From a virus: a stretch of DNA of 55,617 nucleotides. The stretch spans positions 1 to 55,617 of IMG/VR virus record IMGVR_UViG_3300024231_000789; one strand, 5' to 3'. Made by a program: the position numbers and the translations under genes. The notes under the pieces were generated by a model that saw only the letters and a list, made by a program, of their open reading frames with translations, was not told the origin of the DNA and searched no databases. Positions 1-55,617 of this stretch are shown here, in pieces. Within the stretch, counting starts at the first letter, position 1, and each line of letters opens with the position of its first letter.

Positions 1-814
1 TATTAGCACACCAGTGATACATTTTTGCTTTCTCACCGCTGGCTTTTTTTGCTTTTGCTCTAAGTTCTGTTACGCTACCGTTACAACTTGCACCACTACG
101 TTTTACACGCCCTGGTCTGCTTTTGCCTTTTTTCTTACCGTCAGCAAAGTTTTCTTCTACATTAGACTGTGGGTAACGGATCATTGTTTCTCTAAAGCGA
201 AAGTCTTTGTTGTGACCTTTGTTTAGTACAAAACCAAAACGCTTGTAGAACTTGATTAATCTATTCTTGTTTCCACCAAATGCATCATCTGGTGTTAGTG
301 CAATAATGGCGCCTTCTCTATCCATTCTGTCAACAATATCTTGCATTGCTTTTGTGCCTTGTCCAGCATTACGCTCATCACCTGACACTTCAATCTTAGA
401 TAACACATAACCTTTTTTAGCATCGCCATGTAATGATACTTCAACTTCTTCGCCTACATATGCTTTGACTGTTTTAATACCTTGTGCCTTGTATGCTTGA
501 AGTCTATGGTTACCATCTAATAGATATCCATTGTTGCCTATTACCATAGGTGGAAATTGAGATGTGTCTGCTTGTTTATATTTTTCAATATTGTCTTGAC
601 TCATTCCATCGCTTTTTACTGCGGTTGGAATCTGGTCGACTTGTATATCTTTGAGTGTAAACCCTTTATGAGATAGAACAAACTTTGACCAGTCTGAGTT
701 TGGATCCATTGCACCTGTATGTGTGCCTTGCATTTCCTTTGACAGTTTGTTCAGCATTTGTTGTGCTGTTAGACTTCCGTCTGATATGTTCTCAATAATC
801 TCCCTAATGAACAT
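1..814 (-). CDS. ParB-like / GNAT-like virion-type protein (partial)
   Basis: The frame is open from the window edge to an ATG at 814, so the C-terminus is missing. About 270 residues are visible. The middle carries a ParB-like LLDGNHRLQAYKAQG motif. It is followed by a GNAT-like stretch (SGDERNAGQGTKAMQ, then FYKRFGFVLNK). The tail is basic and Cys-containing (RPGRVKRSGASCNGS ... AKMYHWCAN), a segment type I associate with virion or head-associated proteins of T4-like marine phages. Its ATG lies 4 nt after the stop of the upstream gene, so the two are probably co-transcribed from the late promoter at 1788. The molecular role is unknown. Confidence 0.65.
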   Translation of the reverse strand, partial: MFIREIIENISDGSLTAQQMLNKLSKEMQGTHTGAMDPNSDWSKFVLSHKGFTLKDIQVDQIPTAVKSDGMSQDNIEKYKQADTSQFPPMVIGNNGYLLDGNHRLQAYKAQGIKTVKAYVGEEVEVSLHGDAKKGYVLSKIEVSGDERNAGQGTKAMQDIVDRMDREGAIIALTPDDAFGGNKNRLIKFYKRFGFVLNKGHNKDFRFRETMIRYPQSNVEENFADGKKKGKSRPGRVKRSGASCNGSVTELRAKAKKASGEKAKMYHWCAN

Positions 815-818
815 GGAA

Positions 819-1766
819 TTACCACGCTCTGCATGACCAGTAACGTGCCTTATGTCTTGGACCTGGGCTATCACAATTATGTCTTGCTCTGAAGCTCTTA
901 CGTCTGGCTGGATTGCTTTTTTTAATACGCATTGTTTTACGTTTTGCACTTGTGCCGCCATGACCAAAGTTTACTTTAACTACATTTCCTTTTGGATTTT
1001 TAACGTATACTTTGAACTTCTTAACATCGCCACGCATTGGTTTACCAAGTTTAACTTTACGTCCTTGGTATTCTGCTTCATCTAACGCTAAGTGTGCATC
1101 AATGCCAGCAGTTGATTTCATACCCCAATGTGCTGCCGCTTTCTTGGCTGCACCATATGATGAATCAGCATGACATTCATGCTTGCCTTTTTTAGCATGT
1201 ACACAAATGTATGGCTTTTCTTCTGCTTCATCCAATGTTTTACTAATATTTTCTACTGCTGTTGCTGTAGCTACTGCACGTTGAAATGCATTATCTTGGC
1301 CATATGCACTTGTATCATCATAATTAAAACCACTACGTTTCTTTTTAGCAGGTGCTTTTTTAGTATTTGGTACATCTTTACCACGTAATTTATTAATACC
1401 TGCTTTAGCCGCTTTAAAACCTTTAGCAGCTAATTTAGCTGCGCCGCCGCCTACAGCGGTTATTGCCGCATCTGTACCAATTTGTTTAGCTAATTGTGCT
1501 TTACTAATATCGCCTCTATCATATGCTTTTTTTGCTTGATATGCATCATAAGCACTCCATGCCGCACCGCCTGCCGCAATAGCTGCTGGTATAAGCGGAA
1601 CTAATTCTGTAATATAGTCGTTACCTTGGTCGTCAAACCAAACAGTCATTTCACCGTCTTCGTCTATATCTTGAAATATTCCTTCTACAACCATGTCGCC
1701 GAGTTCGATTTCTATGATATCACCCTTCTCTGGTGTATCATTTTCAAATAAATCATTAAGTCTCAT
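819..1766 (-). CDS. Virion-type protein with basic Cys-containing C-terminus
   Basis: A 315-residue protein. The N-terminus (MRLNDLFENDT) resembles openings common in T4-like marine phage virion genes and is followed by an acidic beta-rich segment (about residues 15-50). A small Ala/Gly-rich segment follows (about 58-115). The C-terminal third is basic and contains RKSFRARHNCDSPGP and RYWSCRAW, a motif pair I recognise from head or structural proteins of marine myoviruses. A strong Shine-Dalgarno (GGAGG) precedes the ATG and a perfect TATAAATA lies 22 nt upstream, so this is a late gene. The exact function is not known. Confidence 0.7.
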   Translation of the reverse strand: MRLNDLFENDTPEKGDIIEIELGDMVVEGIFQDIDEDGEMTVWFDDQGNDYITELVPLIPAAIAAGGAAWSAYDAYQAKKAYDRGDISKAQLAKQIGTDAAITAVGGGAAKLAAKGFKAAKAGINKLRGKDVPNTKKAPAKKKRSGFNYDDTSAYGQDNAFQRAVATATAVENISKTLDEAEEKPYICVHAKKGKHECHADSSYGAAKKAAAHWGMKSTAGIDAHLALDEAEYQGRKVKLGKPMRGDVKKFKVYVKNPKGNVVKVNFGHGGTSAKRKTMRIKKSNPARRKSFRARHNCDSPGPRHKARYWSCRAW

Positions 1767-1787
1767 AAGAAAATCCTCCGTTAGTTA

Positions 1788-1795
1788 TATTTATA
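1788..1795 (-). promoter_or_regulatory. T4-type late promoter TATAAATA
   Basis: A perfect TATAAATA octamer upstream of the ATG at 1766, with a GGAGG ribosome-binding site between. In T4-like phages this octamer is read by the gp55/gp33 late sigma system. It should drive the two virion-type genes to the left. Confidence 0.75.
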
Positions 1796-1806
1796 CTAAT
1801 TGGAGT

Positions 1807-2016
1807 TTAAATCTCTTCTATCTCTTCTCTTTCAGGAGGGGCAGTCATTTCTTCCATTAGATCCTCAATTTTAATATTGTACTGCTCAATATATCTAATT
1901 GCATCAGCAGGCTTTTTAACTACTCCTGTACGTATTAAATAGTTACAAGCGACAATAAAATCATACTTTGATGCGCCTGAGGCATTAATTACTTCTTGTG
2001 GGTGTTTGGCTCCCAT
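1807..2016 (-). CDS. Small hypothetical protein
   Basis: 69 residues, with an AGGAG ribosome-binding site 6 nt before the ATG. The body looks helical (KYDFIVACNYLIRTGVVKKPADAIRYI) and could be a small helix-turn-helix-like fold, but no family is recognised. The C-terminus is strongly acidic (PPEREEIEEI). It follows the radical-SAM gene and may be the last gene of that operon. Confidence 0.6.
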   Translation of the reverse strand: MGAKHPQEVINASGASKYDFIVACNYLIRTGVVKKPADAIRYIEQYNIKIEDLMEEMTAPPEREEIEEI

Positions 2017-2044
2017 GTCTTTCTCCTATGTTTGAGTTGTAAAC

Positions 2045-3199
2045 TTATACATTCTTAAGTCTCATAAGTGTATCAGTCTTTTTTACATTTTGTTTTTTTT
2101 CTAAAAAAACTTCGATAATTTCTTTATAGTCTTGCTTACGATTAGAACCAATACGTTCATATACTACATCTAGATAATCAAAGAATGATCTTTCGCGTAT
2201 ACAATTAGATTCGGGATAACTATTTACAATATCTAGAGCCTGTTCAATATATAATTTATAGTGTTTGGGTAGTATTGCAATATCCATTTCTTTTGGTTGC
2301 ATTATTATTCCGCCAGTAATAGAAAACTCAACTGTGTAAGGTTTCATTGTTTCATATATCCATTTTACATACAGCGGAAAAGTCGGTACAGCTACATTAG
2401 ACAAAGTAGTCCCAAAGTGTATATGTTCAATATTTTCAGTTGATGCATATGTTTTAACATTTTCTTCAAATCTATTCCAGTCTAATCCATATCTTATAAG
2501 TTGGCTGTCTTCCTTATAACTTTCATTACTAATTGTAATAGACCAACGGGCTGTTGAATTTTCTATAGCATTTATTAATTTTTTTAAAAGGTAAGGTTTA
2601 CTATTACCATTTGTAATTACATCTATTGTAACTTTACTAGTGTCTAATGTTCCAATATACTCAATTAGTTCGTAAAATAATTTACTAGCCGTGGGTTCTC
2701 CTCCAGAAAAAGTAAGTTGTAATATTTCTTCTGATGCCTCTATTGTACTTTTTAGCCAATGTTTAAATGCTTCAATTTGCTCTTTGCTTGTACGGTCAAC
2801 TATTTTAATTCCTTCTTCTTTTGCTATACTACTACTTTGTTCAGCAGCACAATATAAGCAACTCAAGTCACAAGTATTATCTAATTCTATTTCTATATTT
2901 TCAATCTGAGGAACATCTGCTTTGACATTATCAAAATTTTCCCATTTGTTCCAATAATTGATATAGCTTTTGCGTCCTTGATTAACTTCATTCCAACATT
3001 CCTTACAGTCTTGATGCTGTTTTCCGTCTAGCGTATCTTGTCTTCTTTTTTGAATTAATTCACTATTACTAAAAAAATCTGATGTCAACTTGGTTGGAAT
3101 ATCATAGTAAACTGATTTACAACAATGTCCAAGTGTACCTGATTTAAAATCTATATTTACATCTGTCCAGCTTTTAGAACAGGCTGTAGTATTATTCAT
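2045..3199 (-). CDS. Radical SAM protein with N-terminal Cys cluster (copy A)
   Basis: 384 residues. The radical-SAM signature CX3CX2C is at C110/C114/C117 (TCDLSCLYC), and FSGGEPT (about 172-178) matches the SAM-binding GGE motif. Before the barrel is a cysteine-rich domain with C7, C26-C27, C65 and C68, which could bind an auxiliary Fe-S cluster. The neighbouring gene has the same architecture with Cys at identical positions, so the pair arose by tandem duplication. The start overlaps that gene's stop by 8 nt (ATGAATAA), implying coupled translation. The substrate is unknown; linkage to UV endonuclease is positional only. Confidence 0.85.
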   Translation of the reverse strand: MNNTTACSKSWTDVNIDFKSGTLGHCCKSVYYDIPTKLTSDFFSNSELIQKRRQDTLDGKQHQDCKECWNEVNQGRKSYINYWNKWENFDNVKADVPQIENIEIELDNTCDLSCLYCAAEQSSSIAKEEGIKIVDRTSKEQIEAFKHWLKSTIEASEEILQLTFSGGEPTASKLFYELIEYIGTLDTSKVTIDVITNGNSKPYLLKKLINAIENSTARWSITISNESYKEDSQLIRYGLDWNRFEENVKTYASTENIEHIHFGTTLSNVAVPTFPLYVKWIYETMKPYTVEFSITGGIIMQPKEMDIAILPKHYKLYIEQALDIVNSYPESNCIRERSFFDYLDVVYERIGSNRKQDYKEIIEVFLEKKQNVKKTDTLMRLKNV

Positions 3200-4361
3200 T
3201 GCCTATCTCCAAATTATGTGTTAAACCTAAAAGTTTATCAGTCTTTTTGTATTCTTGCTTTTCTTTCAAAAACTCTTGTATTATGTCTATATAATTTTCT
3301 TTATAGCCACTGCCAATTCTTTTACGTATGGTTTCCAAAAACTCTAAAGTGCCGCTTTGATTGTGTTGAGACAACGAGTATTGTTTGATTATTTGTACTG
3401 TTTGGTCTATATTCTTTTTAAATGATGTGGGTAATATTTTTACATCTAGATCTTTAGGGGTACTTACAGCCGTTCCTGATATAGAAAAAGGCTTATTGTA
3501 TTCTGACATTACATCATGTATCCATTGAACATATTTTGGAAATGTTGGTAGTGCAACATTATTCATTGCAACATCAAAAAGTATTTTTTCTACTTTTGGA
3601 TGCTGTGCATAGGTACGCAAGTTAGACTCAAATCTTCCCCAATCTAATCCATATCTAATTAAACTACTATCCTGGTTATAGCTTTCGTTGCTAATATGGA
3701 TGGCCCATTCGCTTTTAGATCTATCCATAGCATCAATAAATTTTTTAAATAAGAAATCTTTTGTATTGCCGTTGGTGGTTACTTGTATTTCTCCTCGCAT
3801 ATTTTCAAGCGATGCAATGTGATTAATCATATCATAAAATAATTTACTAGCTGTAGGTTCACCGCCCAAGAATGCAATATCGATCTTTGTTTGTGAATTA
3901 TTGACAGTGTCAGTCAGCCATTGTTTATAAACTTCAAGATCTTTTTCTGTAAACTTGTTTACAACTTTTACGCCTTCCTCTTGTGCAATCTTACTACTAT
4001 GATCAGGGTGACAGTATAAGCAACTTAAATCACATATATTATCTAATTCCATTTCTATATAATTTACTTGAGGTACATCTGGTTTAGCAGATCCAAAATC
4101 GTCCCACTCATTCATCCAGTCTTTAAAAGGTGTATTTCCACTTTCTATATCGTCCCAACACATTACACAATCAGAATGTTGGATATTATTTAAAGTATCT
4201 TGCCTACGTTGCTGTATAAGTTCACTATTACTAAAAAATATAGGTGTAATATCATCAGGCATATCATGATAGACGGATGCACAGCAATGTCCTAGCTTAC
4301 GGTTTTTAAAGTTAATGTTTACATCTGTCCAGCTTTTGGAGCATGCAGTTCTGTTTTTCAT
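3192..4361 (-). CDS. Radical SAM protein with N-terminal Cys cluster (copy B)
   Basis: 389 residues and paralogous to the adjacent copy A over its whole length. The CX3CX2C cluster is at C110/C114/C117, with GGEPT motif FLGGEPTASKLFYD. The N-terminal Cys domain (C7, C26, C27, C65, C68) and a shared NESY...LIRYGLDWxRFE block are conserved in both. Its ATG overlaps the stop of the UV endonuclease gene by 4 nt (ATGA). The reaction is unknown. Keeping two divergent copies suggests either two substrates or a heterodimer. Confidence 0.85.
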   Translation of the reverse strand: MKNRTACSKSWTDVNINFKNRKLGHCCASVYHDMPDDITPIFFSNSELIQQRRQDTLNNIQHSDCVMCWDDIESGNTPFKDWMNEWDDFGSAKPDVPQVNYIEMELDNICDLSCLYCHPDHSSKIAQEEGVKVVNKFTEKDLEVYKQWLTDTVNNSQTKIDIAFLGGEPTASKLFYDMINHIASLENMRGEIQVTTNGNTKDFLFKKFIDAMDRSKSEWAIHISNESYNQDSSLIRYGLDWGRFESNLRTYAQHPKVEKILFDVAMNNVALPTFPKYVQWIHDVMSEYNKPFSISGTAVSTPKDLDVKILPTSFKKNIDQTVQIIKQYSLSQHNQSGTLEFLETIRKRIGSGYKENYIDIIQEFLKEKQEYKKTDKLLGLTHNLEIGNE

Positions 4362-5386
4362 ACGCCTTCTTCTTCAAAGGGTATGCTCGCTAAGTTTTTA
4401 TGTTTTGCTTCTACCATGATATCAAAATCCTTACGGAAGCTACCAGCCCACTTATTACAAGCATCATTCCACATGTAATCGCTATGAGCTCGTAATTTAG
4501 CTTTTTTAAATCCTTGTTCCAGTAACACTTGAAAATCTGGCCGTTGGTCTCTTGGATGACCATCCAACAAGTCTTCGCGACTGACGCTATAGTGCATAGT
4601 AGGACGTACACCACGCCAACTGTCAATAATACGTTTAATACGATCGTCATTTCGATCAATGTACTCTCCTCCACTATGACACCAGTGATGATGTATATCT
4701 ATTACTAGCGCCACATCTTTAGCCAATTCGAGGCTGGCATCAATTCCCCAGGAGTTTTCGTCATTTTCAATAGTGATACAGTTTCGTGCTTCTGTAGACA
4801 GTCTTGGAAGGACGGCTTTGATACCGGCTGGACCTTGTCTGCCTGAGATGTGGACGTTACACTTGAAGTCTTGCCACTTCTGACCGTAACCCATCCACCT
4901 GATGATATCCGCATGATACTCAAACTCCTCTATACTTCTATTTACTATATTTTCATTATCTGACGCCAAAACAGTAAATTGGCCAGGGTGCATGCTTACA
5001 CGCACATCTAATTGCTTTGCAAGTTCGCCTACTTGTGACCAGCCTTTGGCTGCTGCATCACGTACATCGCTTTGTTTGTAAAACCAAGACCAGTCATCGT
5101 GTGTATAAGCAGGCATCATATTACTGCCTAGCCGTACCATACGTTGGCCTTCTGGCAAGTTACCAACATATTCAATAAGACGATATGCATTTTGCCAGTT
5201 AGTATCCAAACAAAACCACAGTTTATCTTCTGCCACTGATTGCTTTTGATTGTTAAGCCATGTAATAGTTGTACTACGCTCGCTATATTGGCCCTGTACT
5301 TCTTTAAGTATTTTTGGCTTTTGCGTCTGGTCTGGGTGCATGTACTTGCATGCAAATCCTACACGCTGTAAGTCTTGATTAAACAT
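4358..5386 (-). CDS. uvsE: UV-damage endonuclease (UvdE/UvsE family)
   Basis: About 342 residues when started at the ATG at 5386. This start is chosen because the family begins near RVGFACKYMHP and because ATG overlaps the upstream stop by 8 nt (ATGTTTAA). UVDE is a TIM-barrel metallo-endonuclease that nicks 5' of UV photoproducts. Visible family blocks are MVRLGSNMMPAY, RVSMHPGQFTVLAS, ITIENDENSWG, VIDIHHHWCH and HYSVSR, rich in the His, Glu and Asp metal ligands. It lets the phage repair its own DNA without host NER, fitting a sunlit-ocean virus. A strong sigma70 promoter lies upstream of the operon. Confidence 0.88.
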   Translation of the reverse strand: MFNQDLQRVGFACKYMHPDQTQKPKILKEVQGQYSERSTTITWLNNQKQSVAEDKLWFCLDTNWQNAYRLIEYVGNLPEGQRMVRLGSNMMPAYTHDDWSWFYKQSDVRDAAAKGWSQVGELAKQLDVRVSMHPGQFTVLASDNENIVNRSIEEFEYHADIIRWMGYGQKWQDFKCNVHISGRQGPAGIKAVLPRLSTEARNCITIENDENSWGIDASLELAKDVALVIDIHHHWCHSGGEYIDRNDDRIKRIIDSWRGVRPTMHYSVSREDLLDGHPRDQRPDFQVLLEQGFKKAKLRAHSDYMWNDACNKWAGSFRKDFDIMVEAKHKNLASIPFEEEGV

Positions 5387-5603
5387 ATGATTGCAATAAA
5401 TTGGTAGTTTGTTTTGCACTAAAGGTATGTGTAAATTTACTAGGGAAGTTTGCACGGATTGCTTGCTGTTGCTTGCGTGTATAAGGCACAGCGGTAAACG
5501 CATCTGAGCCGAATACTTGCTGTGCAAGTTGGTACTGCGATGCTGTAATTTTTTGTGCAAAGTTGAAAATAGTTAAGCCGGGTTCTGTGACTAGATAATT
5601 CAT
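5379..5603 (-). CDS. Small hypothetical protein, first gene of uvsE operon
   Basis: 74 residues, beginning MNYLVTEPGLTIFNFAQKI. The ATG has an AGGAG ribosome-binding site and sits just downstream of a near-consensus sigma70 promoter. Its stop overlaps the uvsE ATG by 8 nt. No family is recognised. Position argues that it is real: the long uvsE frame could extend through it, but only in another frame and without a ribosome-binding site. Confidence 0.65.
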   Translation of the reverse strand: MNYLVTEPGLTIFNFAQKITASQYQLAQQVFGSDAFTAVPYTRKQQQAIRANFPSKFTHTFSAKQTTNLLQSYV

Positions 5604-5632
5604 AAGTGTCTCCTAACAATATGTATATTATT

Positions 5633-5661
5633 ACTATATAGGTTTAAAAATATATTGTCAA
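5633..5661 (-). promoter_or_regulatory. Near-consensus sigma70 promoter for the uvsE operon
   Basis: On the minus strand TTGACA (5661-5656), a 17-nt spacer, then TATAGT (5638-5633). This should be a strong host-RNA-polymerase (early) promoter. The -35 box lies next to the end of the RyR-domain gene. Confidence 0.85.
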
Positions 5662-5662
5662 G

Positions 5663-6208
5663 TTAATTCAGGTTGCTTAACCAATTTAATATCTCTTTTT
5701 TATCAAATTCTGGTTGTCTTCTGTGAGTTTCCGGCAAACTGTCCCATTCTTTTAATGCAGGGTGTGATTTTTTTGTTTCACTAAAGTAAAGCCCGTAGTG
5801 CCAACCTTCTCTCATCATTGCATGAACCCATCTATTGTGATGCCATTTGCCCATATCCTGTGACGCTCTTTCTAATAAAGACTCTTCTATATCTATTTCA
5901 TATGGATCAGCTTCATTGTATAGATTACTAATTTCAATATCAAAATCTTCTGGAAATACTGTTTCCCATCCTTGTAATATTATACCAGCCTCTTCAGGAG
6001 TCAAATCCCTAGTAAGAGGCACAGTATAACAATGCAAAAATTCTTCATTTTGTCTAACACCATACTCCATTGCTATTTGGCTATCACCGCTTGAATAGTT
6101 ATATATTAACCCATCAGGAGATAATAAGTCCACTACTTCGTACCATGCAATAGCATGTTGTTGCTCTAAAGGCATATCTGTTTTTAACATAATATGATGT
6201 TGATACAT
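5663..6208 (-). CDS. RyR-domain protein
   Basis: 181 residues. The last 60 carry a RyR-domain-like sequence: HHNRWVHAMMREGWHYG, then KKSHPALKEWDSLPETHR, matching the family pattern W...GW.YG....K.HP.L..Y..L. The N-terminal 110 residues are mixed alpha/beta and unrecognised. RyR domains occur in phages and bacteria as small, probably ligand-binding modules of uncertain role. It shares 1 nt with the upstream holin-like gene, suggesting the same late transcript. Confidence 0.7.
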   Translation of the reverse strand: MYQHHIMLKTDMPLEQQHAIAWYEVVDLLSPDGLIYNYSSGDSQIAMEYGVRQNEEFLHCYTVPLTRDLTPEEAGIILQGWETVFPEDFDIEISNLYNEADPYEIDIEESLLERASQDMGKWHHNRWVHAMMREGWHYGLYFSETKKSHPALKEWDSLPETHRRQPEFDKKEILNWLSNLN

Positions 6209-6528
6209 TAGTAACCTTCTTCGTCTTCATATCTACTAGATGTTCCTCTAGCATCTGATTGTGTGCTTACAACGATATTTTTATCGCTACTACCACTATT
6301 TACATAAAGTCCAAACCATGCTGCACCAGCACCTGTTACTACACTAACTAGGCCAGCTTGTGCCATGTTTGGATCTGTTAATGTCATAAACCATTCTACA
6401 ACATTATAAAACATATATATGTAAACAATAATAAACAGTCTTGGAAAAATACGTAGTTTATCAAACCAATATGGAAATGCTTCCCAACGACTTACTTTAC
6501 CATCATTATTTAGATCTGGTTGTGTCAT
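6208..6528 (-). CDS. Small membrane protein, holin-like
   Basis: 106 residues with two hydrophobic segments (about 28-50 and 58-78, the latter Gly/Ala-rich) and a polar C-terminus. The N-terminus has an EF-hand-like DLNNDGKVSRWE loop. Size, topology and a position next to tail-fibre genes fit a phage holin. The window also has a spanin pair but no recognised endolysin. A CATAAATA late motif and GGAG ribosome-binding site lie upstream. The holin role is an inference. Confidence 0.5.
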   Translation of the reverse strand: MTQPDLNNDGKVSRWEAFPYWFDKLRIFPRLFIIVYIYMFYNVVEWFMTLTDPNMAQAGLVSVVTGAGAAWFGLYVNSGSSDKNIVVSTQSDARGTSSRYEDEEGY

Positions 6529-6554
6529 CTTATACTCCTTACAGTCTACATGTA

Positions 6555-6562
6555 TATTTATG
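6555..6562 (-). promoter_or_regulatory. Late promoter variant CATAAATA
   Basis: CATAAATA 26 nt upstream of the ATG at 6528, one base from TATAAATA, with a GGAG ribosome-binding site between. Confidence 0.55.
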
Positions 6563-6577
6563 CTTTAGTCAAGAAAA

Positions 6578-6601
6578 AACCTGCTAGTAAACTAACAGGT
6601 T
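6578..6601 (-). terminator. Rho-independent terminator after the 88-residue gene
   Basis: Inverted repeat AACCTG/CAGGTT extended by a further short stem. On the minus strand it is followed at once by a T-run (GGTTTTTTC). It lies 23 nt beyond the stop at 6624 and separates the fibre module from the holin-like gene. Confidence 0.75.
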
Positions 6602-6623
6602 AATTCATTTGTATTTTAAAAAC

Positions 6624-6890
6624 TTAGTATGCGAAATCTGCTACTGAAAAGTCGCCACCTAGTGCTGTGTCCATGTCCGCTGCTGTCCATGAACCGTTGT
6701 TTTCAACTGCTACACGTACATCGTTGCCGTCAATTGCGCCAACTAGGATAGGTGTTGCTTTTGATGCTACTGTTTTGTAGATTGTTTCTAGGTCTGCTTC
6801 TGCCATACCTGTTTTTGTGATTGTGAAGTGCGTTACTGAAGCCGTTACAAACTGGCCTGCTGCGTATACGTCATTTACTTTAGTTGTCAT
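6624..6890 (-). CDS. Small virion-type protein
   Basis: 88 residues, acidic, Ala/Thr/Val-rich and Cys-free (MTTKVNDVYAAGQFVTASV). It has its own late-type promoter and a terminator directly after the stop, so it is probably transcribed alone and abundantly. Composition and position beside the fibres fit a small structural protein. No family is recognised. Confidence 0.6.
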   Translation of the reverse strand: MTTKVNDVYAAGQFVTASVTHFTITKTGMAEADLETIYKTVASKATPILVGAIDGNDVRVAVENNGSWTAADMDTALGGDFSVADFAY

Positions 6891-6939
6891 TTAATATTTC
6901 TCCTAAATATTGATTTCTGTGTAGCTTTGCTACTACTTT

Positions 6940-6947
6940 TATTTATC
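6940..6947 (-). promoter_or_regulatory. Late promoter variant GATAAATA
   Basis: GATAAATA about 50 nt upstream of the ATG at 6890. It overlaps the 3' end of the long fibre gene. Confidence 0.45.
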
Positions 6948-9900
6948 TAATTACTTCAATAATTTCAACAAAAATCGTCCAATCTACAGTATTATTTGCT
7001 GTTCCTTGTACATTTATTTTCAATGAATTATTGGTAGCATTTGCAACAATACTTCCTGTCCAAGAAGTGCCACTATCTGCTGTAATTATTGTATTATTAT
7101 TACCTATTAATGTTATATTTCCACCAGTTCTACTAATGATACCGCTAACTACAAAACTTGTATGATCTGTACCACTAGTTGCTACATATGTAACACTAAA
7201 TTTTGCTGTAGTATTATCCTCAATAGCAATTGGAGTACCGCCTTCTAATAATGCTTCTACTTCTGTGGCATCTGTAGTCTGTATAGCAATAACAAGGTCT
7301 CTCTTATTAGCAACATGACTTACAATACTAGTCTTTTGATTTACTGTTGCTTGATATTCTATGTCGTCTGTATAAAATCTGTCACCTGTAATTGTAGGTT
7401 CAGCCCAACGGTTATCTACATATGCCTCTGTTGATAATCCAGCTATACTAGGAATATATGGTTTATTATTTAAATCGTCATAATTACCACTGAACAGTGA
7501 TGGACGATTTGTTAAATCTGAATAGTCTCCACTAAACCCAATTCCCAAATCTGCAAAATCAATAGTTGCTACTACTTGATCAGGATCTGCTTCTGTCTCT
7601 ATAAGACTTAAACTACTACCATTACTCGTAAGAGTATACTCTTTACGTGTTGGGACATTCGTAAGATCTAAATAACTCCCACTAAACAGTTGTGGTCTAT
7701 TAGCTAAATCAAAGTAGTTACCACTAAAGTGGTTGCCACGCTCTACTAGCTTTTGTTCTACAAATTGCTCAGTTGCATATCCATCTAAGTTAATTTCACC
7801 ATCTGTTAATGCTGTGGCTACTGTTGCTGATACATATGATTGTGTAGCAAAAATACTACCAAAGTCATTGCTTTCCCAAAGTGAAGTTACTGGATTATAT
7901 TCTAGTAGATAATGCTCACTAGCATTTGCTGATTGAGGCAAAGACCCAACTGCAACGTCACTTAGATCATCTAGGTTAGCTATACCACCAATGCTTGCTG
8001 CAGCAACTTGTTGATTTACAAATGTCTCAGTAGCATAGCCTGTTAAGTCTACACTACCACTGCCACCGCCGCCACCTAGTAGCCCATTAGTATCTGTTAG
8101 ATCAGATACGTCTAAGTTTCCTAATTCTGTTGCTAGTTCTGTGTCAGTAACATATGTACTTAAATCTACACCGCCACCCAATGATGCTTGTGCTATCTGT
8201 GTTTGTACATATGTTTCTGATGCTAATCCAGTTACATCTGGAATAAGTGCATCTACTTGTGTTTTTGTGTAATAATCTGATAGGTCTACATTTCCCCCAC
8301 TCACACCTGCAATTGCTGTGGCAAGTTCGGTGTCAGTGACATAATTACTTAAATCTACAGTGCCGCCTGTTACTGCACTTGCAATTTTACTATCAATTTC
8401 TGTCTCAGTGATAAATTCACTTAAATTTGGCTTATTACTTAAATCATTATAGTTACCTGTAAATCTTTCCAACAGGTTAGTGGTGTCTGTTAGTTGACTT
8501 ACATCGCTTGGTATCGTTGGTTTGTTTAATAAATTATTATAATCAAGATCAATACCACTACTAATACTACTATTAATTAAATTGAGTATTTGTGATTCTG
8601 TTCTAAAATCTGAAAGATCAGTACTTGTTATATAATCGTTTAAAACTGGAAGGTTAGCTAAACTATTATAGTCGCCATTGAAAACACTTGCTGCATCTGC
8701 AGGAGTATAACCGAGTGCATTTAAAATATGTGACATAGTAATAGTAGTAATAAAACCACTATCATTAGTTAAGTCACTTGTCTTATCTGGTATCTCTGGT
8801 TTGTTTATTAGTAGGTTATAATTACCATCAAACAGTTGTGGCTTGTTTGTTAAACTATTATAGTTACCATCAAATATTGTAGGCTTATTTGTTAGATCAT
8901 TATAATCGCCTGAGAACGCATTTGATAATGCAATTGCATCATCTACATATGTTTCAGAAGCAAGTCCACTAACATCTGGTATTGTTGGCTTGTTTGATAA
9001 ACTATTATAATCTCCGTCAAATATTGTAGGCTTATTTGTTAGTGCATTATAATCTCTATTAAAAATTAAATTATCATTATCAGTTAAGTCTTTAACATCT
9101 GCAGGTACTGTTGGCGCTCCAACTAAAGAAGAATACTGTCCATTAAATAAACTTGGCTTATTGGACAAGTCATCATAATCACCACTAAAGGCATTTGGTA
9201 GATTAGAAATTGCAGTGTTAAGTTCAACTGTTGTGACATAGCCTTGCAAATCAATATCAACATCGCCATCTAAACTAGCAATTTGTTGATCTACATATTG
9301 TTTTGTTGTATAATCAGAATCATTTGTTAACTGGCTAATGTTTGTTACAGTGTTGAGTAAGTTATTACTATCAGTTAAATTACTTACATCAGATGGAATA
9401 ATAGGCTTATTTTTTAAATCATTATAGTTTCCACTGAAGTGTGGGCCAGTTGCCATATCGTGGGGTACAGATCCGCCACTTAGCAACAATGTTTCTGTAC
9501 TGCTCATTTTTTGGAATAATTTATTTCCTGTGTTAACTGACGGTTGTGCAGTTAACATTCTATCAACATTATCCCAATAATAAATGGTACCTAAGTCTCC
9601 TGGAAGTTCCATATAAGTCTTGGTACCAAACAAGCGTACACTAAAAGTATCGTCATCTTGCTTTACAACAACACCAGTAGGCTCTGTCTCATCAGGTTGC
9701 CATCCTGTAGGTGTGAGTGACAATGTTTCACCTACAAGAAAACCATGAGCATCTTGTTCTACTGTTACGTTTTTGTCTTTACTTGCAAAATTAAATCTTG
9801 AAAGAATTTGTATTGCAAATTCCTGTGTAAGGCCACCTGGCAATACATCTGGCAAAGGAAATAGATATGGTTTACCTTCTCTTAACTCAAAAAGGATACC

Positions 9901-10242
9901 ATCGTCTTTATCTATAGCACTCTCACCAAATTGTGTGGCATCACTTGCACTGTTTAATTGATCTTCATCTACTAGTACACAGTCTATCCTAGTAGGCCCA
10001 GTATTTTGTATTGAGTGTATTTTTAAAACTCTACCTTGGCTTGTAGTTGCAATATAATCACCAACATTAATATCTCGTGCATCATACTGGCCTTTTATCA
10101 TTCCAGTAGTGCCGCTATGTAATTGGGCAGTTACATCAATACTTGCATTATATGTATAGACAAAACCATGCTTCACATCTAGAGGATCTAGTTGTGTTAG
10201 TCTTACTGACAACAGTTTAGGAGAGTCTATGACAATTCCCAT
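6943..10242 (-). CDS. Long tail-fibre protein with GDYxxLxNKP repeats
   Basis: 1099 residues. The N-terminal 170 residues form a non-repetitive beta-rich domain that probably attaches to the baseplate or another fibre. Residues about 275-935 hold about 15 copies of a G(D/N)Y(N/D)xLxNKP(x)(I/L) motif. Between them are heptad-like stretches of the form ETYVDxxIA or YVTDTELATAI. This is the usual make-up of trimeric phage fibre shafts. The C-terminal 165 residues are a non-repetitive Thr/Asn-rich beta domain, likely the receptor-binding head. It heads a run of fibre genes transcribed leftward. Confidence 0.85.
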   Translation of the reverse strand: MGIVIDSPKLLSVRLTQLDPLDVKHGFVYTYNASIDVTAQLHSGTTGMIKGQYDARDINVGDYIATTSQGRVLKIHSIQNTGPTRIDCVLVDEDQLNSASDATQFGESAIDKDDGILFELREGKPYLFPLPDVLPGGLTQEFAIQILSRFNFASKDKNVTVEQDAHGFLVGETLSLTPTGWQPDETEPTGVVVKQDDDTFSVRLFGTKTYMELPGDLGTIYYWDNVDRMLTAQPSVNTGNKLFQKMSSTETLLLSGGSVPHDMATGPHFSGNYNDLKNKPIIPSDVSNLTDSNNLLNTVTNISQLTNDSDYTTKQYVDQQIASLDGDVDIDLQGYVTTVELNTAISNLPNAFSGDYDDLSNKPSLFNGQYSSLVGAPTVPADVKDLTDNDNLIFNRDYNALTNKPTIFDGDYNSLSNKPTIPDVSGLASETYVDDAIALSNAFSGDYNDLTNKPTIFDGNYNSLTNKPQLFDGNYNLLINKPEIPDKTSDLTNDSGFITTITMSHILNALGYTPADAASVFNGDYNSLANLPVLNDYITSTDLSDFRTESQILNLINSSISSGIDLDYNNLLNKPTIPSDVSQLTDTTNLLERFTGNYNDLSNKPNLSEFITETEIDSKIASAVTGGTVDLSNYVTDTELATAIAGVSGGNVDLSDYYTKTQVDALIPDVTGLASETYVQTQIAQASLGGGVDLSTYVTDTELATELGNLDVSDLTDTNGLLGGGGGSGSVDLTGYATETFVNQQVAAASIGGIANLDDLSDVAVGSLPQSANASEHYLLEYNPVTSLWESNDFGSIFATQSYVSATVATALTDGEINLDGYATEQFVEQKLVERGNHFSGNYFDLANRPQLFSGSYLDLTNVPTRKEYTLTSNGSSLSLIETEADPDQVVATIDFADLGIGFSGDYSDLTNRPSLFSGNYDDLNNKPYIPSIAGLSTEAYVDNRWAEPTITGDRFYTDDIEYQATVNQKTSIVSHVANKRDLVIAIQTTDATEVEALLEGGTPIAIEDNTTAKFSVTYVATSGTDHTSFVVSGIISRTGGNITLIGNNNTIITADSGTSWTGSIVANATNNSLKINVQGTANNTVDWTIFVEIIEVIR
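7448..9440 (-). repeat. Fibre shaft repeats (GDYxxLxNKP)
   Basis: About 15 degenerate protein repeats visible by translation, for example FSGDYNDLTNKPTIF, DGNYNSLTNKPQLF and FTGNYNDLSNKPNL. Spacing is irregular because coiled segments lie between them. The similar DNA segments could recombine and change fibre length. Confidence 0.8.
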
Positions 10243-10243
10243 A

Positions 10244-11023
10244 TTACATTACCACATTTATTAATGCATGTCCGTTCGCATCAGCACCTGTAGCTGCTGT
10301 ATTAACTTTAATTGTAAACACCGTTGTAAGTGTCTCAGGTGTTGTCTTAACAATATATGTAGCTGTAGGAAATCTCATACGATATTCATTTGTCTGCGCA
10401 TCATATCCCATGTATACAACACTTTTGACACTGCGACCAAATCCGTGTACAAATGTTATATCTGTACCGTTTACTGTAGCTGTAACGCCTGCTGGTAAAT
10501 TATCAATTGTTGTTGGCTCACCATTACTATCAAAATTAATTTGAGATGTCCAAGATGAACTATTTGATAGTGCTGCACCATCTAATTCTAATGTAATATC
10601 ATTTGCTGTTTCGTTTGCAGTAATACCTGATCCAGTTTTAATAGTTTTGAACTCTAATCTGTTATTGGCAAACTGTTTAAAAATTTTATTTCCGTCACTT
10701 ACTAAGTTGACAGCATCTGTAACAACTGGTTGGCTCGAGCTACCATTGTTAAGTAAATATGTGTTTGTAGTTCCTTGCGGAATATCATCTGTAGTCAGAT
10801 TTTCTAGCTTATGTATTAATAAACTAATATTTGATTCTGTTGTATCAATTCTACGTTCTGTCTTTGCACCTAAAAATACATATTGTTCTGCTTGAACTTC
10901 TGATAACGAATTTACTTCAACAAGGTTTCCCGCAACCTCATCGTATACATAAATCTTATCATGTTCTAATTTAAAGTCTGCATTTGCGCCTGATTTGATA
11001 CGTGTCACTCTTGTATTTGGCAT
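10244..11023 (-). CDS. Tail-fibre/baseplate-associated structural protein
   Basis: 259 residues, beta-rich, Thr/Asn/Val-rich, one gene upstream of the long fibre with a 1-nt gap. The N-terminus (MPNTRVTRIKSGANADFKLEH) and internal segments such as DDIPQGTTNTYLLNN are typical of short fibre or fibre-connector subunits. The C-terminal half contains an immunoglobulin-like beta pattern. Role inferred from composition and neighbours. Confidence 0.65.
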   Translation of the reverse strand: MPNTRVTRIKSGANADFKLEHDKIYVYDEVAGNLVEVNSLSEVQAEQYVFLGAKTERRIDTTESNISLLIHKLENLTTDDIPQGTTNTYLLNNGSSSQPVVTDAVNLVSDGNKIFKQFANNRLEFKTIKTGSGITANETANDITLELDGAALSNSSSWTSQINFDSNGEPTTIDNLPAGVTATVNGTDITFVHGFGRSVKSVVYMGYDAQTNEYRMRFPTATYIVKTTPETLTTVFTIKVNTAATGADANGHALINVVM

Positions 11024-11850
11024 TAAATGTCTCCTAGTGTAATAATTTCAATAATATCATCTTCTAGAATAAAACCTGATTGGAAAATAATTTTATTATT
11101 TTCTACAATATATTCTTGTTGATGTATTTTAACTCTGTTTACAAATACTTCTAGGAAATACTCTAATATTGGTAACAGGTTATTTTGTTGATCTAAAAAT
11201 TCATAATTCCCTTGATTTGCTACGCCCGATACTCTTTTACTATGAACTAGTTTAACATCTGTTTCATTTGTAATTGTATCAATGTGCAATTCATCTTCTT
11301 CTGTTACATCATAGAACACAATGCTATTGGCATCTGTAAATGTATATTCTGCAGGGTTTACTCTGCGTCCATTACGATATACAATTGTGTAGTTTTCATT
11401 TAGTTCTATAAATTCATTATTGTGTATTTTTCTAAACTGGTATTCGTGGCCTGGCCCTGGGCCTGCTAGTACTACTTGGCTGCTTTTTAGCTCCCCAGTA
11501 AATCCATCTGGACCTCCTAGTTTTGAAGCAATACTTGCATTTACGCTAATTACGAGAGAATCACCATCGTTACTTGGCTGTATGTCAATTAAGTTTCCTG
11601 ATTTAAGTGTACGTAATTCAATATCATTACCATTTACACCATCACCATTAAGTATGGTTTGACCCTTTACATTACTTGTAATACCTGTAATGTATAGTTT
11701 GCCCGTAAGTTTGTCAGCGGCAACACTGTTGACGAACATTTTTTTACTGTCATCATATACAAGAATATCGCCTTCGCCAATTGAATTGTCTAGACGTATA
11801 TCAGGTAAAGGTAGTGAACTAATCCCACCACTAAATGCTTTAATTGCCAC
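11023..11850 (-). CDS. Tail-fibre structural protein, GTG start
   Basis: 275 residues. It starts with GTG (MAIKAFSGGIS) behind a GAGGAG ribosome-binding site. It is beta-rich with fibre-like phrases such as VYRNGRRVNPAEYTF and FVNRVKIHQQEYIVENNKIIF, apparently two related ~90-residue units, each naming a reaction-free beta sandwich. Its stop overlaps the next ATG by 1 nt. Probably a fibre or fibre-adaptor subunit. Confidence 0.65.
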   Translation of the reverse strand: MAIKAFSGGISSLPLPDIRLDNSIGEGDILVYDDSKKMFVNSVAADKLTGKLYITGITSNVKGQTILNGDGVNGNDIELRTLKSGNLIDIQPSNDGDSLVISVNASIASKLGGPDGFTGELKSSQVVLAGPGPGHEYQFRKIHNNEFIELNENYTIVYRNGRRVNPAEYTFTDANSIVFYDVTEEDELHIDTITNETDVKLVHSKRVSGVANQGNYEFLDQQNNLLPILEYFLEVFVNRVKIHQQEYIVENNKIIFQSGFILEDDIIEIITLGDI

Positions 11851-11870
11851 GTTTTATCTCCTCGTTTGTG

Positions 11871-11878
11871 TATTTATT
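11871..11878 (-). promoter_or_regulatory. Late promoter variant AATAAATA
   Basis: AATAAATA 20 nt upstream of the GTG at 11850; it overlaps the end of the upstream gene. Confidence 0.4.
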
Positions 11879-12249
11879 TAGATTAAAAGAACTGCCTTAT
11901 CTAGTATACCATGCGTAATTGCATCATAAGAACCTGCTGCTAGGTAGTCTCTGTCTACTCTAACTCTAAGGTAAACAAAGTTTCCTTGGAAGGTAGTGCC
12001 TACTGTGGCAGTTTGATTTGTAAATTCTAGATATGAAGTTTCCTGGTCTAGTTCAATTATGAACCAGTCACTATCTGTAGGTGTTTCCATTAATGTAGCT
12101 TCTAAATAAATTTTTCCTGTAAAGTTGGAAACATGAAAGCTCATAGTTTGCAGTCCATCTGCATAACCATAATAACCGTCACCTTTGACACTTTCACTGG
12201 TGTATGATAATTCGTTTTGATTTGTTAAAACTATAACTGCGTTAGACAT
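11878..12249 (-). CDS. Small beta-rich structural protein
   Basis: About 123 residues from the ATG at 12249 (MSNAVIVLTNQN). A longer reading from TTG at 12258 is possible, but the ATG overlaps the upstream stop in the ATGNNTAA pattern (ATGTCTAA) used repeatedly here. It is beta-rich (SFHVSNFTGKIYLEATLMETP), resembling a small fibre or decoration domain. It lies in the fibre operon. Confidence 0.6.
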   Translation of the reverse strand: MSNAVIVLTNQNELSYTSESVKGDGYYGYADGLQTMSFHVSNFTGKIYLEATLMETPTDSDWFIIELDQETSYLEFTNQTATVGTTFQGNFVYLRVRVDRDYLAAGSYDAITHGILDKAVLLI

Positions 12250-12409
12250 CTTTACCAACTTCCACTAATACATTACCGCCAGCAAGTTCTTTAATAACTT
12301 CCTCAAGCTGACTAATAACTTCAGAGCTTAGAAGCTCACCAGGAGTATCTGAGTCACGTATAAGTTTACTCACTTTGACAACCATAATAGTTTCATTTAG
12401 CTTTGCCAT
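12242..12409 (-). CDS. Short helical protein upstream of fibre genes
   Basis: A 55-residue frame starting MAKLNETIMVVKVSKLIRD at an ATG with an AAAGGAG ribosome-binding site. A CATAAATA late motif lies 24 nt upstream. Its stop overlaps the next gene's ATG by 8 nt. It contains an amphipathic helix (SEVISQLEEVIKELAGG). No family is recognised. Confidence 0.6.
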   Translation of the reverse strand: MAKLNETIMVVKVSKLIRDSDTPGELLSSEVISQLEEVIKELAGGNVLVEVGKDV

Positions 12410-12432
12410 ATTTCTCTCCTTTAATATAATAG

Positions 12433-12440
12433 TATTTATG
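12433..12440 (-). promoter_or_regulatory. Late promoter variant CATAAATA
   Basis: CATAAATA upstream of the ATG at 12409 with AAAGGAG between. Likely start of the fibre transcript running to 6943. Confidence 0.55.
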
Positions 12441-12451
12441 CTATTTGGAGA

Positions 12452-13147
12452 TTATATTTCACTTAATAAAACTACCTTGTCTATATCGAATAATAAATCT
12501 GATTGGTATCTTAATTTGTAAAGCATAATAGATGCTTCATCATTTGTATAGAATGTAGGTAAATTTACAGTTCTATTTGGTGCGGCAGTTACATGATATG
12601 GCCAAGAATTATTTTTTAGATAAGATATATCAAAACGTCCATTTGTATAAACTATTCTGCTATCAGTAAAGGTATCATGTATAACATCAGCTGCTTCCTG
12701 TAATATTTCATTACTAGGCATACTTCTTTTGTTACGTCTGTAAAGATAATTACTTATGGGCTTTACTCTAAATTTATATTTTTTATAAAACAAACTATCT
12801 CTGTACAGTACATTTTCATCAAACTTTAATAATTCCTGCCTTTGCTCTAAATTTTTAGGAGTACATATTTCCTTAATATAAATTTGATATTCTGGTCTAT
12901 CAATTAAGTAGTTAATAAGTTTTTCACTATTTGTATATACTCTAAATTCAAAAGATCCCAACGCATGCGCCAACTGTCTAACTTTTTTATATTGGTTATC
13001 AAATAAATTAGGCAATGTAAGACGTTCTACATTTCCACCAAAATCATAAAAAGATAATCCTCCCAATGTAATCTTGGCGACATATTTACCATAATATCCC
13101 TTGTGTGATAAACGCCACGCAGGATGAGATGTAATATTTTTATCCAT
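12452..13147 (-). CDS. Hypothetical protein downstream of clpA
   Basis: About 231 residues when started at the ATG at 13147, which overlaps the clpA stop by 8 nt (ATGGATAA). A start at 13180 is possible but lies deep in clpA. The N-terminal 80 residues look beta-rich (YGKYVAKITLGGLSFYDFGG) and the rest is basic and Tyr-rich. No family is recognised. Translational coupling to clpA hints at a linked role, such as a substrate or adaptor, but this is positional inference only. Confidence 0.65.
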   Translation of the reverse strand: MDKNITSHPAWRLSHKGYYGKYVAKITLGGLSFYDFGGNVERLTLPNLFDNQYKKVRQLAHALGSFEFRVYTNSEKLINYLIDRPEYQIYIKEICTPKNLEQRQELLKFDENVLYRDSLFYKKYKFRVKPISNYLYRRNKRSMPSNEILQEAADVIHDTFTDSRIVYTNGRFDISYLKNNSWPYHVTAAPNRTVNLPTFYTNDEASIMLYKLRYQSDLLFDIDKVVLLSEI

Positions 13148-15425
13148 TTCTAATAAAAACTTCTTCCTTTGTTTTATCATAATCTACTCTAAGGGTGTAT
13201 GCTTTAGGATGATCCAGCATAAACCTTGCCATTGGTAGTTTTACTCTTTGATTAATTAAACGTGCTAATGGCCTTGCTCCCATAGTAGGGTCAAATCCTT
13301 TATCTTTTAACATCTCTTTTAAATTAGAAGTCCATTCAATTGCTACATGTCTATCTTGTACATATGTTTCAATCTCTTTTAAGAACTTATCAATAATGTT
13401 TGGCATCTCTTGTTCACTTAAAGAGTTAAACTTAACTATGCCATCAAGTCTGTTTCTAAATTCTGGAGCAAAGAAATTATTAATTGCACTTTCTACTGCT
13501 CTGTGATTAAATGTTTCTTCATTAAATCCAATACTTTTAATAGTTGCATCCTTTGCACCAAGGTTACTTGTCATAACTATGATAGCATTTTTAGCACTTA
13601 CAATTTTACCTGTACTTGATGTAATTGTTCCCTCATCTAACAAGGATAAAAGAACACTCATAAGATCTGGATGTGCTTTTTCTACTTCATCCATTAACAA
13701 GACACAATTTGGATTGTCCTCTAAATTACTAATAAGCAACCCGTCACCTGCCTTACCATCGCCATGTCCGACATAGCCTGGAGGAGAACCAATTAGTTTT
13801 GATACTGTATGACTTTCTTGATATTCTGCCATGTCATATCGAATAAGTTTCATCTTCATACTTTCTGACAGTCGTTTTGCAAGTTCTGTTTTACCTACAC
13901 CAGTAGGACCAGTAAATAGATAGCTTGCAACAGGCTTTTGTGGATCTTTAAGTCCTGCAAGTGAAACTGTGATAGCGTCTGTTACTGTGTCGATTGCTTC
14001 CTGTTGGCCAAAAACTTTAGACATTAAGTGTTGCTTAACATTATCATACTTTGTACTTGAGCTTTGATCATCTTGTTTACCTAAGTGTTCTATAGGAATA
14101 CCCACAAGGCTTGAAATCTCTTCTTTAATCATATCCTCAGTAATTAGACTTACCCGCATTTCTGCTGGCTGTATACGATTCTTAGCACACGCTCTATCAA
14201 TAAGATCAAATGCTTTATCAGGCAGTTGCTTATTAAAAATATACTGGTTACTTAACTCTACAGCTAGACCTGATACACCTTCTTCAAAGTCAACATCATG
14301 GAAACTGCCATAAGTTTCTAAAGTTGCATTAAGTATTTCCTTTGCCTCTTCAACACTAGGCTCATTTACTGTAACTTTTGTAAACCTTCGTGCTAACGCA
14401 CTTTCCTTTTCAATAATTTTCCTATATTCTTCGTCTGTTGTGGCACCAATAACTTTTAACTTACCACTACTTAATGCTGGCTTCAACATGTTACCTGCAT
14501 CCATACTACCACTACTACTACCTGCACCAATTAATGTATGTATTTCGTCAATAAAAAGAATAATGTCTGGTGTACTTTCCAATGCTTCTGCTAATTGTTT
14601 CATACGCTCTTCGAAGTCACCTCTGTATTTTGTACCTGCAACTAATTTGCCCATGTCCAATTCATAAACAGTATCTCCCACAATTGTATCTGGTACTGAT
14701 TCTTCTACTACTAGTTTCGCTAATCCTTGTACAATTGCAGTTTTTCCTACGCCACTAGGACCTGCAAGTATTACATTGCTTTTCTTCTTACGTGCAAGTG
14801 TTTGTACAACTTCTGCCAGCTCATCACGTCTACCAATTACATCGTCAAAATCCTGACTTTCAGCATTTAGATCTTTACAAAAAGACTTGATAACATCTAT
14901 ATTATTTTTTTGTACTTTAGTTTGTTGCTGTTGTTGGGGGATAGTATTAGGTCCATATGATCCACTAATATGTTGCTTATAAAAATCCGTTGCTGTATCT
15001 GTTTCAGACTCTGACATCCATTTAATAACTTTTGTTTTACTCAGTCCCATTTGATCACAAAAATTTGCACTTATAGATTTATCTTCACTTAAAATACTTA
15101 ACACCAGGTCTAGCTGATTAATTACACGTTTGCCCTGGAACAATGCTTGTGTAAGAGCTCTATTAAATACTCTCTCTAGCATTTGTGTTTTTCTAGGAGA
15201 TGGTTCCTCAATAGGATTAGTGACAAGCTCTTTGCAATCATGTTCTAGAAACTGCACTAGAGCCACCTGTAGTCCTTCATGATCCGCCGCAATTTCCAAA
15301 CACATATTTCTTATTTGCGGATCATCAAGCACCACTGCTGTCAAGTGCTCTATAGTCAAATAATCATGTTTAAATTTTTTAGCCAAATCTATAGCAGTAA
15401 GTAAAATTTGTTCAATATCAGTCAT
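13140..15425 (-). CDS. clpA: ClpA-type AAA+ unfoldase
   Basis: 761 residues, about the length of bacterial ClpA. An N-terminal Clp-N domain (1-145), the docking site for ClpS, precedes two AAA+ modules. D1 has Walker A GPSGVGKT (222-229) and Walker B FIDEIH. D2 has GPTGVGKT (506-513), MDEVEKAH and sensor FAPEFRNRLD. There is no ClpB-type middle coiled coil. The D2 loop KSIGF (IGF at 632-634) matches the ClpA IGL/F loop that docks ClpP, so it should feed a peptidase. ClpP and ClpS are encoded elsewhere in this window. It is coupled (ATGACTGA) to the J-protein gene upstream. Confidence 0.92.
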   Translation of the reverse strand: MTDIEQILLTAIDLAKKFKHDYLTIEHLTAVVLDDPQIRNMCLEIAADHEGLQVALVQFLEHDCKELVTNPIEEPSPRKTQMLERVFNRALTQALFQGKRVINQLDLVLSILSEDKSISANFCDQMGLSKTKVIKWMSESETDTATDFYKQHISGSYGPNTIPQQQQQTKVQKNNIDVIKSFCKDLNAESQDFDDVIGRRDELAEVVQTLARKKKSNVILAGPSGVGKTAIVQGLAKLVVEESVPDTIVGDTVYELDMGKLVAGTKYRGDFEERMKQLAEALESTPDIILFIDEIHTLIGAGSSSGSMDAGNMLKPALSSGKLKVIGATTDEEYRKIIEKESALARRFTKVTVNEPSVEEAKEILNATLETYGSFHDVDFEEGVSGLAVELSNQYIFNKQLPDKAFDLIDRACAKNRIQPAEMRVSLITEDMIKEEISSLVGIPIEHLGKQDDQSSSTKYDNVKQHLMSKVFGQQEAIDTVTDAITVSLAGLKDPQKPVASYLFTGPTGVGKTELAKRLSESMKMKLIRYDMAEYQESHTVSKLIGSPPGYVGHGDGKAGDGLLISNLEDNPNCVLLMDEVEKAHPDLMSVLLSLLDEGTITSSTGKIVSAKNAIIVMTSNLGAKDATIKSIGFNEETFNHRAVESAINNFFAPEFRNRLDGIVKFNSLSEQEMPNIIDKFLKEIETYVQDRHVAIEWTSNLKEMLKDKGFDPTMGARPLARLINQRVKLPMARFMLDHPKAYTLRVDYDKTKEEVFIRNG

Positions 15426-16104
15426 TTCTTAACCTTGTTATAAAACTTTCTAAGTTTTCTTCTGTCAGTATTGGTATGTTAACATCCACATGGATTACCA
15501 AATTACCACGTTTCTTTGTTTTTCTGTCATACAGTCCTTCATTAAGTACTGTAATTATATTTGTGTCTTTCATTATGTCCAATGGTATTTCAACTTCTAT
15601 GTAATTGCCTGTTGGTCCAAGTATAATAAAAGGACGTCTCTTTAATAAATTGATAAAGTCTAACTTTTTATATGTAGCTAGATGAAGTCCACGTCTTGTA
15701 TATTCTGGGTGGCTCAGTTCCTTTATGTTTATAATATATTTGTTCTTGCCGTCTCTGATATAAAATTTGTCATCTTTGAGGGCTCCTGGAGGTACACTTA
15801 CATTAATATATACTTCTTCCCCATCAATGTCAACAGATATAATTTCATTTAGTCCATGTACTTGTTGATGAATACTAAGGCTTAAATTAACCATTTTTGT
15901 ATCTGGAGCGTTTACAACAGGCACATGCTTTTTGTTCATTATAGCCTCGTATGCAGTACTAATTGATAGCCATTGCTTTATCGTACCGCCGCTGTCTGGA
16001 TGATATCTTTTTGCAAGTGTTTTATAGGCAGACTTTATATCCTGCATACTTGCATTGGGTCGAATTTTTAATATGTCCCAAGGGTTATTATTGTTCTTTT
16101 TCAT
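15418..16104 (-). CDS. J-domain co-chaperone (DnaJ/CbpA-like)
   Basis: 228 residues. The J-domain spans about residues 7-58 (NPWDILKIRPNASMQDIKSA, HPD at 35-37), the surface that stimulates DnaK. The zinc-finger and Gly/Phe regions of full DnaJ are absent. The remaining 165 residues look like the paired beta C-terminal client domains (INVSVPPGALKDDKFYI, VEIPLDIMKDTNIITVLNEG). It would act with host DnaK. It overlaps the outer spanin gene upstream and clpA downstream, placing chaperone and unfoldase in one operon. Confidence 0.85.
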   Translation of the reverse strand: MKKNNNNPWDILKIRPNASMQDIKSAYKTLAKRYHPDSGGTIKQWLSISTAYEAIMNKKHVPVVNAPDTKMVNLSLSIHQQVHGLNEIISVDIDGEEVYINVSVPPGALKDDKFYIRDGKNKYIINIKELSHPEYTRRGLHLATYKKLDFINLLKRRPFIILGPTGNYIEVEIPLDIMKDTNIITVLNEGLYDRKTKKRGNLVIHVDVNIPILTEENLESFITRLRND

Positions 16105-16444
16105 AGTATTGTTTATAGGCTGTTATTACTGCATTTTGCTGCTTTACAAGCTTCAATAAGTCAGTAACATTTAAAGTTAGTGCTTCGTAACCTTTTTCGT
16201 CTACAGCAAATACTACGATTTGTTTGTTTTCGTTCTTCAGTTCTTCAAAAACATCTTCTACATTATCAGGGGTTAGTACAATCCAGTTCAATGGACGTTG
16301 AGAGAATCTATCTACACTTGGAAGTTCCAAATTTGGTTTTTCCAATGGTGCTGATTTTATCGCTATAGATTGGGGTACACTAGAACAACTAGTTAGAACC
16401 ATCATTGATAGCATTAACGCAAGTAATATACTTGGCTTGTGCAT
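16088..16444 (-). CDS. Outer-membrane spanin lipoprotein (Rz1-like)
   Basis: 118 residues from the ATG at 16444, which has the best spacing to GGAG; an in-frame ATG at 16450 sits directly on it. A signal peptide ends in a lipobox (MVLTSCSS), so Cys would be lipidated and the protein anchored to a membrane. It is Pro-rich after the Cys. The start lies inside the 3' end of the preceding small membrane protein gene in a different frame, the classic arrangement of two-component spanins that fuse the membranes at lysis. Confidence 0.75.
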   Translation of the reverse strand: MHKPSILLALMLSMMVLTSCSSVPQSIAIKSAPLEKPNLELPSVDRFSQRPLNWIVLTPDNVEDVFEELKNENKQIVVFAVDEKGYEALTLNVTDLLKLVKQQNAVITAYKQYYEKEQ

Positions 16445-16856
16445 CTTCATCTCCTACTTCTGCTCCTGTTAATATTTCAAAGCATCTAAACAACTCTGTT
16501 GTACCTTTATTTAACACTTTTTCAATGTACTCAGGATCTTCAATTGCACGTTCTCCTACTGACATATCTCTACCGTCAGTACCTTGTCCAAATAATTTTT
16601 CTACATCCTCGACCTGTTTGCGAGCAGCTTCAAATTCTATTGTGAGTGTGTTAAATGCTTTTTGCATATTCTGCAAATCTTTTGCAAGTGCTTGGTTAGC
16701 TTCTGCTTGGATTGCAATAGCACCTTCCAGTTTTCCTTGATTTTCTGCATAGGTACGTAATGCTTTCTGTGTGTCCATATAATACCAATAAGCAACACCA
16801 GCAAACGCTGCGAAAGCTGCAAACATGATTAAATATACTTTAATTTTAGCAAACAT
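16389..16856 (-). CDS. Inner-membrane spanin (Rz-like)
   Basis: 155 residues: a short cytoplasmic start, one transmembrane segment (about 7-26, VYLIMFAAFAAFAGVAYWYY), then a long periplasmic coiled coil (about 30-95). Its 3' end overlaps the lipoprotein gene in another frame by 56 nt. This is type II topology, as in lambda Rz. Its ATG directly follows the infA stop. Partner and topology together support an inner spanin. Confidence 0.75.
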   Translation of the reverse strand: MFAKIKVYLIMFAAFAAFAGVAYWYYMDTQKALRTYAENQGKLEGAIAIQAEANQALAKDLQNMQKAFNTLTIEFEAARKQVEDVEKLFGQGTDGRDMSVGERAIEDPEYIEKVLNKGTTELFRCFEILTGAEVGDEDAQAKYITCVNAINDGSN

Positions 16857-17075
16857 TTACTTATACCTAAATACTATTCTTCCCTTTGTTAAATCATAGG
16901 GAGTCATTTCCAAATCTACTTTATCTCCTGAAAGGATTTTAATTTTATTTTTACGGATTTTACCGCTAACTATTCCTAATACAGTAACACCATTTTCTAG
17001 TTCTACTTTAAATGTAGCACCGGGCATACACTCTTTAATTATTCCTGTTACACTGATAGGTTCTTCTTTAGCCAT
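16857..17075 (-). CDS. infA: Translation initiation factor IF-1
   Basis: 72 residues ([15 protein letters not shown]), the length of bacterial IF-1. The OB-fold landmarks match E. coli IF-1 closely: [30 protein letters not shown] and the C-terminal [15 protein letters not shown]-1 binds the ribosomal A site with IF-2 and IF-3. The ATG at 17075 is preferred over longer readings because family homology begins there. A perfect TATAAATA ends 4 nt before the ATG with no Shine-Dalgarno, so the mRNA may be leaderless. The spanin gene follows with no gap. Confidence 0.95.
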
Positions 17076-17079
17076 ACTG

Positions 17080-17087
17080 TATTTATA
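17080..17087 (-). promoter_or_regulatory. Late promoter TATAAATA, leaderless spacing to infA
   Basis: TATAAATA-CAGT-ATG. Transcription starting about 6 nt after the octamer would begin at or beside the initiation codon. It overlaps the 3' end of the SGNH gene. Confidence 0.65.
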
Positions 17088-17823
17088 TAAACTTTGGCAC
17101 AATAAAGTTTTCTGAAAACAGACTATGTGAAGACAAATTTGGATGCCAATCATCAAGAAATTCTAAATTATTTTCTTTACACCAATCAACTAAACATTCG
17201 TCAATATAGTCTACCCCATACATATCAAATGCTTTTTTACATTTGGTCCAACGTTCAATAGTTTTTTTTGCAGATGCGCCTGGCCACCATCTATCTGTAT
17301 CGTCAGCAAGAGCACCTGTCCATCCTCTAAACACAAAAACATTCACTCCTGCTGCTGATAACATACAAAGTTTACTTACTACTCTTGTTAGTAATATATC
17401 AGAGTCATGTGTCTGTCTTTGATTTGTCTTTAAATCGTAGTATTTGCCAGTCCATACTGTAGTTTTTTTACTACCAAAATAGCAATCATTTTTTTGCCAA
17501 CGCCCGTCAGGTCCGCCTCCAACAGGCATCATATCTTTTGGATCTAAAGTTATATTATTTCTAGATAAAATATCATCACTATATATACCACCGGTTCTAG
17601 TAATTCCAGTAAGTTGGTATGCTATTGTGGTATTTTTTAAATCATTTGTTAACATATATTGATCAAGATAATCAAGTAACTGTTGGTTCCCACCTCCATT
17701 AAATGAGAATTGTATATGTTTATCCGGACATAAGTGTTCTTTAAGTTTTTTTGCCCATGACGTAGGTTGTCCGTTTAAATATGGAGTTAGACTACATCCA
17801 AGTGTTATTAAAGTTTTGGTCAT
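17083..17823 (-). CDS. SGNH/GDSL-like hydrolase
   Basis: 246 residues. The pattern fits an SGNH esterase fold: block I LGCSLT near the N-terminus (Ser11), a GGGN block about residue 45, and a C-terminal [10 protein letters not shown] carrying the Asp-x-His pair. Such enzymes deacylate lipids or surface sugars. In a phage a role on host glycans or virion glycans is possible. The Cys before Ser replaces the usual Gly-Asp-Ser Asp. Overlaps its upstream neighbour by 1 nt. Confidence 0.65.
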
Positions 17824-18299
17824 TAATATTCGTTTAGGAATTTAATACGTTCTGAAATTTCTTGGGCTTGTTTATTATATGTTTTTACATAATCTAAACT
17901 ACTATCTATAACTCTACTACTAAAATTTTCCTTACTCCAAGGAGTAGGTGTAGTGTTTTTATAACTAGTAAATTTAAAGTCACAACAATTGTTATCGACT
18001 CTTTCAACATCTTTAAGTATTTTTTCAATATTGAAAAAAAGTTTACTATCTCTGTCTAGTTCGACAAATACATTGTATTTTCCATTTTTGTTTGGTCCTT
18101 GGCTGATGTCTACATCTAAGAAATCATGTCCTGTTTCTAAAAACATACTTAAATCTTTAGCAGGGTCTTTATCCATTACCTCGAATGCAACCACAACAAC
18201 ATTTTCATCAGAACCAATTTTACTTTTAAATTGATCTATACTAATTGTGTCTGTGATAAGACTATTGAGATCGTTATTTTGTATTCCTTCATTCAGCAT
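17823..18299 (-). CDS. Hypothetical protein
   Basis: 158 residues, mixed alpha/beta (ENVVVVAFEVMDKDPAKDL), with a cysteine pair NNCCDFKF. It overlaps the upstream gene by 11 nt and the downstream by 1 nt. Arrangement suggests a virion-assembly transcript started by the late promoter at 18840. No family is recognised. Confidence 0.6.
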   Translation of the reverse strand: MLNEGIQNNDLNSLITDTISIDQFKSKIGSDENVVVVAFEVMDKDPAKDLSMFLETGHDFLDVDISQGPNKNGKYNVFVELDRDSKLFFNIEKILKDVERVDNNCCDFKFTSYKNTTPTPWSKENFSSRVIDSSLDYVKTYNKQAQEISERIKFLNEY

Positions 18300-18819
18300 C
18301 TTGAATATTTTCCTCGTCTGTTAAACCTTGGTCATATGCTTTTGTTACTGCATCACTGTCTACATCTTGTCTCTCAACACCAACAGCTGCATCTGCATAC
18401 CCGTCCATAAACTTACGTGGTAGTTCTATTGTTACTAACCATACTGGAGTTTCAACTCTCTTTGCACGTGCTTGGCCTGGTCTCATACCATCTGCACCGT
18501 CTCGAGTATCACTATCATCAGGAGTCATTAATTTTGCGGCACTTACTAAAATGTCTTTTGCATAGTAAACTTTGCAATTATTCTTAAGAAGTCTCTCTGC
18601 ACCTTCAGGATCTGGCATAAGTTTTTGAGGGTACATAAGAGTTACTGTTACCCAATATCTATCTATATGTGGTCCTTCTACAATTTCGCCTTCTATCCAA
18701 TTTTTGTAAGCATAGATGTTAAGATTGTCTAATACTCGCTCCATATCCATTAAAGTGTCCAATGCACTTTTTTTACTAATATTTTGTTTTAGAGTATCTA
18801 AAATATAATTTTGATCCAT
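18289..18819 (-). CDS. Hypothetical, probably virion-related protein
   Basis: 176 residues with a Trp/Tyr-rich central beta segment (HIDRYWVTVTLMYPQKLMP) and an acidic tail. A perfect TATAAATA and AAGGAAA ribosome-binding site precede it, making it the first gene of a late transcript going through IF-1, spanins, J-protein and ClpA. I do not recognise the family. Confidence 0.65.
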   Translation of the reverse strand: MDQNYILDTLKQNISKKSALDTLMDMERVLDNLNIYAYKNWIEGEIVEGPHIDRYWVTVTLMYPQKLMPDPEGAERLLKNNCKVYYAKDILVSAAKLMTPDDSDTRDGADGMRPGQARAKRVETPVWLVTIELPRKFMDGYADAAVGVERQDVDSDAVTKAYDQGLTDEENIQDAE

Positions 18820-18839
18820 TTGACTTTTCCTTATAGTAT

Positions 18840-18847
18840 TATTTATA
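18840..18847 (-). promoter_or_regulatory. T4-type late promoter TATAAATA
   Basis: Perfect octamer 20 nt upstream of the ATG at 18819, with an AAGGAAA ribosome-binding site between. It sits in the divergent gap to phoH. Confidence 0.7.
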
Positions 18848-18898
18848 CATTTTATGTATGTGTAGTTAATAGCAGTTATTCTTTAGTAAATACATACG

Positions 18899-18909
18899 AG
18901 CAGGCAAAC
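18899..18909 (+). repeat. Left arm of 11-bp inverted repeat flanking phoH
   Basis: AGCAGGCAAAC, 39 nt before the phoH start codon. Its exact reverse complement lies 16 nt after the phoH stop at 19702-19712. Confidence 0.6.
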
Positions 18910-18947
18910 AGTCTAACAAGAATAACAACCTATGAATAGGAGTAAAC

Positions 18948-19685
18948 ATGGCTAAAAGAGCTCAAACAACAAAAAAACAAAGGCATCAACAAGAACAAAG
19001 CGATGTCATTTCAGTAAAAAATTATAAAAGACGTGATAAACACGTACAAATCATACCCAAAAGCATTGCTCAAGAAGAATATCTCGATCTTCTTGAAAAC
19101 GATAACATCAACATTGCATTTGCAATGGGACCTGCAGGTACAGGTAAAACAATGCTAGGAGTTTTAGCGGCAATTAATGCACTAAAAACGGGACAATGTG
19201 ATAAACTGGTTATAACAAGACCCGCAGTCAGCGTTGATGAACAACATGGTTTCCTGCCAGGAACTCTAGTAGAAAAAATGGCACCATGGACAAGACCAAT
19301 ATTTGATGTAATGGAGGAATATTGGTCACCACAGCAAATTGAATTTATGGTTGGTGACAATGTTATTGAAATTGCACCATTAGCCTACATGCGTGGACGT
19401 ACATTTAAAAATGCGTGGATTATTGCAGATGAAATGCAAAACGCCACACCTAGTCAAATGAAAATGCTACTTACACGTATTGGTGAGAATAGTAAAATTG
19501 TTGTGACAGGAGACCTTGCACAACATGATAGAGGTTATGAGAACAATGGACTCAAGGACTTCTGTAATTTGCTAAAAAGTAAAAGAAGTAGCATGATTGG
19601 AGTCGTTGAATTCAGCAAGAGAGATGTCGAAAGACATCCTGCTGTAAGTGAAGTATTAGACATATACGGTGACGAAGATATTTAA
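18948..19685 (+). CDS. phoH: PhoH-like P-loop ATPase
   Basis: 245 residues, plus strand against its neighbours. A basic N-terminal tail is followed by Walker A GPAGTGKT (61-68), the PhoH block VITRPAVSVDEQHGFLPGT and Walker B AWIIADEMQNATPSQM. PhoH proteins are common in marine phages and are probably RNA-associated ATPases. The role is not settled, and the tie to phosphate starvation is historical. An AGGAG ribosome-binding site precedes the ATG. No clear late motif is seen upstream. An 11-bp inverted repeat flanks the gene. Confidence 0.92.
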   Translation: MAKRAQTTKKQRHQQEQSDVISVKNYKRRDKHVQIIPKSIAQEEYLDLLENDNINIAFAMGPAGTGKTMLGVLAAINALKTGQCDKLVITRPAVSVDEQHGFLPGTLVEKMAPWTRPIFDVMEEYWSPQQIEFMVGDNVIEIAPLAYMRGRTFKNAWIIADEMQNATPSQMKMLLTRIGENSKIVVTGDLAQHDRGYENNGLKDFCNLLKSKRSSMIGVVEFSKRDVERHPAVSEVLDIYGDEDI

Positions 19686-19701
19686 AACAGTGACTTAAAG
19701 A

Positions 19702-19712
19702 GTTTGCCTGCT
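19702..19712 (-). repeat. Right arm of 11-bp inverted repeat flanking phoH
   Basis: GTTTGCCTGCT on the plus strand, the reverse complement of 18899-18909. It reaches the stop codon of the convergent HAD gene. Confidence 0.6.
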
Positions 19713-20302
19713 TAACTGTTAATAATGTGTTCGGCAATTGCCGCCCAATCGTCTAACCGAGTAATTCCATCTGCATGATCTTTATTATGTTCATGAGCAA
19801 TGAGAATTGATGTCAAGCCATACTTGAGACCACACTCTGCGTTTTCTACTTTGTCTTCGATCCAATACAAACCAGTACCGTCATACTTGACAAGTTCCTC
19901 ATCTTTATCAGCACCTGTATCCAAGCATACAACTTCATTAAAAACATTCTGTCCAAACAAGTTCTTTAGGTTACTAACCCGTAGCATTTGAGCTTTTTTG
20001 TCTAACGACAAACTTGTAATAGCAATGAATGTATAACCATGTTCTACAAGTTTTGCAACACCGCTACGTGCATCCCGCATTGCAGGAAGAAAGCCAACCC
20101 AGGCACTATCATTAAACTGTTTAACAAATGCTTTGCCTTCAGCTTTAGTGATTCCATAAAGTTCACCAATATCATATACACCAGGCTTTACGGCTGTCAT
20201 ACCTTGCTCTGTCATCCATTCTTGGAAAGCTAGTTCCCAATCAAGCACAACACCGTCACAGTCTGTGAGTATGACTTTGTCTTTTTTAGTAATATTTTTC
20301 AT
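19712..20302 (-). CDS. HAD-superfamily phosphatase (5' nucleotidase-like)
   Basis: 196 residues. The HAD motif I is LTDCDGVVLDWE (nucleophile D14, acid D16). Motif II is near FIAITSLSLDKK, and motif III/IV YWIEDKVENAECG. The C1-cap style and length suggest a deoxyribonucleotidase-like or small-metabolite phosphatase, which might tune nucleotide pools. Strong sigma70 promoter upstream, so probably early. Confidence 0.75.
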   Translation of the reverse strand: MKNITKKDKVILTDCDGVVLDWELAFQEWMTEQGMTAVKPGVYDIGELYGITKAEGKAFVKQFNDSAWVGFLPAMRDARSGVAKLVEHGYTFIAITSLSLDKKAQMLRVSNLKNLFGQNVFNEVVCLDTGADKDEELVKYDGTGLYWIEDKVENAECGLKYGLTSILIAHEHNKDHADGITRLDDWAAIAEHIINS

Positions 20303-20334
20303 TTTTTAATCCTTATTATTTAACTTACTCTTAT

Positions 20335-20363
20335 ACTATAAAGCAAAGTGCATTGGTTGTCAA
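20335..20363 (-). promoter_or_regulatory. Sigma70 promoter cassette, copy 1
   Basis: TTGACA (20363-20358), 17 nt, TATAGT (20340-20335). The surrounding ~44 bp, ending in GAGTAAGTTAA, recur almost unchanged before the genes at 46154 and 46820. Confidence 0.88.
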
Positions 20364-20393
20364 GCCTTTTTTTTTATATTTTTTAAGAAAGGT

Positions 20394-20428
20394 GAAACCC
20401 ACAGCACGGTTAGTACACTGTGGGTTTC
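20394..20428 (-). terminator. Strong hairpin downstream of the QueC-like gene
   Basis: An 11-bp perfect stem GAAACCCACAG/CTGTGGGTTTC with a 13-nt loop, 46 nt after the stop at 20474. On the minus strand a T-poor CACCTTTCTT follows, so it may be an attenuating or RNA-stabilising hairpin rather than a textbook terminator. Confidence 0.55.
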
Positions 20429-20473
20429 GGTGTAAGTTGCACAAACATAAGGGAGTCTAACCGTTGTACCTCT

Positions 20474-21196
20474 TTAAATTCCTAGTAATGGATCAAAGTG
20501 TCCAAAACCAAATCGTCTTTCATGGCAGAACCAACAATCTCCACAATGCTTAGTAAAGTCCATTGTAGTATGTTCACAACTACGAGTGATTGGAAATAAT
20601 TCTTCTCGCATATTATAGTAGTCGTATATTTCAGCTACTGCCTTTTTATTAATTAATGTAAACGGTCTGTTAAACCTAAATACACCTGGTTCAAATTCTA
20701 TCTCTTTAACAGGATAGCGATCAGCAAAATCTAAATCTCTTTCTGGTGGACGGTGCTCTACCATATCCTCATAGCCTTCTGGGGTATCTTCATATTCTTG
20801 AAGTTCTTCTACACTAGGATTGGCTGTTATGCCCATAAATTGTATAGTATGTTCATCTTCAAGTAATGGAAGATTCATTACCTCCATGTCTACATCGTAA
20901 TGTTCACCACCCCTATTATCATTCTTTACATGTTCATAATTACCTAAACTATAATGACGTTCAACTACTTCCATAACTTTTTGAGCAAACTCAAATTGAT
21001 AAGGTCTTCCTGCATGATTAGAACTTGTAATAATAAACTCAATATCCGGATTATATTCTGTTCTATATTTTGCAAGCATGAATAATAAAATTGCACTATC
21101 TGCTCCGCCTGATAACTTTACAAGTACCCTACGTTTTCCTTGAATATTAATTTCTACATCGCCTTGACTAGTAGGCACAAGCATGGATTGGTTCAT
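20474..21196 (-). CDS. PP-loop ATP pyrophosphatase, QueC-like
   Basis: 240 residues. The PP-loop is KLSGGADSA (29-34). The C-terminus carries a Cys cluster HCGDCWFCHERRFGFG with an upstream SCEHT, like the zinc site of QueC, which makes 7-cyano-7-deazaguanine (preQ0) from carboxy-deazaguanine. Phages use preQ0 to modify tRNA or DNA guanines. No QueD, QueE or transglycosylase gene is visible in this window, so the enzyme could also adenylate another substrate. Its ATG overlaps the preceding stop by 4 nt. Confidence 0.7.
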   Translation of the reverse strand: MNQSMLVPTSQGDVEINIQGKRRVLVKLSGGADSAILLFMLAKYRTEYNPDIEFIITSSNHAGRPYQFEFAQKVMEVVERHYSLGNYEHVKNDNRGGEHYDVDMEVMNLPLLEDEHTIQFMGITANPSVEELQEYEDTPEGYEDMVEHRPPERDLDFADRYPVKEIEFEPGVFRFNRPFTLINKKAVAEIYDYYNMREELFPITRSCEHTTMDFTKHCGDCWFCHERRFGFGHFDPLLGI

Positions 21197-21378
21197 TTTT
21201 TCTTAGCCTTTGGCTTTGCTTTCCTACGTCCCCATTGTCCAACTTGTAAGTCTTCTGTTCGTGCATTGGGGGCGCATTGTGTAATCTTACCACCATTAGC
21301 TAAGTATTCTTTTACAGCATCACTTATCTCTTTGGCTTCTAATTCTTCTTCTTCATTCTTTAGTTTTTTATTAATCAT
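21193..21378 (-). CDS. Small basic-tailed protein
   Basis: 61 residues. An acidic N-terminal helix precedes EYLANGGKITQCAP and a basic end (GRRKAKPKAKKK) that may bind nucleic acid. It starts the operon with the QueC-like gene under a sigma70 promoter and a late octamer. No function is known. Confidence 0.65.
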   Translation of the reverse strand: MINKKLKNEEEELEAKEISDAVKEYLANGGKITQCAPNARTEDLQVGQWGRRKAKPKAKKK

Positions 21379-21410
21379 TTATTCCTCTTATGCTTTGTGT
21401 TTACTATATG

Positions 21411-21461
21411 AATATAGCACACCATGACATAGTATGTCAACATTTATTTTGAATATTTATA
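21411..21461 (-). promoter_or_regulatory. Tandem sigma70 and late promoters
   Basis: TTGACA (21440-21435), 18 nt, TATATT (21416-21411), preceded by a TATAAATA octamer at 21461-21454. The pair could keep the operon on both early and late. Confidence 0.6.
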
Positions 21462-21675
21462 CATAATTTTCTGCTTCATATTGAACAACCTGTACATAGC
21501 GGCCACCATTATATTTTTTTCGCCATATTTCAGCATAGCTTTCAGCTTCGTTTTCTGATTCAAACAACACAGGATCTAAATCCCAACAGTTGCCACCACC
21601 TATGCCACTATCTTGTGTAACATAGATCCAGTCATCTACTGAGAGATTTATTTTTACTGCATACTTTTTTTTCAT
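21457..21675 (-). CDS. Small hypothetical protein
   Basis: 72 residues (MKKKYAVKINLSVDDWIYV), beta-rich with a GIGGGNCWDLDP turn. It begins at the previous gene's stop with 1 nt overlap, so it is translated as part of that operon. No family is recognised. Confidence 0.6.
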   Translation of the reverse strand: MKKKYAVKINLSVDDWIYVTQDSGIGGGNCWDLDPVLFESENEAESYAEIWRKKYNGGRYVQVVQYEAENYV

Positions 21676-22055
21676 TATCGTCTCATACTTGCAATATCTT
21701 TTGCATCTTCTTTTTTATCAGCAAAGATAGGTACCATGTTTGATTTGTGCATTGTAGCGATACCAAGTAACTGGCGTTCACCACTGTATGTGTTGCCTTC
21801 ACGAGCAGGACCATGTCCGCATACTTTATCGCTTGTAGGCAAATTTGGACGGTTCTCTGCATAATCAGGAATATCTAATGTCTTGATATCACCACGTTTT
21901 GCTTTCCTTGCAGCTATTTGGTCAGGATGCACACCTTGTTTGCGTAACCATTTTTCATGTTCGGCTTGTGCTTTTGCTACTTTAGCATTAGGTTTTTTCT
22001 GTTTACGATTATATTTTGTTGTGGTCATATAAGGACCAACTAAATGCATAGTCAT
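21675..22055 (-). CDS. Basic hypothetical protein
   Basis: 126 residues from the ATG at 22055, picked because GGAGG precedes it and it overlaps the upstream TGA (ATGA). The longer frame to 22118 would overlap the neighbour. Basic and helix-rich (KAQAEHEKWLRKQG), with a Cys-His-containing VCGHGPAREG stretch seen in several phage hypotheticals. Possibly nucleic-acid binding. Confidence 0.6.
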   Translation of the reverse strand: MTMHLVGPYMTTTKYNRKQKKPNAKVAKAQAEHEKWLRKQGVHPDQIAARKAKRGDIKTLDIPDYAENRPNLPTSDKVCGHGPAREGNTYSGERQLLGIATMHKSNMVPIFADKKEDAKDIASMRR

Positions 22056-22252
22056 TGTGCCGCCTCCAAATTCTCTTCTACTTCTGAGTATATTTGTTTT
22101 AGTAGCGTTTGCAAGCATTTAGCCATTTTGAGTTGTTCTGGATTTAGACTAGCAATAAAATCTGAACATTCTTTTTGAGATTGTAATTCTTGCATATGCT
22201 CTAACATTACGATTTGCATATAAGTTAGACCATCTATTTCATATGTTTGCAT
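22052..22252 (-). CDS. Small helical protein
   Basis: 66 residues, almost wholly helical (EHMQELQSQKECSDFIASL). Sigma70 promoter and GGAG ribosome-binding site upstream. First gene of a three-gene early operon. No family is recognised. Confidence 0.6.
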   Translation of the reverse strand: MQTYEIDGLTYMQIVMLEHMQELQSQKECSDFIASLNPEQLKMAKCLQTLLKQIYSEVEENLEAAQ

Positions 22253-22284
22253 TTTACGCTCCGTAGTAAATTGATTATCCTTAC

Positions 22285-22313
22285 AGTTTAGCGTAAATTT
22301 TATTATTTGTCAA
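22285..22313 (-). promoter_or_regulatory. Sigma70 promoter
   Basis: TTGACA (22313-22308), 17 nt, TAAACT (22290-22285). The -35 lies inside the 3' end of speD. Confidence 0.7.
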
Positions 22314-22680
22314 TAGAAATTTCGTTTAGTCCAAATTCTCGGTCTAAGTATTTGTATTCTACCTTTACTGGATCCCATGCTTTTATATGTTCTATAACAG
22401 CGTTGGGGTCAAAAGGTCCACATGTATATACATCTAATTGTATTAATGCTGGATCTGGTTCGTTCCATACATGGCATGCCATGTGCGATGTTTCAATAAC
22501 CACCGCACATGTTGGGCCTTTGTTGCCCTTTATTGTAGTGATGTCAGCACTAATAGGACCAGCAAGAATCTTCATGCCAATCTTATCTACTAATGTTTTC
22601 ATCCACTCTTTGAGATCATGTTCATTAGGTGGATCATTTGCTTCAATTCGCAAAATGATATGCTTGTGAACTATCTCCAT
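22303..22680 (-). CDS. speD: S-adenosylmethionine decarboxylase
   Basis: 125 residues, the size of prokaryotic SpeD. The processing motif is VIETSHMACHVW (Ser65-His66), followed by the family block IQLDVYTCGPFDP. Self-cleavage before the Ser makes the pyruvoyl cofactor. The product, decarboxylated SAM, feeds spermidine synthesis; polyamines help pack DNA or support translation. Phage SpeD copies are known in marine T4-like phages. The Ser precursor here is Thr-Ser rather than the usual Glu-Ser, which might affect processing. Confidence 0.85.
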   Translation of the reverse strand: MEIVHKHIILRIEANDPPNEHDLKEWMKTLVDKIGMKILAGPISADITTIKGNKGPTCAVVIETSHMACHVWNEPDPALIQLDVYTCGPFDPNAVIEHIKAWDPVKVEYKYLDREFGLNEISIDK

Positions 22681-22689
22681 AGGTATAGC

Positions 22690-22851
22690 TTATTCTGATT
22701 TCCAGAATGTCCACAGACCGTATGCAATAGCTGCATATGCAGCCCATACCATTAGTCCTTGAAACATAAGTGCTATTACACCCATTGCAATAAGAGCTAC
22801 GCCATCCCAAGATGTACGTTCTCCGCTTCTACTTTTTATCCAATTAAACAT
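22690..22851 (-). CDS. Small membrane protein
   Basis: 53 residues (MFNWIKSRSGERTSWDGVAL), with one long or two short hydrophobic segments (IAMGVIALMFQGLMVWAAYA and after). A GGGAG ribosome-binding site precedes the ATG at 22851. The stretch between speD and the next gene is fully used by this frame. Unknown role; such small membrane proteins are common in phage host-takeover regions. Confidence 0.65.
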   Translation of the reverse strand: MFNWIKSRSGERTSWDGVALIAMGVIALMFQGLMVWAAYAAIAYGLWTFWKSE

Positions 22852-22852
22852 T

Positions 22853-23050
22853 TTATTCTCCCTTCGTATATGGCTCTGTATCTGTTGAGATTTTATGAGC
22901 CATTGATTGAATTTCGTTAATTAAATTGTCGACATGATCATCACGTTCTTGTGTTTTTACATATCCCCCGTATTTAATAGAATGTAGCTGTTGAGCCTTT
23001 TTATGCATGATTTCTACAAGATAAATCATATCTGATATTTTATGTAGCAT
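22853..23050 (-). CDS. Small helical protein
   Basis: 65 residues, helical (MIYLVEIMHKKAQQLHSIKY), acidic C-terminus. Tight spacing on both sides places it in the peroxiredoxin operon. No family is recognised. Confidence 0.6.
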   Translation of the reverse strand: MLHKISDMIYLVEIMHKKAQQLHSIKYGGYVKTQERDDHVDNLINEIQSMAHKISTDTEPYTKGE

Positions 23051-23058
23051 AATAGTAC

Positions 23059-23604
23059 CTAAAATTGCTTCAAAATGTACTCTGGATCAGTTACAGTATA
23101 TGGGTCAGTATCACGCTCTGGATCATTATCAAATGCACATTTCATACGCCCTGGTTCTTCAAAGAATTGCATAATTAAACCATCATCTACAATCATAGCA
23201 TAACGCCAACTACGGCATCCAAAACCACGAGCAGTAAAACATGATAGCATGTCTAATCCTTCTGTAAACTCTCCGTTTCCATCTGGCAGAACTTTAACAT
23301 TTTCAAGTCCTTGATCTGCCGCCCATTTGTTCATAACAAATGAATCATTTACACTCACGCAATAGATATCGTCAATATCTTTGTCGTAAAATTCTTGTGC
23401 ATTGTTTTCGAATCCAGGTAATTGATATGTACTGCACGTTGGTGTAAATGCACCTGGTAGTGAAAATACTACTACACGCTTACCAGCAAAATAGTCTGAT
23501 GTAGTTTTATCTTCCCAACGGAAAGGATTATCTCCGCCAATAGATTCGTCTCTAACACGAATCCTAAAAGTACAATCTGGTACTTTTGTTCCTACTTTAC
23601 TCAT
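23059..23604 (-). CDS. Peroxiredoxin of the Prx5/AHP1 type
   Basis: 181 residues. The peroxidatic cysteine is in PGAFTPTCSTYQ (C57), with family blocks SVNDSFVMNKWA and GRMKCAFDNDPERD. Reduces peroxides with thiol or glutathione donors. In a marine phage it may protect the infected cell from oxidative damage while replication proceeds. Other Cys (C83, C122, C131) could serve as resolving partners. An AGGAG ribosome-binding site precedes it, and a tRNA gene lies upstream. Confidence 0.88.
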   Translation of the reverse strand: MSKVGTKVPDCTFRIRVRDESIGGDNPFRWEDKTTSDYFAGKRVVVFSLPGAFTPTCSTYQLPGFENNAQEFYDKDIDDIYCVSVNDSFVMNKWAADQGLENVKVLPDGNGEFTEGLDMLSCFTARGFGCRSWRYAMIVDDGLIMQFFEEPGRMKCAFDNDPERDTDPYTVTDPEYILKQF

Positions 23605-23621
23605 CTAGTTCTCCTTTTATT

Positions 23622-23698
23622 TGGTGGGACCGGTAGGACTCGAACCTACGGTCAACCCGTTATGAGCGGGGGGCTTTAACCAACTAAGCTACAGTCCC
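23622..23698 (-). tRNA. tRNA with CAU anticodon (Met or Ile2)
   Basis: 77 nt including an encoded CCA. The acceptor stem (GGGACTG/CGGTCCC) and T-arm (GTAGG-TTCGAGT-CCTAC) pair well; the anticodon loop is CTCATAA. The sequence alone does not separate elongator Met from lysidine-modified Ile(AUA). Ile2 is plausible in an AT-rich phage rich in AUA. Confidence 0.9.
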
Positions 23699-23709
23699 TA
23701 TATTCTTGT

Positions 23710-24072
23710 TTACTCGTGTTCGCCGTTATTAGCACGGCCATTATATTTTCGTCCTGATTTTAATAGTGTGTTCAAGGACTCTGGATTGCGTTCCGCTTGA
23801 CGGAAAGTTACCACTGTAATTGTAATTGCTGAAATCAACAACACATGAAATGTTGCACTAATACCAAAGGCCATAAAACTACCTACCATTAATGCAAAAA
23901 TACCACTCCAAATAAAAAACAAACATTGAAAAATCATATGCCCTACCATAGGGTCTAAATTACGTAGTGGTGATTTTTCTACTGTCATTACACTGTCCCA
24001 CATTTCACGTGGTATTTTAATTAATGACGAGATAGTTGTTGCCCAACCAATTGGCTTAGGTGTATTATTCAT
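23710..24072 (-). CDS. Two-TM membrane protein
   Basis: 120 residues with two hydrophobic segments (about 46-68 and 73-92) and a polar, glycine/asparagine-rich C-terminus. Amphipathic N-terminus IKIPREMWDSVM. It sits between two tRNA genes. No family is recognised. Confidence 0.6.
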   Translation of the reverse strand: MNNTPKPIGWATTISSLIKIPREMWDSVMTVEKSPLRNLDPMVGHMIFQCLFFIWSGIFALMVGSFMAFGISATFHVLLISAITITVVTFRQAERNPESLNTLLKSGRKYNGRANNGEHE

Positions 24073-24101
24073 AATATTTTTACCTTTCTAAATTGTTATT
24101 T

Positions 24102-24188
24102 TGGTGCTCGCACCCGGACTCGAACCGGGACGCTATCACTAGCGAGAGATTTTAAGTCTCTTGTGTCTACCTATTCCACCATGCGAGC
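24102..24188 (-). tRNA. tRNA-Leu (UAA)
   Basis: 87 nt with encoded CCA. Class II tRNA with a variable arm (CTCGCTAGTGATAGCG). Acceptor stem GCTCGCA/TGCGAGC, anticodon loop CTTAAAA. It reads UUA and UUG, favoured in an AT-rich genome. Confidence 0.93.
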
Positions 24189-24192
24189 GAAT

Positions 24193-24269
24193 TGGCCTTC
24201 ACTATAGGATTCGAACCTATGACCTACTGCTTAGAAGGCAGTTGCTCTATCCAGCTGAGCTAAGTGAAG
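24193..24269 (-). tRNA. tRNA-Arg (UCU)
   Basis: 77 nt with encoded CCA. Acceptor stem CTTCACT/AGTGAAG, T-arm ATAGG-TTCGAAT-CCTAT, anticodon loop CTTCTAA. It reads AGA and AGG, codons used often in this window. It abuts the next gene, whose stop lies 1 nt away. Confidence 0.93.
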
Positions 24270-24270
24270 A

Positions 24271-24480
24271 TTAAAGTTCTAACAACCTCCTAATTTGTTG
24301 TTCCAACTCTAGTATTCTTTCAGTTAGTACACTAACAGTTGTACGCAGATGTCCAGTATCATGTGGAGCAAATCTGCTTTTAAGTTCTTCAATCTCTTTG
24401 GTTAATACTTCGATATGATTAGTAAGAGCCATAACGTCAAGCTCTACAAATGCATCTATATCGTTTCGATCAATAACCAT
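24271..24480 (-). CDS. Small coiled-coil protein
   Basis: 69 residues, acidic and heptad-rich at both ends (LTNHIEVLTKEIEELKSRF). It overlaps its upstream gene by 1 nt. Predicted small coiled coil, role unknown. Confidence 0.65.
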   Translation of the reverse strand: MVIDRNDIDAFVELDVMALTNHIEVLTKEIEELKSRFAPHDTGHLRTTVSVLTERILELEQQIRRLLEL

Positions 24481-24815
24481 TAGGCAGTTGCTTCCGCTAG
24501 TTGTTTAACTTGGTACGGATGCACGCCACCGCTTGCATAGTATAATTTAAGGATAATTAAGTCTACGTCAGACTCGCTGAGGTATCCAATAACATCGTCA
24601 CAGTATTTATCTTGATAATCATCATGGATACCTGGAAGTTTTGTCATAATACCTTGGCTATTAAAAATAGCAATTTCATACTTGCCTTGGCTGCCGCCAT
24701 AGGCTCCTGGACCGTTGATTACACTGAGTGTATAATCACCACACTGGATAAGGGCTTGTTTGCCCGAATCCGTTTGTGATTTGTCCAACATTTCATAGTC
24801 TTTAAGACTGAGCAT
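24480..24815 (-). CDS. Hypothetical protein
   Basis: 111 residues (MLSLKDYEMLDKSQTDSGKQ), mixed beta then helical with a Gly-rich GPGAYGGSQGKYE stretch. Sigma70-like promoter upstream and co-directional with the tRNA genes, so possibly an early operon with them. No family is recognised. Confidence 0.6.
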   Translation of the reverse strand: MLSLKDYEMLDKSQTDSGKQALIQCGDYTLSVINGPGAYGGSQGKYEIAIFNSQGIMTKLPGIHDDYQDKYCDDVIGYLSESDVDLIILKLYYASGGVHPYQVKQLAEATA

Positions 24816-24833
24816 ATTTAACTCCGTTGTTTA

Positions 24834-24871
24834 ACTATATATAATGTACTTTATTTGTCAGGGGATGTCAA
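24834..24871 (-). promoter_or_regulatory. Sigma70-like promoter
   Basis: Two overlapping readings: TTGACA (24871-24866), 17 nt, TACATT; or CTGACA (24861-24856), 16 nt, TATAGT (24839-24834). Either drives the genes and tRNAs at left. Confidence 0.6.
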
Positions 24872-24874
24872 GCA

Positions 24875-25075
24875 TTATTTGCTAAAAAATTTATCAGCCT
24901 CCTCACGTGCTTTCTTATCAACATGTTGATAATTTCCACGAACTCTTGTCGCTAGACTAATGTCTTCCAATACTTCTATTTTTTCAATAACCCTACTTAA
25001 TGCCCTTTGAGCATCAGGTGTTTCTTTGGCTATTTGTTTGTTAATAATCTCTAAAACTTCTCTACTGGTAATCAT
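24875..25075 (-). CDS. Small helical protein
   Basis: 66 residues, helical and mostly charged (LEIINKQIAKETPDAQRALS). Has its own sigma70 promoter. No family is recognised. Confidence 0.6.
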   Translation of the reverse strand: MITSREVLEIINKQIAKETPDAQRALSRVIEKIEVLEDISLATRVRGNYQHVDKKAREEADKFFSK

Positions 25076-25098
25076 TTTTCTGCTCCTCTAGTTTAATG

Positions 25099-25127
25099 AT
25101 AGTAACACTTCTAACTTCTATTGTCAA
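25099..25127 (-). promoter_or_regulatory. Sigma70 promoter
   Basis: TTGACA (25127-25122), 17 nt, TACTAT (25104-25099), before the 66-residue gene. Confidence 0.7.
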
Positions 25128-25174
25128 GAATTTATATTAGTATGTAGCGTACTATTATAGACATAAACAACTAT

Positions 25175-25182
25175 TATAAATA
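25175..25182 (+). promoter_or_regulatory. Late promoter TATAAATA, leaderless spacing
   Basis: TATAAATA-GTGAT-ATG: the octamer ends 5 nt before the radical-SAM start at 25188 and no Shine-Dalgarno exists. Confidence 0.7.
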
Positions 25183-25187
25183 GTGAT

Positions 25188-26102
25188 ATGAAATATACAA
25201 AGTACCAACCAGAAGAAAATCCATTCATGTTCTTAGTCGCAGACATTACACACAAATGTAATATGACATGTAAAAATTGCTATATACCTAACAGAGATAT
25301 TCCAGATATGGACTTTAATAAATTTGTAGAATTTATTGATCGTCTACCTAGAAGGACAATGATTAGGCTTATTGGAGCAGAACCAACAATGAACAAACAA
25401 TTACCTGACTACATTCGTGCCTTAAAAGAACGTGGACATCGCCACGGACTACTAACTAACGGACTAAGATTTAGTCATCAGAGATATGTAGATATACTCA
25501 AAGAGGCTGGTCTAGACACAGTGTACATTAGTTTAAATGGTGTAGATAACGATGATTGGTATCAAGAGATTGATGAAATGCGTTGCAGTACCAAAAAATT
25601 AAAAGCTGTAGGAAACATTATCAATAGTGGTTTAAATATAGAGACTGGTACAATTATTGTTAAGGGTATTAATGAAGATGCTCCAGCTAGACTAAGTAAG
25701 TTATTATTTGAAACACATGATGTTAAAAATACACTTATAAGAATCAAAAATGTAGGACAAATTGGACGACATATGGATGAGGCAGTTAACTCATTTACTA
25801 TGGATGAACTGATTAAAATATGTGCTGACGGTTTTGGTATTAGCGAAGATTTTATTCATGAATATAAAAAATCAGGACGCAATCCACTTAATCACGAACC
25901 AAATACTTGTGTTTTTCCGTTAGATGGAGTTGGCAAAACTATGCTACGTGGAGCATGGGTTAAAATTACTAATTGGATTGTTGATGAAGATGATATAGGC
26001 GGCATGCCAGACCCTGGTAGTATAAGACGTGGCCGTATTACAGAGGACTGGATGTGCGCTCCGTTCTTTGAAGATGTAAAAGCAAATGAATTCGGATATT
26101 AG
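25188..26102 (+). CDS. Radical SAM protein paired with an acyl carrier protein
   Basis: 304 residues. CX3CX2C at C24/C28/C31 (THKCNMTCKNCYIPNRD). RLIGAEPTMN is a variant of the GGEPT motif, with Ala for the second Gly. FETG-containing and YISLNG strands follow the barrel. No C-terminal SPASM-type Cys cluster is clear, though CVFP and DWMCAPFF near the end hold two Cys. The acyl carrier protein starts 9 nt downstream, so the substrate may be a carrier-bound acyl or aminoacyl group. Plus strand, late-promoted. Confidence 0.85.
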   Translation: MKYTKYQPEENPFMFLVADITHKCNMTCKNCYIPNRDIPDMDFNKFVEFIDRLPRRTMIRLIGAEPTMNKQLPDYIRALKERGHRHGLLTNGLRFSHQRYVDILKEAGLDTVYISLNGVDNDDWYQEIDEMRCSTKKLKAVGNIINSGLNIETGTIIVKGINEDAPARLSKLLFETHDVKNTLIRIKNVGQIGRHMDEAVNSFTMDELIKICADGFGISEDFIHEYKKSGRNPLNHEPNTCVFPLDGVGKTMLRGAWVKITNWIVDEDDIGGMPDPGSIRRGRITEDWMCAPFFEDVKANEFGY

Positions 26103-26110
26103 GAGTTAAA

Positions 26111-26356
26111 ATGGATATCGTAACACAAACAATAATTGACGTCATAAAAGATCTACAGGATGTAGAAATATCTTATGATGATGTACATGCAGGTAAACAA
26201 ATAGCAGACTTTGGTCTAGACAGTATAGATAGTATAGAACTATTATTAGAGTTAGAAGATAGATTTGATGGCATGGACTTACCTGATTTTGATAATGCAG
26301 AGCTTGCTAATTTGAAAGAAGTATGGCAGTATCTTACAGATAATTTACCTAGCTAA
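26111..26356 (+). CDS. Acyl carrier protein
   Basis: 81 residues of ACP fold: LGLDSIDSIELL, with Ser38 in the DSx motif taking 4'-phosphopantetheine, and acidic helices around. GGAG ribosome-binding site; it follows the radical-SAM gene with an 8-nt gap. A phage-encoded ACP beside a radical-SAM enzyme suggests a small tailoring pathway. Nothing here is an obvious ketosynthase, so it may use the host pantetheinyl transferase and acyl chains. Confidence 0.85.
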   Translation: MDIVTQTIIDVIKDLQDVEISYDDVHAGKQIADFGLDSIDSIELLLELEDRFDGMDLPDFDNAELANLKEVWQYLTDNLPS

Positions 26357-26914
26357 ATCATAACACCCAACTAATGCAAGTCTGGTTGCATCGCTTGTAC
26401 TATATACAGCATGCGGCCAACTAGTATTCAAAAATACTACTTCCCCTATCTTAGGTATATAAGCATGTAGATCTTTTCTAGATTTTACTACAATTTCCTG
26501 TGAGCCTTGTATTACACAAGTAAATCGTTCTTTAACTGGGTCATCAATATGAAAGTCAATCATACCGTTTGGATTCATTATAGCTAATTTGAGATTATAA
26601 ACATGACTACCCAGCACATCTTGTAAATTGTCTACAACAGATTGCATATTATATTTTGTAATATTAAAATCAATACTACTTGATGGGTTTGGTTGGCTTC
26701 CTTGCAGCAAATAGTGTGTAATTTTAAAATCACTATTCAATTGTATTCCACTTTCAGCTCTTAGATCTTTTGTAACACCACTTTCATCTCCCAGGTGTTC
26801 CATTGCAAATAAAGAGAATGCCTTAATTTTAGCAATTTGCCCATCCTCTATAAAGCCATAAGATTTAAAAGCAGGTAGATTACGTCTATTTTTCGCCAAC
26901 TTGATTTTGTCCAT
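26345..26914 (-). CDS. 2-oxoglutarate/Fe(II) oxygenase-like protein
   Basis: About 189 residues from the ATG at 26914 (MDKIKLAKNRRNL). The C-terminal half shows the double-stranded beta-helix pattern: DFHIDDPVKERFTCVIQGSQ (His-x-Asp), then WPHAVYSTSDATRLAL (distal His and Arg). Resembles Asp/Asn beta-hydroxylases and phytanoyl-type proteins common in cyanophages. The start lies in the palindromic promoter shared with the divergent gene. It converges on and overlaps the ACP stop by 12 nt. Confidence 0.7.
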   Translation of the reverse strand: MDKIKLAKNRRNLPAFKSYGFIEDGQIAKIKAFSLFAMEHLGDESGVTKDLRAESGIQLNSDFKITHYLLQGSQPNPSSSIDFNITKYNMQSVVDNLQDVLGSHVYNLKLAIMNPNGMIDFHIDDPVKERFTCVIQGSQEIVVKSRKDLHAYIPKIGEVVFLNTSWPHAVYSTSDATRLALVGCYDLAR

Positions 26915-26929
26915 ATAAATATTTATATG
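26912..26929. promoter_or_regulatory. Bidirectional palindromic late promoter with both start codons
   Basis: The 18-bp perfect palindrome CATATAAATATTTATATG. On each strand it reads TATAAATA-TTTAT-ATG, so one site gives two overlapping late promoters and the start codons of two divergent genes, whose ATGs are 12 bp apart. No Shine-Dalgarno is possible on either side. Confidence 0.75.
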
Positions 26930-27958
26930 CAAAAATTTCCAATACAATTTAGACTAGACGGAGAAGAAACTCCATACTGTAAAGAGCTACTGAGCAAAAC
27001 TTGGTACTTAGATAATTTAGATGATGCTAGAAGATTATACGAAATAAGATGCCTACAGGCACTTATAGGCGTAGATACAGAATCATTTGCACACAAATAT
27101 TTTATGCACAGTATAGACAAATTCGATGAACTAGCAAACTTAAAAGACTACTTTGATGAGAAAGAGTTTTACGAGAAACAACCAGATTTAAAACAATATT
27201 ATAAAGGCGATGTCCTTTCAAAGGATAATAATAGCAATAAAACTATAGTTGTTTTAAGCCACAGAGGACATTGGGCATATAGCCTTTACAATAACACGAG
27301 TCTAGAAAATTATAGGCATCCTGAATATCATTATCTAACTAAAAATGAAGATTATAACTACATTAGTTTCTTTGAAGATGAAACTAGAAGTTATCCTAAT
27401 CCAATATTAGAGCCAAGTAGCTTTTACAAAGGAGTTAATAATGGGGATTTAGATAGTTTACAAAAGATGGCAGATTTTGTTAAAGAAAAATATCCTGATA
27501 CAGAATACTATGTAGTAAGCGATTGTAAGGCAGGACACAGTTCTTGTATACTTGCAGAATATTTAAGTGCCAAAAAGGTATTTGTGTCGTCGCCTGTGAC
27601 TTTTTTAGACGCTGTAGAATTATGGGATTATTTAGAAATAGATGGATGTGTTAGTACAAAGTGTCTTATGGATATAAATTTTATAATGTATATAAGAGCT
27701 GTTCTTTATCAAGATAATTTTCTAACACACCAATGCAATATCAATTCAATTGCAAAATTTAATCCAGACATAGATTTTAATATCAATGGTGTTAGGGGAG
27801 ACTTTTTAATTTCCTCACATATTAGAAATATTGATGAAACACTTCCAAATGTTCAATTAAATTTAGTGAGCAGTAATAAGTGGATACATAACAATCATCA
27901 TATGTTAGGTTGGGTACGTAAACAAAATCTTATTGAGGATTACTTTTCAGAAAAATAG
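26927..27958 (+). CDS. Hypothetical protein with alpha/beta-hydrolase-like segment
   Basis: 343 residues. The middle (IVVLSHRGHWAYSL; then YYVVSDCKAGHSSCILAEYL) resembles an alpha/beta hydrolase core: a strand, a turn, then GHSS in place of GxSxG. A following VSSPVTFLDAVEL would be the next strand. The catalytic elbow is not a perfect match, so function is uncertain. Located beside an ACP and radical-SAM genes, it could be a thioesterase-like or acyl-transfer partner. The start is in the palindromic promoter. Confidence 0.6.
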   Translation: MQKFPIQFRLDGEETPYCKELLSKTWYLDNLDDARRLYEIRCLQALIGVDTESFAHKYFMHSIDKFDELANLKDYFDEKEFYEKQPDLKQYYKGDVLSKDNNSNKTIVVLSHRGHWAYSLYNNTSLENYRHPEYHYLTKNEDYNYISFFEDETRSYPNPILEPSSFYKGVNNGDLDSLQKMADFVKEKYPDTEYYVVSDCKAGHSSCILAEYLSAKKVFVSSPVTFLDAVELWDYLEIDGCVSTKCLMDINFIMYIRAVLYQDNFLTHQCNINSIAKFNPDIDFNINGVRGDFLISSHIRNIDETLPNVQLNLVSSNKWIHNNHHMLGWVRKQNLIEDYFSEK

Positions 27959-27978
27959 CGGAAGTTTCCTTCCGCTAT
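27955..27978. terminator. Bidirectional Rho-independent terminator
   Basis: Perfect 10-bp stem ATAGCGGAAG/CTTCCGCTAT with a 4-nt loop between convergent genes. On the minus strand a TTTTTC run follows, giving good termination for the OMP gene; on the plus strand the run AATTATTCTG is weaker. Confidence 0.85.
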
Positions 27979-27989
27979 AATTATTCTGT

Positions 27990-28349
27990 TTAGAAGCTGT
28001 AAGTTACACCAACTTTCACATCACCACGAGCTTCCGCTTCTAGGTCATATGAAACTGTACCATATAGTTCTAATGTGTCAGTTAGATCATACTCTGCACC
28101 TAAGTCAATAGTTGGTAGTACATCTAGTGTATCACTAATTACAAAACCATCATTGTATAGGTTTAGGATAGATGAAGCTGATAGCTCTAGCTGATCCTGA
28201 GTCCATGTTAATTCTGGTGTTACCTTCGCGGTAGTAATTGATTGGTCTACGTTACGTTCTGCATTTAGCTCTCCGCCAAGGTCAAATTGTCCCGCCATGG
28301 CTGTAGAAGCCATAAAAAAAGCCGCTAGGGCCGTTGTCGTTAGTCTCAT
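27990..28349 (-). CDS. Outer-membrane-type beta-barrel protein
   Basis: 119 residues with a clear signal peptide cut after AMA (AAFFMASTAMA-GQFDLGG). The rest alternates polar and hydrophobic residues in strand-like runs (LELYGTVSYDLEAEARGDVKVG) and ends in F (VTYSF), the C-terminal signature of outer-membrane proteins. At this length it is a small barrel or an incomplete one. It lies directly downstream of the tmRNA gene and ends at a strong terminator. A role in superinfection exclusion is possible but unproven. Confidence 0.75.
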   Translation of the reverse strand: MRLTTTALAAFFMASTAMAGQFDLGGELNAERNVDQSITTAKVTPELTWTQDQLELSASSILNLYNDGFVISDTLDVLPTIDLGAEYDLTDTLELYGTVSYDLEAEARGDVKVGVTYSF

Positions 28350-28379
28350 TTTGAGTTCCTTCTTCTTCGTCGTTCATGT

Positions 28380-28690
28380 TGTCTTCGTAGCAACAAACTG
28401 CTCGTTGCCTCTAATTATTATTATTTTATCGAAAACTGGCACTTCTGTTACCAGGTAGTACCCACCCTTGCATACCTAAATTAGGCTGCTAATGCCATTG
28501 CTGGCGCATAATTGTTATTTGCAATTATAAAATTTAACCTATTACGCTGTTACCCGGTTAACTCCACTTCACTTTCACACCTGTCGATCCTAGTTCAGCC
28601 CCATCATAAAAACATTCAGCAAATGTGCTTATGGTGGAGCTGCTCGGTACTGCCCCGAGGTCCAGTATGTGTCCACGTTACTTCAACGTT
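28380..28690 (-). ncRNA. ssrA: Permuted two-piece tmRNA
   Basis: Read leftward, the acceptor piece comes first: a T-arm-like stem CTCGG/CCGAG, then CAGCTCC-A-CCA, ending near 28632. About 30 nt on, the coding piece opens with GGGGCTGAACTAGGATCGAC at 28602. Its GGGGCTG pairs with CAGCTCC to build the tRNA-like acceptor stem (one G-U). The GTGTG after it can pair with CACAT of the acceptor as P2. Pseudoknot-like pairs (GTTA..TAAC; TTAACC..GGTTAA) precede the tag frame at 28522-28481: ANNNYAPAMALAA then a stop. Outer ends are estimated. This is the alphaproteobacterial form. Confidence 0.9.
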
Positions 28691-28698
28691 AACATCAT

Positions 28699-28729
28699 TA
28701 TTTATAACATATATACATTTATGTGTCAA
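28699..28729 (-). promoter_or_regulatory. Overlapping sigma70 and late promoter for tmRNA
   Basis: TTGACA (28729-28724), 17 nt, TATAAA (28706-28701); the -10 box lies inside a full TATAAATA octamer (28706-28699). One site can therefore serve host RNA polymerase early and the phage late machinery, so tmRNA is made throughout infection. Confidence 0.85.
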
Positions 28730-28734
28730 GAACT

Positions 28735-28935
28735 TTATTTAGAAGGAGTTAATTTTATATATGACTCATCTAATTCAATAGGAATACAATCTATCCCTTG
28801 GCCTTTATTTTTTACCAATATGTGTGCTTTGCTAAGTTCTTTACCACAGTCTTCTACTGTTAAATATGTTCCTACATGATAATATTGCATATCACCAGCA
28901 GGTGTTATTGCTAACCAAATTAATATCCACAACAT
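28735..28935 (-). CDS. Small exported or membrane-anchored protein
   Basis: 66 residues: a hydrophobic N-terminus (MLWILIWLAITPAGDM) like a short signal peptide or anchor, then a polar body with two Cys (C30, C50) that could form a disulfide. GGGGAG ribosome-binding site. The stop is 6 nt from the tmRNA -35 box. Unknown. Confidence 0.6.
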   Translation of the reverse strand: MLWILIWLAITPAGDMQYYHVGTYLTVEDCGKELSKAHILVKNKGQGIDCIPIELDESYIKLTPSK

Positions 28936-28939
28936 GTTG

Positions 28940-29413
28940 CTATCTCCCCGTTGTTACTAGCCATATGATAAAGAACAATACTCCGCCGCCTATCAAAAAA
29001 GTTATAAGTCCTACAATCCAAGCCATAATAGTTTCTTGACGTTCAATTTTAGCATACTCTTGCTCTCTTCTTTGTTTACGCATCTTTGCTTCAATTGCAA
29101 CAATTTCTTTCCATGCACTTGGACCATAAAATGTACTGATATAGTTGCGTAGTTCTTCACGCATTTCTTTTGCTTTTTGTTTATGTCCCCAGATTTCCAG
29201 AGCGTTTTGTTCTATTTGACTTGCTCCAAAAATCTTTTTAAACATTGGTGGATTTTCAGCCTTTGCATGTGCAAAGTCCAAATCACTCATGGCTGATGCA
29301 AATTGTCCTAAAGACTTGCCCATATCTGCGACTTCTTTGCCTGCATTAATAGCCTGCTTTACTGTATTAAATGCGGCAGTCGCCAGACCGATGGCGCTGA
29401 TTGGATCTATCAT
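28940..29413 (-). CDS. Membrane-anchored coiled-coil protein
   Basis: 157 residues: helical, Ala-rich N-terminus (MIDPISAIGLATAAFNTVKQ), central charged coiled coil (about 80-130) and a C-terminal transmembrane segment (MAWIVGLITFLIGGGVLFFI). This type occurs in many marine T4-like phages and may be a tail-anchored virion or host-membrane protein. The next gene starts 4 nt on. Confidence 0.65.
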   Translation of the reverse strand: MIDPISAIGLATAAFNTVKQAINAGKEVADMGKSLGQFASAMSDLDFAHAKAENPPMFKKIFGASQIEQNALEIWGHKQKAKEMREELRNYISTFYGPSAWKEIVAIEAKMRKQRREQEYAKIERQETIMAWIVGLITFLIGGGVLFFIIWLVTTGR

Positions 29414-29487
29414 TTTAAAACTCTCCTTATGTTTGTGCTTACACTAATATTTAAGTACACTTTTAAGGAGATTTAAACAGTGTTTAA

Positions 29488-30297
29488 TTATACTCCAGTA
29501 GTAGTATTTTGTTTTGAAAAGTTGCCACGTCTAGCAATGTTAACAATGTGCGGCAAACCAACCAATATATTTCCTATATCTGTTCTTTGAAATACATCGT
29601 TCCATAATGAATGATCTCTCATATGATTATTTCCTGCATGATGATCTATACAACGTTCTAATAAAATAGGAAAGGGAGTTTTTTGTAGTTGCTCTAGTGC
29701 TTTACTGTTGTGCATAAAAAATATATCGTCAAATTCAATTATATTCATATTAGCATTCCATTTGACTTCACCCTGTGTTAGTGTAAATTTATCATCGTAT
29801 GTTGTATGATCAAATATTCTTGTCATATATTGATCAAGTTTTTCATGCCATCTTTCACAAAGAAACTCTTTATCTTTGTTAACTAAATTATTGTCCCATC
29901 TCCATCTTATTATCCAATCATATTCATGTGGATCATCTATTAAATTATAACATTCAAAAGCAGACCAATGTTGTGAATATGATCTTACAGAATAATTTAG
30001 ACCTTCTTCCACAAAGTCAGGATTGGTAATTCTTATCTCACCTTCCATTGTTCTAAAGCATCTATTCATAAAATCTTCTGCTACCCATTTTCTAACATCA
30101 TCATGATCAATAACTTTAATTTTTTTATAATCAAATTTAGATCTATCTACAGGTCTGCAGCTTTTCCAATGTACGCCATATAAGTCAACATTATAATGCT
30201 TTAAATGTTCTAAAAATTCTTTTAGATCATCCCCCTCTGTATCTCTGTTCTGATTAAATGTACGTGTTTGTCCTGATATACATATTGCTATTTTCAT
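29488..30297 (-). CDS. Glycosyltransferase-like protein
   Basis: 269 residues. Opens with MKIAICISGQTRTF, a strand-turn typical of nucleotide-sugar transferases, and has DWIIRWRWDNNLV, with an Arg/Asp-rich segment reminiscent of a DxD metal site. A late octamer and GGAGG ribosome-binding site lie upstream. Probably a GT-A-fold enzyme for virion or host glycans; donor and acceptor unknown. Confidence 0.65.
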   Translation of the reverse strand: MKIAICISGQTRTFNQNRDTEGDDLKEFLEHLKHYNVDLYGVHWKSCRPVDRSKFDYKKIKVIDHDDVRKWVAEDFMNRCFRTMEGEIRITNPDFVEEGLNYSVRSYSQHWSAFECYNLIDDPHEYDWIIRWRWDNNLVNKDKEFLCERWHEKLDQYMTRIFDHTTYDDKFTLTQGEVKWNANMNIIEFDDIFFMHNSKALEQLQKTPFPILLERCIDHHAGNNHMRDHSLWNDVFQRTDIGNILVGLPHIVNIARRGNFSKQNTTTGV

Positions 30298-30316
30298 TAT
30301 ATAAAACCTCCAAAAA

Positions 30317-30336
30317 TATTTATACTTAAATAAATA
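30317..30336. promoter_or_regulatory. Back-to-back late promoters
   Basis: TATAAATA on the minus strand (30324-30317) for the glycosyltransferase, and AATAAATA on the plus strand (30329-30336) for the MscS-like gene. The plus reading ends 5 nt before the ATG at 30342, with no ribosome-binding site; the minus one has a leader with GGAGG. Confidence 0.6.
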
Positions 30337-30341
30337 CTAAC

Positions 30342-30662
30342 ATGGAAACACAAGCAATTGCAGAAAATTTAGTAGTATCTGTGCAACCTATTATTATATT
30401 ACTGGTTGCAGGGATTATTGGACTCTGGCTTAAAGACTTTATGACAAGTGTTGTGGCTAGTTTAAAATGGAAAATGAAGCCTGGATTTGAACCTGGAGAC
30501 ACTGTCTTTTTAGATGGAGAATCAGCAGTAATTATAAGCATAGGCTATAGAGAAACTGTATTTGAGATAGATAACGGTAGAGGAAAAGTTTGGCGTTATA
30601 TAGAAAACACAAGAATTCCAACACACAGACTTGAACAAATAATAATAAAGAAAGAAAAATAA
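30342..30662 (+). CDS. MscS-like channel fragment
   Basis: 106 residues. One transmembrane segment (IILLVAGIIGLWLKDF region, about 16-38), then a MscS-type beta domain: GFEPGDTVFLDGESAVIISI, then RETVFEID and NTRIPTHRLE, parallel to GDxV.....G.V..I...T....D...V.IPN. Compared with a full MscS (about 290 residues), the other TM helices and C-terminal vestibule are missing. Could poison or modulate the host channel, or act in virion ejection. A lipase gene follows with 1 nt between. Confidence 0.65.
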   Translation: METQAIAENLVVSVQPIIILLVAGIIGLWLKDFMTSVVASLKWKMKPGFEPGDTVFLDGESAVIISIGYRETVFEIDNGRGKVWRYIENTRIPTHRLEQIIIKKEK

Positions 30663-30663
30663 A

Positions 30664-31407
30664 ATGATTGATATGCAAATGGCGCTACGTTGCTCTCGTT
30701 TAAGCGATTGGGCTTACGGAGACTTACAACAGTTTAAAGATAATTTAATAAAACATGGCTACATCTTAAAGAGCTTAAAGTTTTTTAGTAGAGGAGGTGC
30801 CCAAGCATATGGAATGGAAACCAAAACTGGTGAAATTGTTATTGTATTCAGAGGAACAGAGCCAACACAATTAAGTGATATAATTGCAGATTTGAAAGCA
30901 TGGCCAAGTTTTAGTGAAACACGTGGTAAAGTACATGGTGGATTTAAAGACGAACTTAATAAAATTGAAGATTTAATTTTAGAATGGATGCCTAGCAAAA
31001 AAGATAAAACTGTTATTTGTACAGGACATAGCCTAGGTGCAGCAATGGCATCTATCTTTGCCGCTAGACTTCATAGCAGAGATATAGATGCAAAACTATA
31101 TACTTTCGGAAGTCCTAGAGTTGGTGATAAAATTTGGGCAAAACAATTTGAAAATATTGATGCATATAGATTTGTTAATAATAATGATATAGTATGTCGA
31201 GTACCTACTGATTTTTATTATGAACACGTAGGAGAGGTACATTACTTCTCATATAGTGGCAAGGTAATGATAAATGTAGGAGCATGGGCTCGCTTTAAAG
31301 ATAGAATTAAAAGTAGACTTAGATGTGTTGCTAAACTAGAATTATTTGATGCATTATATGACCATAACATGTCCAAATATACTGCTAGGGTTGATGAAAA
31401 TAAATAA
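30664..31407 (+). CDS. Class-3 lipase-like alpha/beta hydrolase
   Basis: 247 residues. The nucleophile elbow is VICTGHSLGAAM (Ser123), VFRGTEP is the lipase-3 oxyanion strand, and FGSPRVGDK, NNNDIVCRVP and EHVGEVHYF hold the remaining core with probable Asp and His. Likely acts on acyl lipids of the host membrane. Co-transcribed with the MscS-like gene. Its end overlaps the ligase-like gene on the other strand by 23 nt. No signal peptide is visible. Confidence 0.8.
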   Translation: MIDMQMALRCSRLSDWAYGDLQQFKDNLIKHGYILKSLKFFSRGGAQAYGMETKTGEIVIVFRGTEPTQLSDIIADLKAWPSFSETRGKVHGGFKDELNKIEDLILEWMPSKKDKTVICTGHSLGAAMASIFAARLHSRDIDAKLYTFGSPRVGDKIWAKQFENIDAYRFVNNNDIVCRVPTDFYYEHVGEVHYFSYSGKVMINVGAWARFKDRIKSRLRCVAKLELFDALYDHNMSKYTARVDENK

Positions 31408-32377
31408 TTTCATCTTCTGTTTGGCCTTGGCTCCAAGTACCTTCTAGACATTTAATTACACAGCCCTGCTTATGCTTAGACACTGTACTATCCAGTTGTT
31501 CTTGACTTCCTACTAGTTCAGCTCTAACAAGATCATAGCAAGGATTTTCTACCTTATCCAAGGCTAACATCATCATATGCTCTATACCATTGTATCTCCA
31601 GTTATACCCTATTCTTGAATCTTTGCCAAGTACAAAGCCATCATATCTTACTGCATCCCATAGCATAAATCTTACATTGCTTGGATCACTATCCAGCACT
31701 TCTTGATTTTCTGTACTTACTACATTATTTTTTTCATCAATCACCACTGCATGACCATCATACATTGTATTTTGTCCTTGCGATAGCTTAATAAAATCGT
31801 CATTATGTATTGTAAAATTTTCTATTTCTTCTCCTGATTTTAATCTATAGGAGACCTTTTCATCATTTACAATTATATTAACTCTTAACCCTCTACTAAC
31901 AGGTTGTACTGCTGCAGGAAATTTATCATAATTATCCACAGTCCCCACTGTTGCATATCTAATAGGATAGGATGTAATTAGTCCTGGCCATACTTTGTTA
32001 ATTGTACTAATTTCTAGTCCCAAAGTTTCTGCCATAGTTTGATTTAATAGTAATAGGAATACAGGTGCATCCATGTCATTCATATGCATAAATGCCATTC
32101 TACATGCAAACTCAGCTTCTTTTTTATCAAACTTTTTTGATATTATATCTTCTATTATATGCATAAACCTAGGGAGACCCATACCGAATTTTTTGCCCAT
32201 GTGTTTAGGTTCAAACTCTTGCATGCCAAAATTTAACCAAGGATTATAAGCAATCTCGATTATTTTTTGTATACTAGATTCTTTTTGATATTTTTTAAGA
32301 ATATCATATTTTGCTTGTTGTTTGTTAGACAGTTGTACATTAGTAACAAAGCTAGACAATAATGCTATTTTACTCAT
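31385..32377 (-). CDS. T4-type DNA ligase relative lacking the catalytic lysine
   Basis: 330 residues. STINKVWPGLIT (about 125-136) matches T4 gp30 SIANKVWPGLIP, as do the helical N-terminal domain and later blocks. In T4 ligase the adenylated Lys sits in FPAFAQLKADGARC. Here the aligned text is FPAAVQPVSRGLRV, with Val160 for Lys and Arg162 for Asp. The EGIILK motif has become QGCVIKC, and the OB-fold after it is missing. So it probably cannot ligate, but might still bind nicked DNA or a partner. Leaderless-type late promoter. Confidence 0.7.
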   Translation of the reverse strand: MSKIALLSSFVTNVQLSNKQQAKYDILKKYQKESSIQKIIEIAYNPWLNFGMQEFEPKHMGKKFGMGLPRFMHIIEDIISKKFDKKEAEFACRMAFMHMNDMDAPVFLLLLNQTMAETLGLEISTINKVWPGLITSYPIRYATVGTVDNYDKFPAAVQPVSRGLRVNIIVNDEKVSYRLKSGEEIENFTIHNDDFIKLSQGQNTMYDGHAVVIDEKNNVVSTENQEVLDSDPSNVRFMLWDAVRYDGFVLGKDSRIGYNWRYNGIEHMMMLALDKVENPCYDLVRAELVGSQEQLDSTVSKHKQGCVIKCLEGTWSQGQTEDEIIYFHQP

Positions 32378-32382
32378 ACTAC

Positions 32383-32390
32383 TATTTATG
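32383..32390 (-). promoter_or_regulatory. Late promoter variant CATAAATA, leaderless spacing
   Basis: CATAAATA-GTAGT-ATG: ends 5 nt before the start at 32377 with no Shine-Dalgarno. Confidence 0.6.
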
Positions 32391-32407
32391 TATGTACTTA
32401 ATGATAA

Positions 32408-32431
32408 AAACTAGCACCTAGGTGCTAGTTT
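32408..32431 (-). terminator. Rho-independent terminator
   Basis: Perfect 24-nt palindrome AAACTAGCACCTAGGTGCTAGTTT followed on the minus strand by a T-run. It contains the stop codon of the gene at 32425. Confidence 0.8.
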
Positions 32432-32616
32432 AAATTAGTTGGACTATATTGTTCTCCGTTATAACCTGGATAAGTATCATCTTCTACTCCAAAGTTACAA
32501 CTTGCAACGATAAGCAAAAATACTACTGCTGCATATGTTGTGCGCTTGCTCCATAAAATAAAACCATCAAACGCTACTTCAGCTTGCTTTTGCGCATCTT
32601 TCTTTACTTTACTCAA
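32425..32616 (-). CDS. Small single-TM protein
   Basis: 63 residues with one central hydrophobic segment (about 30-42, TTYAAVVFLLIVASC) and a polar C-terminus. Overlaps the DoxX-like gene by 4 nt. Unknown. Confidence 0.55.
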   Translation of the reverse strand: MSKVKKDAQKQAEVAFDGFILWSKRTTYAAVVFLLIVASCNFGVEDDTYPGYNGEQYSPTNLN

Positions 32617-33026
32617 TTTCTATTTCCTCGTAGTGCAAAATACATTCCACCTACCCATAACAGTACATGTAGGTTATCATATAAAATAACATCCATAAAA
32701 CTGTCAGGTTGGCCTACCCATATTACACCTGTCATAATACTACAAATTGTAATACCTGAAAATCTTGTTATCAAGTCTTGTAGTTCTTTTATTTTTTTAA
32801 TAATTACTGCACCGCCCACAAGCAATCCAATACCTGCGCCTATTTCACCGTACACCACAAACCACCAAACAAGTGCTGGTAGTTCCATAGATGCCGCATC
32901 ATCTGCACTGAATGGTAATTTGCTTAATCCTTGTTGAAGGAATACAATAGCTAAAGGTATTCTTAAAAGCCAATGGCTCATACAAAATTCTGGAATTCTA
33001 TCTACTACGTTTTTAATTCTTAACAT
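32613..33026 (-). CDS. DoxX-family membrane protein
   Basis: 137 residues with four hydrophobic segments. LLRIPLAIVFLQQGLSKLPF near the N-terminus is the DoxX-type motif, and VVYGEIGAGIGLLVGG follows. DoxX relatives sit in the cytoplasmic membrane and are tied to redox or thiol handling in some bacteria. The role in a phage is unclear. Confidence 0.75.
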   Translation of the reverse strand: MLRIKNVVDRIPEFCMSHWLLRIPLAIVFLQQGLSKLPFSADDAASMELPALVWWFVVYGEIGAGIGLLVGGAVIIKKIKELQDLITRFSGITICSIMTGVIWVGQPDSFMDVILYDNLHVLLWVGGMYFALRGNRN

Positions 33027-33044
33027 TTCTATTTCAAATCCTTT

Positions 33045-33107
33045 TTATTTGCCGCCCTTTTTCTTTGGGACTGGTTTTTTAAAGTATGTATGATCTGGAT
33101 CTATCAT
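33045..33107 (-). CDS. 20-residue basic peptide frame
   Basis: ATG at 33107 overlaps the preceding TAA (TAATG). Reads MIDPDHTYFKKPVPKKKGGK. Basic, no clear ribosome-binding site. It may be a translated short peptide of the DUF1127-type operon, but such a short frame may also be chance. Confidence 0.3.
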   Translation of the reverse strand: MIDPDHTYFKKPVPKKKGGK

Positions 33108-33241
33108 TAGTAACTCGGATACATTTTGTGTTTGAACTCTGAAATCTCATCAGCTTTTTTATAATAGCCTCTGTTTCTTAGTTCTCTGATTGCCATACAA
33201 TAACTTCTGTATTCCATTGCTTTAATAAATTTCTTAAACAT
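33107..33241 (-). CDS. Small DUF1127-cluster protein
   Basis: 44 residues (MFKKFIKAMEYRSYCMAIRE) with an AAGGA ribosome-binding site and 1-nt overlap of the upstream stop. The phrase AIRELRNRGYYKKADEI parallels AAEALWREGYHEEAKRL of the next gene upstream, so they share a small helical motif. Confidence 0.6.
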   Translation of the reverse strand: MFKKFIKAMEYRSYCMAIRELRNRGYYKKADEISEFKHKMYPSY

Positions 33242-33423
33242 TAATCAATCCTTGTCATTAAACGTTTTGCTTCTTCGTGGTAGCCTTCTCTCCATAGTGC
33301 TTCAGCTGCTCTTGCTCTGCCTGCTGATTCACCAATTGCCCATGCACCCATTGCAAATGCTACTAGGCCTCTACTCAGTGTCTTACCTAAATTAGATGTT
33401 CTTTTCATTACTAGCGTACCCAT
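33241..33423 (-). CDS. Small Ala/Arg-rich protein
   Basis: 60 residues, an internal start (MKRTSN) being possible. A hydrophobic segment (LVAFAMGAWAIGESAG) precedes RARAAEALWREGYHEEAKRL, the motif shared with the neighbouring frame. It begins on the previous stop (TAATG). Similar small proteins accompany DUF1127 genes in SAR11-type bacteria as far as I recall. Confidence 0.6.
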   Translation of the reverse strand: MGTLVMKRTSNLGKTLSRGLVAFAMGAWAIGESAGRARAAEALWREGYHEEAKRLMTRID

Positions 33424-33662
33424 TATACAAAACCTCTTAGATTAGCATTAGTTTCAATTACTACTTGATCAACTAGTTTAACTGGCTCTGGTTTCTTATA
33501 CGAACTATGTGCAACATGCCAAATGTCGCCACGTGCAATACCAATATCATTTAATTCATGATTGGTTAATTTATTAAGTTCTTTGATAGTAGTACGAACA
33601 GCTGCTCTGTACTCTCTATTTCTATTAAAGTTAATTAGTGATGTGATAATACTGTTAATCAT
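33423..33662 (-). CDS. DUF1127-domain protein
   Basis: 79 residues. ELNKLTNHELNDIGIARGDIWHVAH is a DUF1127 (YjiS-like) domain, a small Arg-rich module of alphaproteobacteria linked to RNA turnover and stress metabolism. It is the clearest host-like regulator in this small-gene cluster. ATG overlaps the upstream stop by 4 nt. Confidence 0.8.
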   Translation of the reverse strand: MINSIITSLINFNRNREYRAAVRTTIKELNKLTNHELNDIGIARGDIWHVAHSSYKKPEPVKLVDQVVIETNANLRGFV

Positions 33663-33847
33663 TCGTTTATTCCTTGTGTGTGTCTAGTAGGCGCCTGCCC
33701 ATTATTTTCCAACATATAGTTGTAAGCAAACTGCCAATCGTTTGCATATTCTGTTTTTGCCCATGTAAGTAAATCTTTTCTATAACCGGAAGACATCTTG
33801 CCGCCGCCAAAAAGACTTGTGAAGGCACCAAATACGTTTAGTGTCAT
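33659..33847 (-). CDS. Small DUF1127-cluster protein
   Basis: 62 residues from the ATG at 33847 (MTLNVFGAFTSLFGGGKMSS), chosen for its GGAG ribosome-binding site; a longer frame to 33904 has none. YRKDLLTWAKTEYANDWQFA is a helical stretch of a type met in SAR11-like genomes. First gene of the four-gene cluster. Confidence 0.6.
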   Translation of the reverse strand: MTLNVFGAFTSLFGGGKMSSGYRKDLLTWAKTEYANDWQFAYNYMLENNGQAPTRHTQGINE

Positions 33848-34001
33848 TTTATTTCTCCATTTGTTCGGATGCTTGAGGAATAGCAATACCCCGTGTCTAT
33901 CCACGGCGCCGCTCTTTTTACGGATGAGTTATCCGCTTGTCTTTCCAAGTGCCACTCATTTTTTCTAAGCTGAGGTCGCTTTGTTTACAAATCTATTTAT
34001 A
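33848..34001 (-). promoter_or_regulatory. Late promoter and ~145-nt leader of the DUF1127 cluster
   Basis: TATAAATA at 34001-33994, then a leader of about 145 nt before the first ATG. The leader includes a 13-codon frame (MSGTWKDKRITHP) and GC-rich self-complementary stretches around 33899-33911 (ggcgccg). Long for this phage, so it could hold a small RNA or leader-peptide control. This accounts for the gene-free stretch. Confidence 0.55.
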
Positions 34002-34087
34002 GCGCAAATCACAAGATCACGACTGCACGACCGTAAAAAACGATATGCATCTACTGCATACCTATTGCATACCTATTACTCGTGAAA

Positions 34088-34114
34088 AGACAGTGACATT
34101 AAGTGCCACTGTCT
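34088..34114 (-). terminator. Rho-independent terminator after hsp20
   Basis: Stem AGACAGTG/CACTGTCT with an 11-nt loop, followed on the minus strand by TTTTC. It lies 10 nt past the hsp20 stop. Confidence 0.8.
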
Positions 34115-34123
34115 AAATTAATT

Positions 34124-34552
34124 TTACTTGATTTCGATTGCTCGAGGCTGCTTCTCTTCTGGTACGATACGCTCTAGTTCAATATAAAGCATTCCGTTTT
34201 CCATTTGCGCACCATTTACTACCACATCATCAGATAGTGTCCATACTCTACGGAATTTACGTTGTGCAATACCTTTGTGAAGCCATTTGGTTGATTCTGT
34301 ATCAATTTCTTCTGGGCTGTGCGCAATTGTAAGTTGACCGTTTTCTGTTGTAATGTCTAGGTCTTCTTTACGAACACCTGCTAGTGCAATTTCAATTTGG
34401 AAGTTGTTGCCTTCTTGGCGGATATTATAAGGCGGATAACCTGTGCTTGCCGCATTACCGTCTACATAACGGAACATATCTTCAAAAATTTTATCAAAAC
34501 CTACAGCATATGGTGTAAGTTTATTCAGGTCGAGTGTTGTTAGTCTTGTCAT
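34124..34552 (-). CDS. Hsp20 / alpha-crystallin small chaperone
   Basis: 142 residues with a full alpha-crystallin domain: YNIRQEGNNFQIEIALAGV, RKEDLDITTENGQLTIAHS, and RRVWTLSDDVVVNGAQMENG. It ends IVPEEKQPRAIEIK, the family C-terminus. Holds unfolding proteins for the DnaK or Clp systems. Common in marine T4-like phages. AAAGGAGA ribosome-binding site; terminator after the stop. Confidence 0.92.
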   Translation of the reverse strand: MTRLTTLDLNKLTPYAVGFDKIFEDMFRYVDGNAASTGYPPYNIRQEGNNFQIEIALAGVRKEDLDITTENGQLTIAHSPEEIDTESTKWLHKGIAQRKFRRVWTLSDDVVVNGAQMENGMLYIELERIVPEEKQPRAIEIK

Positions 34553-34614
34553 AATTTATCTCCTTTTAAGCAAGATTAGTATTGAGACCCTTTAGGCGTC
34601 TCAGTTGTTAGTGA

Positions 34615-35397
34615 CTAAAAGAACCTTTTTACCTTTACATTCTTAGGTATAGGAGTGCCGTCACGTTTTGCACTCTTAGGCCCAAAATCAAATACATCGT
34701 CGATAGGAAAAGTTCTTATATCTTCACTTTTTATATCCAAGTACGGCTTTGTATCTAAGTTTGTTTCGTCTTCGTGGGCTACAAGATATTCTAGATCTCT
34801 TGTTTGGTACCATGCCAGACTTTCATCTGGATATCCAACCCCCACGACAATAATTGGCTCATAGCGAGGAATATCTTCATACCCTAGCCATTTTCTCCAT
34901 TCATCTGGATTAGCATCACCATTATGCATAGTATTTTGACTATATCCAGTGCGTAGTCCCATCATATTTGCTGCTAGAACCATTTGTCCTGAGCTAATGC
35001 CTACTGATTTTTGTTGGGTCTTTCCAAATTCTTCATCAAATAATTCATTAATGCCAGGACCAGATTCGTCTGCTGCCCAAATATCTTTATGTAAATCTTC
35101 CGGTGGTGTTTTACCGTAGATAAAGATACATGGTGCATGAACTTGTGTGTTGTGCATTGCACTATTTGTTTTTTTCCAATGATACCCCCATGTAAATCTC
35201 GCTGCATGTTCTTTAAGCATATCTTCGTTTGTAATTACTGTGAGATTAAAATCAACCTCATTTTGTTTGCTCGGTGCGTTGACTGCTATTTCTGTTAAAA
35301 AATCAATAGTCTCTTGGTCCACTTTTTTGTCTGACCAGTTGCGTTGTGCTTTGCGACTTTGGTGCATAGCTTTTAATATAAAATCTTTATCTATCAT
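34615..35397 (-). CDS. Nitroreductase-family protein
   Basis: About 260 residues from the ATG at 35397 (MIDKDFILKAMHQSRKAQRN). That start is preferred because GATAAATA ends exactly 5 nt before it; the longer frame to 35424 overlaps guaC. FMN-binding blocks VNAPSKQNEVDF and SVGISSGQMVLAANMMGLRTGYSQ are visible. Might alter host redox or cofactor pools. The hydride acceptor is unknown. Confidence 0.75.
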   Translation of the reverse strand: MIDKDFILKAMHQSRKAQRNWSDKKVDQETIDFLTEIAVNAPSKQNEVDFNLTVITNEDMLKEHAARFTWGYHWKKTNSAMHNTQVHAPCIFIYGKTPPEDLHKDIWAADESGPGINELFDEEFGKTQQKSVGISSGQMVLAANMMGLRTGYSQNTMHNGDANPDEWRKWLGYEDIPRYEPIIVVGVGYPDESLAWYQTRDLEYLVAHEDETNLDTKPYLDIKSEDIRTFPIDDVFDFGPKSAKRDGTPIPKNVKVKRFF

Positions 35398-35402
35398 ACT
35401 TC

Positions 35403-35410
35403 TATTTATC
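35403..35410 (-). promoter_or_regulatory. Late promoter variant GATAAATA, leaderless spacing
   Basis: GATAAATA-GAAGT-ATG before the nitroreductase start; no Shine-Dalgarno. Confidence 0.55.
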
Positions 35411-35413
35411 TTA

Positions 35414-36595
35414 TTAATTGCCAATCGTTGATGATTCGTAAACTGGATTATGTGTTTGTGTACATCTTACAAACGTTGTACATTTGCTAAGTTGTTTCAG
35501 CTTCAATGCACCTGCATATGTGCATGTTGAGCGAATGCCTCCTAGGATATTCTGTATTGTGTTTTCAACTTCTCCTCGATAAGGCACTAACACTGTACGA
35601 CCCTCACTTGAACGATAGTTTTTTAATCCACCAAAATGCTTATCGTTTGCACTTTCACTACTCATGCCGTAGAACTGCACATAACGTTTTTCTTTTACTT
35701 TACGTTTATGGTTACTTAAATGATCACCAACTTCGTATTCTAATTCATCTGTTTCGTAATATCTTTTAATTACTTCACCACCGCCTTCATTGTGCCCAGC
35801 AAGCATACCACCAAGCATAACAAAATCTGCGCCGGCTGCAAAGGCTTTAGCGACATCTCCAGGGCAAGTACACCCACCGTCAGCAATAATGTGACCACCA
35901 AGTCCGTGTGCTGCATCAGCGCATTCGATGACCGCAGATAATTGCGGATATCCCACACCAGTTTGAATCCTAGTAGTGCAAACAGACCCGGGACCAATGC
36001 CCACTTTAATAATATCAGCTCCTGCAAGAATCAATTCCTCCGTCATTTCTCCGGTAACTACGTTACCTGCTATAATTACCAGTTCTGGAAACTGGTCACG
36101 TACTGTACGTACTCTTGCTGCAAAATGATCACTATAACCATTTGCAATATCCATACATACGTATTTTAAATTACCTCCAGCAGCTTTCTGAACATTAATT
36201 AACTTATAAAAGTCAGTATCACTTGTACCAATACTCATAGCAACATTGGCTGTACGCCCTGGATTTGCACTATTAAAATATTCTACAAGTTGCTCTGCTG
36301 AGTATGTTTTTACAAGACATGTAAAAATCTGTTGGCTGGCCAAAGTGTCTGCCATTTCAAATGTACCAACACCATCCATATTACTTGCCATAATAGGAAT
36401 ACCAGTGTAATGTGGTTCTTTGTATGGGCCAGCAGGATATCCTTGTGGCAATACATCAGTTGCTACAGCTGGTTCGTAATTGCGAAAGGTAAATTTACGT
36501 TCAAGACGTACTTGCTTTCGTGAACCTAGTGTACTACGTTTAGGACGTATTAATACATCCTTATAGTCTAGTTTTACATCTTGATCTATTCTCAT
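35414..36595 (-). CDS. guaC: GMP reductase (IMPDH/GMPR family)
   Basis: About 393 residues from the ATG at 36595 ([21 protein letters not shown]), which overlaps the upstream stop by 4 nt. The active-site loop [20 protein letters not shown] carries the catalytic Cys, and [18 protein letters not shown] and MLGGMLAGH match E. coli GuaC rather than IMPDH; no CBS domains are inserted. It reduces GMP to IMP, steering guanine into adenine nucleotides, useful to an AT-rich phage. Part of an eight-gene overlapping operon. Confidence 0.9.
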
Positions 36596-37131
36596 TTTAT
36601 TGTCAATCCTAATTTTTGTAACGACTGTTGTACACAAATAGCTTGTGCTTTACAATCTTCAAGTGCATTGTGTGCATCAAATTTTAATTCTTTTCTTGGG
36701 TCACTGGGCATAATTTGAAATAATGTTCTGCTATCTCTAATTTTCCAGAAGGGCCAAGGATAGTGATGATCATATTGCCTAAACATATTCTCTAATATAA
36801 CAATATCAAATGCCGGCCCTTGTGCCCAGATACAGTCTACATTGACACACCATTTATTAAGTGCATCTAGAACTTCCTTAACAGGTGTTCTATCTAAATC
36901 TCCTAATGCTTCTTCACGTATGTGTTTAGGCTGACGAGCCCACCAATCAAGAGTACTATCATCAGTAGTGCGGCCATTTGCCAACTGTTCATCGACATCA
37001 AACCTATGGTAGAAAAAGTCTCTACTTGGTGTACTGACATTTGGATCAAATTTACATCCTCCTATAGTCAAAGCGACTGTGTCTGGAGTGTGCCCTAAGG
37101 TCTCCAAATCAATCATTGCATGTAGTGTCAT
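36592..37131 (-). CDS. 3'-5' exonuclease (DexA/Rv2179c-like)
   Basis: 179 residues. DEDD exonuclease fold: MIDLETLG (D8, E10), [19 protein letters not shown] and [12 protein letters not shown] (C-terminal Asp). The closest general match is T4 DexA or the Rv2179c-like exoribonucleases. Could degrade host nucleic acid or trim RNA. Starts at the guaC neighbour's stop; overlap ATGA. Confidence 0.8.
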
Positions 37132-37548
37132 TTATTTCCTCTGTTCACAAACTCTATTTCTAAGATCTGTACTACTAAATCTATGATTACGACTGTTGAA
37201 ATATAAATCTATTCCTAACTTACGACATTCATTTTTACCAGTAAAGTCTTTTCTTTTATATTCTTCACCAAGTATTCTAACATCAATATCATACATTGTC
37301 AAGATATCAATTAGGTCTGCTTCAGTATTATATGGAATAATTTCGTCAACATATTTTACTGCTTTAAGCTGAGTGTATCTCTCTACAATTGTCTGTATAG
37401 GAGGATTTTTGCTTGTGGGACGATCCAAACTAGGATCCATTTGCAAGGCACAAATTAAATAATCGCATTGTGATTTGGCTTCACGCAACATTTGTATATG
37501 TCCTGCGTGTAATAAATCAAATGCAGATGCAGTAAATCCCACTGTCAT
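37132..37548 (-). CDS. Cytidylyltransferase-like nucleotidyl transferase
   Basis: 138 residues. Nucleotidyl transferase core with HxGH (FDLLHAGHI, H14 and H17) and SSTDLRNRV (ISSTxxR-type motif). Similar to glycerol-3-phosphate cytidylyltransferase or FAD synthetase families. Product unknown; could activate an alcohol phosphate for surface or virion modification. Confidence 0.8.
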   Translation of the reverse strand: MTVGFTASAFDLLHAGHIQMLREAKSQCDYLICALQMDPSLDRPTSKNPPIQTIVERYTQLKAVKYVDEIIPYNTEADLIDILTMYDIDVRILGEEYKRKDFTGKNECRKLGIDLYFNSRNHRFSSTDLRNRVCEQRK

Positions 37549-37778
37549 TTTTTAGAGAACTTTACTACATTATGAATAAATGTTACTTTATTCTTTTTAT
37601 AATGATCTGCCAACTTTTTACAGGATGCCTTTTCCTTCATTGCCATAACAACTAACTCATCTGTGAGTTTATCATTATCACATGGATCATATGTATTACG
37701 ATTAGTGTTAGCAAAAATAGTCTTACCTATTTTTTCATCACTCGTAAATGCTGTCCAAGTTGGTCGAAACTTTTTCAT
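37545..37778 (-). CDS. Small basic protein between ClpS and cytidylyltransferase
   Basis: 77 residues, Lys-rich (KEKASCKKLADHYKKNKVTF), with one or two Cys. ATGA overlaps on both sides. No family is recognised. Its link to clpS by translational coupling is the only clue. Confidence 0.65.
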   Translation of the reverse strand: MKKFRPTWTAFTSDEKIGKTIFANTNRNTYDPCDNDKLTDELVVMAMKEKASCKKLADHYKKNKVTFIHNVVKFSKK

Positions 37779-38077
37779 TCAGATTCCTCTATTACTACGT
37801 CTAAAGGATATCCTGCATGTCTTGCTTCTGAAACAGTCTCTACACATTTTTGCTCTGCTACTTCGTAACTATATGTACCAGCTACTGCACGACCAGTTTC
37901 ATGTATATCTATCATAAGTTGCTCTGCATCCTCTGGAGTTCTTTTAAAGATTGCAATTAAAATCTGTATTACAAAATCCATAGGTGTGCTATCATCATTA
38001 AGCATAACGACATGATACTTATTGGGTGTCTTTAACTTAATTGCTTCAACGGATTCTTGTTTCTGTATTTGGGTCAT
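37775..38077 (-). CDS. clpS: ClpS N-degron adaptor
   Basis: 100 residues, standard ClpS length. The N-terminal tail is short, then KYHVVMLNDDSTPMDFVIQI: the NDD and Thr/Pro positions that bind the N-terminal residue and ClpA. MIDIHETGRAVAGTYSYEVAEQK holds the conserved His. ClpS delivers N-end rule substrates to ClpAP. Its presence with a phage ClpA implies regulated N-degron proteolysis. ATGA overlap with rpsU. Confidence 0.93.
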   Translation of the reverse strand: MTQIQKQESVEAIKLKTPNKYHVVMLNDDSTPMDFVIQILIAIFKRTPEDAEQLMIDIHETGRAVAGTYSYEVAEQKCVETVSEARHAGYPLDVVIEESE

Positions 38078-38307
38078 CTATTATCTTCTTTTGCAATGCG
38101 GCGTTTATGTCTAGCGCGGCTTGCCGCTTCTGCCTGCAGACGTTTTTCTGTTTTACTCACAAAATGCTTCTTATTGCGAATCTCTTGCATAATTCCATCA
38201 TTCATAAGTTTCTTTTTTAATTTTCTCATGGCTTGGTCTACATTATTATCACGTACTTTGATAAAAAACCCTCCATGTTCATTTCTTAAATGTTTATTGT
38301 TTGCCAT
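38074..38307 (-). CDS. rpsU: Ribosomal protein S21
   Basis: 77 residues. FIKVRDNNVDQAMRKLKKKL is the S21 start, then NDGIMQEIRNKKHFVSKTEK and a basic helical tail RARHKRRIAKEDNR. S21 sits at the small-subunit platform near the anti-Shine-Dalgarno. Phage S21 homologues are known in marine phages and may retune which mRNAs start. Sits between clpX and clpS in the operon. Confidence 0.93.
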   Translation of the reverse strand: MANNKHLRNEHGGFFIKVRDNNVDQAMRKLKKKLMNDGIMQEIRNKKHFVSKTEKRLQAEAASRARHKRRIAKEDNR

Positions 38308-38315
38308 TTCTCTCT

Positions 38316-39503
38316 CTATTTAATTAAATGTGGCATCTTGCCATTAATAATTGTTTCTTTATTTACTAAAATTTTTTTAATACCTTTTTCAGATAAGTCT
38401 GAAGATTCATATTGTAATTCTAATAATGCTTGGTCGAGAATCTTTCTTAATCCTCTTGCACCTAGCTTCTGCTCAATTGATATGTCTGCTACAGCATTCA
38501 AAGATGCTTTGTCAAATTCTATATTTAAACTGTCCATACCAAACAGCTCTTTATATTGTTGTATGATATTATTCTTTGGTTCGGTTAATATCCTTACAAG
38601 GTCATTTGAATCCAACTCATTTAATATATTTATACTAGGCAATCTACCTACAAATTCTGGTATCAATCCATACTTAACTAAGTCAATAGTTTGTAAATGA
38701 TCTCTCCAATCTAAGTCTTTATCTTTTATTTCAAGCTCTGTAAAACCAATACGGTTTTTTCCCACTCTTTGCATCACAACATCATCTAGTCCAATAAATG
38801 CGCCCCCAACTATGAAAAGAACTTCACTTGTATCTATATCTACTTTTTCTGGCAACTGACCTGGTTTATTAGGAACAGTTATAACAGTGCCTTCCATAAG
38901 TTTTAAAAGACTTTGTTGCACACCCTCACCACTGACGTCTCTACTTAAACTGACATAGTCATTACGTTTGGCTTTTTTATCAATCTCATCTACATATATT
39001 ATTCCTGTGTGTGCTTTATCTAAATCATAGTCAGCTTCTTGTAATAGTCTATGTACTAATACTTCTGCATCGTCACCTGCATAACCACTTTCAGTAATAG
39101 TAGTAGCATCCGTAATCACAAAAGGAACATTTAAATGATCTGCCAATGTTTGTGCAATTAGCGTTTTTCCTGTGCCTGTTGGGCCTATCATTAAAACATT
39201 ACTCTTGCCTAATTTTACATCACTTGTATAATTTAGTCTCTTATAATGATTAGATACTGCTACACTAATAGACTTTTTTGTCCTCTCCTGACTTATTACA
39301 TAATCGTTTAATACACTGTGTAAATTTTTAGGATTAATTAAACTAGGAAGAGGCTTTTCTTTATAACTCTTATCATCCTGTACTATTTCACTACAAAGCA
39401 CGACACAACTATCACAGATATGAGTGTTATCATTACCTGCTAATAGCTTTTTGACTTTTGTGCTATCTTTGCCGCAAAAATTACAGATGGGAGTTTTAAT
39501 CAT
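38316..39503 (-). CDS. clpX: ClpX AAA+ unfoldase
   Basis: 395 residues. The N-terminal zinc domain has C7, C10, C30, C33. Walker A GPTGTGKT (107-114), Walker B VDEID (171-175), pore-1 loop GYAG (140-143) where bacterial ClpX has GYVG, and IGF (252-254) in RIGFTELE, which docks ClpP. GLIPEFVGRLPSINIL and ARGLRKILDQALLELQYE complete the C-domain. Should recognise C-terminal LAA, thus phage tmRNA-tagged products, and work with phage or host ClpP. ATG overlaps the previous gene's stop by 8 nt (ATGATTAA). Confidence 0.95.
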   Translation of the reverse strand: MIKTPICNFCGKDSTKVKKLLAGNDNTHICDSCVVLCSEIVQDDKSYKEKPLPSLINPKNLHSVLNDYVISQERTKKSISVAVSNHYKRLNYTSDVKLGKSNVLMIGPTGTGKTLIAQTLADHLNVPFVITDATTITESGYAGDDAEVLVHRLLQEADYDLDKAHTGIIYVDEIDKKAKRNDYVSLSRDVSGEGVQQSLLKLMEGTVITVPNKPGQLPEKVDIDTSEVLFIVGGAFIGLDDVVMQRVGKNRIGFTELEIKDKDLDWRDHLQTIDLVKYGLIPEFVGRLPSINILNELDSNDLVRILTEPKNNIIQQYKELFGMDSLNIEFDKASLNAVADISIEQKLGARGLRKILDQALLELQYESSDLSEKGIKKILVNKETIINGKMPHLIK

Positions 39504-39939
39504 TTACTAGTCCTGGCATGGTCTCTATTTGAAGATACTGGTCTAACTGAACAATGCTAGAGAATATTAAGTATTTACTCTTGGCATTTATAAGCCTTAT
39601 TAAGTCTCTTTTTTTCTGCTTTAGGCTAACAAAAATTACAATATGGCTTTCATCTACTGATTTTAATAAGGCGGATGTGATATCTTCCACCTTGCAGGTA
39701 TCAAGATCAACTACCATAAATTCACAACTAGTACTCACGTGAAATAACCAAGCAAGGTTTCCACTTGTTGTATTTTTTTGCACATTAAATACGATGCTTG
39801 ACATAATATACTTTTCAAATAGTAATTTAATACCATCTATAAGGTTATCATCTGTACTCACAATTAATGCATTAACGCCATTTTCTGAAAGAAAAAGGTC
39901 GGGAGGAGTTACTGTATAACTCGAATTATCATTTTTCAT
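39496..39939 (-). CDS. Hypothetical protein upstream of clpX
   Basis: 147 residues. The alternation (NALIVSTDDNLIDGI ... EFMVVDLDTCKVEDI ... SHIVIFVSLKQKKRDLI) looks like a degenerate receiver-like (CheY) fold with the central VVDLD strand. No clear phosphorylation pocket. It is coupled to clpX, so an adaptor or anti-adaptor function is possible, but this is only positional. Confidence 0.55.
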   Translation of the reverse strand: MKNDNSSYTVTPPDLFLSENGVNALIVSTDDNLIDGIKLLFEKYIMSSIVFNVQKNTTSGNLAWLFHVSTSCEFMVVDLDTCKVEDITSALLKSVDESHIVIFVSLKQKKRDLIRLINAKSKYLIFSSIVQLDQYLQIETMPGLVND

Positions 39940-41726
39940 TACACTGCTTTTTTGTTAGGGTTTTGTTCTATCAACTCTTTAATTATTCTGTATTCTGGAT
40001 TACCTGGTACGTATGATATTCCTTTATACATTATCTCATCAGTATACAGATTTTCTGTGGTTTCGTCAAGAATTTGTTTTGGTGTTTTCCAAATTCCTTC
40101 CTCTTTCATAGTTCTGGCTACTTGCTCTAGTACTCCAGGATCAGCTTTCTCTAACATACGTTCCAGCACTTTATCGTCCTGTTGATCTACTTCTCCGTTG
40201 TCCGTTGGAAGGTCTTGATGCGACCAAGATAAAGTTTCAGTATTATCTTTATCTGTTGCAGGTGCTGTTTTAACCTGCGGTCTTTTGCGTGATGGGTTTT
40301 GTTCTATCAAGCTGATACCTGAAATTACTAGTATTACTGCTAATGGATCAAACACAAGAACTAGGATAATAATTACCCATCTCACTGCTGACTCTAGCAT
40401 ATCTTTATTAGCTTCACCATAAACAAGTTCAGCTATATATTTTACAGGTCCAACTTCTGCTTCTAGTTTTCTGTAGTCTGCTTCTAGCTCATATTTTTTC
40501 TCTGTAAGTTTTTCTATTTGTTCGTTTGAAAGATTAATTTTGCTTAGTTGAGCGTTTACTATATCTTCAATAGATTTATCTGAACCAACTGTAATTTGCT
40601 GTCTTAATCTTTCAATAAGATCTTGGCTTGCTTGTATTTGATTTTCAGCACTCAATCTAATACGTGCGATTTCTTCCCTTGCTGTATTGATTGCAGGAGA
40701 CTCTGTGGCTCTCACATTATCAATAGTACTTAACACCTGAAGTTCACGTTGTTTAAGTGCAGGTATCTGAATCTCACGTATATCTTTAACTACACTTGCT
40801 AGTCTAGTACGTTCAAGATTAACTACGCTTGTTGCATCTTTACGTATAGTTGCAACTTGTGCATTTAGGTCGTTAACAATAATTTTTTGTTGTTCTATCC
40901 AAGTATTAGCAGAACGCCTTGTATTAGGTCCAGCAGCACCGTCAGGATTAGCACCTATTGTACTTTGTGCTTGCTTAATTTGCTCACGTTCGCCACTAGC
41001 AATCTGTCCTTCTACTTTTGTAATCGTTGCATTAATCGTTGCAATTTGTGCAACGATTGTATCTGCACTACTTGCATCTACAACAAGACTAGATATTTGT
41101 GTTTCGTATTCTTTTGCACTTGTTTCTAAACGTATAATTTCATCTTTAATATTTGTTAACTGGTCTTCATATGGTGATGTACGACTTGCATCGTCCAATC
41201 TCACATCTGAAATAATTTTATTCTGTTCATTAATTGCAGGTTGTATTCTTGAATATGTTGAATCTATACGCTCTTGTTCAAGATCTATTTGCTGTTGAAT
41301 AGATGCATTACCATCACCTTGTTGTGATTCTGCTTTATCAATTTTTGCTTCAGCTCTAGCAATAATATCTGTATTGCGAACTAATTCTTTTTCTATTCTT
41401 TCTAACTGTGCTACATTTTCACCTGCAGCACTTGTTTGTTCAATATGTGCTTTACTAAGGAAACCAAAAATACCCATACTTGTAATAAACATTAACAAGA
41501 TAGTTGCACTTGTTAAGTAAATTTTAACAAACCATTTTGCATTTTTCCAATTAAGATGCAACCATACTGCGGTAGTTAACTTACCTATTTCTAGTACTGA
41601 ACCCATAATAACAATAGGAATCATAGCTGCGGCAAAAATTGCCACAAGTCCTACAATACTATAATAGGCCGCTACTGCACTAATGCATAGGGCAACAAAT
41701 ATTGTCCAATAGCCATAAATTCTCAT
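39939..41726 (-). CDS. Large membrane protein with long coiled coil
   Basis: 595 residues. Three hydrophobic segments at the N-terminus (about 5-26, 28-48, 70-90), a long coiled coil (about 100-420, Gln/Ala/Asn-rich), one more transmembrane segment (about 440-465, WVIIILVLVFDPLAVILVI) and an acidic C-terminal cytoplasmic tail. Resembles DUF4407-like proteins seen in phages and gliding bacteria. Not a tape measure by composition. ATG overlaps the neighbour's stop by 1 nt. Confidence 0.6.
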   Translation of the reverse strand: MRIYGYWTIFVALCISAVAAYYSIVGLVAIFAAAMIPIVIMGSVLEIGKLTTAVWLHLNWKNAKWFVKIYLTSATILLMFITSMGIFGFLSKAHIEQTSAAGENVAQLERIEKELVRNTDIIARAEAKIDKAESQQGDGNASIQQQIDLEQERIDSTYSRIQPAINEQNKIISDVRLDDASRTSPYEDQLTNIKDEIIRLETSAKEYETQISSLVVDASSADTIVAQIATINATITKVEGQIASGEREQIKQAQSTIGANPDGAAGPNTRRSANTWIEQQKIIVNDLNAQVATIRKDATSVVNLERTRLASVVKDIREIQIPALKQRELQVLSTIDNVRATESPAINTAREEIARIRLSAENQIQASQDLIERLRQQITVGSDKSIEDIVNAQLSKINLSNEQIEKLTEKKYELEADYRKLEAEVGPVKYIAELVYGEANKDMLESAVRWVIIILVLVFDPLAVILVISGISLIEQNPSRKRPQVKTAPATDKDNTETLSWSHQDLPTDNGEVDQQDDKVLERMLEKADPGVLEQVARTMKEEGIWKTPKQILDETTENLYTDEIMYKGISYVPGNPEYRIIKELIEQNPNKKAV

Positions 41727-42079
41727 TATCTTACTCCACTGTAATCTTCAGCAAGGCCAAGGTCAATTAAAGTATGATTTATGTTTATAAGTTTATTCTT
41801 CTCATCTTTAATGTAGACAATGCCCATTGTGCGACCGTATTTACCCCTTCTGTTATGCAGGGTTTCTACAATAAAGTCTTTAGGTAATAATTCAATCAGC
41901 TTAGACTTGACGATCAAACCTTGTTCCCTAACATTAATATCCTTGGACTTTGGATCTGGAGTAGCTATACCAAATAACTTAATTCGCTGACGAATACAGA
42001 TATCAAAGCCCAGATCTATGTCTGCATCTATGGTATCACCCTCAATTACTCTAATTAATTTTGCTTTATATGTGTACAT
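41726..42079 (-). CDS. Staphylococcal-nuclease-like protein
   Basis: 117 residues, the OB-like SNase fold: LIRVIEGDTIDADIDLGFD (Ca-binding Asp), RQRIKLFGIATPDPKS, EQGLIVKSKLIELLP and LHNRRGKYGRTMG (Arg). The TPE Glu of SNase is Asp here. Its length fits thermonuclease. It might cut host DNA or RNA. No signal peptide, so intracellular. Confidence 0.75.
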   Translation of the reverse strand: MYTYKAKLIRVIEGDTIDADIDLGFDICIRQRIKLFGIATPDPKSKDINVREQGLIVKSKLIELLPKDFIVETLHNRRGKYGRTMGIVYIKDEKNKLININHTLIDLGLAEDYSGVR

Positions 42080-42118
42080 ACAATAAAATCCTTACAAAAA
42101 AACTATGCGTCCGTATGG

Positions 42119-42126
42119 TATTTATT
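42119..42126 (-). promoter_or_regulatory. Late promoter variant AATAAATA
   Basis: AATAAATA about 40 nt upstream of the SNase ATG, which has AAGGA as ribosome-binding site. Confidence 0.4.
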
Positions 42127-42142
42127 GGTTTTAAAGTTGTAC

Positions 42143-42847
42143 TTAACGTGTATTATTATCTAACCACTGTTTGGCTACACGATTTTGTGGTGGTGTTGAT
42201 AAGAAAGCACGAATATTCTTATCTACCTGTCTGAACTGTTCTGCTCTATCAGGATCCTCAAGTCCTCCGCTATTATCTAAAATATGGAAATTAGCGGCTC
42301 CAAATACTTGTTGAAACTTCATAAGGTTACTCTGCACTGTATTCCACATCTTGGATACAATCTCTGCTGGTAGTCTTCTAGCTCTTTTTTGATTACGTTG
42401 TTGTGCTACTTCCAAGTCAGTGTTAACAAATAACATCATTGTATCGTATCCCAATGCCTGCAATTGCTGTTTTAATTTTGAAACAGATCCAACATCCTTG
42501 CCTGTACCATCAATAATTAAGCCTAAACGACCACCAATATAACCAGTAGAGCCATCAGTGCCGCCTCGTCTTTTATCTGTTAGACTTTTTGCTTTAGCTC
42601 TTACTTCTTGACCTTTATCGCTATAAACTTCATCAGGATTGCTCAAGTCTACATTATTCTGTCTTGCAAGAAATTCATAAACTTCGTCACTGTTAACAGT
42701 TTTTAATCCTGTGCCTGATAAAACTTTGTTAGCCACAAAACTTTTACCACTACCAGGGCCACCTGATAAGAATACTGCCTTAAAAATATGTGGATCATTA
42801 GGACCTTCTTCAATAGGTCTAGCTGATAAAATGTCATGTACCTTCAT
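42143..42847 (-). CDS. Zeta-toxin-like P-loop kinase
   Basis: 234 residues. Walker A SGGPGSGKS (28-36), then a lid with VNSDEVYEFLARQN and RARRLPAEIV, as in zeta-toxin and polynucleotide-kinase-like folds. The opening MKVHDILSARPIEEG resembles other virion-type openings here. Such proteins occur in many marine phages. Could phosphorylate a nucleotide sugar or RNA end. Target unknown. Confidence 0.7.
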   Translation of the reverse strand: MKVHDILSARPIEEGPNDPHIFKAVFLSGGPGSGKSFVANKVLSGTGLKTVNSDEVYEFLARQNNVDLSNPDEVYSDKGQEVRAKAKSLTDKRRGGTDGSTGYIGGRLGLIIDGTGKDVGSVSKLKQQLQALGYDTMMLFVNTDLEVAQQRNQKRARRLPAEIVSKMWNTVQSNLMKFQQVFGAANFHILDNSGGLEDPDRAEQFRQVDKNIRAFLSTPPQNRVAKQWLDNNTR

Positions 42848-42851
42848 ACGT

Positions 42852-43409
42852 TTATTTAGCTATTGATTTAAATTTGTCTACGATTCCGTTGTAATCATAT
42901 AAATCTGATGGATTGGGTATTCTTAACTTCAGTAATATTCTATCTTCATTCTTTGCAAAAGGTACACAATGCATTTCCCTTGTGTTCAGTATTGCGGCGT
43001 CATAGTAAATAGGATCTGGATAGTCTATAAATTGTACTGGTGTATCAAAACCCTTTAATACAAAATTCATACTTACCTTAACAACTTTATCAACATGCCA
43101 TCTTAGTTCTTCACCCTGGTATAATTTTAAAAACTGTGGGTATAGATAGCTTACATCTAGCTCAAGGATACTTGATATTTTTTCAGCAAGCCTCAAAGCC
43201 TCGCCTCCTTGAACAACTGAGACTTGCCAGTCATGATTATCAAACCATTTTGAAGCGGTCTCATGGCTATCACTAACCAATCTGTCATAGCTACCCGGAC
43301 CAAATACATTACTGTAGTCAGAATTTTCTGCTTCCTGTAATATTAAATCGAAATCAAAGTCCTTGACAAAACGGTCAATATTATAGACATATTTTTCTTT
43401 ATCAATCAC
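42852..43409 (-). CDS. 2OG/Fe(II) oxygenase-like protein
   Basis: 185 residues. [20 protein letters not shown] (His, Asp), then [25 protein letters not shown] (distal His) and [10 protein letters not shown] (Arg) outline the double-stranded beta-helix. Related in pattern to Asp/Asn beta-hydroxylases. Starts inside the clpP end (ATG overlap 4 nt). Confidence 0.65.
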
Positions 43410-44020
43410 TTTTTAGTGACTACCTTGTCTGCTAATCCCCAATCAACTGCATCTTGTGCTGATAAGAATGTATCAAACTTCATTGTCTCAAACATATCTT
43501 CATACGTTTTACCTGCCGTATTGTGCTTAACATATGTTTCAGTAAGTTGGCGATTAAGTTTTTTACTTTCCTCGAAACTACGGATTACATCCGTCATTTC
43601 TAACTCTTGTACATGCACACTACCTGATGTGCCACGTGTGCCTGAACTTACACGATGGATCATTGTGCGACTATTTGGCAACACAAAACGCTTGCCTGGT
43701 TCACCTGCCATTGCCAAAAAGCTACCCATTGAACATGCCTGTCCCATCACGATTGTTGATACTGGAGCATTAATAAACTGCATCGTATCATAAATTGCTA
43801 GTCCAGATGTAACACCACCGCCAGGGCTGTTGATATAAAAATTAATATCTTCATCACTATTTTGTGATTCTAGGAAAAGCATTTGTGCTACGACTAAGTT
43901 TGAACTCTGATCGTTTACTTCTCCATTTAGCATTACAATTCTGTCTTTAAGTAGACGACTGTAAATGTCATATGAGCGTTCGCCACGCCCTGTTTGTTCT
44001 ACTACCATAGGTACTAGCAT
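43406..44020 (-). CDS. clpP: ClpP peptidase
   Basis: 204 residues, no propeptide-like extension. The catalytic triad is in place: Ser97 in [11 protein letters not shown], His122 in TMIHRVSSG, Asp183 in [26 protein letters not shown] and the head-domain blocks match. The His-to-Asp distance is 61 residues against about 49 in E. coli ClpP, so the handle segment (about 145-175) is longer, which could change ring pairing. Should accept the IGF loops of the phage ClpX and ClpA. GGAG ribosome-binding site. Confidence 0.95.
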
Positions 44021-44022
44021 GT

Positions 44023-44133
44023 TTATTTCTCCGTTTCTATTGCTGCTTGAAAACTTTTTTCAAACAGTTTACCAAGGCCAATTAATACTGACCAAAATAT
44101 AATATTATAGATGATTATCTCGGTCCAATTCAT
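44023..44133 (-). CDS. Tiny membrane protein upstream of clpP
   Basis: 36 residues ([20 protein letters not shown]), one hydrophobic segment then an amphipathic tail. AAAGG ribosome-binding site. Overlaps the next upstream frame by 29 nt and ends 2 nt before clpP, so translated on the same mRNA. Confidence 0.55.
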
Positions 44134-44224
44134 TATGCTTGACCTTTCCTGTTATGTATCCGGCAGTAAATGATACTGCTATTACTCCTAGTAATACTAA
44201 TGAGTGCCATACAATAAAACTCAT
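44105..44224 (-). CDS. Tiny membrane protein
   Basis: 39 residues (MSFIVWHSLVLLGVIAVSF), single hydrophobic segment. GGAG ribosome-binding site. Overlaps the upstream and downstream small frames. Probably real by ribosome-binding site and tight packing. Confidence 0.55.
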   Translation of the reverse strand: MSFIVWHSLVLLGVIAVSFTAGYITGKVKHNELDRDNHL

Positions 44225-44225
44225 T

Positions 44226-44375
44226 TTATTCTCCTTTTTTAATATAGTGATGTGGATACGCCTTAGGGCGTTCCTGTTTAATCATTTCCATGTGAGCTTC
44301 CGCTTCAACTTTTGTATCAAAACGTGCCACTGCGACTTCGTTTTCCATACGTGGAATATAAATTACTTCAAACAT
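44226..44375 (-). CDS. Small hypothetical protein
   Basis: 49 residues (MFEVIYIPRMENEVAVARFD), soluble with a beta-alpha pattern (DTKVEAEAHMEMIKQER). AAGGAG ribosome-binding site. Fills the gap before the 2OG gene. Unknown. Confidence 0.6.
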   Translation of the reverse strand: MFEVIYIPRMENEVAVARFDTKVEAEAHMEMIKQERPKAYPHHYIKKGE

Positions 44376-44377
44376 AT

Positions 44378-45220
44378 TTACTCCTTATAACGAGCTTGTA
44401 AATCAAAGATAATACTGTATCTCTGATCGTGTTGAGGATCTGGATTGGGCGTCATTCCATGATATGTTGGTATCCAATTGCTACGTTCAGCATCTTCACC
44501 AAACATCCATAGCATATTGTTACCATCAAGTCCATTGATATGTTGCCACTCTCCGGTTGCGGTATTTTTAGCATGAAACTCTTCAAAGTTTTCACCCAAG
44601 TGTAAACCTCCTAGTGTTTCATCACAATGTTCATCGCCAAACCTTTCTGTATTGTGTTTACGATGAGCAACTCTTGTTTCGTCTGTTGCTACTGGTACAG
44701 TATACTGGATAACCATTAGCTTGTAAAGTACTTTTTCCCACTGATCAGATTGATCACTATAACACTCTTTTAAATAGTGTTGTAAAATTGGCTTATAGGT
44801 ATTGTGCATTTCTATAAAATAGTCTAACTCAGGTAATATGCCTGATGCTTTTTCACCTGTCCAATCGTAAATGTATAATTTACGTCTTTGCACATAATCG
44901 CCTACGTCAGAGTCCTCGTCATACCAAGTCTCTGGACCATGCATAGTATCTATATCATAACCAAAGCAAGGGCCTTGGTGCTTTAATGCATAGCTTTTAT
45001 CTGGTACATTTTCATCTTTCCAATCCTCTACAGTAGCAGGATCAGAAGGATCAATGTCATTAATTTCCATAAATTTATTTGAGTCTAATGTTTTAAAAAG
45101 CTGGTCAGCAACTGCATAGCGGTCGCTGTACACAGTCTCCAATGATGGAGAATGGGTCACTGGCCAGTGGCCAGTAACTTGCATATCTTCCAATTCATTT
45201 TTACTGAATAAAGTTGTCAA
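44378..45220 (-). CDS. 2OG/Fe(II) oxygenase-like protein
   Basis: 280 residues. HCDETLGGLHLGENFEEFHA and LWMFGEDAERSNWIPTYHGM, then QRYSIIFDLQARY, form the His/Asp/His/Arg pattern of an extended oxygenase fold. Overlaps the membrane gene upstream by 20 nt. One of three proteins of this class in the window. Confidence 0.65.
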   Translation of the reverse strand: MTTLFSKNELEDMQVTGHWPVTHSPSLETVYSDRYAVADQLFKTLDSNKFMEINDIDPSDPATVEDWKDENVPDKSYALKHQGPCFGYDIDTMHGPETWYDEDSDVGDYVQRRKLYIYDWTGEKASGILPELDYFIEMHNTYKPILQHYLKECYSDQSDQWEKVLYKLMVIQYTVPVATDETRVAHRKHNTERFGDEHCDETLGGLHLGENFEEFHAKNTATGEWQHINGLDGNNMLWMFGEDAERSNWIPTYHGMTPNPDPQHDQRYSIIFDLQARYKE

Positions 45221-45437
45221 AGTGTAAGTATGCTCCTTCTTGGGATCCCCTTACTATTTTAGCAGTGTTATCCCTTAGTTGAATTTCTATAACATGATTA
45301 TCAGCAAGAGTGCTTAACAAAAACTCAATGCCTTCTTCATGTCCTTTGCGTAATCCTGATCTATAATTAAACCAGGCACATGCCATTACAAAGATACCTC
45401 CTACAATCGCATATGAGTAGGGAATGGCTCCAATCAT
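45201..45437 (-). CDS. Small single-TM protein
   Basis: 78 residues: an N-terminal anchor (MIGAIPYSYAIVGGIFVMAC), then a soluble alpha/beta tail. Unknown; together with the oxygenase gene. Confidence 0.55.
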   Translation of the reverse strand: MIGAIPYSYAIVGGIFVMACAWFNYRSGLRKGHEEGIEFLLSTLADNHVIEIQLRDNTAKIVRGSQEGAYLHFDNFIQ

Positions 45438-45439
45438 AT

Positions 45440-45580
45440 TTATGAACCCATACGCCCAGACACGACCTTAGGCGCACCTTTTACGTATTCTGTTTTATGA
45501 ACATCTGCCGCTTGGTCGCGAGTAAGACCTTCATAACGTACACGCTGATTGTCAGCATGAGTAACTTCAACATACCACAT
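45440..45580 (-). CDS. Small hypothetical protein
   Basis: 46 residues from the ATG at 45580 (MWYVEVTHADNQRVRYEGL) with an AAGGAG ribosome-binding site. A longer frame to 45736 exists but covers the neighbouring gene in another frame. Beta-rich and basic at the end. Unknown. Confidence 0.6.
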   Translation of the reverse strand: MWYVEVTHADNQRVRYEGLTRDQAADVHKTEYVKGAPKVVSGRMGS

Positions 45581-45590
45581 TTTTATCTCC

Positions 45591-45803
45591 TTATGGGTAG
45601 TTAGACCAAAATTCGTTCCACATTTCTGAAACATTTTCTTCAATTGTTTCTGCATCAAGATAACCCCAAAGCTGTCTTTGTTTTGCCATGGCAGTTGCTT
45701 TTGCAGATACTTCACTGACGTGTTCACACTCGCCAATCACATTAGCTATGTCGTCCCATAGCTTTTCCTCTTCATCCATGAGCAGTGACTTAAATGCTCC
45801 CAT
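45591..45803 (-). CDS. Small acidic helical protein
   Basis: 70 residues (MGAFKSLLMDEEEKLWDDIA), helical and acidic, AGGAG ribosome-binding site. Follows the early-type gene at 45816 on one transcript. Unknown. Confidence 0.6.
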   Translation of the reverse strand: MGAFKSLLMDEEEKLWDDIANVIGECEHVSEVSAKATAMAKQRQLWGYLDAETIEENVSEMWNEFWSNYP

Positions 45804-45815
45804 AATATATTTCTC

Positions 45816-46154
45816 CTATTTTAAGTAATGTGGACCAGTCCAAGCAACACTAAAGTCTCCAAAAATGTTACCACGAGCGGCATTTGTTGCTGGTGCATTC
45901 CAGCCTGCAGCTTTAAGGATATCACCTTTTTTAAACTTAGGACCATCTTCTTTAACAATAAAGCCCCATACACCATTGTCACGTATAATCTTAATATACT
46001 TTTTGCCTTCTTTGATAGTAAAACTATTTTCAAAGTTAGCAAGTGTTTTACCAAAATAACTATCTGGCTCTGGTGTACCACGTCCGCTTGCTGTAACAAA
46101 CTTTGTATAATCTGCTTTACATTTTTGGATTAGTGTTTGGATTTCGTTTTGCAT
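45816..46154 (-). CDS. Early-type hypothetical protein
   Basis: 112 residues (MQNEIQTLIQKCKADYTKF), alpha then beta (YIKIIRDNGVWGFIVKEDG). Preceded by promoter cassette copy 2 and an AGAGG ribosome-binding site, so transcribed early. Paralogy to the gene at 46521 is possible: both are about 100 residues and begin with MxNEIQ/MNIELQ plus a short helix. Function unknown. Confidence 0.65.
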   Translation of the reverse strand: MQNEIQTLIQKCKADYTKFVTASGRGTPEPDSYFGKTLANFENSFTIKEGKKYIKIIRDNGVWGFIVKEDGPKFKKGDILKAAGWNAPATNAARGNIFGDFSVAWTGPHYLK

Positions 46155-46187
46155 ATCAACCTCTATGTTTTTTTAACTTACTCTTAT

Positions 46188-46216
46188 AATATAAAGCAAA
46201 GTGCATTGGTTGTCAA
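46188..46216 (-). promoter_or_regulatory. Sigma70 promoter cassette, copy 2
   Basis: TTGACA (46216-46211), 17 nt, TATATT (46193-46188), within the same ~44-bp block as the copy at 20335. Confidence 0.88.
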
Positions 46217-46266
46217 GAAAAAAGCGAATAAAGTTTTTCAATAAAATCAACAACTTGTAATTTTTT

Positions 46267-46521
46267 TTAATATCTTCCTGAATTAATTTCAGCCATTTCT
46301 AGCTTATATAATGTTTTAGCAAGCGAGTCATCAGAAACTTTCTCTTCAATTTGTTTGATGTGTTTGCATTTTTTATAGGAAGGACAATTGCAAGAGAAGC
46401 CATTATTATGCATCTCAATTGCATACATACCACTACCTTGAACATGCCAGGTAGTACCTACGGCCCAATGTTTCTTAGTTTCAATTATTTCACTAGGATA
46501 TATTCTTGGGCCGTATTTCAT
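46267..46521 (-). CDS. SWIM zinc-finger protein
   Basis: 84 residues. SWIM pattern CxCx5CxH: CNCPSYKKCKH (C44, C46, C52, H54), preceded by a beta hairpin (WHVQGSGMYAIEMHNNG). SWIM fingers bind DNA or proteins. It could be a small early regulator. Follows the early-type gene in the operon. Confidence 0.75.
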   Translation of the reverse strand: MKYGPRIYPSEIIETKKHWAVGTTWHVQGSGMYAIEMHNNGFSCNCPSYKKCKHIKQIEEKVSDDSLAKTLYKLEMAEINSGRY

Positions 46522-46820
46522 TATACACTCTCCACAATACCAGTAATCATGCTGTTTGGAACTCGTGTAACTGTGCGGCCAAAAGGCGTTGCACCAGCGG
46601 CTACTATTTCTGTAGTCTTACGGTTCATCTTTTTAATAACACCAGTGTGAACAAAGCCACGTGATTCCCAAGTAACAGTATCACCTTTTTTCATTCCATG
46701 GGTAGCATTACGACCAATGAATGTGCTTTGACGCTTCCATTCGTCAGCAACAGTATTCAAATCTGCTTGGGATTTAATTTTGCGAATTGCTTCAATTGCA
46801 TTTTGGAGTTCGATATTCAT
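46521..46820 (-). CDS. Early-type hypothetical protein
   Basis: About 99 residues from the ATG at 46820 (MNIELQNAIEAIRKIKSQ); a GTG one codon earlier is possible. GAGGTT ribosome-binding site and promoter cassette copy 3 upstream. Contains a helical N-terminus, then GDTVTWESRGFVHTGVIKKM, an SH3/KOW-like small beta barrel. Its stop abuts the SWIM gene. Confidence 0.65.
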   Translation of the reverse strand: MNIELQNAIEAIRKIKSQADLNTVADEWKRQSTFIGRNATHGMKKGDTVTWESRGFVHTGVIKKMNRKTTEIVAAGATPFGRTVTRVPNSMITGIVESV

Positions 46821-46850
46821 CACAACCTCATTTGTTTAACTTACTCTTAT

Positions 46851-46879
46851 ACTATAAAGCAAGACATATTGGTTGTCAA
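46851..46879 (-). promoter_or_regulatory. Sigma70 promoter cassette, copy 3
   Basis: TTGACA (46879-46874), 17 nt, TATAGT (46856-46851), same block as copies 1 and 2 with a few changes in the spacer. Confidence 0.88.
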
Positions 46880-47139
46880 CCTTTTTCTTCCATTTTTTTA
46901 ATATATTTTTTGATACTTAATCCATGTTTCTTTTTAAATTCATAGCTTGCATGAAAATGATCAAGTGCTTGATCGTCTAACCGCGATGTTGCATCTTCTA
47001 TATTCTTTAGTTTCCATTCTGTAGATGGGTTATCTTTTTTCCATACTTTTCGTTCTTCCAATGTTCTGCCGCAACCTGGGCAGAACCCGTCTTGGTTCAC
47101 GCCACATAGACTAACGCATGGTGATACAATATCTATCAT
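46876..47139 (-). CDS. DUF1289-type small cysteine protein
   Basis: 87 residues. SPCVSLCGVNQDGFCPGCGRTLEE is the DUF1289 pattern of four Cys, presumably a metal or Fe-S site. The rest is helical and basic. Such proteins are frequent in proteobacteria but their role is unknown. Lies at the end of the fibre gene's transcript. Confidence 0.8.
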   Translation of the reverse strand: MIDIVSPCVSLCGVNQDGFCPGCGRTLEERKVWKKDNPSTEWKLKNIEDATSRLDDQALDHFHASYEFKKKHGLSIKKYIKKMEEKG

Positions 47140-47143
47140 TAAT

Positions 47144-48100
47144 TTAAGGAGTTTCTACGTATGTGGATGGTACAAGTTGTACCCAGTCAGTGCCATTATA
47201 TCCACTGAACATTTTAGTATCAGAATTAAATATCATTTGTCCCTCTTGTGGATTAGATATAAGATCTCGTTGAGCTGTTGTGTATGAAGGCAAGACAAAA
47301 GTAGAACCTACAACAACTGAACTTGCATCTACATCGCCATCTAAGTCACCATGGAAAATAGGATTAGGTGTTGCATTATCCTCAACAATTAATGTTGCGC
47401 CTGTTCTATTATATACAGGACCATTCCAATTACCCATTGTTTGTGTTTGTGTAAAGTCAGCTGAAGCACCAGTAAACACTGCAATGCCTGTAACATCTAG
47501 TGTACCAGTATCTATTTCATCTGTATTCACCTCATGTACTGTTAGTGAAGCATCTGCTGTGCCTGTTCCTGTATCAAGTATAACTGCACTACCATCAGGT
47601 GTAGTAACATCGCCTGCTACGTTTCCTAAAACTGTACCTGTGAATGTTGTGCTTGTACTAGATACATCTACAATTACTGTACCATCTGCTTTAAGCACAT
47701 CGCCTTTAAAGGTAGCTGGTGTATTAGCATCACCCACATCTAAAACTCTAGTTCCTGTTGGATCAACTGCATCATATGCAACATTACCAATAAGATTGCC
47801 GCTTATGTTTCCTACTAAATTACCTTTAAATTGATCTGCAACCAATGTTCCTTTGCTTAGACTTGCGTCTAATGCATTTACATCGTTAACTGTATTATTG
47901 CTGATTGTTATACTGTTAATAAGTAAGAATTCGTTAGTAGCAGAATCTCTTACTAGCCCTGCATAACTAGTGGCACCTGTTCTTCCTAAGAATCCTACGT
48001 CCTTATCAGCTGCTGAGTCTTTTCCAAGAAACAAAAGATTGTCAGAGAAATCAACAATCTCACTTTTTGTCATTGTAATATTAAGTTTTCTGAAACCCAC
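47144..48100 (-). CDS. Structural fibre-like protein, GTG start
   Basis: 318 residues, starting at GTG 48100 (MGFRKLNITMTKSEIVDFSD). Gly/Val/Thr-rich beta repeats (GNVAGDVTTPDGSAVIL, GNLIGNVAYDAVDPTGTRVL) in the middle, then NPIFHGDLDGDVDASS and a C-terminal SYTTAQRDLISNPQEG...MFSGYNGTDWVQ, a pattern common at the tip of marine phage fibres. Late octamer upstream. Confidence 0.75.
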   Translation of the reverse strand: MGFRKLNITMTKSEIVDFSDNLLFLGKDSAADKDVGFLGRTGATSYAGLVRDSATNEFLLINSITISNNTVNDVNALDASLSKGTLVADQFKGNLVGNISGNLIGNVAYDAVDPTGTRVLDVGDANTPATFKGDVLKADGTVIVDVSSTSTTFTGTVLGNVAGDVTTPDGSAVILDTGTGTADASLTVHEVNTDEIDTGTLDVTGIAVFTGASADFTQTQTMGNWNGPVYNRTGATLIVEDNATPNPIFHGDLDGDVDASSVVVGSTFVLPSYTTAQRDLISNPQEGQMIFNSDTKMFSGYNGTDWVQLVPSTYVETP

Positions 48101-48124
48101 TAGACTACCCTTCCATAATAGTAG

Positions 48125-48132
48125 TATTTATA
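48125..48132 (-). promoter_or_regulatory. T4-type late promoter TATAAATA
   Basis: Perfect octamer 24 nt upstream of the GTG at 48100 with GGAAGG between. Confidence 0.7.
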
Positions 48133-48139
48133 TAATAGG

Positions 48140-49240
48140 CTATGTAAATTGTTCTGCATATGGATCAAACTCTGTTCCACATTTCATAGCACAAACACCT
48201 AGTTTGCCTTCTTTTATACTTTTAAGTTTCCAACTACTTTGTATATTTCTCATAATGCCACTATCAAATACACCTTGTATTCCAAAATATTTTGCATTAA
48301 GCATTTCTTTTCCGCCAGCCGCATCAATAAAGTCCCAAATTTGTTCTACTTTAGGATCTTTATGCCACCACTTATACATGCGTCCGGCTGTCCAACAACA
48401 AGGCATAATTAAACCTTCTGCTGTAACAAACATACTTTTGTTCTTATCGTTTTGGGCAACTTTACATTTAATACTGGCTTGGTTATAGTAATCCATCATA
48501 CTACCATAAGTTTTCTCAATCTCTTTTTGCTTTAGCAATGCAAGATTTTGGTACTCTTCTTTTTTAGGTTTTGCTAAGTTTTGTTTTTCATTACCTTTAC
48601 GGTCTGTTGCTTGGTGTGTCTCTTTAGACTTGTTTGTGATGCTACTAATAAATCTACCAGTTTTCTTCTTCATAAACTTTTCTACACCCCACTCTTTAGC
48701 GAGCTGTTCTGCACGTTCTACATCACACTCACTATGTTCAAATATTAGATAGTCCCATCTGGCTCTGCCACCCGCGGCAATAAATGCTTTCATGTTACGC
48801 TCTACGAACTCCCAACGTACATTTTGTCTATACAAATGATTAGTATTCTCAAGTCCATCTACACTAAAGATCACAGCGCCTTTGCGTCCAATAACTTTTG
48901 CAAGCTCTTCCCACCACTCTGGCTTTTTAGCACCAGCATTTGTATTCATGCTTAACCATATATTGGGATTATGTTTTCTAAAGTATCTAAAAACTTCTAG
49001 AGTGTCACTTGCACTGATAGGATCTCCCAAGTTACCACACATGTACATAACTTTGAGCTGTTTAATAAAATCAGGTGTAAAAATATCCATGCAGTCTTCT
49101 AAACTGAGTTCTTGTTCATCATTTCTAATATGCTGATTAACTGCACCACCATTTTCATTGCGGTCGCACATAGGACAAGCAGCATTACAACGCTGTGTAA
49201 TCTCTAAGTGAACTTCTTCTATTTGAGTATGATCATACAT
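48140..49240 (-). CDS. Radical SAM protein with SPASM-like C-terminus
   Basis: 366 residues. CX3CX2C at C18/C22/C25 (TQRCNAACPMCDRNENGG). The barrel has FSVDGLENTNHLYRQNV. The C-terminal region has cysteines in KCKVAQ, MPCCW and VCAMKCG, as in SPASM or twitch domains that bind further clusters. Not closely related to the pair at 2-4 kb. Substrate unknown; peptide modification is the usual role of SPASM enzymes. Overlaps the next upstream gene by 1 nt. Confidence 0.85.
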   Translation of the reverse strand: MYDHTQIEEVHLEITQRCNAACPMCDRNENGGAVNQHIRNDEQELSLEDCMDIFTPDFIKQLKVMYMCGNLGDPISASDTLEVFRYFRKHNPNIWLSMNTNAGAKKPEWWEELAKVIGRKGAVIFSVDGLENTNHLYRQNVRWEFVERNMKAFIAAGGRARWDYLIFEHSECDVERAEQLAKEWGVEKFMKKKTGRFISSITNKSKETHQATDRKGNEKQNLAKPKKEEYQNLALLKQKEIEKTYGSMMDYYNQASIKCKVAQNDKNKSMFVTAEGLIMPCCWTAGRMYKWWHKDPKVEQIWDFIDAAGGKEMLNAKYFGIQGVFDSGIMRNIQSSWKLKSIKEGKLGVCAMKCGTEFDPYAEQFT

Positions 49241-49593
49241 TAACTAAACAACGCTCCAAATATAAAATAGTCTGTTATAAAGGTAAGCTCTGCTCCTATG
49301 AACACTGCCCACCAGTAGTTTCCTATCCAGTCCCATATTTTCTTAATTACATACCAAGCAATTAATACTCTTACTGTGTACTGTATATTACTTATTATTG
49401 TATCAATAATACTGGTCGGATCAACTCCGTAATAAAACCAAAACACTAGGAAGTCATAAGCAAAACTACACTGTGCCATTATAAGTACTGATTCAAACCA
49501 AGTTAATCTTTTATTTAAAAACTTAACAATATTTGCACTTATTAATATTCTATAGCTTACATAGACTATATTGGTTATTAATAGTTCAATCAT
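49240..49593 (-). CDS. Multi-TM membrane protein
   Basis: 117 residues with three or four hydrophobic segments (about 3-24, 40-56, 72-86, 95-115). No charged active site. It precedes the radical-SAM gene on the transcript. No family is recognised. Confidence 0.6.
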   Translation of the reverse strand: MIELLITNIVYVSYRILISANIVKFLNKRLTWFESVLIMAQCSFAYDFLVFWFYYGVDPTSIIDTIISNIQYTVRVLIAWYVIKKIWDWIGNYWWAVFIGAELTFITDYFIFGALFS

Positions 49594-49864
49594 CCAATAC
49601 CATCTTTACGTCTTTGCCTGGCCCAACCTCACTAGGCATACCATCATGCTCCCACACATAATGTTTAATTACCGCTTTATACCACATCCAACTATTATGA
49701 TGTGCGTCTTTATTAAATTTATGAATACTATTATTGTCTGCTGGCATTGTACTAATTGCACGAGCCGCCTCTTGTTGCAATTCACGAGTGCTTAAAGCAT
49801 CTAACATCTCATCAAACTCTGCCATTGTAAGTTCAAAAATTTCATCTAATTCATCATCGTTCAA
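49586..49864 (-). CDS. Acidic hypothetical protein
   Basis: 92 residues, strongly acidic N-terminus (MNDDELDEIFELTMAEFDEM), helical. Overlaps its neighbours by 8-11 nt. Unknown. Confidence 0.6.
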   Translation of the reverse strand: MNDDELDEIFELTMAEFDEMLDALSTRELQQEAARAISTMPADNNSIHKFNKDAHHNSWMWYKAVIKHYVWEHDGMPSEVGPGKDVKMVLDD

Positions 49865-50111
49865 TTTTATTGATTCCTTGTAATTTAATCATCATTGCTA
49901 ATTTTTCATCTGCAAAATATATTTTAATCCACTGATACCCATGTTCGTCAATACCCATCTCTCCAACTTTAAAGTCTTTACCATAACTTAAATTATATGT
50001 TTCAGTAATTTGACTTGTAATATTGGCTACACTATCTATTCTTGCAATTTCATTTGTAAATTCAGTATAGTCAACTATATTATAGATAATATGTGCATAA
50101 TATGCAATCAT
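49854..50111 (-). CDS. Hypothetical protein
   Basis: 85 residues (MIAYYAHIIYNIVDYTEFTN), alpha/beta with a C-terminal strand and helix (WIKIYFADEKLAMMIKLQG). Unknown, overlaps by 1 nt upstream and 11 nt downstream. Confidence 0.6.
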   Translation of the reverse strand: MIAYYAHIIYNIVDYTEFTNEIARIDSVANITSQITETYNLSYGKDFKVGEMGIDEHGYQWIKIYFADEKLAMMIKLQGINKIER

Positions 50112-51490
50112 TATTTTATACCAATAAGCATAAATCTATTATATAAATGCGTATCCAGTTCTCCTTCATAAAATATATTACTCATTGGGTATTTACTTTT
50201 TACTACGTCCATATCTTTACAACAGTTTGAATGTTGCTCGTTTTCAAAATAATCATTAGTCTGTAACACAACAAATGTTCCGTCAGGCAAATTCTCAAAC
50301 CATTCATCATTCATATGTTCACAGCTGGTATTAACTACCATATCAAACTTATCTAATCTTCTCCATCCATAGTTCTCAAAAATACTATCCTTGTCTTTAA
50401 ACATTTCTGTACGCAGATCTTCACTTATTTTTTCAATTACAGCATCTTTATCTTTAAATAATTCTTCTCGAAGTTCCACACTAAACTTTTCAATTACATC
50501 ATCTTTATCTTTAAATATATCTTCTCTAATTTTTTCCTTACTAGTATAGCCTTGTCGAATATTATCTTCTTTTGCTTCTATTTCCTGTGCATATTTTGTT
50601 TCTTGTTTTTCCAACCAAGTATCAATCTGTTCTTGTCTTTTAACTGTTAATGAATTTTCCTGCTTTTGTATCCATTGATCGATCAGCGTCTGTCTTTTGT
50701 CAGTCAGGTTTTGTTCCTGTCCTTCCATCCACTCAGTAATTTGTTCATCACGTTTATCAAAATCATGATACCAGAGCTCTTTTTGGTCTCTCCATTGCAA
50801 CCTGGACACATCTGCTGTAAAAGGATTAAAACGTTTATCATCTAATTCCTCTGCGTATAATCTCTTACATGGTCCTACAACTGTGTCATCAACATCAATA
50901 CTTGTAATTTTATCTACTTCAAATTGATCAAACAAGAAGTGTGCAAGGAAGTTATACCAACCTCCATAGAATACAACATTACCTAACGGGCCATCTACAA
51001 TATTAGCAAGCTCAGTAACCATCCATAGTTTACTTTTAATTTGTCCTCTGCTATAAAAATCTCCTAAATTAGGAATGTCTAGTTCTTGATTAGCAAAGTA
51101 TGACATAAATCTGCTCGTACGCTGTAACAAGGAGTCATCAGGAATATACCAAGCCAAAAATCCTATCAACTGTCTAGCTTTGATATCCAAGTCTTCTAGT
51201 TCACTGTGCATAGCAATGTTAAAGAAGCTCTGTAATTTATCGCTCATAACTTCTTCTTTTACATCACGCACCTTATCTTCAGGAGGCCAAGCTTCTGGCT
51301 TCCATAATATTTCTTTACGTGCATACTTTTTTGCCATATTAATAAGTAAATCTCGTTTACGAAATTTATTATCATGATATAATGCTCTAAAAACTAGCTC
51401 ATAGTCTTCATCGTACGATTCTATAAATCTAAAATATTCACTTAATCCACATAACCAGTGGTGTATTTCCTGAAATTCAGAGTGCTTCAT
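50111..51490 (-). CDS. Methyltransferase-like protein with coiled-coil insert
   Basis: 459 residues. A Rossmann-like core: VVFYGGWYNFLAHFLF (about residue 167), KITSIDVDDTVVGPCKRLY (acidic end of strand 2), RFNPFTADVS and, later, FDMVVNTSCEHMNDEWFENL and GTFVVLQTNDYFENEQ. Between the third and fourth strands is about 130 residues of pure coiled coil with internal repeats (QIDTWLEKQETKY; EDIFKDKDDVIEKFSVELRE, EELFKDKDAVIEKISEDLRT, EMFKDKDSIFEN). Uses SAM by fold; substrate unknown. Confidence 0.7.
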   Translation of the reverse strand: MKHSEFQEIHHWLCGLSEYFRFIESYDEDYELVFRALYHDNKFRKRDLLINMAKKYARKEILWKPEAWPPEDKVRDVKEEVMSDKLQSFFNIAMHSELEDLDIKARQLIGFLAWYIPDDSLLQRTSRFMSYFANQELDIPNLGDFYSRGQIKSKLWMVTELANIVDGPLGNVVFYGGWYNFLAHFLFDQFEVDKITSIDVDDTVVGPCKRLYAEELDDKRFNPFTADVSRLQWRDQKELWYHDFDKRDEQITEWMEGQEQNLTDKRQTLIDQWIQKQENSLTVKRQEQIDTWLEKQETKYAQEIEAKEDNIRQGYTSKEKIREDIFKDKDDVIEKFSVELREELFKDKDAVIEKISEDLRTEMFKDKDSIFENYGWRRLDKFDMVVNTSCEHMNDEWFENLPDGTFVVLQTNDYFENEQHSNCCKDMDVVKSKYPMSNIFYEGELDTHLYNRFMLIGIK

Positions 51491-52181
51491 CAAATGTCTT
51501 CCTTAACCATTCCCAATCGTTAATTTTACGTAGGGCTTCTGTATTGTTCTTATAATGTGTACCAAAATCTCGTCCTTGTTGTGCGCCTAATAATGCATAC
51601 TCACCAAACTTACGGTTTTCTCCACGTGTACACCATACTTCCAAGCGATAAGTATCATCAATCTGTTTATTATGATCAATAATGTTACTAGATAGCTTTG
51701 TACATTCACGAAATGCACTACGCCAAGTATTAAAAGGATCAGTATTAAATGCTGTAGTGTTTGCTACCTCAAATTTAGGAACAAATTTTGCTCCAATACT
51801 TGTGGTCATATCTACTTTAAACTCACTGACATTTAATAAATTACGTTTAGGAAATAGTTTAAGTCCTCCGTATCCATATATCAAATCGTTAATAGGATTG
51901 TGACTACGATATGTAAATACGCATTCTGTTTCTGGTACTCCAGGATAGGCTTCTCGTCTATCACTTGGTTCAAATTTAAATTGAAAGTTTTCTTGTATAA
52001 CTGCATCAGCATCGCAAACATAAAAATAACTTGTTTTAGATTCTTCTGCAGCTGCTTGATGAGCCTGCAATAAACCTTTAACACCGTCAATTCTCTTTGC
52101 ATTGGGTGCAAAGTATTTTAATATTTTAAAGTTTTCATCTGCTGATGGCTCATGATAAGTGAGCATAAAAACATCAAGCAT
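51477..52181 (-). CDS. Glycosyltransferase-like protein
   Basis: 234 residues. DVFMLTYHEPSADENF opening, then YFYVCDADAVIQENF with a DxD-type acidic motif, resembling GT-A transferases that recur in marine phages. Overlaps the methyltransferase gene by 14 nt. With the sulfotransferase-like gene it may decorate a virion or host glycan. Confidence 0.65.
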   Translation of the reverse strand: MLDVFMLTYHEPSADENFKILKYFAPNAKRIDGVKGLLQAHQAAAEESKTSYFYVCDADAVIQENFQFKFEPSDRREAYPGVPETECVFTYRSHNPINDLIYGYGGLKLFPKRNLLNVSEFKVDMTTSIGAKFVPKFEVANTTAFNTDPFNTWRSAFRECTKLSSNIIDHNKQIDDTYRLEVWCTRGENRKFGEYALLGAQQGRDFGTHYKNNTEALRKINDWEWLRKTFDEAL

Positions 52182-52213
52182 ACACTACTCCTTCTATTCT
52201 GTGGGGATACAAT

Positions 52214-52221
52214 TATTTATT
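52214..52221 (-). promoter_or_regulatory. Late promoter variant AATAAATA
   Basis: AATAAATA 33 nt upstream of the ATG at 52181, which has GGAG as ribosome-binding site. Confidence 0.4.
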
Positions 52222-52846
52222 AACTTTCTTTAACTGCTCGATGTACTTCAAAGTCTAACCAATACTCATGTACATCTTTAATATATTTTTCATTGGCATC
52301 TTTTTTTAATATTTCGTCTACTTCAGGATCCCAATAGGCTATGGGCCAATCTAAATCTCTACTAACTTGTTCTAGATACTTTTGTGTATATAGATACAAT
52401 AATTCTTGGCTTAAAAATCTACACTCAGTATTTTCCATTAGCCATTTAAAATGATCATGTGCTAATGGTGTGGTATGTTTGCCACGCACACGTTCCTGTT
52501 GATATTTTAAAATATTTTGATCTCTGCCAATAATAGCAACATCAATACTATCAACATACTCTTCTGCTGTATTCACAAAACGCTCAAACAAAGGTATCTT
52601 TGGTTTTTGATCGTTATAATAAGGACAACTAATACTGGTTACAAAATATTCGCTCTGTGTCCAATCAAAGCTATGGAGTAATAAAGGATCTTCCCAATAC
52701 TTTGCAAAGGGCTCGTGATGATGCCCTTCCCAATATGTATTGAGAAGTGTCTTCCATCCAAAGACATCTTCATGCAATGCTAAACATTTACTAAACAGGT
52801 GATTACCACTGCCTTGTGGGCCTGTTAAAATTAAGAGTCTTGCCAT
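52220..52846 (-). CDS. P-loop sulfotransferase/kinase-like protein
   Basis: 208 residues. The P-loop LTGPQGSGNHLFSKCLA resembles the PAPS-binding loop of sulfotransferases (GxxGSGN) more than a kinase loop because Lys is replaced by Asn. DVAIIGRDQNILKYQQER would be a later strand. Substrate unknown. Has its own sigma70-like promoter. Confidence 0.65.
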   Translation of the reverse strand: MARLLILTGPQGSGNHLFSKCLALHEDVFGWKTLLNTYWEGHHHEPFAKYWEDPLLLHSFDWTQSEYFVTSISCPYYNDQKPKIPLFERFVNTAEEYVDSIDVAIIGRDQNILKYQQERVRGKHTTPLAHDHFKWLMENTECRFLSQELLYLYTQKYLEQVSRDLDWPIAYWDPEVDEILKKDANEKYIKDVHEYWLDFEVHRAVKES

Positions 52847-52853
52847 AGTCTTA

Positions 52854-52882
52854 ATAATATAACGATACTGCTAGTTTGTCAA
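52854..52882 (-). promoter_or_regulatory. Sigma70-type promoter
   Basis: TTGACA (52882-52877), 17 nt, TATTAT (52859-52854). The ATG at 52846 follows at once with little room for a Shine-Dalgarno. Confidence 0.65.
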
Positions 52883-52884
52883 GT

Positions 52885-53511
52885 TTATTGTGCTAATGGA
52901 TTATCTAATGCTCTCTGTAATCGTTTGTTAAGTCTTGCTTCTAACTCTTTTAATTCACGTTCTACATCTGATCTTAATGATTCGTTTTTACGGTCTGCTT
53001 CTGTACGTAAGCTATCTGCTTTCTGATCATAGTCTACTTGCAACTGTCCACGTTTGTTTTCAAATCGTTGATCAGCAATATCAATTTTACTTCTTACGTC
53101 TGTTTCCATATCATTAATATCATCTTCAACCTGATCCATAATTTTCTCAACTCTCTGAATGTCATCTCTTATTCCATTCTTTAAGTCCTTAACATATGTA
53201 GTATGCTCGTCATTATTTTCTTTAATAAATCCCATCTCTTCTTTAAATAGGTCTATCTCTTTGCTAACAAATTCCATGTGAGCTTCCACTGTTTTTTGGT
53301 GCTCTAGCAATACTGCTAATTGTTTATCTAAACCACTTAAATCTGGTGCTACATACTTTTCTATTTTAGCTTTCATATTTCTATAATCATTATAGAATTC
53401 GAAGCCTCCCCAAGCAGCACCACATATTGAACTGATTACTGTTATAACAAGGAATAGTTTACCACCAGTAAACTTTACTCCTCCAACTTCTACTGATGTT
53501 TTATCACTCAT
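52885..53511 (-). CDS. Membrane-anchored coiled-coil protein
   Basis: 208 residues. A short N-terminal domain (VGGVKFTGGKLFLVIT), one transmembrane segment (about 15-38), then a long charged coiled coil (about 65-200) with an RxxLQVDYDQKADSLR heptad rhythm. This type occurs widely in marine T4-like phages; may be a membrane-to-virion connector. Function not known. Confidence 0.65.
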   Translation of the reverse strand: MSDKTSVEVGGVKFTGGKLFLVITVISSICGAAWGGFEFYNDYRNMKAKIEKYVAPDLSGLDKQLAVLLEHQKTVEAHMEFVSKEIDLFKEEMGFIKENNDEHTTYVKDLKNGIRDDIQRVEKIMDQVEDDINDMETDVRSKIDIADQRFENKRGQLQVDYDQKADSLRTEADRKNESLRSDVERELKELEARLNKRLQRALDNPLAQ

Positions 53512-53522
53512 TTACCTTCTCC

Positions 53523-53852
53523 TCAAAAATTAAATTGTAGTCCAACAACGATTCCTTTTTTATCGTCGTCTACTGCTGGCATTAAAAATAGGTTTTTATA
53601 ATTAAGCCTAAATGTAGGCGTTACATCATAATAGTATCCTGATGCTAATCCTATTTCTATTGATGTATCATAGTTAATATCATATTCGTATCCTGCGAAT
53701 AAACTTAACTTATTAATACTGTTGTAATATGCTCCTGCTATTATATTACTTTCTGTTTTTGCTTTACAATATGGATGAAAAGAATTATATTCATATTCTT
53801 CATTAAGTCCTATATGCAATGTTACTGCTATGCCACATAACGTACTAAACAT
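53523..53852 (-). CDS. Small beta-barrel-like exported protein
   Basis: 109 residues (MFSTLCGIAVTLHIGLNEEYE). Alternating strand-like repeats (NIIAGAYYNSINKLSLFAGYEYDINYD) and a C-terminal GLQFNF, like an outer-membrane strand end. It has no convincing signal peptide beyond a short hydrophobic start. Resembles a truncated opacity-type barrel. Begins on the stop of the next gene upstream. Confidence 0.55.
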   Translation of the reverse strand: MFSTLCGIAVTLHIGLNEEYEYNSFHPYCKAKTESNIIAGAYYNSINKLSLFAGYEYDINYDTSIEIGLASGYYYDVTPTFRLNYKNLFLMPAVDDDKKGIVVGLQFNF

Positions 53853-55617
53853 TAATCCATCCCCTCATATTGTTGATCGACCATTTGTTTATGTTTTAGT
53901 TCACTAGCTAGGCCATTTAGTAGACCTCTTTGATTTTCTGGAACTCTTCTGTTCTCATAAATTGTTTCGTCTTTGTATAAATCTCCGTCAGATAATCTAA
54001 GTTGTCCATAAGCATTAAATCCTGGCACATAATTAATTAATGCACTTATTTGTGCTTGTAGAGCTTGTTGCTGTTCTAATGTAACGGCTCTTCCCATAGT
54101 ATCAGCTAATTTAGACAACTTACGCTTGATGATTTCTTTCATCTTTTTGCGCTTTGCTGCTGCTTTTTGTTTCGCTGTTAATACTTTTTTCTTTGCGGCG
54201 GGTTTGGCGGTTGGTTCGGCTTCGGTTTCGCTGGTCTCAGATAACGAATCGGTATCTCCTTCGTCTCCGTTCCCACCGTCACTTTCCTCATCTGTTTGGT
54301 CGTCACCCACTTGCTGTTCCACATTATCACTGGACTCTTCTTCTGTCGATTCTTCATTTTTTGACTCGTCTACTTCCTCTTCTTTTACTTCTTCTGGTTG
54401 TGATTCTTCAATATCTTCCTCAATACTTGAATCTTCACTAACCTCATCAATTGTTCCCTCGTCATTGTTTGTATCCTCAATTGTATTTACAGGTTCTTCT
54501 ACTATTTCTGGCTCTTGTATAACATTTTCTTGTAACTCTGCTTCTATTTGTGATTCTACTTCCATTTCTATTGATTCAATAGTAATTTCTGGAGCTATTA
54601 CTTCTGGTTCTGGCACAGGTACAACTGGTACAATTACTACTGGAGGTACAACTGGCACAACTGGTACAACAACTATTGGAAGTGGAGCGGCAATAACACT
54701 ATCAACAACTGCATCGCCTGTGCCTGTTCCTTCAATTACAACTGGTGCTGATGCTGTTGGTGTTTCTACTACTGGCTCAACATAACCTGTACATTGTGTA
54801 TCATATTGTGGGTTTTGTAAACACTGCTGATCAAAATATGCAGCGTCATAGCCTGGGCAACGTATGTCATATAATGTATTTGCTTCACATTGTTGTGTGA
54901 AGTATGCACCTTCATAACCAGGGCAACTGCTATTATATAATGTATCTAATCCACACTGTTGATTTAGGTATGCAGAATCGTAACCTGGACACTCACTGCT
55001 ATAGAGTGTGTCTGCTGTACATTGCTGATTTAGGTATGCGGCATCGTAACCAGTACATCCGCTGTCATATAATGGATCAGCATTACATTGTTGATTATAG
55101 TATGCCGTTTCGTAACCAGTACATCCGCTGTCATACAATGGATTTAAACTACATTGTTGATTATAGTATGCTTGATCATACCCTGGACACTCAGCGTCAT
55201 ACAATGGGTTTGCGCTACATTGTTGATTATAGTATGCTGTTTCGTAACCTGAACACTCACTATTATAAAGTGGGTTTGCACTACATTGCTGATTAAAATA
55301 TGCTGCTTCGTATCCATTACACCCACTATCATATAGTGGATCTGCCTCACACTGATATGTATAGTATGCTTCTGCATATCCAGGACAACCAGTATCATAC
55401 AATGGATCAGCACTACACTGCTGGTTGTAGTATGCTGTATCGTATCCACTACATTCTGGAGAGTAGAGTGGATCTGCCTCACATTGCTGTGTAAAGTATG
55501 CACCTGCATAACCCGGACAACCTGAGTCATAAAGTGGATCTAAACTACATTGCTGGTTATAATAGGCTGTATCATACCCACTACATTCACTGTCGTATAA
55601 CGGGTCTGCATTACACT
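53852..55617 (-). CDS. Cys-rich 22-residue repeat protein (partial)
   Basis: Open to the window edge, so the N-terminus is missing; an internal ATG lies at 55402. At least 12 tandem repeats of the form LYDSGCxGYxxAYxxQQCxxDP, then a Pro/Val-rich hinge (VVPVVPVVPPVVIV), a long acidic tract (about 150 Glu/Asp/Ser-rich residues), then a basic Lys/Ala helix (KQKAAAKRKKMKEIIKRK) and a polar tail. Each repeat holds two Cys 12 residues apart. Likely a virion surface or adhesin protein as seen in other marine phages. Confidence 0.75.
   Translation of the reverse strand, partial: CNADPLYDSECSGYDTAYYNQQCSLDPLYDSGCPGYAGAYFTQQCEADPLYSPECSGYDTAYYNQQCSADPLYDTGCPGYAEAYYTYQCEADPLYDSGCNGYEAAYFNQQCSANPLYNSECSGYETAYYNQQCSANPLYDAECPGYDQAYYNQQCSLNPLYDSGCTGYETAYYNQQCNADPLYDSGCTGYDAAYLNQQCTADTLYSSECPGYDSAYLNQQCGLDTLYNSSCPGYEGAYFTQQCEANTLYDIRCPGYDAAYFDQQCLQNPQYDTQCTGYVEPVVETPTASAPVVIEGTGTGDAVVDSVIAAPLPIVVVPVVPVVPPVVIVPVVPVPEPEVIAPEITIESIEMEVESQIEAELQENVIQEPEIVEEPVNTIEDTNNDEGTIDEVSEDSSIEEDIEESQPEEVKEEEVDESKNEESTEEESSDNVEQQVGDDQTDEESDGGNGDEGDTDSLSETSETEAEPTAKPAAKKKVLTAKQKAAAKRKKMKEIIKRKLSKLADTMGRAVTLEQQQALQAQISALINYVPGFNAYGQLRLSDGDLYKDETIYENRRVPENQRGLLNGLASELKHKQMVDQQYEGMD
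54785..55617 (-). repeat. 66-nt coding tandem repeats (22 residues)
   Basis: At least 12 tandem copies of a 66-bp unit encoding LYDSGCxGYxxAYxxQQCxxDP. The reading frame is kept throughout and third positions have drifted, so copies are old rather than freshly expanded. The array continues past the right edge. Confidence 0.9.

Follow-up and report, generated by a model that had tools for sequence, protein, structure and literature searches.

A perfect 18-bp palindrome in a viral genome fragment as a predicted bidirectional, doubly leaderless late promoter of the T4 type

In a genome fragment of a marine bacteriophage, two divergent genes are joined by a perfect 18-bp palindrome which, judging from its sequence, is very probably a fully overlapped, bidirectional, and doubly leaderless T4-type late promoter. 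The analysis covered a 55.6-kb fragment from a virus record, and this whole stretch of DNA is referred to below as the window. The 18-mer, CATATAAATATTTATATG, is identical to its own reverse complement. Both strands read the late-promoter octamer TATAAATA, then TTTAT, and then ATG, and the A residues of the two ATGs are separated by 12 bp (Table 1). This is the geometry that the initial annotation had described, and it is borne out by the sequence in every part. The octamers overlap on opposite strands and face divergent genes, as in a bidirectional promoter, and they leave no room for a Shine-Dalgarno (SD) sequence before either start codon. Consistent with a T4-type late promoter, the octamer is perfect on each strand, and NATAAATA is positionally enriched before open reading frames (ORFs) in the window and its relatives. 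What the sequence shows directly is this geometry, a genome-wide class of starts at a fixed 5-nt spacing, the lack of SD sequences among such starts, and the return of the 18-mer between pairs of unrelated genes.

Late promoters of T4 have the octamer's first T at position -13 and function without a -35 element (PMC2988020). With the octamer at -13 to -6, position +1 would be the sixth base after the octamer, which is the A of each palindrome ATG. The initial annotation had placed the transcription start about 6 nt past the octamer, in agreement with this register (PMC2988020). The transcription start sites (TSSs) probably lie at the two palindrome ATGs, and the window phage probably uses a gp55-type sigma factor. 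Homologs of gp55 are encoded by several related contigs, among them G028, whose PhoH places it near the window, and no gp55 gene was found in the 55.6-kb window fragment itself.

In the mechanism that we propose, two leaderless-class NATAAATA promoters of the gp55 type would be inverted and completely overlapped, which is possible because T4 late promoters need no -35 element. The 5-nt spacer of each promoter would be supplied by the partner strand of the other octamer, and the -13 T of one promoter would pair with the +1 A of the other. Such pairing forces a T at -13, and the palindrome results. Since the overlap of the two promoters forces the palindrome, no dimeric regulator need be invoked. 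Whichever way it faced, the late-sigma RNA polymerase would melt the same ~14 bp and initiate at the A of an ATG. The two mRNAs, transcribed divergently, would each have AUG at the 5' end and would be translated without an SD sequence. On one DNA copy, the geometry would admit only one polymerase at a time.

Table 1. Coordinates of the palindrome, its flanking genes, and the leaderless-type late promoters of the window
Feature	Position	Strand	Remark
Perfect palindrome: two overlapping inverted late promoters (predicted) and both start codons	26912..26929	.	Recurs in 52 IMG/VR stretches
TATAAATA late-promoter octamer of the rightward gene, -13 to -6	26914..26921	+	Register from PMC2988020
TATAAATA late-promoter octamer of the leftward gene	26920..26927	-	2 bp overlap with the + octamer
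ATG of the rightward gene; A = predicted +1	26927..26929	+	TSS inferred
ATG of the leftward gene; A (26914) = predicted +1	26912..26914	-	TSS inferred
189-aa 2OG oxygenase/cupin-like protein	26345..26914	-	Weak domain matches, HxD...H
343-aa protein, function unknown	26927..27958	+	No family match, low-confidence fold
Leaderless-type late promoter and ATG (predicted), radical-SAM gene 25188..26102	25175..25190	+	From sequence
Leaderless-type late promoter and ATG (predicted), 106-aa gene	30329..30344	+	Back to back with leadered - promoter 30317-30324
Leaderless-type late promoter and ATG (predicted), 330-aa gene	32375..32390	-	From sequence
Leaderless-type late promoter and ATG (predicted), nitroreductase-family gene	35395..35410	-	From sequence
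Near-leaderless late promoter (gap 4) and ATG (predicted), phage IF-1 gene	17073..17087	-	From sequence

The leftward gene had been called 2OG-type. Its product keeps an HxD...H pattern (FHIDDP ... WPH), and the Pfam families Asp_Arg_Hydrox and cupin were matched weakly (E 0.005-0.01), below the cut-offs, so the assignment is plausible but not proven. The rightward gene, described earlier as one of unknown function, fits that description, as its 343-aa product had no significant match in a family search. No match was found for it among phage proteins, and single-sequence AlphaFold2 gave a pLDDT of 36.6. A TTG start (26947) upstream of the left ATG was rejected, as it lies inside the right gene without promoter spacing and homologs in other pairs start at the palindrome ATG. 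The search of IMG/VR for relatives of the window's own gene pair found only a 100% identical contig, and the conservation tests used two other pairs, F0/F1 and F2/F3, in its place. In the genes that flank the 18-mer, the loci L046 and L002 match the window phage at 100% identity and do not count as independent. Among annotated phages, the top matches listed in the search for near-DNA relatives cover the tRNA region only. Adjoining the palindrome pair, positions 25188-26356 (+ strand) carry a radical-SAM gene and then an acyl-carrier-protein gene in a region that is mostly on the - strand, and the negative bias of the GC skew is lost locally around them.

Other genes of the window were also noted. 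A permuted tmRNA of the alphaproteobacterial type is encoded at 28390-28748 on the - strand (Rfam alpha_tmRNA, 132 bits; ARAGORN tag ANNNYAPAMALAA), which suggests an alphaproteobacterial host. Genes for a ClpA/ClpB-like ATPase, ClpS, a ClpX-like protein, and ClpP lie on the - strand at 13140-15425, 37775-38077, 38316-39503, and 43406-44020; on one fragment, they make up a nearly complete phage-borne Clp protease set. Inspection of the translations by eye revealed a tandem pair of proteins at 2045-4361 (- strand) that resemble each other and have radical-SAM-like CxxxCxxC motifs; they are adjoined by a UvsE-like endonuclease at 4358-5503.

Within the window, the non-random element is the position of the octamer relative to the ATG, not octamer count or palindromy. 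The octamer TATAAATA occurs 12 times versus 10.2 expected and is not enriched, and its count alone was rejected as evidence because it is not significant. Perfect palindromes of at least 18 bp number 4 versus 0.34 expected; this is mildly unusual, and palindrome length alone was likewise rejected as evidence. The three further palindromes (18020-18039, 24915-24932, and 32408-32431; 18-24 bp, e.g. AAACTAGCACCTAGGTGCTAGTTT) are possibly terminators. When ATGs were counted only if their ORF reached 60 aa, 6 of the 24 NATAAATA sites were followed by an ATG at a gap of exactly 5, versus 0.06 expected from permuted heptamers (Poisson P ~6e-11). With the palindrome left out, the count was 4 versus 0.055 expected (P ~4e-7). 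The octamer-led starts of the window form two classes: seven at gap 4-5, all ATG and none with an SD sequence, and nine at gap 19-39, all with one. This division suggests that the phage has two late-promoter classes, one leadered with SD sequences and one leaderless without them. An AUG start without an SD sequence is a sign of leaderless mRNA, and it is present at seven window sites. The gene behind the gap-4 promoter encodes a phage translation initiation factor IF-1 (16857-17075, - strand; Pfam eIF-1a, E 5e-22), which may have a link to leaderless translation.

The gap-5 class is also found in other phages. Ten whole or near-whole contigs carrying the 18-mer were counted together with the window after every 18-mer had been removed, and an ATG followed at gap 5 at 38 of 520 sites versus 1.4 expected. 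The same count gave 9 at gap 4 and 8 at gap 6, with a separate hump at 15-24. The IMG/VR 18-mer sample was selected on the motif, whereas the counts from the cultured phages, the PhoH loci, and the PhoH contigs were not. Loci with PhoH homologs, fetched by similarity to the PhoH of the window with no promoter feature used in the selection, had gap 5 at 26 of 323 sites (~1.4 expected) and a second hump at 17-30. In 12 whole PhoH-selected contigs, ATAAATAN5ATG occurred 76 times versus 8 for the reversed control. The cultured Pelagibacter phage HTVC008M showed gap 5 at 9 of its 45 NATAAATA sites, versus 0.12 expected; examples lie at 6280, 7562, 16007 (- strand), 18916 (- strand), 19456, 31132, and 49760. 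Seven of the nine ATGs were compared with the independent annotation, and all seven coincide with annotated CDS starts, those of a 2OG oxygenase, CsgF, the tape measure, the DNA end protector, the baseplate tail tube cap, a baseplate wedge subunit, and the baseplate wedge initiator; gp2 is one of the seven. Several of these gap-5 genes are T4 late structural genes.

The class is confined to part of the phages compared. S-PM2 had gap 5 at 1 of 59 sites, and gap-5 ATGs were found at 0 of 65 sites in T4, 0 of 35 in KVP40, and 0 of 38 in Syn9. The pattern was also absent from the alphaproteobacterial phages Cr30 and phiM12, and a description as typical of alphaproteobacterial phages was rejected as a general rule on account of these two. 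An SD-like sequence precedes the start at 1 of 67 gap-5 sites versus 83 of 126 sites at gaps 14-35, a low rate that is partly or largely a matter of geometry, as the place of an SD sequence is taken up by the octamer. No shared motif was evident by eye in the flanks upstream of the gap-5 sites. The initial annotation had concluded that both mRNAs would be leaderless. Comparative sequence supports this through the one-nucleotide peak at gap 5; the +1 position is an extrapolation from T4 to a diverged system, as T4, KVP40, Syn9, Cr30, and phiM12 do not have the gap-5 class.

Conservation of the palindrome in related phages had been put forward as a check, and its outcome favoured the proposal. 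The exact 18-mer was found in 52 IMG/VR stretches. In 32 of them, an ORF of 50 aa or longer opens in each direction, in 12 in one direction, and in 8 in neither. The 32 two-sided copies represent 14 unrelated gene-pair families, and the flanking genes encode, among others, methyltransferase-like proteins, HNH endonucleases, radical SAM proteins, fatty-acid desaturases, RuvC-like proteins, and several 2OG oxygenases. Two scrambled palindromes of the same base composition, CATTAAATATATTTAATG and CATAAATTATAATTTATG, occurred 8 times and once, with two-sided ORFs at none of the 9 copies. The 18-mer therefore recurs between other divergent pairs, unlike the scrambled controls, and appears to be a design that has been used repeatedly and not by coincidence. 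In L005, L009, L010, L019, L038, and L039, one 2OG-oxygenase family flanks the 18-mer, and the opposite flank has just a 13-aa ORF, which may be a remnant or the start of an antisense RNA.

Gene pairs were also followed beyond the motif. Relatives of F0 were fetched by protein similarity, which gave 41 loci, and in many of them F0 and F1 are divergent neighbours with a variable ATG-ATG spacer. The spacer measures 12 nt in the 18-mer form and also in L182, where one change gives CATCTAAATATTTATATG. It is 16 nt with the 14-bp palindrome TATAATTAATTATA in L184 and L185, 27-30 nt around TTAAATATATATTTAA in L204-L206, and 83 nt in L199, in which the inverted octamers are separate. Full overlap thus appears to be the tightest arrangement in a series of divergent promoters that are symmetric or paired. 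The other AT-rich palindromes between the divergent F0/F1 starts, seen around 1150-1190 in L184, L185, and L204-L206, may be bidirectional promoters with a different specificity. Neither the 18-mer nor an F2 partner is present where F3 has homologs at 48% identity.

Several other explanations of the site were weighed. A chance juxtaposition is scarcely credible and is refuted on statistical grounds: the genome is AT-rich and ~0.3 palindromes of such length are expected per window, but the 18-mer occurred 52 times versus 8 and 1 for the scrambled palindromes, and two-sided ORFs were found at 32/52 versus 0/9 copies. It also seems highly improbable that the palindrome serves for cassette exchange between phages, although the same 18 bp are flanked by different gene pairs in different phages. 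No family was found with two or more partner families, at the 18-mer F0 is always paired with F1 and F2 with F3, and F0/F1 are still divergent neighbours in several relatives without it; for want of partner mixing, exchange at the palindrome was rejected. The perfect dyad symmetry, and the short AT-rich palindromes TATAATTAATTATA and TTAAATATATATTTAA between some distant F0/F1 copies, would suit a dimeric-regulator site or a cruciform, with the likeness to a late promoter being secondary. However, the gap-5 class exists without any palindrome, overlap alone forces a palindrome, and the unrelated pairs share nothing conserved beyond the promoter and the start codons, which makes a regulator site or cruciform very unlikely. 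AU-rich upstream sequence helps SD-less initiation in some bacteria, and the octamer-ATG spacing could then be an AU-rich translation-initiation signal of leadered mRNAs whose transcription starts further upstream. We regard such a signal as quite unlikely, because in the same genomes the same octamer also precedes SD-bearing starts by 17-39 nt, as would be expected of a promoter, and because the peak is one nucleotide wide and fits the T4 +1 register.

The initial annotation further held that the RNA polymerases compete for one site, giving exclusive or alternating expression. Steric exclusion on each molecule is a probable consequence of the geometry; the effect on expression is unsupported, and nothing in the sequence points to alternation. 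A switch at the shared site, through which an infected cell would express the two genes in alternation or one to the exclusion of the other, is therefore unlikely. Because the promoters share bases, simultaneous occupancy would be sterically impossible, and steric exclusion between opposing polymerases is established for bidirectional promoters of E. coli (PMC12825309). In E. coli, however, initiation at the basal level is too infrequent for the polymerases to compete appreciably, and it is strong activation of one direction that represses the other (PMC12825309). Moreover, the pairs are functionally unrelated (methyltransferase, HNH, radical SAM, RuvC, desaturase, 2OG), with no common logic visible. 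Many genome copies are present late in T4 infection, and with so many templates the cell may express both genes even if each molecule admits a single polymerase at a time.

Beyond the overlapped late promoter itself, we tentatively consider a wider scheme, to which we give somewhat less than even chances. A major branch of T4-type marine phages may possess a second, leaderless late class, NATAAATA-N5-ATG, for auxiliary and structural genes. The 18-bp site would be its end point, with the same bases serving as promoter, both start codons, and both spacers. At so symmetric a late promoter, the direction of transcription would be decided only by sequence that flanks the site or is transcribed first and by the way the replication-coupled sliding clamp faces. 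The broader finding is the leaderless class, of which the palindrome is the most compact form. If the prediction is true, 18 bp hold a pair of promoters together with both +1 sites and both start codons, and do so between at least 14 unrelated pairs; we know of no more compact divergent gene-expression element. Probably the more useful point is that NATAAATA with an ATG at exactly 5 nt would mark a leaderless late class in pelagiphage-like T4-type phages. The gap-5 rule would predict late TSSs and start codons from sequence alone and correct gene starts, and the symmetric promoter would provide a means to test how direction is chosen by the T4-type sliding clamp. A study of pelagimyophages reported that late-promoter prediction was unsuccessful (PMC7029224), and the open-access PMC full texts that were searched contained no report of leaderless T4-type late transcripts.

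The ingredients of the site are already known, namely T4 late promoters, bidirectional promoters, leaderless mRNAs, and the TATG motif of phiKZ. T4 late promoters (gp55/gp33/gp45) likewise have the TATAAATA octamer at -13 to -6 and tolerate variation at -13; in T4 they need no -35 element. Contigs related to the window encode gp55 homologs. T4 also has divergent late promoters with close inverted octamers at gp4/gp53, inh/segE, and gp26/gp51. In contrast to the palindrome, T4 starts lie mostly 12-35 nt past the octamer, mostly with an SD sequence and none at gap 5, and its divergent pairs are leadered, with 47-50 bp between the starts versus 12 in the palindrome. HTVC008M has nine NATAAATA-N5-ATG starts, and its gp2/gp4 pair is compact and divergent, with TATAAATA-N5-ATG reading leftward and the variant TCTAAATA-N5-ATG rightward at 18914-18945 of NC_020484. 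The octamers of this pair, however, are back to back and not fully overlapped, and no exact 18-mer was reported.

In the late promoters of the phiKZ non-virion RNA polymerase, the TATG motif can coincide with the ATG and the TSS is the G (PMC5312081). They differ from the palindrome in being read by a phage-encoded multisubunit polymerase, in their register (the G versus the A of the ATG), and in not being bidirectional. Alphaproteobacterial leaderless mRNAs start at the A of the AUG and use AUG starts only, with 171 mapped in Sinorhizobium meliloti (PMC3616915); their promoters are cellular, are not of the T4 late type, and do not come in overlapping pairs. Bacterial and archaeal bidirectional promoters (Warman/Grainger; PMC12825309, PMC10268837) resemble the palindrome in having a near-symmetric -10 element that is one site usable in either orientation, and in divergent transcription with steric exclusion. 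Whereas these are sigma70-type promoters with preferred TSS distances of 18, 10, or 23 bp, the palindrome has a predicted TSS distance of 13 bp, perfect symmetry, an implied phage late sigma factor, and predicted leaderless mRNAs.
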